NCBI GenBank assembly: GCA_012838955.1
Contig: DUOH01000008.1
Location: forward strand, 1 to 33,014
Source of the DNA: Bacillota bacterium
Lineage (GTDB): Bacteria; Bacillota; UBA4882; UBA10575
Reading direction: 5' to 3'
Length of the DNA stretch: 33,014 nucleotides
Shown here: in pieces, positions 1 through 33,014 of the stretch
How positions within the stretch are numbered: position 1 is the stretch's first letter
Layout: each line of letters begins with the position of its first letter
Made by a program: the position numbers and the translations under genes
Notes under the pieces: model-generated
Seen by the model: only the letters and a program-made list of their open reading frames with translations
Databases searched by the model: none
Told to the model about the DNA's origin: nothing

Positions 1-61
1 CTCTCATAACAGGTCCAACACCCAGCCAGCTGCAGAATAATGTCGGGAGAGGGCACAAATC

Positions 62-90
62 TTGATCATTGGTCAAAAATGTCATATAAT
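62..90 (+). promoter_or_regulatory. sigma-A-type promoter of the SNF transporter gene
   Basis: TTGATC (62-67) and a perfect TATAAT (85-90) are separated by exactly 17 bp, giving a transcript that starts near position 97 and a leader of about 70 nt. No operator-like palindrome or terminator hairpin was seen in this leader, so the gene may be expressed without local control. The call rests on box sequence and spacing only. Confidence 0.7.
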
Positions 91-169
91 TTATCTCATG
101 CTTATTTCTTTTTATAGATGCGGGGCCAACCAGTTAATGCCCGGCAGTGAAGAAAATTAAGGAGGTCAC

Positions 170-1543
170 ATGGTGAAAACAAGAGAAAAGTTCGCCTCCC
201 GTTTGGGGTTTATTCTAATCTCCGCAGCGTGTTCCATCGGGTTGGGTGATGTTTGGCGATTTCCCTACATTACAGGGCAGTATGGCGGGGGAATCTTCGT
301 CCTGATCTATTTGATTTGCATTTTTGCGCTTGGGTTACCGATCATGACCATGGAACTGGCGGTCGGACGAGCCAGCCAGAAAAGTATCGCTACTTCCTTC
401 AATGTGATGCAAAGAAAGGGACAAAAATGGCATCTGATGGGGTATGCGGGTGTCGTCGGAAATTATCTGCTGATGATGTTTTATACTACCATCGCCGGAT
501 GGATGCTGGCGTACTTCTACAAGTTTATGATTGGACAGTTTAATGGCCTCAATACACAGCAGGTGGGACAGGTTTTTGCCAATCTAACGGCGAACCCGGT
601 AGAAATGACTGTTTGGATGGTAATTACCACTGTATTTTGTTTCGGTGTCTGCTCCCTTGGTTTGCAGGAGGGTGTAGAGAAGGTTACCAAGGTGATGATG
701 GTTTTATTGCTAGCGATCATCGTGGCGCTCTCCGTAAAATCCTTGACCCTACCGAATGCCGGAGAAGGCCTGAGTTTTTACTTATTGCCTGATTTCCACC
801 GCATGCAGGAGAACGGGATCTGGGAAACGATCTTCGCCGCCATGAGCCAGGCGTTTTTCACTTTGAGTCTTGGAGTCGGTTCAATGGCGATCTTCGGGAG
901 CTACATCGGAAAAGAACGGACGCTCTTCGGCGAATCGGTGCATATCGCAGCGCTGGATACAGCAGTTTCCCTGGTTGCCGGGTTGATTATCTTCCCGGCC
1001 TGCTTTGCTTTTGGCGTGGACCCCGGTGAAGGCCCGGGCCTCGTCTTTGTTACACTGCCCAATATCTTCAACTCCATGGGCGGCGGAAGAGTCTGGGGCG
1101 CGCTCTTCTTTATCTTTATGACCTTTGCCGCCTACTCTACTGTAATCGCGGTCTTTGAAAACATCATCGCCTTTGGCATGGACCTTTGGGGCTGGAGCCG
1201 CAAGAAAGCTTCGGTCATTAATATGTTTTTAATGATCATCCTTTCTCTCCCCTGCATCTTAGGGTTTAACGTGCTCAGCTGGTTGCATCCTTTAGGAGAG
1301 GGCACGATCATCTTGGACCTGGAGGATTTCATCCTCAGCTACAATCTGCTTCCTTTGGGTTCCCTGATTTACCTTCTTTTCTGTGTGACCCGTTACGGAT
1401 GGGGCTTTGACAACTACCTGAAAGAAGTCAATACCGGTCAGGGCCTGAAACTCCCCCGGGCGGTCAAGGGGTATTTCCAATGGGTGCTACCGGTGATCAT
1501 CTTAATCGTGCTGATCCAGGGATATATTAACTTCTTCAGCTAA
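170..1543 (+). CDS. sodium-dependent transporter, SNF/NSS family
   Basis: Inner-membrane Na+-coupled symporter of the neurotransmitter:sodium symporter family, probably importing an amino acid; the substrate cannot be read from sequence. The 457-residue product is almost entirely hydrophobic helices, close to the size of 11-helix bacterial members such as MhsT/TnaT. TM1 carries the hallmark GLGDVWRFPY (residues 24-33) followed by an ITGQYGGGIF loop and the ELAVGRASQ segment after TM2. The family usually has Asn in GLGN (a Na1 ligand in LeuT); here it is Asp27, which is odd. The ATG at 170 follows GGAGG with a short spacer; the GTG at 173 is an alternative. The gene is monocistronic, between its own promoter and a strong terminator. 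Family assignment is secure, substrate unknown. Confidence 0.9.
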   Translation: MVKTREKFASRLGFILISAACSIGLGDVWRFPYITGQYGGGIFVLIYLICIFALGLPIMTMELAVGRASQKSIATSFNVMQRKGQKWHLMGYAGVVGNYLLMMFYTTIAGWMLAYFYKFMIGQFNGLNTQQVGQVFANLTANPVEMTVWMVITTVFCFGVCSLGLQEGVEKVTKVMMVLLLAIIVALSVKSLTLPNAGEGLSFYLLPDFHRMQENGIWETIFAAMSQAFFTLSLGVGSMAIFGSYIGKERTLFGESVHIAALDTAVSLVAGLIIFPACFAFGVDPGEGPGLVFVTLPNIFNSMGGGRVWGALFFIFMTFAAYSTVIAVFENIIAFGMDLWGWSRKKASVINMFLMIILSLPCILGFNVLSWLHPLGEGTIILDLEDFILSYNLLPLGSLIYLLFCVTRYGWGFDNYLKEVNTGQGLKLPRAVKGYFQWVLPVIILIVLIQGYINFFS

Positions 1544-1578
1544 AAAAAAGAGCACCGGAGATTTTAAATTAAAGGTAT

Positions 1579-1612
1579 AACCCCACTCTATTTATATAGG
1601 TGGGGTTTTTTA
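1579..1612 (+). terminator. intrinsic terminator after the SNF transporter gene
   Basis: AACCCCAC (1579-1586) pairs with GTGGGGTT (1600-1607) across a 13-nt AT-rich loop and is followed by a T run to 1612. It lies 36 nt after the stop codon. The 150 bp from here to the convergent FAD oxidoreductase gene show no other structure. Confidence 0.85.
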
Positions 1613-1762
1613 TCTCTGTTTGCACTACCCCTTTTAGTCCGCATCTCTCCCACACAAAAATACCTGCGTTTCCAGTAAAGTAGCTAACTTAGGGCAATGC
1701 TTTCCCCATTCTTTTAATGGCGCCTATGAAATTATGGTTTCATATTTTCCATATAAGAAAAC

Positions 1763-3250
1763 TCATATATTATCCTGAAAAACCAGATCGGTATCCCGGC
1801 ATAGGTATTGAACTGCCCGCCGTCCCGTTTCTACGGCTACGGGCAGTCCGCCGGGATTTACTAGACGCTGACCGGCAAAATAAACATTTTTTATGCTTTC
1901 GGGTTTCGAAGGATAGCTCTCCATTTTACTCCCTTTTTTCATAATTGACATCCACGAGCCTTTATAGGAATGTAAATACCGTTCATAGGTCAACGGTGTT
2001 GCTACATCCCAGACGGCGATCTTTCCGGCAGTCTGTGGAAGTTTTTTGGCCAGGGTGTGGATGAATGTCTCTGCCAGGTTTTGCTTTTCAGTTTCATAAG
2101 TACCCTTTTCCTTACAGGCTTTCCAAAAATCATAGCTGTCACCCATGATTCCGGAGGTGATGGCGGTGCATCCTTCCGGCGCATATCCTTTATAACCTGC
2201 ATAATTATTGATCGAAATGATTGATGCCGCCAAATCCCCGCAGCGGAGGGGCTGATCAGAGACGAAGGTTAAACTTTCCGGCAGATCAGACAAGTCCGCC
2301 TCCACACCCACACAAATAAAGGTAATCATCATGGGTTTTGTGCTCTCACGCATCTTTTCCGCCCACGGCTCACGAAGAGGAGAGTCAAACAAATTGTCGA
2401 TTGCCACCCGCGTATCTTGGGTAATGATCACGGCATCGGCGGGAATCTGTTCACCGTCAATGATGATTCCGGAAGCAACCCCATTTTGCACCGGTACTTT
2501 GCTTACCTCTTTACCGTATTGGATGGTGCCGCCCAGCGTTTGAAAGCGTTTTGCCATCCGGTTGGCCATCCCGAGGGAGCCACCCTCGGGATATCCGCCG
2601 TCACCAGAGACCAGGGTGGCGATGGTAAAGATCATTCCGCTGGCATTGTTCTCGGGACCCACCACACTTTCAAGCAGTCCCCGTAAAAGCGGGCTTTTAA
2701 ACCGCCTGGTAAATTCCATTGTTGTTTGATTGGTATAAAAGGACATCCTGGGCAGTGCGGGCAACATCGCCAAAAGCATCGATAAGGGCAGAGCAGACTT
2801 TTCTTTGACTTTTACGCCCTTGATATCCAAAACCGGCATACTCATCTTGGTGAATTTCTTTATATCTCTACACAATCTGTTAATTTCCTTGCGGTCATCC
2901 GGCGAGATCTCTAAAAAATGCCGGCGAAGCTTATCGAGATCACGATAAAGACATGCCCGCTGACGGTTATCTTCAAAAGTTAAAAAAGGGTCACGGTTAT
3001 AAATATTGACACTATCATCCAAGGCGCCCACTTCCCGCCAAAGCTTATGCAGGGGGATCTTTGGTGATGAACCGGTCAGCCAGTGCATTCCGCCCTCAAA
3101 TAAATAGCCCTTCCTTCGCCAACTGGTGCTGGCGCCCCCCGGGATGGTGTGGCTTTCATAAATGGTAACATCAAATCCGCTTTGAAGCGCGTAAATACCG
3201 GCGGTAAGCCCGGCGATCCCTGCTCCGATAATAATTACTCTTTTCTTCAT
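1763..3250 (-). CDS. FAD-dependent oxidoreductase, phytoene desaturase-like (COG1233 type)
   Basis: Flavoprotein of the amine-oxidase/phytoene-dehydrogenase superfamily. An N-terminal Rossmann dinucleotide-binding motif GAGIAGLTAG lies at residues 9-18, preceded by basic and hydrophobic residues, with YESHTIPGGAST completing the FAD site near residue 31. The C-terminal NVYFAGQRLVNPGGLPVAV segment is the second conserved FAD-contact region of the family. Length (495 aa) is typical. The ATG at 3250 is preceded by GAGGG at 8 nt. No carotenoid or squalene genes are nearby, so a carotenoid role is not supported; many clostridial paralogues of this type have unknown substrates. It follows the GH51 gene on the same strand after about 150 bp, but its function does not fit the sugar operon. 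Family secure, substrate unknown. Confidence 0.85.
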   Translation of the reverse strand: MKKRVIIIGAGIAGLTAGIYALQSGFDVTIYESHTIPGGASTSWRRKGYLFEGGMHWLTGSSPKIPLHKLWREVGALDDSVNIYNRDPFLTFEDNRQRACLYRDLDKLRRHFLEISPDDRKEINRLCRDIKKFTKMSMPVLDIKGVKVKEKSALPLSMLLAMLPALPRMSFYTNQTTMEFTRRFKSPLLRGLLESVVGPENNASGMIFTIATLVSGDGGYPEGGSLGMANRMAKRFQTLGGTIQYGKEVSKVPVQNGVASGIIIDGEQIPADAVIITQDTRVAIDNLFDSPLREPWAEKMRESTKPMMITFICVGVEADLSDLPESLTFVSDQPLRCGDLAASIISINNYAGYKGYAPEGCTAITSGIMGDSYDFWKACKEKGTYETEKQNLAETFIHTLAKKLPQTAGKIAVWDVATPLTYERYLHSYKGSWMSIMKKGSKMESYPSKPESIKNVYFAGQRLVNPGGLPVAVETGRRAVQYLCRDTDLVFQDNI

Positions 3251-3275
3251 TACGGTTTCCCTCTTATTATGTCAA

Positions 3276-3395
3276 CTATCTAATCACTTTCCGGACAGGT
3301 CTATCGGGATCCGAGGCCATTTGCACTACGATACTCTGAATGGCACACCAATAAGCGACGGCTAGAGCATAAGGATCCCCCTCGCAAATTCTCCC
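3276..3395 (-). pseudogene. possible C-terminal remnant of a TetR-type regulator
   Basis: Between the GH51 stop and the oxidoreductase gene, the minus strand reads through about 38 codons without a stop, ending at TAG (3276-3278). The product includes EGDPYALAVAYWCAIQSIVV followed by a short charged tail. The G-D-P..LA..YW.AIQ pattern resembles the last helices of TetR/AcrR ligand-binding domains, which often sit next to oxidoreductases of this kind. There is no start codon, ribosome-binding site or HTH part, so if real it is a decayed tail. It could also be a chance open frame. Confidence 0.3.
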
Positions 3396-3397
3396 AT

Positions 3398-5958
<2,561 letters not shown>

Positions 5959-5989
5959 CTTGGTCCTCCCGATTCACAATAAAGTAAGT

Positions 5990-6018
5990 TATATATTTAT
6001 TCTATCATAATAAGACAA
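5990..6018 (-). promoter_or_regulatory. internal promoter of the lacI-type gene
   Basis: On the minus strand TTGTCT (6013-6018) and TATATA (5990-5995) are 17 bp apart, ending about 30 bp before the start codon of the regulator. No copy of the TCTAAACGGTTAGA operator lies here, so the regulator may be made constitutively in addition to read-through from the upstream operon. Confidence 0.5.
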
Positions 6019-6049
6019 TTCCCCTGTTTTTCTGTGGAATTATTATTCA

Positions 6050-6862
6050 CTATCGTCCGGTATATAACTGTGGTTTAAAGTGCTTTTGCAATAGAATAAA
6101 CAGGATTAATAGGGGCAGAATCGTAAAGAAGCTGGAAGTCAGGGTTAGATTGTAAACCGGAAACCCCTGCGGATCGGTGATGGTGGTAATCCCCAGAACC
6201 AGTGGCATCCTTGCTCTGCTATTAATTACCACCAGCGGAAGAAAGAAGTTATTCCAGATCCCGACAAAAACGAGTAAAAACAGGGTAATACAACCAGGGA
6301 TCAGATTGGGAAGGCCGATTCTAAAAAAGATCAGTAAATCATTGGCCCCATCGATCTGCGCTGCGTTAAAGATCTCTTCTGGTACCTGATTCCAATAAGA
6401 AATCATCAGATATACACTGAAGACATGAACAAAGCTTGGCAATAAAACCGCCAATCTGGTATTGATCAATTTCAAGTCCCGAAAGAGCATAAACAGGGGT
6501 AAAGTGGTGGCGAATACCGGAACCATGGCAAACCCCAGAATCAACATAAAAAGCAGTTTTTTTCCAAAAAAATCATACCGTCGAAAAGCATAACCGGCCA
6601 TACAGGCAATGATGATGGCGACCAAAGCCCCGAGCCCCGCATATAAAAATGAATTAGCCAACCACTGAAAGAAGAGGCCGTTTTGGTAGGTGAAAATGGC
6701 CCTGACATTTTCCAGAAAGTTGTTAGGGACCCCAGGAAGCAAGGATTTCTGGAACAACTGACTGACATTCTTGGTTGTTCCAATGGTTAACCAATAAAAG
6801 GGAAAGATAAAATAGGCCGCGAATATCAGCATAATAAGTGTGGTCACTATCGGTTTTCGCAC
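6050..6862 (-). CDS. ABC transporter permease, CUT1 sugar type (MalG-like)
   Basis: Second membrane component of a binding-protein-dependent oligosaccharide importer. The 270 residues contain about six hydrophobic helices and the EAA loop (EEIFNAAQIDGANDLLIFF then IGLPNLIPG) that docks the ATPase. It ends LQKHFKPQLYTGR, the usual tail of MalG-type permeases. The start is GTG at 6862 with GGAGG 7 nt upstream; an overlapping ATG is out of frame. It follows the MalF-like gene by 83 bp. No ATPase gene is present in the operon, so a shared MsmX/MsmK-type ATPase encoded elsewhere is expected. Substrate is inferred from the neighbouring GH51 gene. Confidence 0.9.
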   Translation of the reverse strand: MRKPIVTTLIMLIFAAYFIFPFYWLTIGTTKNVSQLFQKSLLPGVPNNFLENVRAIFTYQNGLFFQWLANSFLYAGLGALVAIIIACMAGYAFRRYDFFGKKLLFMLILGFAMVPVFATTLPLFMLFRDLKLINTRLAVLLPSFVHVFSVYLMISYWNQVPEEIFNAAQIDGANDLLIFFRIGLPNLIPGCITLFLLVFVGIWNNFFLPLVVINSRARMPLVLGITTITDPQGFPVYNLTLTSSFFTILPLLILFILLQKHFKPQLYTGR

Positions 6863-6945
6863 ATTTGCCCCTCCTCGCCTAGTAATTAATTTAATATACT
6901 ATCGATCCTGCCTGCTTCAGCACCTACTCTCTTCTGAACATCATC

Positions 6946-7881
6946 CTATGGCAATAATTGCGATTCTCCGGTCAGCATTTGTTTGGTTGCGTTTCGCAAA
7001 ATATACAGTGAAAAGATGAAGGTGAGCAAAGCCAAGATCAACCCCATTGCCGCCGCATAGGTAAACCGTCCTTGCGCGAAAGCCGAATTATAGATATACA
7101 TTGCTGGAGTGTAGTTCGATGGTAAAACAACCAGCTTTCCCAGCATCCACGGTTCATTAAAGACTTGGATGGCGCCGATGGCATTAAAAATAAACAAGGT
7201 AATACAGACGTCTCTTAAGAAGGGCATTTTAATTTTGAAAGCGATCTGCCAAAAAGTAGCCCCGTCCAACTGGGCTTGCTCGGAAAAGGCTTTCGGAATA
7301 GCGATTAATGAAGAATAGATGACGAACGCGGTATATCCGGTAAAAGCCCACAAGGTGATTAGCAAGAGAATAAACTGCAGGTTTGGTCTGGTCAGGATCT
7401 TAGTCCCGGAAAAACCGAGCAGATCAAGGACTGGTCGAAAAGGAGACATGGAATCGGAGAAGATATATGACCAGACAATACCGGTGACGATCCCAGGAAT
7501 CGTATGGGGAAGGTAGTAAATAAAGCGATATAAGCCTCCGCCGTGTTTTTCCATTTTTTCATATAAGAAGGCAATGATCATTGCAGAAAAAAGCATCAAA
7601 GGAACCTGCACCGTCAAAAGGAAAAACGGAATCCGAAAAGACTCCCAGAACTTCGGATCCTGAAAAATCGTGGCAAAGTTCTGCAGACCGATGTACCACA
7701 TTCTTGCCCCTCTTTGTCCATAAAGGGAGAGCTTGGCGCCTAAGGCAATCGGATAAACCACCATAGTGATAAAGAGCAATAAAAAAGGAGCGAGAAAGAG
7801 ATAGGCCTTGATCGAAGCAAGCGTCTTTTTGCTCATCCTTCTTTTAGTCATCATTTTGTCCATCATCATTTCATCCATCAT
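6946..7881 (-). CDS. ABC transporter permease, CUT1 sugar type (MalF-like)
   Basis: First membrane component of the same importer. I place the start at the ATG ending at 7881 because GGAGG lies 8 nt upstream; the frame continues to 7950 but would run through the intercistronic hairpin. The resulting 311-residue protein opens with a Met/Asp/Lys-rich stretch (MMDEMMMDKMMTKRR) before TM1, an odd low-complexity N-terminus. Six helices follow, with the EAA motif FSEQAQLDGATFWQIAFKI and the next IKMPFLRDV segment in the third quarter. It sits between the solute-binding protein gene and the MalG-like gene, the standard CUT1 order. Confidence 0.9.
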   Translation of the reverse strand: MMDEMMMDKMMTKRRMSKKTLASIKAYLFLAPFLLLFITMVVYPIALGAKLSLYGQRGARMWYIGLQNFATIFQDPKFWESFRIPFFLLTVQVPLMLFSAMIIAFLYEKMEKHGGGLYRFIYYLPHTIPGIVTGIVWSYIFSDSMSPFRPVLDLLGFSGTKILTRPNLQFILLLITLWAFTGYTAFVIYSSLIAIPKAFSEQAQLDGATFWQIAFKIKMPFLRDVCITLFIFNAIGAIQVFNEPWMLGKLVVLPSNYTPAMYIYNSAFAQGRFTYAAAMGLILALLTFIFSLYILRNATKQMLTGESQLLP

Positions 7882-7927
7882 CTGCTCCCACCTCCGTCTG
7901 TCAGAAGTTAACCCCAAAACAGGATAT

Positions 7928-7948
7928 GGGGGAGGAGTCTCCTCCCCC
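7928..7948 (-). repeat. GC-rich intercistronic hairpin after the solute-binding protein gene
   Basis: A near-perfect inverted repeat, GGGGGAGGAG (7928-7937) and CTCCTCCCCC (7939-7948), starts 6 nt after the stop codon of the solute-binding protein gene. No U run follows, so it is not a standard terminator. Hairpins in this position (the malE-malF case) protect the 3' end of the binding-protein message and give it higher expression than the permeases; that role is inferred here. Confidence 0.7.
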
Positions 7949-7954
7949 AACCGG

Positions 7955-9262
7955 TTACGGTAATTTACCTGTAATCACATTGGAGTAGCCAAACTCCTTC
8001 ATGGTTTTAATAACTTCCCTTTCCCACCTGGGTAGAATATCGGCGAACCGCTTAATTTTACCATCAACATAATCCTGGATGAGAAGGCTTAGACTCTCGT
8101 CTACATTGGACATGATCGGTAAAGCAACAAAAGTGGTATTTACCAGCTGATGGGCTTCCCATAAAGTCTCACTGATGTTCTGATCGCCAAAGTACGCATC
8201 GGGTCCGGCCACCTCTTCAATTACCTCTTCGTATCTGGTGGAAACCATGATCGGCAAATTACTGTAGTTATGTAAGCATTTGAGGGAAGCGGGATGAGAG
8301 TTTAACCAGTTGACAAAGATCGCGGCTGCTTCCGGGTTTTTAGAATGTGAGGTCACATAGAAACCGGAACCACCGATCATCCCGTTATGGGGTTTAGCCG
8401 GGTTCCATTGCGGCGGAATCGCTACCCGCCATTTTCCTTTTGCATCAGGAGCATTGTATCTGAGCCATTCGGCAAACCAACAACCGATTTCCACAACAGC
8501 CGTAGTTCCTTCATTCAAAGAATTATACCAGTCGGCGTTCCACCACATTTCCAGATCGAGGACACCCTCGTCAAACCATTTGCCCCAGGTCTCAAAGACT
8601 TCTACGGCAACCGGATTGGTAAAATTAATATACCAGTTGCCATCGGAGTAATCACAAACCTTTCCTCCGGCTTCCCAAATCTGACCAATCCACCACATGG
8701 CATTACCGATTGGCGCCGCAAAGAACTTCAGATGCGGAGCTGCTTTCTTAAATTTTCTGGCCTGTTCGATAAATTCTTTCCTGGTCTTTGGCACAGTCAG
8801 TCCATACTGATCAAAGAGATCCTTCCGATAAAACATCGCCATGGCGCCACTATCCTGCGGGGTTCCATAGATCTTTCCGTCCATGGCGCACCAGCCCATG
8901 GCCGCTTCACCATATAATTTCTTGAAGTTCTTCTCGGACAACCAGCGATTAATGGGCTGAAAAGCGCCGAGATCCATAAACTGCGGACCGTATGAGTATT
9001 CTACCATTAGCACATCAGGCAATCCGCTCCCGGCCGACAATGCAGTCTGTACTTTCTCGTAATGCACGCCAAAGTCTTCCCAGACGACTTTGATATTGGG
9101 ATAGAGCTTCTGAAATTCCTCAATGGAGTAATTCTCGTTACTGGTCCATGCCCACATGGTGATAGTAGTCGGTTTCCCCTTATATTTAGGGTAGTAGTCA
9201 ACGGCCAAAGCCGCAGATCCGACCAGCAGTAAGACTAGAGCAATCTGTATGATCCTTTTCAC
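7955..9262 (-). CDS. extracellular sugar-binding protein of a CUT1 ABC importer
   Basis: Binds an oligosaccharide outside the cytoplasmic membrane and delivers it to the two permeases downstream. The 435-residue product has a signal peptide (MKRIIQIALVLLLVGSAALA) ending in a signal-peptidase-I-like ALA site. No cysteine lies at the cleavage site, so it does not look like a lipoprotein. The mature part matches the family-1 solute-binding fold: TTITMWAWTSNENYSIEEF, then YPNIKVVWEDF, GLPDVLMVEY, and DGKIYGTPQDSGAMAMFYR. Start is GTG at 9262 with GGAGG 8 nt upstream. First gene of its operon, behind a strong promoter with two LacI-type operators. Arabinoxylo-oligosaccharide is the likely ligand by context only. 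Confidence 0.9.
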   Translation of the reverse strand: MKRIIQIALVLLLVGSAALAVDYYPKYKGKPTTITMWAWTSNENYSIEEFQKLYPNIKVVWEDFGVHYEKVQTALSAGSGLPDVLMVEYSYGPQFMDLGAFQPINRWLSEKNFKKLYGEAAMGWCAMDGKIYGTPQDSGAMAMFYRKDLFDQYGLTVPKTRKEFIEQARKFKKAAPHLKFFAAPIGNAMWWIGQIWEAGGKVCDYSDGNWYINFTNPVAVEVFETWGKWFDEGVLDLEMWWNADWYNSLNEGTTAVVEIGCWFAEWLRYNAPDAKGKWRVAIPPQWNPAKPHNGMIGGSGFYVTSHSKNPEAAAIFVNWLNSHPASLKCLHNYSNLPIMVSTRYEEVIEEVAGPDAYFGDQNISETLWEAHQLVNTTFVALPIMSNVDESLSLLIQDYVDGKIKRFADILPRWEREVIKTMKEFGYSNVITGKLP

Positions 9263-9421
9263 TTCATTTGCCTCCCTATTTTTAATTTGCCATCCTGCCG
9301 TTTGCTCAACGGCTCACCTCCCCAGGGAATCTCCTGGTTTCCTCTGCGTCGTTCTTCGCCATCTATCACCTCCAAGCTCTGCCTTTGTTACGGAGAAGGA
9401 CTTATTATTTTACAGAGTGAT

Positions 9422-9435
9422 TCTAAACGATTAGA
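9422..9435. promoter_or_regulatory. LacI-type operator, distal copy (solute-binding protein operon)
   Basis: TCTAAACGATTAGA, a palindrome with the central CG of LacI-family operators. It lies about 60-75 bp downstream of the predicted transcription start and 56 bp (start to start) from a second copy, which would suit looping or cooperative repression. Confidence 0.75.
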
Positions 9436-9477
9436 TTTTTATGTAAAAATATTAATCGCCGCAAAAGTGATAGAGTT

Positions 9478-9491
9478 TCTAATCGGTTAGA
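9478..9491. promoter_or_regulatory. LacI-type operator, start-site copy (solute-binding protein operon)
   Basis: TCTAATCGGTTAGA, sharing 12 of 14 positions with the copy at 9422. It covers roughly the first 15-20 transcribed bases, just downstream of the -10 box, the classic place for a repressor to block initiation. Confidence 0.8.
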
Positions 9492-9502
9492 TTATAGTTT
9501 AT

Positions 9503-9531
9503 ATATTATAAAAAATTCTTTTTTTTGTCAA
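9503..9531 (-). promoter_or_regulatory. strong promoter of the CUT1-lacI-GH51 operon
   Basis: A perfect TTGACA (9526-9531, minus strand) is followed after 17 bp by TAATAT (9503-9508); a TATAAT at 9505-9510 is an alternative with 15-bp spacing. The spacer is an A/T run. The leader to the GTG start is about 230 nt and carries both operators. Confidence 0.7.
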
Positions 9532-9577
9532 GTTTTCCTTAGATCGTCTCGTTTCCCTCGAATTGCAGAAGGCGTTT

Positions 9578-11545
9578 CTAAGGCTTAAAGCACGATCTTG
9601 CTCTAGAAGAATCCCCTCTCCATACTTTGATCCTGTTTTTTCCCTGGCGTAAATCAGCAATTGGGCCCAGTACACTCTTGTCCGCCCTTTTTTCTCCTAA
9701 ATAGTCGTGATCAAGTATTACTTCACTTCCATTTGGGTCTTCAAAATCAGCATCAGCCACCCTTACCCTCTTCAGGGTCTCAGTAGTTTGGATCTCCCCG
9801 AGTATCGCCGTAAAATTTTCCGGGAGGCAACAGACAAGATATACTTCATCTCCTTCTTCAGTAATACTGATTTCCGGGTCAAAGTCTTCCAGCACAAGCT
9901 TTGTCTCTTCTTCCTCAAATGGAACCGCCCCATTCAGATAGAGGTTGTTGTTAATGTAGACAGGCTGATTAACATAGTAAAATATCTCTACATCACCCGG
10001 CGTTTGATGTACTTTCTCCAAATACTCCTCTAGTGAGGTGGTATGCCCATTGTACTGAGCGGTCCCGACCCCTCCCCACGCCCCTCTCCCCACAAAGATG
10101 TTATTATAAAAGCGGTCATCCCCGCCGAAAACAATGGAGAAACCCGCTATTTTTGTGCTATGGGGAAGGTGATATGGTGTTGACCGGTCAAGAACTTTCT
10201 GCTGAACCATTTTCCCGCAGATTAGATTATTAACATAAGCCCCGCCTTGGGAGAAATTGTCCAAGGTATACTCTGAGGCGAAGATATTGTGGTCAACAAG
10301 ATAAGGTCCATGACTGACTTCGACAAACAGGTCACGATTATTCCGATAAAAAAGGTTCCGGCTGACTCTGGTCCCCTGTGCCTGCCAATCCAACCATATT
10401 CCCAAGGAACAATCATGAATCCGATTATCATGGATCTGTACATCTAGGGCGGCATGTAGCTTAATACCGGCAATTTCATATCCATAGAATTCTCTTTTCA
10501 AGGCAATATTGTAGATGTGATTATTATGTATTTCACTGAAGACACAGCCCAGATGACCTACGATCCCGTTTTGTCCGCAATCATAGATGATGTTATTGCG
10601 AATAATATGAGAACCAACGGTTTCTCTACTCCAACCCGCATGTGTTGCACTGAATACCGATTCTATTTGATAGTTATATCCCGGTTTATCTCTGCGTTTT
10701 GTCCGGTAATGATCGCCTGTTGATCTTTGGGTGCCGATACTAATCCCGCTACACTTGGAGTCATGGATAATGTTATCTTCAATGATCCAACCTTTACTCC
10801 AGTGGCAACCCAATAATCCCGGTTGTTCAGCGGTCGGGGGCGCCCAGGGCGTCGCCGCCTGCGCCATTTCAAAGCCTCTTACTGTAATATAGTTTATACC
10901 TATTCTGTCCGGGTAAAAACAGCATCTCCTGACATTGATCTCGACCAGCTCGGTAAGGGGATTATGGTCATGAAAATTAGCATAGATCGTGGTGTTTTCC
11001 TCATCGACCTCGGCATACCAGAGATACTTCGTCTGCTCCGGATTATGTACGGGAACTGCCTTACCTGTCCAGTGATCTATCACTTCCCTCCTGACGCGGG
11101 GATTTCGCAACTCCGCGAAACTCCCGGCCTCATAAAAGGAGAGCCCGTTTAGATACACCTCACCCAGGTGTTTTCTTCTTCCTGTATCAGTCGTAGCAAG
11201 CCAGTCACCGAAGATCTCTTCAGTATAGGGGTTGTAGTCCCCGAAGAAATCATTGGGGAGCACTGTTTTCCAGATGGACCCCTCAACCCGTTCCCAGTCC
11301 CGGATCTGTTCGGAACCTTTAATGACTACCTTCTCTCCTTCCGCCGCCTGGTAGGTGATTCTCCTGCTATTACTTAATCCTGTGTTCCGGGGTCTCACCC
11401 ATTCCCGGTATTCTCCGGCATGGACAATTATGGTATCCCCGGCTTGCGCCAGAGAAGCCGCTTTATTAATTGTCAGAAATGGATCTTCTCTTGTTCCCTG
11501 CCCAAAATCTGAACCGTTTTTCGCCACATGATATTCATTAGCCAT
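9578..11545 (-). CDS. xylC: beta-xylosidase, GH120 (right-handed beta-helix)
   Basis: Releases xylose from short xylo-oligosaccharides. The start chosen is the ATG at 11545, six nt after AAGGAGGA (the adjacent ATG at 11548 is too close), giving 655 residues. There is no signal peptide, so it acts in the cytoplasm. The N-terminus EYHVAKNGSDFGQGTREDPF and many N/D/I-rich beta-helix turns (IIEDNIIHDSKCSGISIG, IIRNNIIYDCGQNGIVG) match the family. Asp386 in LGIWLDWQAQG and Glu409 in DLFVEVSHGP are 23 residues apart, the spacing of D382 and E405 that I recall for the Thermoanaerobacterium saccharolyticum XylC catalytic pair. It is the last gene of the Opp-type operon, 106 bp after the ATPase gene. 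A generic label of beta-helix repeat protein would miss the activity. Confidence 0.88.
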   Translation of the reverse strand: MANEYHVAKNGSDFGQGTREDPFLTINKAASLAQAGDTIIVHAGEYREWVRPRNTGLSNSRRITYQAAEGEKVVIKGSEQIRDWERVEGSIWKTVLPNDFFGDYNPYTEEIFGDWLATTDTGRRKHLGEVYLNGLSFYEAGSFAELRNPRVRREVIDHWTGKAVPVHNPEQTKYLWYAEVDEENTTIYANFHDHNPLTELVEINVRRCCFYPDRIGINYITVRGFEMAQAATPWAPPTAEQPGLLGCHWSKGWIIEDNIIHDSKCSGISIGTQRSTGDHYRTKRRDKPGYNYQIESVFSATHAGWSRETVGSHIIRNNIIYDCGQNGIVGHLGCVFSEIHNNHIYNIALKREFYGYEIAGIKLHAALDVQIHDNRIHDCSLGIWLDWQAQGTRVSRNLFYRNNRDLFVEVSHGPYLVDHNIFASEYTLDNFSQGGAYVNNLICGKMVQQKVLDRSTPYHLPHSTKIAGFSIVFGGDDRFYNNIFVGRGAWGGVGTAQYNGHTTSLEEYLEKVHQTPGDVEIFYYVNQPVYINNNLYLNGAVPFEEEETKLVLEDFDPEISITEEGDEVYLVCCLPENFTAILGEIQTTETLKRVRVADADFEDPNGSEVILDHDYLGEKRADKSVLGPIADLRQGKNRIKVWRGDSSRARSCFKP

Positions 11546-11651
11546 CATTCTCCTCCTTCGGTATTGTCGCCAGGTCACATTATTGCTCTACTCAGGCCAG
11601 TCCGGTAATTATGTTTTGCTGTATAGAAAAACTATCAGATTTGAAATCCCC

Positions 11652-12668
11652 TTATCTATATAAATGGCATCTTACATACCTCTCCTCGACTTGATAATTT
11701 TCAGGTTCACATTCCCTACAGATGGCTTTAACTCTCGGACATCTCCCTGAAAATTTACAGCCGATCCGCAAATATTCTTTGGTCTCCAGATCACTCAAGG
11801 CGATCTCGCTCTCCCATTTATCAGCCGGATTGGGTACAGGAATTGAGGCTTTTAACAATTGCGTATAAGGATGCAACGGGTTATCCAGTACCTCTTCGAC
11901 TGAACCCATCTCCACGACCTCTCCTCTCAGCATAATGGCGATCCGGTCACTGACATAATAGGCGGTTGCCAGATCATGGGTAATATAGATGATACTGACC
12001 CTTTGTTCTTCCTTTAGTCTTTTAAACAAATTTATAATCGACATCCTTAAAGAAGCATCGATCATTGATACAGGTTCGTCGGTAATTAATAAGGACGGGT
12101 TGGTAATTAATGCTCTGGCAATCGAGGTCCTCTGCAGCTGGCCCCCGGACATTTCGCTGGGGTATTTATCTTTGATTTCAGCGAGGGAAAGTCCCACTAA
12201 GGCCAAGGATTCTTCCACCAACTGACCTTGATCTGCCTCTGCCAGGTTTTTTTCGGTTTCATAGAGATAAGTATGGATTTTTTTCAAAGGATTAAAGGTT
12301 TCAAAGGGATTTTGAAAGACCGGTTGCACTTCTTTCATGAATTCTTTTTCTCCATTAAGTTTAGCTATTTCTTTACCTTTATATCTTATACTGCCGGAAG
12401 TGGGTACTTCAAAACCCAGGATTAGTTTGGCCACAGTTGATTTGCCGCTACCGCTCTCTCCCGCTAGAGTGAATATTTCCGGTTTATCCCGTTCTAGAGA
12501 GAAGGTGACTTTATTGACCGCCGCTATTTTGGATTTTGCAAGTCCTTGGCCCTTGGTATAAACTTTCGTTAAATCATCGACCACAAGTAGTTTGGAAGAT
12601 GCCTCTTTGACCCCAACCTCTTCTGGTCTTCTCTGTTTAATCTGAGTATTCTTTGAGTCTGCCTTCAT
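11652..12668 (-). CDS. oligopeptide-type ABC transporter ATP-binding protein (OppF/DppF-like)
   Basis: Second ATPase subunit of the five-gene importer. Walker A is AGESGSGKST, the signature is SGGQLQRTSIARA, and Walker B is LLITDEPVSMID. The C-terminal domain carries the Cys-containing GCKFSGRCPRVKAICRECEP segment typical of Opp/Dpp ATPases. About 25 hydrophilic residues precede the ABC domain. The ATG at 12668 immediately follows the TAG of the upstream ATPase gene (TAGATG) and has AAGGAGG at 8 nt, so translation is probably coupled. Opp-type transporters carry xylo-oligosaccharides in Thermotoga and other anaerobes, which fits the GH120 gene downstream better than a peptide substrate. Confidence 0.92.
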   Translation of the reverse strand: MKADSKNTQIKQRRPEEVGVKEASSKLLVVDDLTKVYTKGQGLAKSKIAAVNKVTFSLERDKPEIFTLAGESGSGKSTVAKLILGFEVPTSGSIRYKGKEIAKLNGEKEFMKEVQPVFQNPFETFNPLKKIHTYLYETEKNLAEADQGQLVEESLALVGLSLAEIKDKYPSEMSGGQLQRTSIARALITNPSLLITDEPVSMIDASLRMSIINLFKRLKEEQRVSIIYITHDLATAYYVSDRIAIMLRGEVVEMGSVEEVLDNPLHPYTQLLKASIPVPNPADKWESEIALSDLETKEYLRIGCKFSGRCPRVKAICRECEPENYQVEERYVRCHLYR

Positions 12669-13655
12669 CTAGCATCCTCCTTTCAGAAAGCAGGCCACCC
12701 GATGGCCCTTTTCCAACTCCAGTAATTCCGGGTTCTCTCTTCTGCAGTGTGCAGTGGCTTCCGGACAACGCGGATGAAACCTGCATCCGGATGGCGTATG
12801 TATTAAGGAAGGCGGAGCTCCAGGCGCACTGACCCGGATTGATTTATCTCCCAATTTGGGTAATGATTTTAATAGCATCAACGTATAGGGGTGTTGGGGT
12901 TGATTGAATATTACATCCACATCTGCTTCTTCAACTATTTTCCCAGCGTACATAATGGCCAGTCGATCACATAAATTAGCATGGATCGCCAGATCATGAG
13001 TAACCATGATTAAGGTATTCTGTTGCTCTTTTTTAATCTTCTTGATTAACTGCACTACTCCCCGTTGCACTACTACATCCAAGGCAGTGGTCGGCTCGTC
13101 AGCAAAAATTATGTCCGGCTTTAAAATCGTGGCTAAAGCAATCGTAAGCCGTTGTCGCATTCCTCCAGACAACTGATGGGGAAAAGCCTGCATTATACTC
13201 CAGTCCAGTCCCAAGGCATCCAGATGCTTCTTTACCATCTCTTCAAACCGGCTCCGCTCCATGCTTCCAAGATGGGCACGGATCAGATCTTGAAACGCCT
13301 TTTTGATCCGTCGTACCGGATTTAAGACACTCATTGAGCCCTGGGGAATATGGGAGATCCGGGCGCCACGCACCTGACGCCGTTGTTTATCATCCTTTAA
13401 AGACAAAATATTCAAAACATCATCGCCAAAGTTGTAGATTACTTCTCCCTCCAGAACCTGTAACGGTGGTTTGAGCAGTCCACTGACCGCTTTTAAGAGG
13501 GTTGATTTACCGCAACCCGATTCACCGGCAATCCCATATATCTCATCCTTGTTTACCTGAAAGGAGACACCGTCAACAGCTTTAACCCTGTAGAGACGGC
13601 CGTATTTCTCTGTGATATAATAAGCCTTTAACTCTTTTACCTCTAAGATCGGCAT
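12669..13655 (-). CDS. oligopeptide-type ABC transporter ATP-binding protein (OppD/DppD-like)
   Basis: First ATPase subunit. Walker A AGESGCGKST lies near residue 41, the signature is LSGGMRQRLTIALA, Walker B is IIFADEPTTALD, and the switch His is in MVTHDLA. The C-terminal GCRFHPRCPEATAHCRRENP motif has the four-Cys pattern of OppD/DppD proteins, linked with an Fe-S site in some relatives. Length (328 aa) is normal. The ATG at 13655 has AAGGAG at 7 nt and starts 4 nt after the permease stop. It forms the nucleotide-binding pair with the OppF-like subunit next to it. Confidence 0.92.
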   Translation of the reverse strand: MPILEVKELKAYYITEKYGRLYRVKAVDGVSFQVNKDEIYGIAGESGCGKSTLLKAVSGLLKPPLQVLEGEVIYNFGDDVLNILSLKDDKQRRQVRGARISHIPQGSMSVLNPVRRIKKAFQDLIRAHLGSMERSRFEEMVKKHLDALGLDWSIMQAFPHQLSGGMRQRLTIALATILKPDIIFADEPTTALDVVVQRGVVQLIKKIKKEQQNTLIMVTHDLAIHANLCDRLAIMYAGKIVEEADVDVIFNQPQHPYTLMLLKSLPKLGDKSIRVSAPGAPPSLIHTPSGCRFHPRCPEATAHCRRENPELLELEKGHRVACFLKGGC

Positions 13656-13659
13656 GGTT

Positions 13660-14520
13660 TCACTCCTTCTTGATCAGCTGTAATCTGGTCCTGGGATCAA
13701 GATACTCGCTGATGCTAGTAGAAAGCATATATAAAGCGAGAATCAACAGAATACAGATGATGATCGGGGTCAATATCCAATTCCACTTTTCCAAGAATAT
13801 GGCCTGGTATTGCAGGGCCCAGTAGATCATCGTCCCGATGGTGGGGGTATTCAGATTTGAAAGTCCCAGCATAGATAGGGTTACCTCCATTCCGATTACC
13901 CAGATGACATTATTTATGGTCGCAGCCAGAATCAGAGGGATGATATAAGGCAGATGCTCCGTAGTTATAATCTTAGATGTTTTCATTCCTGATAAAACTG
14001 CTGTTTTCGTAAATTCTCTCTCCTTCAGACTTAGAATTTGCGAACGAAAAAGCCTGGCATCCCAAGCCCAGCCAAATAAGCCAATGATTATCCCCAGCAC
14101 AATAATGCTTAGCGAAGTCCGGAGGATACTGGCGATCAGTATTAAGACGGGAAATAAAGGAATAATGATAAAACTGTCGTTGATTGTCATCACGATCCGG
14201 TCAAAGCGGCCTCCCTTATATCCGGCCAATAAACCCAGGACAATTGCGATCATCCGGGAAAGCGAAGCCGCAATTAATCCCAGTAATAAAGAGTTTTTAA
14301 TGGCAACCATGGTTTTCCAAAGGATATCCTGACCCATAGAATTGGTACCCAGTGGATGTTCCCAACTTGGAGGCAAGTCTCTGGGAACAGTATTCCAGGC
14401 TTTCATATTATAAGGTGTAAATAGGGATATTAGCGCGATCATGATAAATAGCACCAAAATTGTAGTTCCAAAGCTAAATCGTTTGTCGTGTTTGAATAAT
14501 TCCTTGATCACCCTAGACAT
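13660..14520 (-). CDS. oligopeptide-type ABC transporter permease (OppC/DppC-like)
   Basis: Membrane subunit of the Opp-type importer. The ATG at 14520 has GGAGG 8 nt upstream and avoids overlap with the preceding gene, so I prefer it to the longer frame (to 14559); the protein is then 286 residues. The sequence HPLGTNSMGQDILWKTMVAI is the N-terminal OppC signature, and the EAA-like loop appears as KEREFTKTAVLSGMKTSKII. The C-terminus YLDPRTRLQ is typical. It pairs with the OppB-like permease encoded 13 nt upstream. Confidence 0.92.
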   Translation of the reverse strand: MSRVIKELFKHDKRFSFGTTILVLFIMIALISLFTPYNMKAWNTVPRDLPPSWEHPLGTNSMGQDILWKTMVAIKNSLLLGLIAASLSRMIAIVLGLLAGYKGGRFDRIVMTINDSFIIIPLFPVLILIASILRTSLSIIVLGIIIGLFGWAWDARLFRSQILSLKEREFTKTAVLSGMKTSKIITTEHLPYIIPLILAATINNVIWVIGMEVTLSMLGLSNLNTPTIGTMIYWALQYQAIFLEKWNWILTPIIICILLILALYMLSTSISEYLDPRTRLQLIKKE

Positions 14521-14533
14521 CTCTTCTCCCTCC

Positions 14534-15538
14534 CTATTGATACCTGACTCTTGGGTCAAGTAATGGATAGATCAAATCGATCACCAGCATGGCAGTGGAA
14601 ACCCCTACAATGGAAAAGATATTGATCCCCATAATCAAATTGTAATCCCCGGCCAAGATGGCAGAATACAGTAGATTACCAATACCGGGATATGAGAATA
14701 CAATTTCCGTAATTAAGGCGCCCCCAAAGATGAAACCAAGATTCAGAGCCAAGCCTGTTATTTGTGGAATAAGCGCATTCCGCATAATATAGTGCAGAAT
14801 AACCTTCCTTCTGGGCAATCCTGAAGCCTCGGCATAAACCACGTAATCTTCTTCTACTATATTGGAGGCGACATTCCTCATCTGTAAAAACCAGCCGCCG
14901 ATCTCCAGCATGACCATGGATAAGATGGGCAGAAACGCATGTCTGAGCAGATCAAGGAGGAATTTAAAGTTAAAACCTATTTCAGCTCCCATACTATACC
15001 CCCCGGCCATCGGAAAAACAGGAAAGACAAAGGCCAAGACGATCAACAAGACCAGAGCCATTATGTAGTATGGGATCGGCCTCATCCCCATGGCAAAGAC
15101 TTCCATAAACCTTGTTAATAGTGAATTGGGGAAGCTGACCTTGATTCCCCCAAGAATCGTCCCGATTAACCAGGAGAGCATTAAGGATACTAGTAACAGT
15201 CCGACTGTCCAAGGTAAAGATGTTTTTATTAGCTCAATAACAGGGGTGGGAAACTGGGTGAAAGAAGGGCCCAGATTCCCCGTACACAACCTTTTCCAGT
15301 AAATAAGATACTGTTGAAATAGACCGCCCTTCAAACCATACAATTCCTGCAGTGTTTCTCGCATTTCTTCCACAGCCGCCGGATCCAAGTACTGGCCCTG
15401 GGCGGTCATGCGATTCAGTTGGTGTTCGACCGGATCCGAAGGTAATAACCGGGGAATAATAAAGACCATGGTAATTCCGATCAATAAAACAGTTATATAT
15501 TGGATAAAGCGTGGGATGAAATATTTCTTAAACACCAT
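14534..15538 (-). CDS. oligopeptide-type ABC transporter permease (OppB/DppB-like)
   Basis: First membrane subunit of the importer, 334 residues. It has an N-terminal helix followed by LPSDPVEHQLNRM, then five further helices. The conserved EEDYVVYAEASGLPRRKVI stretch is the EAA loop of OppB proteins, and the end LIYPLLDPRVRYQ is family-typical. GGAGG lies 4 nt before the ATG at 15538 (7 nt before a GTG three bases on). It begins about 80 bp after the binding-protein gene, beyond an intercistronic hairpin. Confidence 0.92.
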   Translation of the reverse strand: MVFKKYFIPRFIQYITVLLIGITMVFIIPRLLPSDPVEHQLNRMTAQGQYLDPAAVEEMRETLQELYGLKGGLFQQYLIYWKRLCTGNLGPSFTQFPTPVIELIKTSLPWTVGLLLVSLMLSWLIGTILGGIKVSFPNSLLTRFMEVFAMGMRPIPYYIMALVLLIVLAFVFPVFPMAGGYSMGAEIGFNFKFLLDLLRHAFLPILSMVMLEIGGWFLQMRNVASNIVEEDYVVYAEASGLPRRKVILHYIMRNALIPQITGLALNLGFIFGGALITEIVFSYPGIGNLLYSAILAGDYNLIMGINIFSIVGVSTAMLVIDLIYPLLDPRVRYQ

Positions 15539-15584
15539 CAGCCCTCCACAATACGATATTTATTGCATTTTTTATTTTTTCAGA

Positions 15585-15606
15585 AGCCTCCCTGCAGAGG
15601 GAGGCT
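15585..15606 (-). repeat. GC-rich intercistronic hairpin between the OppA-like and OppB-like genes
   Basis: AGCCTCCCT (15585-15593) and AGGGAGGCT (15598-15606) form a perfect 9-bp stem with a 4-nt loop, 11 nt after the binding-protein stop codon. In the direction of transcription it is followed by A-rich rather than U-rich sequence, so it is not a normal terminator. By position it should stabilise the binding-protein message, like the hairpin at 7928-7948 in the other operon. Confidence 0.75.
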
Positions 15607-15617
15607 CCTTCAACTCC

Positions 15618-17495
15618 TTATTTCCTTCCGGTAGGCTCCAGGAACGGCAAGATGAACTTAAAGTTGGGCCAATGGTACCAAGGGACGGCGTAAGGATTTT
15701 CACCGCCGGGGTAATTTCGCCAATAATAGGTGTCCAGGCCCATAAAGCCAGGGAAAGAGGCCAGTGAAACTCCTGGTTGTCCATGAATTAATATTTTCGC
15801 CGCTTCAATTCCCAGATCGATAACTTCAGGATCATTGTAACCTGTGTTTTCCATTTTTTCGATGATCCGGTCCAAATCCTGATGAACCCATCTTGATTGA
15901 TGGCCAACCCGTTTTTCACCGATCGGCTTAAAGTAGGATGACTTAAATTCATGAAATGCCCTGTACAAATCGATGCCGGCGCCAAAGGGCTCTGCGGCCG
16001 GTTGGCCGCCCACGACCTGATAATCACCGGTCTCTGTTAGTGATTCAACCTGTTCTGTCGGTCTGGCTTCACAATCGATCCCGAATTCCTGCCACTGATT
16101 GGCGATGGCAAAAGCCCATTTAAAAGAGGGGTTAGTCGCGGAAGTGAGGCAGACCAGCTCAATTTTCCACGGGGTGCCATCGGGTAATAACCATTTACCA
16201 TTGCTATTCCGGGTAAAACCATTCTTTTTCAAGAGTTTTTCCGCAAGGTCGGGGGAGTGTTTCCACCAGCCGTAACCGAACATCTTTCTGATCTCTTGCT
16301 CTGTTTCAGGGACCGCATATCCTCTTTCTCTGGCTGCCTCTGCCATTTCAAACGGTAGATTGGGATTATAGGGTTTATACCGCTCACCGTCTACTTCAAT
16401 GGTATACTCCTCGAGCCAAGGTTGTAACCTCTCATAATAGGTTTCATAATAGGGTAATAGAGCCGGAATGTAGGCCGGCGAAAAGGCTACGGCCCCATTA
16501 TAGGCGGTCAGCGCCAGGCTTTTCGCATCCAGCGCCAGATTTAAAGCCCAACGCACCTCTCTATTGTCGAAGGGCTTGACCAGAGTATTGAAGGCTGCCC
16601 CTGTCACACACGGATGCAGCAATTCCGCTAAGGGGAAGTCCTTATAGTACCCGCGGGCATGTTTGTTCTTCGCCAGAACGACCTGGAGCGATTCAGGGGT
16701 CAAATCAGCCATGTCCAGCTGATGATTGATTTGTGCCATCGCCTTTTTGGCGGCGTCACCATAGTATATAAACTTGACATACTTTGGCGCCGGCTTTCCA
16801 TAGAGCATGCCAGTTGCTGTCCTTTGCCAATCTTCTCTCCGCTCATACAGGAACCAGTAACCGCCCAGATCGTATTCTACGAGTTTATAGGGGCCTGTAC
16901 CGATCGGTGGATTGAACTGAAAACTTAACGGGTCCTTCACCTTTTCAAAAATGTGCTTTGGTAAGATGCGGCAGGTGCCCCACCTGTCCAAAAGCTGATA
17001 GTGGAACCGGGAATTAGCCTTCTTAAGCTCAAATACTACTGTATAGTCATCTGTTTTATATACTCGTTTAATATTCTGATTAAACTGTGTGTGGTAGCCA
17101 AAACCCGGAGTATCCATACAGAGCTTAACAGTGTAGACTACATCATCGGCAGTAAATTCAACACCGTCACTCCAGAAAATTCCTTCCCGTAGATTAACCG
17201 TGAGTTTCGTAAAACCGTCGGTATAAATCGGATTTGTTTTGGCCAGTACATTAATGATCTCTCCGGTAACATAATCCGCCATCCATAAAGGATCCAGTAT
17301 TAATTGCTGGAGGCCTTTATCATTCCCTACCCAGGTCGCCCAGTAATTAAAGTTCCCCGGATTACCTACTTTACCGGTGAGAATATCAGCGATTAGCATT
17401 TCATTACGAGGGGGGTTAATCGCCCATATTGAACAGGACAATATCAAGCAAAGAACAGTCAGAATCAGAAATAACGCTGTACTCTTCGATTTCAT
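15618..17495 (-). CDS. family-5 (OppA/DppA-like) solute-binding protein
   Basis: Extracytoplasmic binding protein of the Opp-type importer. I choose the ATG at 17495 (AAGGAGG 5 nt upstream; the frame to 17525 lacks this site), giving 625 residues. The signal peptide has a basic start (MKSKST) and a long hydrophobic core ending in CSIWAINPP; the single Cys there does not make a clear lipobox. Family-5 hallmarks are present: FTKLTVNLREGIFWSDGVEF, FTADDVVYTV, PIGTGPYKLVEYD and NREVRWALNLALD. It resembles the large OppA-type proteins that bind xylo- and other oligosaccharides in Thermotoga more than peptide binders (from memory). It heads the operon that ends in the GH120 gene. Ligand inferred: xylo-oligosaccharides. 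Confidence 0.9.
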   Translation of the reverse strand: MKSKSTALFLILTVLCLILSCSIWAINPPRNEMLIADILTGKVGNPGNFNYWATWVGNDKGLQQLILDPLWMADYVTGEIINVLAKTNPIYTDGFTKLTVNLREGIFWSDGVEFTADDVVYTVKLCMDTPGFGYHTQFNQNIKRVYKTDDYTVVFELKKANSRFHYQLLDRWGTCRILPKHIFEKVKDPLSFQFNPPIGTGPYKLVEYDLGGYWFLYERREDWQRTATGMLYGKPAPKYVKFIYYGDAAKKAMAQINHQLDMADLTPESLQVVLAKNKHARGYYKDFPLAELLHPCVTGAAFNTLVKPFDNREVRWALNLALDAKSLALTAYNGAVAFSPAYIPALLPYYETYYERLQPWLEEYTIEVDGERYKPYNPNLPFEMAEAARERGYAVPETEQEIRKMFGYGWWKHSPDLAEKLLKKNGFTRNSNGKWLLPDGTPWKIELVCLTSATNPSFKWAFAIANQWQEFGIDCEARPTEQVESLTETGDYQVVGGQPAAEPFGAGIDLYRAFHEFKSSYFKPIGEKRVGHQSRWVHQDLDRIIEKMENTGYNDPEVIDLGIEAAKILIHGQPGVSLASFPGFMGLDTYYWRNYPGGENPYAVPWYHWPNFKFILPFLEPTGRK

Positions 17496-17645
17496 TTTTT
17501 CCTCCTTAATAATTAATTTCTTCAACCGCCCGTCTCACGACGCTTAACACTCTTCATCTCCCACCCCTCTCCTTGGTTGTTTTTTTCGAAGAATTTTAAG
17601 TATGCCAAACGGGTCTATTTATCTACTAATTTGTATATTATATTT

Positions 17646-17659
17646 TCTAAACGGTTAGA
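17646..17659. promoter_or_regulatory. LacI-type operator, gene-proximal copy (Opp-type operon)
   Basis: TCTAAACGGTTAGA, identical to the copy at 17710-17723 and one base from that at 9422. Start-to-start spacing between the two copies here is 64 bp, compared with 56 bp in the other operon. Confidence 0.8.
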
Positions 17660-17709
17660 TTTATGCTCAAAAAATATAAGCCGATTCAAACCGCTGAGGC
17701 TAGATCAAC

Positions 17710-17723
17710 TCTAAACGGTTAGA
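17710..17723. promoter_or_regulatory. LacI-type operator, promoter-proximal copy (Opp-type operon)
   Basis: A second TCTAAACGGTTAGA. It differs from the CcpA cre consensus TGWAANCGNTNWCA at symmetric positions 2 and 13 (C/G in place of G/C), so a different LacI-family protein is the likely reader. Confidence 0.8.
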
Positions 17724-17768
17724 TTTATCTGCAAAAATATTAAATAAGATTTAAAATCTTCTAGATAT

Positions 17769-17797
17769 TGAATAACATATGGCGCGGAGTTTGTCAA
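17769..17797 (-). promoter_or_regulatory. probable promoter of the Opp-type operon
   Basis: A perfect TTGACA (17792-17797, minus strand) with TATTCA (17769-17774) after 17 bp. The -10 box is weak. A TATAAT at 17637-17642 also exists but has no good -35 box and would put an operator in its spacer, so the start site is uncertain. The leader to the ATG at 17495 is about 265 nt. Confidence 0.5.
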
Positions 17798-17890
17798 GTA
17801 ATTCTTCATCGCTACTTCCTTCAAGGAACGTGACGACCGGGGCTGAATCGCTCCAGTTCCGCAAAGATCTTTAGAATAGGACGGGGTAAG

Positions 17891-18037
17891 ATGAATGAAG
17901 AGAGCAGCACTGTACTTGGAGGAGAGTTACAACAAATACGTAAAGAGAAGAAAATATCTCCAGGAGAATTGGCTTCCAGATCCGGCTTACATAGAACTTA
18001 TATTGGTTTTATCCATAGTATGAAGCGGGAAAGATGA
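17891..18037 (+). pseudogene. truncated XRE-family HTH regulator remnant
   Basis: A 48-codon frame on the plus strand encodes LGGELQQIRKEKK followed by ISPGELASRSGLHRTYIG, a clear Cro/C1-type HTH whose SGLHRTYIG recognition helix is well preserved. The usual IERGERN-type continuation is replaced by FIHSMKRER and a TGA at 18035-18037, so the fourth and fifth helices are missing. The upstream GGACGGGG is only a fair ribosome-binding site. It lies on the opposite strand to all neighbours. I read it as a decayed single-domain regulator. A functional 48-residue protein cannot be excluded. Confidence 0.55.
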
Positions 18038-18077
18038 TTAATAGATCATCGAATACCATTAAGTCACGACTTCCTTC

Positions 18078-18797
18078 TCACTGTAAAGATAAGTCCAAAA
18101 ACCAATAACCATCAATTAGCAGGCGCCCCTTTAGTTTTAGGCGTAGAGGAAAATTAAAGATCGGGCCGTCGAAGACCACAGTATGAAACTCTCCTTCCTC
18201 TCCCGCCGGATCAACTCCCCTCTTTTCAAGTTCCATCAGGAGCTTCGCATCGAGGATCCGGCCTAAAAAATCAGGAGTTAAAATTCGGTCTTTAACGGCG
18301 ACGATCATGGCCCGAAACCCGCAGTCTAAAAAGGATTTAACTACTTCCACACGGGCCCGCGCCGGAACCCGCTCTTCCTGCCAGAGCGGAAAGACCGGTT
18401 GAATCCCTGCTTTTCTTGCCACCTGCTCCACCCATGATTTATGCTGTTTCAGGTCGATATCGCCAAAGACTCCGACGGTAATCCCCTGGCTCCTCAGGTC
18501 AGAAAGGGCGGCGGTGAACACCTGCTCATATGTTTCCCAAGAGGCGCGCTGAACGGTCAGCGTCAAGCCCAGGCTGTTCGCCTGTGCGGAAAGGACCTCA
18601 ACAGACAGACCATGAGCATGGGAGCGTTCTCCATTCTCGATCAGCATGGTTAATAAGGCCTGAGGTTTCAACCCACTCTGCCACGCCCGGTAAAAAGCCA
18701 GACAAGAATCTTTCCCCCCGCTCCAGGAGGTAAAGAAGGGCGCATTTTCTTCTCCTTCTTTCCGGTTCCATAAAGATTCTTTAATATTAATATTCAT
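18078..18797 (-). CDS. Dph6-like PP-loop ATP pyrophosphatase (diphthine-ammonia ligase family)
   Basis: Adenine-nucleotide alpha-hydrolase of the type often labelled diphthine-ammonia ligase. The PP-loop SWSGGKDSCLAFYRA sits near the N-terminus, and the C-terminal GEEGEFHTVVFDGPIF motif is the other family signature. Bacteria lack diphthamide, so the archaeal/eukaryotic reaction cannot be its job here; the substrate is unknown and an ATP-dependent amide- or thiol-forming reaction is only a guess. I prefer the ATG at 18797 (GGAGAGGG just upstream, 239 aa). A longer version starting with TTG at 18836 would overlap the MATE stop codon by two bases. The gene is probably co-transcribed with the MATE exporter upstream. 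Confidence 0.82.
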   Translation of the reverse strand: MNINIKESLWNRKEGEENAPFFTSWSGGKDSCLAFYRAWQSGLKPQALLTMLIENGERSHAHGLSVEVLSAQANSLGLTLTVQRASWETYEQVFTAALSDLRSQGITVGVFGDIDLKQHKSWVEQVARKAGIQPVFPLWQEERVPARARVEVVKSFLDCGFRAMIVAVKDRILTPDFLGRILDAKLLMELEKRGVDPAGEEGEFHTVVFDGPIFNFPLRLKLKGRLLIDGYWFLDLSLQ

Positions 18798-18832
18798 GCA
18801 CCCTCTCCAACCGCGCTTGAACTTATTCATCC

Positions 18833-20314
18833 TCAACTCATTCGTGAGATCATCCGTGACTTTTTCAGTTTTTTGAGCGGGTTATAGCCAAGGTAGAAGC
18901 GGAAGAAATTGACGATACCACGGAGAAACTCATCAAACATGGTGGTAAGATACACTCCAATTAATCCCCAGTTCAGATAGAAAATAGCGAATGAAGAGAA
19001 ACCAAGGACAAAGAGGGTTCCATAGATCTGGGAATACAGCATCCACTTGGTATCTCCGGTGGCTCTGATGGCATGCCCGGCAACGATATTCGAAGATTGG
19101 AAGACCAGCAAGATCCCGGAGACGCGGAGGAGCTGGGCAGCTCTGGTCACGACCTCGGGATCGGTAGTAAAGAGCCGTAGCAGAACACCGGGAAATAGTA
19201 AGAAGACCAATCCGCCCAGGGCAGAAGTGAGTACCGATACTTTCAGCGCGTAAAAGGTGATCCCCTTCGCTTCAGCAAACCGCTCTTCGCCCCAGTACTG
19301 ACCGACTATAGTCATGGTGGCCTTGGCAAAACCCATATACAACAATACCGGTAAGGCCTGTAAACTTGTGACTAAAGTATAGATGCCGATAGCCATGGCG
19401 TCTATTTCATTCAATAACCGGACCAGAACCAACTGGCCTGATTGGTAAAGTAAAATCTCCAGTCCGCTGGGGATACCGACCCGGGCGGTCTCTTGAAATA
19501 ACCCCCATCCCGGTTTGAAGAGGGCTTTGGCGGAGAGACGGAAAGGCAGATTCCCCCGGAGGAAAAGACTGTAAAAGAGTAGGCCGACGCCGAGCAGGTT
19601 AGAGATGACCGTGGCCAGAGCCGCACCTACCAACCCCAAGGCGGGAAACCCCCATTTTCCGAAGATTAAGAGCCAATCCAGGAAGATGTTGCAGACGCTT
19701 CTGAAGACACCTGACACCATGATGGGACGGGTGGCGCCCACCCCTTGCAGAATTGAGGCGGCGGCGTTTTCTATCCCGAAAAAGATCAGGTAGACGGAGA
19801 GGATCCTAACATAAGCAGAGGAGTATTGGCGTACCTCACCGCTGACTCCGAAGAGGGAGAAGATCTGGTCAGCGCCAAAGAACCACAGGAGAAAGAGGCC
19901 GGTAGAGAGTAAGGAGAAATAAAAGAAGGCCGCCTGGCTCAAACGCCTGGCCTTGGTGTAGTCTTTTCTGCCCGCGTTATGGGCGACCAACACCGTCAAG
20001 CCGGTGGCTAAAGCAAAAAAAGTGTTGAGCATGGCATTGAAGGGAACCATGACGTTGCCCACAGCCGCCAAATACCTGGAGTCCAAGTTTCCAACGAAGG
20101 CTCTGTCCACTAATAACATAAAGTGGTTAGTGATCTTCTGGACCATAATCGGCAGAGCAATGGCAAAGATCATGCGCCGTTCAGCGAAACGTCTTTTGTC
20201 AGTCTTACGATGCTGGTCGGCGGTGTACCGTTCGTCGGTGTTATGTTGTTCATTCATGCCACTCTTACGCCGCTGGTTGACGTCACGATGGCCGTGGGTA
20301 TTAGATGCTTTCAT
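18833..20314 (-). CDS. MATE family efflux transporter
   Basis: Inner-membrane multidrug/toxin exporter driven by Na+ or H+. Twelve hydrophobic segments follow an unusual hydrophilic N-terminus of about 47 residues rich in His, Asp, Arg and Lys. The first MatE domain opens with FAIALPIMVQKITNHFMLLVD, and an internal repeat begins near ETARVGIPSGLEILLYQSG, the usual two-fold layout. The 493-residue length is slightly above average because of the N-terminal tail. GGGAG lies 9 nt before the ATG at 20314; the Met at codon 20 has a poorer site. Substrate unknown. The next gene starts within 40 bp on the same strand. Confidence 0.9.
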   Translation of the reverse strand: MKASNTHGHRDVNQRRKSGMNEQHNTDERYTADQHRKTDKRRFAERRMIFAIALPIMVQKITNHFMLLVDRAFVGNLDSRYLAAVGNVMVPFNAMLNTFFALATGLTVLVAHNAGRKDYTKARRLSQAAFFYFSLLSTGLFLLWFFGADQIFSLFGVSGEVRQYSSAYVRILSVYLIFFGIENAAASILQGVGATRPIMVSGVFRSVCNIFLDWLLIFGKWGFPALGLVGAALATVISNLLGVGLLFYSLFLRGNLPFRLSAKALFKPGWGLFQETARVGIPSGLEILLYQSGQLVLVRLLNEIDAMAIGIYTLVTSLQALPVLLYMGFAKATMTIVGQYWGEERFAEAKGITFYALKVSVLTSALGGLVFLLFPGVLLRLFTTDPEVVTRAAQLLRVSGILLVFQSSNIVAGHAIRATGDTKWMLYSQIYGTLFVLGFSSFAIFYLNWGLIGVYLTTMFDEFLRGIVNFFRFYLGYNPLKKLKKSRMISRMS

Positions 20315-20489
20315 AGTCTGTCGCTCCCTTCTCCACCCGGTTTTTACGAATCGAAAAAAAGAAAACGTCTGACGAAGATTTCGCCATGACGTCGGTCCGT
20401 ACTGTCCGTAACTCCTCCATCAGCAGATCATCTCCAGCCCCATTATAGAAGTAAATACCACTGCCGTCAAGCGAAGACAACTTGTCCAC
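20301..20489 (-). pseudogene. possible remnant or small protein of unknown origin
   Basis: A frame open from an in-frame TGA near 20545 to TAA at 20301 reads FPREDAWPVDKLSSLDGSG then IYFYNGAGDDLLMEELRTV. This looks protein-like in composition but I do not recognise it. The only likely starts are GTG at 20489 or a TTG, with no convincing ribosome-binding site. It overlaps the start of the MATE gene by 14 nt on the same strand. It may be the tail of a deleted gene, a leader peptide for the exporter, or chance. Confidence 0.22.
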
Positions 20490-20578
20490 CGGCCAGGCGT
20501 CTTCCCGTGGAAAATGGTGAGTAAAAAACTTCGACCGTCAATGGTGTGGAATTACGGGATAGGACTCAAGGAAGCAAA

Positions 20579-20607
20579 GAAGAAAAAACCCGCATGGCGC
20601 AGGTTTT
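20579..20607 (-). terminator. intrinsic terminator downstream of crr
   Basis: On the minus strand AAAACCTGC (20599-20607) pairs with GCGGGTTTT (20585-20593) through 9 bp including one G-U pair, with a 5-nt loop and a following T-rich tract. It lies about 130 bp after the EIIA stop codon and should end the licT-nagE-crr transcript. It also separates the PTS island from the MATE/Dph6 pair. Confidence 0.75.
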
Positions 20608-20738
20608 AAAAGGAGGCTTCATTATATTCATCAGTAGTAAGAACAAGTTTCTTGGCATATTGTTCACATAAATAACTACAACTAAAATACTTCCTTCTGT
20701 CGCTCTGGGTATTGAGATAATGCTCTGGTAATTATTGC

Positions 20739-21218
20739 TCAGATCCTGACCTCCATCACAGTGGTTTGGGGGGTCACTTTTCCGTAGAAGAGCTTGAGTT
20801 TTTTTACTGCCGTCATATTGGTAATAATTAGCGGGGTAAGGGTGGATTTGCCATGTGCGGTAATGAGATCCAGATCAAATTCTATCATCTTGTCTCCAAC
20901 TTTTACCTGTTGATGTTGGGTGATATAGGTCTTAAAGCCCTCCCCCTTCATCTCCACTGTATCGAGGCCGATATGAATTAGTAGTTCCAACCCTTCTGCA
21001 GTCCTTAAACCGATCGCGTGCATGGTGGGGAATACCTGGACAACCTCTCCGTCGACCGGAGCGTAGAGCACGCCCTGGCACGGTTGGAAAGCCAGACCGT
21101 CGCCGACCATTTTTTCAGCAAAAACCGGGTCAGGTAGTTGGACCAGATCAACCGTTTCTCCGTAGACCGGTGCTTTGACTTCTACAGGTTTCTTTCTATT
21201 GAAGAGTAGACCGAGCAT
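20739..21218 (-). CDS. crr: PTS EIIA component, glucose (Crr) family
   Basis: Soluble phosphocarrier that takes phosphate from HPr-P and passes it to the EIIB domain. Active-site His82 (LLIHIGLDTVEM) and the partner His67 (TMHAIG) are 15 residues apart, as are His90 and His75 of E. coli EIIA-Glc. The fold markers VKAPVYGETVDL and APVDGEVVQVFPT are present. The ATG at 21218 follows AAAGGAGG and gives 159 residues. It is the last gene after the nagE-like IICB, which lacks its own IIA domain, so it very likely completes that permease. Separate crr-like IIA genes are common in Bacillota. Confidence 0.92.
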   Translation of the reverse strand: MLGLLFNRKKPVEVKAPVYGETVDLVQLPDPVFAEKMVGDGLAFQPCQGVLYAPVDGEVVQVFPTMHAIGLRTAEGLELLIHIGLDTVEMKGEGFKTYITQHQQVKVGDKMIEFDLDLITAHGKSTLTPLIITNMTAVKKLKLFYGKVTPQTTVMEVRI

Positions 21219-21358
21219 TCTTCTTCCTCCTTTGCCGATATAGCGCAAAAGTATTTGCTCGATGCTTTTAATTATCTTAACTCCTGTCTTAACTTCGACT
21301 TAGTGGCGTCAGCACTGGCAGAAGATGTCCCGTACACCCTAGGCCACAGCCGCTTCGC

Positions 21359-22258
21359 TTATCTGTTGATGGAACGCGCCATGCGGGAATACGTATGCCT
21401 TCTTCCTCGAATTGCTATGCTATAGGTCATGATATTCTCCGGAACAGCGATCCCCGGATACCCGGCGTCCCCCAGGTGATGCAGATCAGCGCCTGCCATT
21501 TTACACTGCAGCGCCAATTGGCGGATAGTCTCAGCATCCGCCCCCTCCTGGGAAGTGCCGATGGTGGTGATGACCAAGACTCCCCGGTCATGGGCGAGCT
21601 TTACTAAGCTCCTGACGTACTCCAGGGTGAGGCCGGGAACTGTTCCCGGAGCAGGCATCAAAATCAGATCGCAGCCTGCTGCGGCAAAGGCCAGGACATC
21701 TTCGGGGGTAATGATCCCTTCGCCGCTCTCCCGCCAGACCCCAGCAGCATGCATCTTTCCAGCGGCGATGATCAAGTCGGCGCCCAGTTCCTGACTGATG
21801 CTACTGATGGCGTTGAGAATTCCTGCCTTGGAGACGGCGGTTCCCGGATTTCCAGTAAGAACAATTAGGTCAGCGCCCATCTCCCGGACCTGGCGGGCAA
21901 TGCTTACCGAGGCCCGGCGACCCAGCGGTAGGTTCGAAGTGGCCTCGTCTACAGGCTCCAGATTAACCCCGATTAATCTACCGGTCAGCCGCTTAATCTC
22001 CCGGATGATCTCCGTTGGAGCCGTCTCCGGTAAACCGTGAAAGACCGGATGTTCCGGATCGAACATATTCAGGAGAAGCAGGTCTGCGCCGAAGGCTGCC
22101 GCCAGTTCCGCATTGCTGATATTATAGAGTAACGGCTGCACTGTCCCGATTACTTCACTAATCAGTACCCGGCCTTCACTGGCCTTGATCGAAGCCAGAA
22201 TCTCCTGTTTGCTCATGGTGGCAAAGTCCGAGGCATCGCAGTCCAGAAACCTTTTTAT
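21359..22258 (-). CDS. TIM-barrel-type protein of the DUF7916 family
   Basis: Member of a Bacillota family often mislabelled haloacid dehalogenase-like hydrolase; it lacks a HAD DxD motif. I see alternating beta/alpha segments ending in glycine-rich loops (LIVLTGNPGTAVSKAG, LILMPAPGTVPGLTLEY, ITTIGTSQEGADAETIRQLA, GADLHHLGDAGYPGIA), as in phosphate-binding TIM barrels. The homologous N-terminus (KRFLDCDASDFATMSKQEI) begins 14 codons before the first ATG, which is at 22216 and has no ribosome-binding site. The only initiator that fits is ATA at 22256-22258, 9 nt after a perfect AAGGAGGTGA. That gives 299 residues. It lies between nagE and crr, so a role in GlcNAc or glucose use is likely. The reaction is unknown. 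Confidence 0.75.
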   Translation of the reverse strand: MKRFLDCDASDFATMSKQEILASIKASEGRVLISEVIGTVQPLLYNISNAELAAAFGADLLLLNMFDPEHPVFHGLPETAPTEIIREIKRLTGRLIGVNLEPVDEATSNLPLGRRASVSIARQVREMGADLIVLTGNPGTAVSKAGILNAISSISQELGADLIIAAGKMHAAGVWRESGEGIITPEDVLAFAAAGCDLILMPAPGTVPGLTLEYVRSLVKLAHDRGVLVITTIGTSQEGADAETIRQLALQCKMAGADLHHLGDAGYPGIAVPENIMTYSIAIRGRRHTYSRMARSINR

Positions 22259-22412
22259 CCTTCTTCACCTCCTTCACCTCGCTTGGTTTGGCGATCTTTT
22301 ATTATCACCGGAATTGACGGTGGGCACAGGAGCCCGTTGCCATAGACTCCCGCCTTTTTCTATCGTTATAAATGGTTTAAGCCCTCTTTAAAACTTGTAA
22401 GCATAGCTTATA

Positions 22413-22433
22413 AACGCCGCTGTTAGCGCCGTT
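22413..22433 (-). repeat. intercistronic hairpin after the nagE-like gene
   Basis: On the minus strand AACGGCGCT and AGCGGCGTT form a 9-bp stem with one G-G mismatch and a 3-nt loop, 10 nt after the IICB stop codon. There is no U run. A processing or stability role is possible but unsupported. Confidence 0.35.
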
Positions 22434-22442
22434 GTAAACGCC

Positions 22443-23849
22443 TTATGCGCCAAAACTCCGGTTCGACATTACGGCCTTCATATGGGTAACCAGCGGATCA
22501 GCAACGGTGCCGACTACGATCTGGAAGTTATTGCCTGGCATCTTCAGAACGGTGGTGGCGCCCAACTTTTTCAGGCGGTCTTCATCAACCAAGTCGCTGT
22601 TGTGAACGGTAATCCTGATCCTGGTAATACAGGCGTCCACCACTTTAATATTGTCTTTACCACCTACGGCCGCCAAGACATCAGCGGCTTTCTCCCGCAA
22701 CTGGGTATCGCTCAAACCGGCCATGGCTGCGGATTCTTCAGCAATTCGCCCCGGGGTGGGAATATCAAGCTTCTTGATGAAGTAGACGAAGACGAAGTAG
22801 TAGACCACACCAAAGACGATACTGACCAGTAAAAGTCCGATGGGGCGCTCGGAGATACCAAAACTAAGCACGTAGTCGATGAATCCTGCGGAGAAACCAA
22901 ATCCGCATCTCATACCCAAGGCGGTGGTTAACGCCAGGCTAATCCCGGTCAGCAAAGCATGGACCAGATAAAGCACGGGCGCCAAGAACATAAAGAGGAA
23001 CTCAATAGGTTCGGTGATCCCGGTCAAAAAGGAAGTAAAGGCCGCGCTCAACAGTAGACCCGTCACCTGTCTCCGGTTTTCTTTCCGGGCGGTGGTGATC
23101 ATGGCCAGACAAGCCGCAGGCAACCCCAGGAGCATAATGGGGAAGAATCCGGTCATAAAAACACCGGCCGTGGGATCCTGGGCAAAGAAACGGTTAAGGT
23201 CTCCGGTGACCAGTTTACCAGCTGCATCCACAAACTCGCCAAATTGGAACCAGGCAAAAGAGTTGATGACATGATGCAAGCCCAAAGGGATCAAGAGACG
23301 GTTAAGAAAACCGAAGATAAAGCCGCCGGTCGCACCGGAAGTGGCGATGGCGTTTCCAAAGGTACTGATCAGATCCTGGATTAACGGCCAGACGTAACCC
23401 GCCACTGCACCGAGGATTACCATATAGAGAGAAGTGACGATCGGAACAAAACGCTTACCACCGAAGAAGCCGAGAAAATCCGGGACTTTAATGGCTTTGT
23501 ATTTGTTGTATAAGTACGCTGCCAACACCCCGGAGATAATCCCGGACAGGACCCCCATGTTGATTCCCTGGTCGAAAGTGGAAGAAACCCGGGTCAAAAC
23601 AAAGTACCCCACTGCCCCGGCCAACCCGGCCACACCATTGTTCTCCTCGGCCAGTCCAATGGCGATCCCGATGGCGAACAACAACGCCAGATTGTCAAAG
23701 ATGGCGCCTCCGGCGGCAGCCATCCATTCCAGATTAAATACATCCGGCGAACCCAACCGCAGAAGCAACGCAGCCGCAGGCAGCACCGCCACTGGGGTCA
23801 TCAGGGCTTTCCCCAACCTTTGCAGGCTTCCCAAGACGTTTTTTTTCAT
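22443..23849 (-). CDS. nagE: PTS EIICB permease, N-acetylglucosamine/glucose type (NagE-like)
   Basis: Membrane permease and sugar kinase that imports and phosphorylates a hexose, most likely N-acetylglucosamine. Start is the ATG at 23849 with AAAGGAGG 8-9 nt upstream, giving 468 residues. The IIC domain (about residues 1-350) opens with SLQRLGKALMTPVAVLPAAA and contains LGLHHVINSFAWFQFGE and the substrate motif GITEPIEFLFMF. The C-terminal IIB domain has phosphorylated Cys407 in VDACITRIRITV. No IIA domain is fused, unlike E. coli NagE; the crr gene downstream supplies it. The TIGR nag-type sequence supports GlcNAc over glucose, but neither nagA nor nagB is in the window, so specificity stays uncertain. 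Confidence 0.87.
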   Translation of the reverse strand: MKKNVLGSLQRLGKALMTPVAVLPAAALLLRLGSPDVFNLEWMAAAGGAIFDNLALLFAIGIAIGLAEENNGVAGLAGAVGYFVLTRVSSTFDQGINMGVLSGIISGVLAAYLYNKYKAIKVPDFLGFFGGKRFVPIVTSLYMVILGAVAGYVWPLIQDLISTFGNAIATSGATGGFIFGFLNRLLIPLGLHHVINSFAWFQFGEFVDAAGKLVTGDLNRFFAQDPTAGVFMTGFFPIMLLGLPAACLAMITTARKENRRQVTGLLLSAAFTSFLTGITEPIEFLFMFLAPVLYLVHALLTGISLALTTALGMRCGFGFSAGFIDYVLSFGISERPIGLLLVSIVFGVVYYFVFVYFIKKLDIPTPGRIAEESAAMAGLSDTQLREKAADVLAAVGGKDNIKVVDACITRIRITVHNSDLVDEDRLKKLGATTVLKMPGNNFQIVVGTVADPLVTHMKAVMSNRSFGA

Positions 23850-23880
23850 CAATCCAAACCTCCTTTTGTTTTTTAAAATG

Positions 23881-23914
23881 AAAAAAGAGCTGAAAGAAGT
23901 TCCTTCCAGCTCTT
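23881..23914 (-). terminator. leader terminator (attenuator) upstream of nagE
   Basis: AAGAGCTGGAAGG (23902-23914, minus strand) pairs with the stretch at 23885-23899 through about 12-13 bp and is followed by TTTTTT. It sits between licT and nagE, 30 bp before the nagE start codon, and its 5' half overlaps the antiterminator-like element. Confidence 0.85.
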
Positions 23915-23937
23915 GCCACAGGGTTGCACGCTGCAAT
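23909..23937 (-). promoter_or_regulatory. RAT-like antiterminator element of the nagE leader
   Basis: The minus strand reads TTGCAG, a short loop, then CTGTGGCAAGAGC, an imperfect match to the RNA target of LicT/GlcT-type proteins (…ACTG…CAGGCA…). It overlaps the first bases of the terminator stem, as required for exclusive folding. The match is weaker than the one before ptsI. Confidence 0.5.
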
Positions 23938-23981
23938 AAATGGAATTATGTATTTATGATTAAATTATAGTTAAAAAAAGA

Positions 23982-24824
23982 TTAACTGTCAATAGCATTT
24001 TTAAATCTTTCAATATGCATAGTCAGATAACCCACTTCTTCTTCAGGGACGGCCGCATACAACTCTTCCTCCATCATCTTGGCCACCTCCTTCGCCAACG
24101 CGTAGGAGTGTTTATACGTCCTCTTAATGGCGGAGAGGAGTTCATTCTTGATGGCGATATTCTTTAGAATCCGCTCCACCGCATACCTAATATGTGAAGC
24201 AAAACGAGCATAATCAATGGATCTACGGTCAATCTCCACCCCGAGCGCGTCCTCAATAATCTCCACAGCGGAATTACAGATATAAGCATACTTGATGGTG
24301 TTGGAGAGCTTGTCTTTGTTCTTTAAAGAGTGAATATGCAGGGCGATGAACCCGGCCTCTTCCTCGGGGATGGGTAAGTCCAAAGTCTCTTCCAGTACAG
24401 TAACGGCCTCCCTGGCGATCTCCATCTCTTTAGGATATAAGGTTTCAATCTCAATTAAAAACGGATTGTCGATCCTGTCGTTATTCTGTAGGCGCAGTAC
24501 GGTAAAGGCAATATGATCCGTTAATCTGATATGCATCTCTTCATCTAGCTCTTCGCCGGTGGCGGAAGAGATCAGGTGCAAAACTTCTTCACAGAGGCCG
24601 ACCAACTCATGATCGATCCGGGAGATTAATTGCTTAAACTTCTTACTGGTCTCGGGGTTCTCAATGACGAAAACCCGTTCGAAATCGGTAGCCGCCGGAA
24701 TCCTCTGGCCTACCTGGGCCTTGAAACCGATTCCTTTTTTAATGAGGATCTTTTCCCTTCCTTGTTGTCTGGCCAGCACCACGTTGTTGTTAAAGGGCTT
24801 CAGGATCTCATAGTCAAAAGACAA
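23982..24824 (-). CDS. licT: transcription antiterminator, BglG/LicT/GlcT family
   Basis: RNA-binding antiterminator controlled by PTS phosphorylation. I start it at the TTG at 24824 (GGAGG 7 nt upstream), giving 280 residues beginning SFDYEILKPFNNNVVLA, the CAT RNA-binding domain with its conserved NNNVVLA. Two PRD domains follow with the four regulatory histidines at 104 (DHIAF), 163 (ALHIHS), 211 (SHIRYAVER) and 270 (TMHIERF), matching His100/159/207/269 of B. subtilis LicT in spacing. Phosphorylation of PRD1 by the IICB should block it and of PRD2 by HPr should activate it. It is first in the licT-nagE-DUF7916-crr operon and probably acts on both RAT-type leaders in the window. Confidence 0.93.
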   Translation of the reverse strand: MSFDYEILKPFNNNVVLARQQGREKILIKKGIGFKAQVGQRIPAATDFERVFVIENPETSKKFKQLISRIDHELVGLCEEVLHLISSATGEELDEEMHIRLTDHIAFTVLRLQNNDRIDNPFLIEIETLYPKEMEIAREAVTVLEETLDLPIPEEEAGFIALHIHSLKNKDKLSNTIKYAYICNSAVEIIEDALGVEIDRRSIDYARFASHIRYAVERILKNIAIKNELLSAIKRTYKHSYALAKEVAKMMEEELYAAVPEEEVGYLTMHIERFKNAIDS

Positions 24825-24961
24825 AGCAGCTCCTCCCCTCACCTAACGTTGCTTTCGTCCGCCCGGCAGAGTCCGCGCTCTTTCCCCGTAGACAGCGGAG
24901 AACGCAACCCTTTTCACTTGGGACGCAGAAGCCATCCCAGTCCCTTGTTTACTATTTATTA

Positions 24962-24990
24962 ACAATATAACATACTCAGCAAAAAAGCAA
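24962..24990 (-). promoter_or_regulatory. possible promoter of the licT-nagE-crr operon
   Basis: TTGCTT (24985-24990, minus strand) and TATTGT (24962-24967) are 17 bp apart; TATATT overlapping the latter is an alternative. The GC-richer leader of about 130 nt before licT shows no clear RAT element. Confidence 0.4.
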
Positions 24991-25020
24991 TTGTTTGGTG
25001 AAAATCTTTTAAAGTATTTA

Positions 25021-25049
25021 TTGCAATATCGAAGGTTGTTAGGTAAAAT
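25021..25049 (+). promoter_or_regulatory. promoter of ptsI-ptsH
   Basis: TTGCAA (25021-25026) and TAAAAT (25044-25049) are separated by 17 bp. Transcription would start near 25057 and give a 145-nt leader that holds the antiterminator and terminator elements. It lies back to back with the licT promoter. Confidence 0.6.
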
Positions 25050-25094
25050 ATAAGTAACAAAAGCGTACCGCATTATTTTACTAAGAATAAACTA

Positions 25095-25125
25095 GGTGTG
25101 TGACTGGTAACCCCAGGCATTAACC
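25095..25125 (+). promoter_or_regulatory. RAT antiterminator element in the ptsI leader
   Basis: The sequence GGTGTGTGACTGG, a TAAC loop, CCAGGCATTAACC closely follows the layout of LicT-family RNA targets (GG…TG.TACTG…CAGGCA…CC). The inner ACTGG/CCAG(G) pairing and the outer GG/CC pairing are both present. Its 3' half is the 5' arm of the terminator that follows. Confidence 0.72.
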
Positions 25126-25159
25126 TTAACCGCTTACCGGTTGATGGTTAATGCCTTTT
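25116..25159 (+). terminator. leader terminator (attenuator) upstream of ptsI
   Basis: GGCATTAACC (25116-25125) pairs perfectly with GGTTAATGCC (25146-25155); an inner AACCG/CGGTT pairing extends the stem, and TTTT follows. It lies 41 bp before the ptsI start codon, so it must be overcome for ptsI-ptsH expression. Confidence 0.85.
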
Positions 25160-25200
25160 GTTATACCCAAATTTAGATTAATTTGAAAGGAGGGGTTCAC

Positions 25201-26919
25201 ATGCGGAAAGGTATACCGGCCTCCCCCGGAATTGCCATCGGTCGAGCCTATGTGTTAATCAAAAAGGAAGATCTGGTCGTCAAGAAAGAAATTACGGATC
25301 CGGCAGCAGAAAAAGCCCGTTTTTATCAGGCTTTAGCCGAGACCAAAGCCCATGTCGACGCGCTGATCAAAGCAGCCCAGGAAAGTGGGAGAAGAGAGTC
25401 GGCCGAGATCTTCGCCGCCCATCGCTTACTCCTGGAAGACCCGGATTTAATCAAAACAGTTGACGCCCGGATCGAGCAGGAAAAGGTCAATGCCGAATTC
25501 GCCCTGGAGACCACCCTCAACTACTACATCAACCTCTTAAATCAAACGGATAACGTGTACATGAAAGAAAGAGTCGCTGATCTGAAAGATCTGGGCCGAC
25601 AGATCCTCCATTTCCTTTTGGGTAAAAAACCCCTGGCCGAGATTGATTTGGAAGAAGAGTGCATCATCGTCGCCAGCGAGCTGGCGCCCTCCGACACCGG
25701 CCGCCTGGATCCGGAGAAGGTACAAGGGTTCCTCACCGAACTGGGGGGACCAACCTCCCACACGGCCATCATCGCCCGCTCCTTGGAGATTCCCGCTGTG
25801 GTCGGGATGGACGGGATTACGACTGACGTCAAAGACGGTGACTTGCTGATTGTCGACGGACAGCAGGGCACGGTCTACATCAATCCCCCGCCGGAAGTAT
25901 TAGAAGAGTACCGGCGGAAACAAGAAGCGCAAGTAAAAGAGAGAAAGGCACTGACTGCAGTGAAAAGCCTCCCCTCCCAGACCCGGGACGGTCAAGAACT
26001 CAACCTCCTGGCCAATGTGGGGGAACCTTGGGAGCTCTCCAAAGCCGTAGAATACAGCGCTGACGGGATCGGATTGTTCCGTACGGAATTCTTGTTTATG
26101 AACAAAGAAAGACTGCCTTCCGAAGACGAACAGTTTGAAGCCTACAAAGAAGCGCTGCAAAAGATGGAGGGAAAACCGGTGACCATCCGGACCCTGGATA
26201 TCGGGGGCGATAAGAAACTCCCCTACTTGCCCCTTATCGATGAGTTAAACCCCTTCTTGGGCCACCGGGCGATTAGACTGTGTCTTCAGGAAAAAGAGTT
26301 ATTTAGAACCCAGCTACGCGCATTATACCGGGCTTCCCTCTACGGCCAGCTGCGCATCATGTTCCCCATGATCTCCGGGATTGAAGAGTTCCGGACGGCA
26401 CGCGCTTTCGCGGAGGAAGTAAGGTCCGAATTGACCAAGGAAGGCTTCCAACTGGGCCGGGTCCCCATCGGAATCATGGTGGAGATCCCCTCCACCGCCA
26501 TCCTGGCGGATCTCTTTGCCAAAGAAGCCGACTTCTTCAGTATCGGCACTAATGATCTAGTCCAGTATACTTTGGCGGTTGACAGGATGAATGAACGCCT
26601 GGCCCATCTATACGAGCCTTTTCATCCGGCTGTCCTGCGACTGATCAAGATGGTGCTGGACGCCGGTGACCGGGCAGGAATTGAGGTCTGTATGTGCGGC
26701 GAGATGGCGGGAGACCCACATTTTACCTCGGTCTTACTCGGCTTGGGCTTACGGTCTTTCAGTATGAATCCGGGTTCTCTCTTAAAGGTCAAAAAGACGT
26801 TGAACGGTCTAACGTTGGACGAGGCAAAGGCTCTGGCGGAAAAAGTCCTGGCAATGCCGACCGCCGCAGAGATCAAAAGCATCTGCATCAACATACAGGG
26901 AAAGGATGAGATAAGATGA
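25201..26919 (+). CDS. ptsI: phosphoenolpyruvate-protein phosphotransferase (PTS enzyme I)
   Basis: Cytoplasmic enzyme that transfers phosphate from PEP to HPr, the first step for every PTS sugar. The ATG at 25201 follows AAGGAGGGG and gives 572 residues, the usual length. The phospho-His187 lies in LGGPTSHTAIIAR; the PEP-binding barrel has GIGLFRTEFLF (about 289-299), DIGGDKKLPYLPL (about 333-345), VPIGIMVEIPS and SIGTNDLVQYTLAVDR. The active-site Cys499 is in CMCGEMAGD. It overlaps ptsH by 4 nt. The order ptsI-ptsH is reversed from the common ptsHI. An antitermination leader precedes it. Confidence 0.97.
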   Translation: MRKGIPASPGIAIGRAYVLIKKEDLVVKKEITDPAAEKARFYQALAETKAHVDALIKAAQESGRRESAEIFAAHRLLLEDPDLIKTVDARIEQEKVNAEFALETTLNYYINLLNQTDNVYMKERVADLKDLGRQILHFLLGKKPLAEIDLEEECIIVASELAPSDTGRLDPEKVQGFLTELGGPTSHTAIIARSLEIPAVVGMDGITTDVKDGDLLIVDGQQGTVYINPPPEVLEEYRRKQEAQVKERKALTAVKSLPSQTRDGQELNLLANVGEPWELSKAVEYSADGIGLFRTEFLFMNKERLPSEDEQFEAYKEALQKMEGKPVTIRTLDIGGDKKLPYLPLIDELNPFLGHRAIRLCLQEKELFRTQLRALYRASLYGQLRIMFPMISGIEEFRTARAFAEEVRSELTKEGFQLGRVPIGIMVEIPSTAILADLFAKEADFFSIGTNDLVQYTLAVDRMNERLAHLYEPFHPAVLRLIKMVLDAGDRAGIEVCMCGEMAGDPHFTSVLLGLGLRSFSMNPGSLLKVKKTLNGLTLDEAKALAEKVLAMPTAAEIKSICINIQGKDEIR

Positions 26920-27191
26920 GAGAATTAAAGGTAAGGATCAAGACGGAAACCGGATTACATGCCAGACCGGCCGCGCTGGTGGTAGGAACAGCCGCTAAGT
27001 TTAAAAGTACAATCACCGTGGAAAAGCAAGGCCAGACCGCCAGCCTCCAAAGCCTGCTGGGTTTGTTGAGTCTGGCCGTGGTCCAAGGCGATGAGATCAC
27101 CATCAAGGCGGAGGGTAAAGATGAAGACAAGGCCATGGCCGCTTTAGCCAAGTACGGTCAGGTCTACGATCTATGGGAGGAATTAATTTAA
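26916..27191 (+). CDS. ptsH: phosphocarrier protein HPr
   Basis: Small phosphocarrier between EI and EIIA domains, and in Bacillota also the signal for catabolite control. His15 (TGLHARPAAL) is the EI-dependent phosphorylation site and Ser46 (ASLQSLLGLLSLAV) the HPr-kinase site, so it is a true HPr with regulatory potential. The usual NGK.ANAKS run is QGQTASLQS. At 91 residues it is a few longer than B. subtilis HPr because of the C-terminal tail. The ATG overlaps the ptsI stop (ATGA), indicating coupled translation. Confidence 0.96.
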   Translation: MRELKVRIKTETGLHARPAALVVGTAAKFKSTITVEKQGQTASLQSLLGLLSLAVVQGDEITIKAEGKDEDKAMAALAKYGQVYDLWEELI

Positions 27192-27193
27192 AG

Positions 27194-27206
27194 GGCCGAT
27201 ACGGCC
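27194..27206. terminator. short hairpin between convergent ptsH and TPR gene
   Basis: GGCCG-ATA-CGGCC forms a 5-bp GC stem in the 14-bp space between the convergent stop codons. The flanks are AT-rich but lack a proper U run in either direction. It may act as a weak bidirectional terminator; nothing better is visible nearby. Confidence 0.3.
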
Positions 27207-29371
27207 TACTCCAATCTAAACCCTTCCCAGGCTTGATCAAGCTCAGCCAGCCACCGGTCTTGTTCGGCAGGCGGCAGTAACCGGACCAATTGGATAAAGA
27301 AGACTCTGGTATGCACGGCTTGAAATTCGGAGACTTCCCGCATGGTTTGGGCATACTTCAGGTAAAACGCTAAAGCTTCTTGGCGTGCAGCCGGGTCCGC
27401 GCCTCTTACCGTCTCTAAGCACAGGTATTCCAAGTTAAACGGGGATTGCTTCAGCCAGAAATCGATTTTCTTCCCGTCCGGAAGCGCGGCCTCCTCCTGC
27501 CGTAACCCGTTTAATTCCCTGCTGATCCTGGCCGCCTTTTCACCGACTTCCTTCCCCTTCCGGACCCGGGCGAGCATACTTTGCCAGTAGGTCTGCTCCG
27601 GAAAGATGAAGGCGGCGGTCTTGGCGAAGCGGGTCAGGTGTAAGTGGTCACCGGAGAAGGCCCGCTCCACCAAGAAAGCAGTGCGCCTACTCCGGGGGAA
27701 AAGGTACCACGCGTTCAGCGCAGACCGGGCGGCCTCTTTTGCTTTTCCTGCCAACAGTAAAGCATCGGCCCGGATGATCTCCACCTCCGCCTGGAGCCAC
27801 GGTTCGATCCGCTCATCCCTGAATTCATACTTTTCCAGCCAGGAAAGGGCTTCATCTGTTTTCCCCAAGGCCAGCGCTTTTCTGGCCTGATAAAATGGGG
27901 TAATTTCCGCGGTGGGCTTTGTAACCGGGTTTTCCTCCCATTCCCGGATGGTGGCGGTCAACCCTCCCTCAAACAGGCTCATATAAGCAAAGAGCAAACT
28001 CCACATGTCCGCGTGTCTAATATATCTTTGTAAGAATAGCTCCGCTGCCAAGCCGTTCTCAAATAATTCTCTGAAATTAAGCGCGGTATAGTAAAGGAAC
28101 CAGGGCAGCTCCGCCCGCGCGCAGTTGGCATAGGCGTAAGTATGGGCGGTGATTGCTTCCTCCCAGTACCCAAGGGTCCAAAAGGCATAGCCGATCTGTT
28201 TTAATTCCGTATCAAAATGGCCGACACTTTGGAAGTAGCCACTGTTCAGGGCCGACATATAAAGCGGTATGGACTTGTCCGGCGCCCCCCTGACCCGGAA
28301 TTGAAAGGCCAACTCACTGAGGAGCGGATCATAAAAGCTGTTCTGACCGGCTTTTTCAACATAGGAAGCCACTTCTTGGAGTGAGCAGGAGTCTCCATAA
28401 TAATTTAAGCGACTATACTCCACTCGCGGGTCACCCGGCATAATCCTGGCCGCGTACTCAAGGCTGCTTTCAAAGTTGTCACGCAAGGCCTGATCCGGAC
28501 AGTAAGCCGGGACAAATTCCCGGAGTACGCAGACGACGAGATGCCCCAGGAGGGCTTTGGCCCGGCCGGTCTGTCCCCAGCACTCATCCTTCATCTGCCA
28601 ACCCCGCTGATTGGCGTACCAGAATTGCACCTCGCCGAAAGCCGGATCTCTGTGTAGAATCTTCTCATAAACCGCCCATTCTTCCGGAGAGTGCTGGTCA
28701 ACATGGAAGATCTCACCGAACCACCGCACAGTCTCCAGGTGGGCAGTCATCGGCCTGGTCAGTTCGGCGGCCAAGCCACTGGAGACCGGTTGTCCGCGGA
28801 AAGCCATCCAGTCTTGAACCATCTGTCCCATCAGGGTAAAGTAGGCTGTGGGTTTGGTGTACTCTTTTTGCCAGATCTCCCGGCCTGTATGGTCAAACAC
28901 CACCAGACTCCCTTTGTAGCCACGCTTTGTTTCGATGATCCGACCGCCCAAGGCATGCGTGCCATTCCATTTGCTAATGTAAGCGGCGATTCCCTGAGCA
29001 TCGTCCGTCCGTAAGTTTCGGGAGTCCGGATCGCTGCGGAATACATACATCGGATGATGCATTGAACAATTATCCGGTACAAAATCGAATTTAAAAGATA
29101 AGAGCGACGGAAAGGTCAGCGATTGGTTGGGATCCCCCTTCCCGTCCTGACAAAGGTAGTCAAAGGACAAGTAGACCGGGCTGAACATGTCGGCCCCTGT
29201 AAGCACGGGATGGGTAAACCACTCTTTCACCAGGCTGTCCCCATCCAATCTTTGCCGGTTCTGGGCTGGAGAATCATTAAAGACCGAAGTCTTCTGGCTA
29301 GCTGCTCCTGCCGCGCTGACGGCCGAAAAAACCAGAAAACACAGGAGAAAATATACTAAGCAACGTTTCAT
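27206..29371 (-). CDS. exported TPR-like protein with a TolB-N/FlgO-like N-terminal region (function unknown)
   Basis: No specific family recognised. The 721-residue product begins with a signal peptide (MKRCLVYFLLCFLVFSAVSA, then AGA-type cleavage) and no lipobox. Residues about 130-200 (KWNGTHALGGRIIETKRGYK, then GSLVVFDHTGREIWQKEYT) look like the small alpha/beta domain that precedes TPRs in TolB-N/FlgO-like proteins. The rest is helical with degenerate TPR-like pairs (SLEYAARIMPGDPRVEYSRL, YALAYANC-type turns, ALALGKTDEALSWLEKYE, ADALLLAGKAKEAARSALNA). The start is uncertain among three consecutive ATGs (29371-29377), all behind GGAG. It follows the pseudoprotease-TPR gene by about 105 bp on the same strand, so the two probably work together outside the membrane. 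Scaffold role inferred. Confidence 0.6.
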   Translation of the reverse strand: MKRCLVYFLLCFLVFSAVSAAGAASQKTSVFNDSPAQNRQRLDGDSLVKEWFTHPVLTGADMFSPVYLSFDYLCQDGKGDPNQSLTFPSLLSFKFDFVPDNCSMHHPMYVFRSDPDSRNLRTDDAQGIAAYISKWNGTHALGGRIIETKRGYKGSLVVFDHTGREIWQKEYTKPTAYFTLMGQMVQDWMAFRGQPVSSGLAAELTRPMTAHLETVRWFGEIFHVDQHSPEEWAVYEKILHRDPAFGEVQFWYANQRGWQMKDECWGQTGRAKALLGHLVVCVLREFVPAYCPDQALRDNFESSLEYAARIMPGDPRVEYSRLNYYGDSCSLQEVASYVEKAGQNSFYDPLLSELAFQFRVRGAPDKSIPLYMSALNSGYFQSVGHFDTELKQIGYAFWTLGYWEEAITAHTYAYANCARAELPWFLYYTALNFRELFENGLAAELFLQRYIRHADMWSLLFAYMSLFEGGLTATIREWEENPVTKPTAEITPFYQARKALALGKTDEALSWLEKYEFRDERIEPWLQAEVEIIRADALLLAGKAKEAARSALNAWYLFPRSRRTAFLVERAFSGDHLHLTRFAKTAAFIFPEQTYWQSMLARVRKGKEVGEKAARISRELNGLRQEEAALPDGKKIDFWLKQSPFNLEYLCLETVRGADPAARQEALAFYLKYAQTMREVSEFQAVHTRVFFIQLVRLLPPAEQDRWLAELDQAWEGFRLE

Positions 29372-29477
29372 CATCATCAACTCCAAAAATCAGCATCCCG
29401 GAGAAGGCAAAGTATAAACCGGGGATCAAAGAAGCTTCCCTAAAAAGCGACAGTCATAGAAGATCAGTCTTCATTGG

Positions 29478-32333
29478 TTAATCACTGGTCTCCGCGGTGG
29501 AAATCACCTTCCTCAGCTCCTCCGCTCTCTCCTGATTCAACTCTTTTAAGATCCGGTACTCTTCGTCCGCAGAAGCCAGGTCACCCAGTTTTATGTAACA
29601 ACAGCCTAGATAATAATGGGTTTCTACATGGGAAGGCTCGTTCTTGGCCGCTTCTTCCAGATACACCAGGGCCGTATGATAGCGTGCCTGCAGATAATAA
29701 ATTCGGCCCATACAACAATAAGCCTCCGTATCCTCCGAGTAATACCTGGTGGTAGCCGTCTGCAAGGCCTTCATGGCTTCTGCATACTCCTGCTGTTCAA
29801 AGTAGATCAGACCCAACCTGACATAAACATCTCCAAGTGGTGTCCGGTATTCTTCTCCGGCGGCTGAGGCCTTATTATACATGGCAATGGCTTCGTCATA
29901 TTTTCGCAGTTGGCCGTAGGTCTTACCCAATCCGTAATAGACCCAAAACCGCCCCGGCCGCGCCTGGTCCCATTGCTCATAGACCGCAAGCGCTTCCTGG
30001 TACAGGCCCTGTTCGTAATAGAAATCAGCCAATGATTGATAGCCCCGTTCATAAGTTTGGTTTAAGGCGATCGACTGCTGAAAAGCGTCAACGGCCGGTG
30101 CGAACTGACCGCTCTCCGCCAACGTCAGTCCCAGGCTGCAATAGATCGTATAATTCTCCGGATCAACCTCTAAAGCTTTTTGATAATAGTTGATAGCGGT
30201 GGTATAGTCCTGTAAGGCATGATAGACATTGCCCAGGCCGTTGAGGACCGAAATATTGGCTGGCTGATAGAGCAGGGCCCTTTCATAGGTGGCAATCGCC
30301 TGCTCGTATTCTTCTTCCAGTACGTAACATTGGGCTAGATTAATATAACCCTCTATATAGTCCCTTTGTAAACTGATGACCCGTTCAAAAAGGTTGGTGG
30401 CTTCCTGAAGCCTGAACGCAGCCTGGTATGAGCGGCCCAAGCAGTAACAGACCTCAGGATCATCAGGGTTCCGTTTAAACGCTTCTTCGTAGGCGTCCAG
30501 GGCATCCCTGAACCGGTAGTTTCGCCAGTAAGCGTCACCCAGCAGCTTATAATAGTCCTTCTGGTAATAGGCTTGCGCCAGATAGCTGTGGGCCTCCGGG
30601 TACAATGGATCAATATGCAACAAAAATTCAAACATATCAATAGCCTCGGCGTACCGGCCGTCTTCGTAGTATTGTACTCCCTGCTCAAACAGGCTTTTCA
30701 TCATCTCCGGATCCAAAGCGGTCATCTTGGCGAAGGCCTGCATCGCCTCATAGGCAAAGAATTGGGTATCAGAAGCCAAGCCTAAATAGTAATAAGCCGC
30801 GGCCGACTCGGGATTATACTGTAAAAACTCTTGAAGAGCCTCTATAGCCCGGCGGTAATCTCCAAGATAAAAAGAGGAGTACCCCAACTCATACCAGGCG
30901 GCGATGAGATCAGGCTGTAATTCCAAGGCTTTTTCGTAACAGTTGATGGCTCCCCTGTAATCTTCGTTGTTATGAAAGATCAGTCCCAAATAGAGGTAGG
31001 CGACGGTCTCCTCCGGATCGATCTCCAGGATCCGTTGGAAGGTCTCTTCTGCTTCAGCATAGCGTTTCAGTTGATAGTAGAGGCTTCCCAGTTGGTAATA
31101 GGCTGGAATATACCCGGTATCTATGGTCAAAGCCAGATTATAGTATCCAATCGCCTGCTCCGGAGCCTGGAGCAGCTGATAAGTTAAGGCAATATTATAA
31201 CAGGTATGTAAATCACCCGGCTGCAACCGGTAGACCTTGATAAAGGCGGCCAGACCCTCTTCGTATTTTCCCAGCGCGCAATAGGAAAGCCCCAGATAGA
31301 AGTAGGCGTCACCATAAAACGGGTTCTTCTTGATTACTTTCTCAAACTGCTCAATCGCCTCGGTATAACGCTCCAGATTCTGCAGGACATAGCCATGTAA
31401 AAAAAGGGTGTCCACATCATCCGAACCCGCCCGGCGCATCTTCTCCAGTAAGGCCGCGGCCTGCTCATATTGGCCCAAGTTAAGCCTGACGATGAGCTCG
31501 CTATAGTTAAACGTTGCTGATTTAGTCTTCTTCACCCTTTTATTCCAGGCCTCCAGAGTCTCACTCTCCACGGCAACCACCGGCCGGTCCTTAAAATCGA
31601 GTTGCCCGGCGGGTATAATCAGGTTCTCCATCCGCCTGTCCACATCATGCAACTGCACAACGCCTATTAACTCCCCTTCGGTGTTCAGCACCGGCCCCCC
31701 GGTCAACCAGAAGGAAAAAACGTCATCGATCCCACCGTACATGCCCAGAACAGGTATGGAACTAATCCCTGCTATTCTTCTGGCAAAAATCGTCTTCTCC
31801 ACCGGAAGAGGTCCGCCCAGAAGATACGCTTCCTCCCCTTGTTCGAAGAAGAAATCAGTAAGGGGAATGCAGGCGACAGGAGCTGACAGCGCTTCAGCAG
31901 CAAGCAACACCAGATTACAGGTGGGATCCTCAGCAACGACTCGAAACTCCGTATAGGTTTCCCCGGCATACGTCTTCACCTCTATCGCAGAAGCGCCCAA
32001 ACATAGCCTCAGGTCGGTCAGGAAATATCCCTCTTCGTTAATGAAGAAACCGCTGCCCACCCCGATAACCTGTCCCTGCTTGTTATAGGCGTTGAGTATC
32101 GCCACTGCTTGCTGCCGGGCTTGGACAGCCGGAGGAATCTCCTCAAAAGCCAGGGCCGGGGCGGAACCAAATAGCAAGCCCACGGCGATCAGGTAGAGGA
32201 TGAGCGCCAGTGCCTTCCCTGACAGTTTCGGCAGAAATAATGTTGGTGTCGTGTCCGGCGCCCCAGTAGCCGCTAAAGCGCGCCTCCCGGTCAACCCGCC
32301 CATACCGCTTGGTAGATTAAGACTAATCCGCAT
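29478..32333 (-). CDS. exported trypsin-like pseudoprotease fused to about 19-20 TPR repeats
   Basis: With the ATG at 32333 (AGGTGAAAGGG just upstream; the frame extends to 32390) the protein has 951 residues. A hydrophobic signal segment at about 39-62 ends in SAPALAFEE, after an unusually long N-region. Residues about 90-235 resemble a DegP/trypsin-like domain: GSGFFINEEGYFLTD, then EDPTCNLVLLA and LTGGPVLNTEGELIGVV. The catalytic positions appear as Arg109 for His, Asn140 for Asp and Thr211 for Ser, so proteolysis is unlikely. Residues about 270-945 are 34-residue TPRs (for example AYYQLGSLYYQLKRYAEAEE) with one unit cut to about 15 residues in the middle. A surface or periplasmic scaffold is the best guess. 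Start position moderately uncertain. Confidence 0.8.
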   Translation of the reverse strand: MRISLNLPSGMGGLTGRRALAATGAPDTTPTLFLPKLSGKALALILYLIAVGLLFGSAPALAFEEIPPAVQARQQAVAILNAYNKQGQVIGVGSGFFINEEGYFLTDLRLCLGASAIEVKTYAGETYTEFRVVAEDPTCNLVLLAAEALSAPVACIPLTDFFFEQGEEAYLLGGPLPVEKTIFARRIAGISSIPVLGMYGGIDDVFSFWLTGGPVLNTEGELIGVVQLHDVDRRMENLIIPAGQLDFKDRPVVAVESETLEAWNKRVKKTKSATFNYSELIVRLNLGQYEQAAALLEKMRRAGSDDVDTLFLHGYVLQNLERYTEAIEQFEKVIKKNPFYGDAYFYLGLSYCALGKYEEGLAAFIKVYRLQPGDLHTCYNIALTYQLLQAPEQAIGYYNLALTIDTGYIPAYYQLGSLYYQLKRYAEAEETFQRILEIDPEETVAYLYLGLIFHNNEDYRGAINCYEKALELQPDLIAAWYELGYSSFYLGDYRRAIEALQEFLQYNPESAAAYYYLGLASDTQFFAYEAMQAFAKMTALDPEMMKSLFEQGVQYYEDGRYAEAIDMFEFLLHIDPLYPEAHSYLAQAYYQKDYYKLLGDAYWRNYRFRDALDAYEEAFKRNPDDPEVCYCLGRSYQAAFRLQEATNLFERVISLQRDYIEGYINLAQCYVLEEEYEQAIATYERALLYQPANISVLNGLGNVYHALQDYTTAINYYQKALEVDPENYTIYCSLGLTLAESGQFAPAVDAFQQSIALNQTYERGYQSLADFYYEQGLYQEALAVYEQWDQARPGRFWVYYGLGKTYGQLRKYDEAIAMYNKASAAGEEYRTPLGDVYVRLGLIYFEQQEYAEAMKALQTATTRYYSEDTEAYCCMGRIYYLQARYHTALVYLEEAAKNEPSHVETHYYLGCCYIKLGDLASADEEYRILKELNQERAEELRKVISTAETSD

Positions 32334-32710
32334 GTACCCTTTCACCTGCTTTACGCTAATGCATCGTACTTCTACGTTAGGCGGCATCACTTCTGTAGCG
32401 GGTAGAATACTTCCGCATTAGGCTTTTACTTTAATATTAGCAATTGAGCATTGTAAACCAACTTCCGGGGATGATCAATTTTATCGGCCAGATCCGTCTC
32501 CATATATGGCTCTGTAGGCTTTCTTAACTGTATAAGATCAAGCCCTGGCAAGGGCAGGGCAGATGGAGAAGAACAGTCGCCCCTGTCTAAGCTCACAGAC
32601 TCTTGTTTATTATGGAAATAATTCTGCATCTATCTGTAAATACCTCCAACCTGGAGCATAAGCTTTTCGGGTAAAGCGGAAGGGTTAGACGGTTTAAGGC
32701 GTCATATCTG
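32334..32710. other. gene-poor stretch upstream of the TPR pseudoprotease gene
   Basis: No convincing gene. A 67-codon minus-strand frame (32426-32629) has GGAGG 13 nt before its ATG, too far for good initiation, and a composition unlike its neighbours; I do not accept it as coding. A G/C-rich patch near 32540-32560 (GCCCTGGCAAGGGCAGGGC) can fold weakly. The promoter of the TPR gene should lie here but I cannot place it. Confidence 0.4.
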
Positions 32711-32738
32711 TATAAAGAAAAGCCCGATCCCTCGGGCT
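32711..32738 (-). terminator. intrinsic terminator on the minus strand, downstream of the IS fragment
   Basis: AGCCCGA (32721-32727) and TCGGGCT (32732-32738) form a 7-bp GC-rich stem with a 4-nt loop. In the minus direction it is followed by TTTCTTT. It would stop transcripts coming out of the transposase end and shield the TPR gene. Confidence 0.65.
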
Positions 32739-32787
32739 AATTTATAATTGATGAAGTACACACTTTATAATGCCCCCCATTGTCAAG

Positions 32788-32826
32788 ACACGAAAAAATT
32801 CTAGTAAGTTATCCTCCTTTTCGTGT
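32788..32826. repeat. inverted repeat near the end of the IS fragment
   Basis: ACACGAAAA (32788-32796) and TTTTCGTGT (32818-32826) are perfect inverted copies, 9 bp after the transposase stop codon. Just beyond is TGTCAAGACA. The element's true end cannot be fixed because only one end is in the window. The hairpin could insulate the transposase from outside transcription. Confidence 0.45.
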
Positions 32827-32834
32827 TTATATGT

Positions 32835-33014
32835 TCAGGCAACTTTATGAGCCTGCATACCGTGGTAGACCTGAGATGGGCAATTGCCTCCAATTGAAGA
32901 ATGGGGGCGATAGGTGTTGTACTCATGAATATATTGGTTTAAAGCAATCCTCAGTTCCCGCGGGATATCAAATTCATTAATGTAAACACAATCGTATTTC
33001 AAAGTGCGAAAAAA
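32835..33014 (-). mobile_element. partial IS3-type transposase (integrase-core OrfB C-terminus)
   Basis: The last 59 codons of a transposase enter from the right edge and end at TGA (32835-32837). The product contains RTLKYDCVYINEFD, IALNQYIHEYNTYRPHSSIG and NCPSQVYHG. This is the C-terminal rve-core pattern of IS3/IS150-type OrfB (LKYE..Y, YN..RPHSSLGG.TP..VY), including the final part of the region that carries the catalytic Glu. No stop or frameshift is seen in the visible part, so the element may be intact beyond the window. Confidence 0.8.

Follow-up and report, generated by a model that had tools for sequence, protein, structure and literature searches.

A putatively exported trypsin-like domain with a replaced catalytic triad, fused to a long TPR array, in a Bacillota bacterium

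Introduction

HtrA-like domains are usually taken as quality-control proteases. A gene of a Bacillota bacterium (contig DUOH01000008.1, assembly GCA_012838955.1) encodes a 951-aa protein in which a domain of this type stands before a long array of tetratricopeptide repeats (TPRs) and seems to have lost its catalytic residues; automated annotation would file it under serine proteases or simply under TPR proteins. This raises the questions of whether the domain can still cleave proteins and, if it cannot, what its fold may be used for. A sequence-only reading of this DNA had proposed an exported binding module joined to a large extracytoplasmic scaffold. Here, we examine the gene, its surroundings in the stretch of 33,014 nucleotides that was analysed as a whole (the window), and its relatives in other genomes.

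Results

The gene and its domains

The open reading frame runs on the minus strand from an ATG at 32333 to a stop codon at 29478, with no stop inside its 951 codons; a GTG start at 32390, which would add 19 aa, is a possible alternative. The following parts were distinguished:

29478..32333, minus strand: whole gene of the putatively exported S1-like and TPR protein, 951 aa (open reading frame and translation)
32151..32333, minus strand: predicted N-terminal export signal, with a long n-region and a hydrophobic core at about residues 42-58 (read from translation and sequence)
31569..32150, minus strand: trypsin-like (S1C/HtrA-like) beta-barrel, residues 62-255, catalytically degenerate (Trypsin_2, PDB sequence matches, AlphaFold and Foldseek)
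29526..31505, minus strand: TPR solenoid, residues 277-936, 19 helix pairs and an unpaired helix at 579-591 (Pfam TPR families, motif count and AlphaFold)

The first ~61 residues contain, as judged by eye, a hydrophobic stretch that ends in APALA followed by F. On this reading the protein is presumably exported, with signal cleavage likely near APALA-FEE (residues 58-63).

The trypsin-like domain was recovered by several routes. Pfam Trypsin_2 matched the protein above its curated cut-off in a search of its own genome (E 2.3e-7) and the S1-like domain alone with E 1.3e-7. Human HTRA2 was the best phmmer match in the PDB (E 8e-10), and a profile that included two relatives reached HtrA proteases in the PDB with E values down to 1e-26. 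Modelled by AlphaFold together with 13 related domains, the domain forms the expected strands, with block pLDDT values mostly of 84-93 over about residues 72-172 (the first ~110 residues modelled), falling to 39-78 over much of the second half of the barrel, where one block stands at 90. Foldseek placed this barrel closest in the PDB to 7sjy (the S1C-NTF2 part of RsgI9), followed by DegS, Deg1, DegP and DegQ, with E values of 1e-13 to 2e-15 for the best matches (7sjy, DegS, Deg1 and DegP). By its Trypsin_2 and HTRA2 matches the S1-like domain is not a chance match, and both the family assignment and the structural comparison with DegP/HtrA that the sequence-only reading had proposed place it in the S1C (HtrA/Deg) fold, which is marked by a double barrel and by motifs of the GSGF and GxSGGP types.

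The C-terminal part consists of tandem 34-residue helix-turn-helix repeats and was matched by Pfam TPR families with E values down to 7e-87. Motif scoring counted 18 canonical units, while the full-length AlphaFold model (mean pLDDT 85.5) contains 19 helix pairs, the lone helix at 579-591 and a C-terminal capping helix, in good agreement with an earlier estimate of 19-20 repeats. HtrA/Deg proteins are characterized by one or more C-terminal PDZ domains; in the full-length model the TPR array instead follows directly behind the barrel, and none of the best 25 Pfam matches is to a PDZ domain.

Loss of the active site

In three separate alignments the columns of the catalytic His, Asp and Ser are occupied by the same replacements, which are precisely those read from the sequence before:

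32007..32009, minus strand: codon of R109, in the column of the catalytic His
31914..31916, minus strand: codon of N140, in the column of the catalytic Asp
31701..31703, minus strand: codon of T211, in the column of the catalytic Ser

These columns are flanked by the invariant GSGFF and GGP motifs, and two residues before T211 a tryptophan (W209) stands in place of the invariant Gly of the oxyanion hole. None of the features that define an S1C (HtrA/Deg) peptidase, i.e., the His-Asp-Ser triad and the oxyanion Gly, is thus retained. Forty-one columns were regarded as conserved as they are kept in at least 80% of 78 aligned relatives (one of which, L059, is an incomplete fragment). The S1-like domain keeps 20 of these, mostly Gly, Pro and core residues (GSGF, T106, G166, G173, P175, GGP, G220, G224 and IP). 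The 21 lost positions include the triad, the oxyanion Gly, active-site neighbours and positions of the substrate site; among the consensus residues lost are N107, H109, V110, D140, A142, G177, G185, S188, Q201, G209, S211 and A239. By comparison, the next most divergent of the 78 relatives has lost 12. The loss of the whole triad with retention of the structural motifs, as suggested earlier, is therefore strongly supported and extends to the oxyanion hole.

A triad shifted to other residues is not apparent and was rejected, as the only His in the S1-like domain, H229, lies outside the triad columns. A frameshift as the source of the altered motifs was likewise rejected, by an indel-free alignment (see below). 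For a metal site of the MamO type (C139 stands directly before N140, like H148 before D149 in MamO), no second ligand was seen. Judged from these residues, proteolysis by the classical mechanism would be excluded.

Relatives and the origin of the triad loss

The closest relative of the domain (L005 in genome G022) occurs in another family of the same class; no other relative near its level was found in 29 genomes of this class or in 398 genomes of the phylum. This protein has an export-like signal and an S1 domain with the His-Asp-Ser triad intact, followed by five detected TPRs, and the S1 parts of the two proteins can be aligned for 182 columns with 29% identity and no indel. A further relative that is cut by a contig end (L006) also carries the triad, as do the two other Trypsin_2 proteins of the host genome (392 and 397 aa). 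The His or the Ser is missing in none of the 78 aligned relatives; one of the relatives, L081, has an Ala at the column of the catalytic Asp in a profile alignment, which may be a misalignment. A search for an orthologue that shares the triad loss found none among 149 relatives, the 29 class and 398 phylum genomes, or in one scan of genome contigs, one of viral contigs and plasmids. The survey of homologues proposed by the sequence-only reading thus gives a negative answer to the question of whether the loss is family-wide: the 951-aa protein stands alone among the relatives found. As it shares its architecture with L005, in which the triad is intact, whereas full loss occurs only here, its triad-less state is, on this comparison, derived, and would have arisen without damage to the frame. 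The 951 open codons and the 182 indel-free columns would be expected under continued selection on the fold, which we infer from this single sequence. In codon usage, the S1 part gives a weaker signal than the TPR part and the neighbouring genes.

S1-TPR proteins elsewhere

The fusion of an S1 domain with TPRs is in itself not unusual, since L005 has it with an intact triad, and a RefSeq name for such proteins (“tetratricopeptide repeat-containing serine protease family protein”) is already in use. An exported S1 domain followed by TPRs is common to the 951-aa protein, L005, L094-L096 and L098 (export judged by eye). Cyanobacterial S1-TPR proteins from plasmid records have kept the triad. The proteins of Nostoc (WP_341531444.1) and Acaryochloris (WP_235112820.1) and L005 resemble the 951-aa protein in their export-like signal, single S1-like domain and TPRs, but they have kept His, Asp and Ser, and about 3-7 TPRs are detected in the RefSeq S1-TPR proteins and L005 compared to 18-19 in the 951-aa protein.

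Two betaproteobacterial genes, both unannotated in the collection used, come closer in one respect:

L097:1276-3468: S1-TPR protein of Variovorax paradoxus, 731 aa (Trypsin_2 E 8e-10)
L099:1854-3824: S1-TPR protein of Burkholderia cenocepacia (45% identity over the query)

Like the 951-aa protein, they combine a Trypsin_2-like domain with a long TPR array behind it and lack the catalytic Ser. In our reading of the alignments the Ser column holds Asp or Pro; His and Asp are present, unlike in the 951-aa protein, from which their sequences are very distant. Because of this distance, the nucleophile was probably lost independently in this pair, which may possibly represent a conserved betaproteobacterial family of pseudoproteases with TPRs. 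The pair suggests that catalytic loss in S1-TPR proteins is recurrent.

Host genome and gene neighbourhood

The host genome (2.5 Mb in 67 contigs) contains four Omp85 matches; the same search found nothing in Bacillus subtilis and Lactococcus lactis, whose genomes served as controls. The cell therefore very probably has an outer membrane (i.e., is diderm), and the 951-aa protein would then probably be found in the periplasm or at the cell surface. Its immediate neighbours in the window are:

27206..29386, minus strand: candidate partner gene (P0002) for a 726-aa protein with a signal-like N-terminus, 91 bp downstream of the 951-aa gene
32838-33014, minus strand: C-terminal end of an IS3-like transposase (rve domain), running off the contig end, ~450 bp upstream of the 951-aa gene

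The 726-aa protein shows weak, sub-threshold similarity to TPRs. Searches of Pfam, NCBIfam, PADLOC and the PDB gave no match to it, and a TolB/FlgO-like domain that its N-terminus seemed to contain on inspection was dropped for want of a Pfam match. Its relatives in the 398 phylum genomes are limited to a short C-terminal piece in one genome (G009, contig C60; L055:9477-9896, plus strand), a 140-aa open frame with 53% identity to its C-terminus. A gene on the opposite strand lies just upstream of this frame, where the rest of the homologue should be, and the frame looks like a remnant.

Beyond the 726-aa gene, PTS genes are read in the opposite direction, and further on there is a hemicellulose cluster (3398-17525, minus strand) with genes for an arabinofuranosidase, a LacI regulator, a sugar ABC transporter, GH120 and an oligopeptide-type ABC transporter. 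A DUF7916 protein (21359-22216, minus strand; E 8e-123) is encoded beside PTS N-acetylglucosamine/glucose genes and a GlcT-like antiterminator. Overall, the gene order provides no clear clue to a partner or ligand of the 951-aa protein, and Rfam gave no match in the window. A role in anti-phage defence was rejected, as the matches in PADLOC are weak and of a general TPR type.

Discussion

Comparison with known pseudoproteases

Three described proteins offer precedents for an S1C-like domain with a non-catalytic role. MamO of Magnetospirillum magneticum is HtrA-like, has Thr at the Ser position as the 951-aa protein does, shows no protease activity and binds metal (PMC4794232). It differs in having kept His116 and Asp149, in its di-His metal binding and in its C-terminal TauE transporter domain, with no TPR array described in the text examined (PMC4794232). 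PflC of Campylobacter jejuni is an HtrA homologue that lacks the conserved triad and acts as a periplasmic structural scaffold building the medial disk of the flagellar motor; it has PDZ-like domains, and the text examined describes no fusion to TPRs (PMC12222027). RsgI9 of Clostridium thermocellum, an anti-sigma factor which, unlike the 951-aa protein, has an NTF2-like domain, carries an S1C-like protease-like domain described as binding polysaccharide, including cellulose (PMC12203970); its ectodomain (PDB 7sjy), with an S1C-like sensor/binding domain, is the best structural match of our S1-like domain. The roles of binding module and scaffold would, by analogy, agree with these precedents. 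We found no description of an HtrA-TPR pseudoprotease in the literature.

Possible functions

Our analysis points to a non-proteolytic extracytoplasmic binding scaffold as the most likely nature of the 951-aa protein. More specifically, we consider it reasonably probable that it is an exported pseudoprotease in which the S1 fold is reused for binding while the TPR superhelix serves as a scaffold. The ancestor would have been an S1C-type protease that was exported and carried a TPR array at its C-terminus, a type still present in a related member of the class. Its S1C domain would have lost nucleophile, base, acid and oxyanion hole, with the barrel retained as a folded module for recognition. 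Carried across the inner membrane by the putative signal to the periplasm or surface of the diderm cell, this barrel may hold a peptide, protein or glycan that it does not cut, and the superhelix of 19 repeats could bring partner proteins together, among them perhaps the putatively exported 726-aa protein encoded next to it.

The main rival to such reuse is decay, i.e., that the S1 part has been drifting since it lost its function and only the TPR part, or nothing, is still used. The transposase remnant at the nearby contig end, the survival of only half of the conserved S1 positions, the lack of an orthologue in 28 class relatives and, as a mild point, the weak codon signal in the S1 part would all fit this. 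We nevertheless regard decay as unlikely, as the frame and the alignment with the nearest relative are undisturbed, structural Gly and Pro residues have been kept selectively, and the core of the barrel is modelled with good confidence.

Improbable, too, is a role as a regulator by which one of the genome's two intact HtrA proteins would be activated or targeted, in the way that MamO, independently of its own triad, is required for MamE-dependent proteolysis (PMC4794232). The HtrA genes are on contigs C24 and C31, without genomic linkage to the 951-aa gene on contig C52, and in relatives two HtrA proteins occur with no comparable partner.

Binding of polysaccharide at the cell surface, as by the RsgI9 ectodomain, would be in line with 7sjy being the first Foldseek match and with the hemicellulose genes in the window (arabinofuranosidase, GH120 and sugar ABC transporters). 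However, 7sjy is ahead of DegS by a small margin only and these genes are separated from the 951-aa gene by about 18 kb that include unrelated genes, so that we judge this role distinctly improbable. Although Thr acts as the nucleophile in some other protease classes, residual proteolysis by T211 with an unusual base is highly improbable given the missing His and Asp at the triad positions, the Trp in place of the oxyanion Gly and the position of H229.

Implications

HtrA-like pseudoproteases are known (MamO and PflC), and the binding scaffold favoured here is an unusually stripped form without close relatives. The S1-TPR architecture is not new; what sets this protein apart from the relatives found is the full loss of the triad. 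A wider, quite doubtful but conceivable, extension is that exported S1-TPR proteins repeatedly become non-proteolytic scaffolds, in which case this protein and the Variovorax and Burkholderia proteins would each have come independently to a widespread class, so far without a name, of extracytoplasmic pseudoprotease-TPR receptors capturing substrate-like peptides or glycans in the envelope. If the reuse of the S1 fold for binding is correct, the 951-aa protein would represent an envelope protease turned scaffold, of which the likely active ancestral type survives in a related family, and cleaving and non-cleaving S1-TPR proteins would become directly comparable. The Variovorax/Burkholderia pair suggests that this route from protease to scaffold may have been taken more than once.
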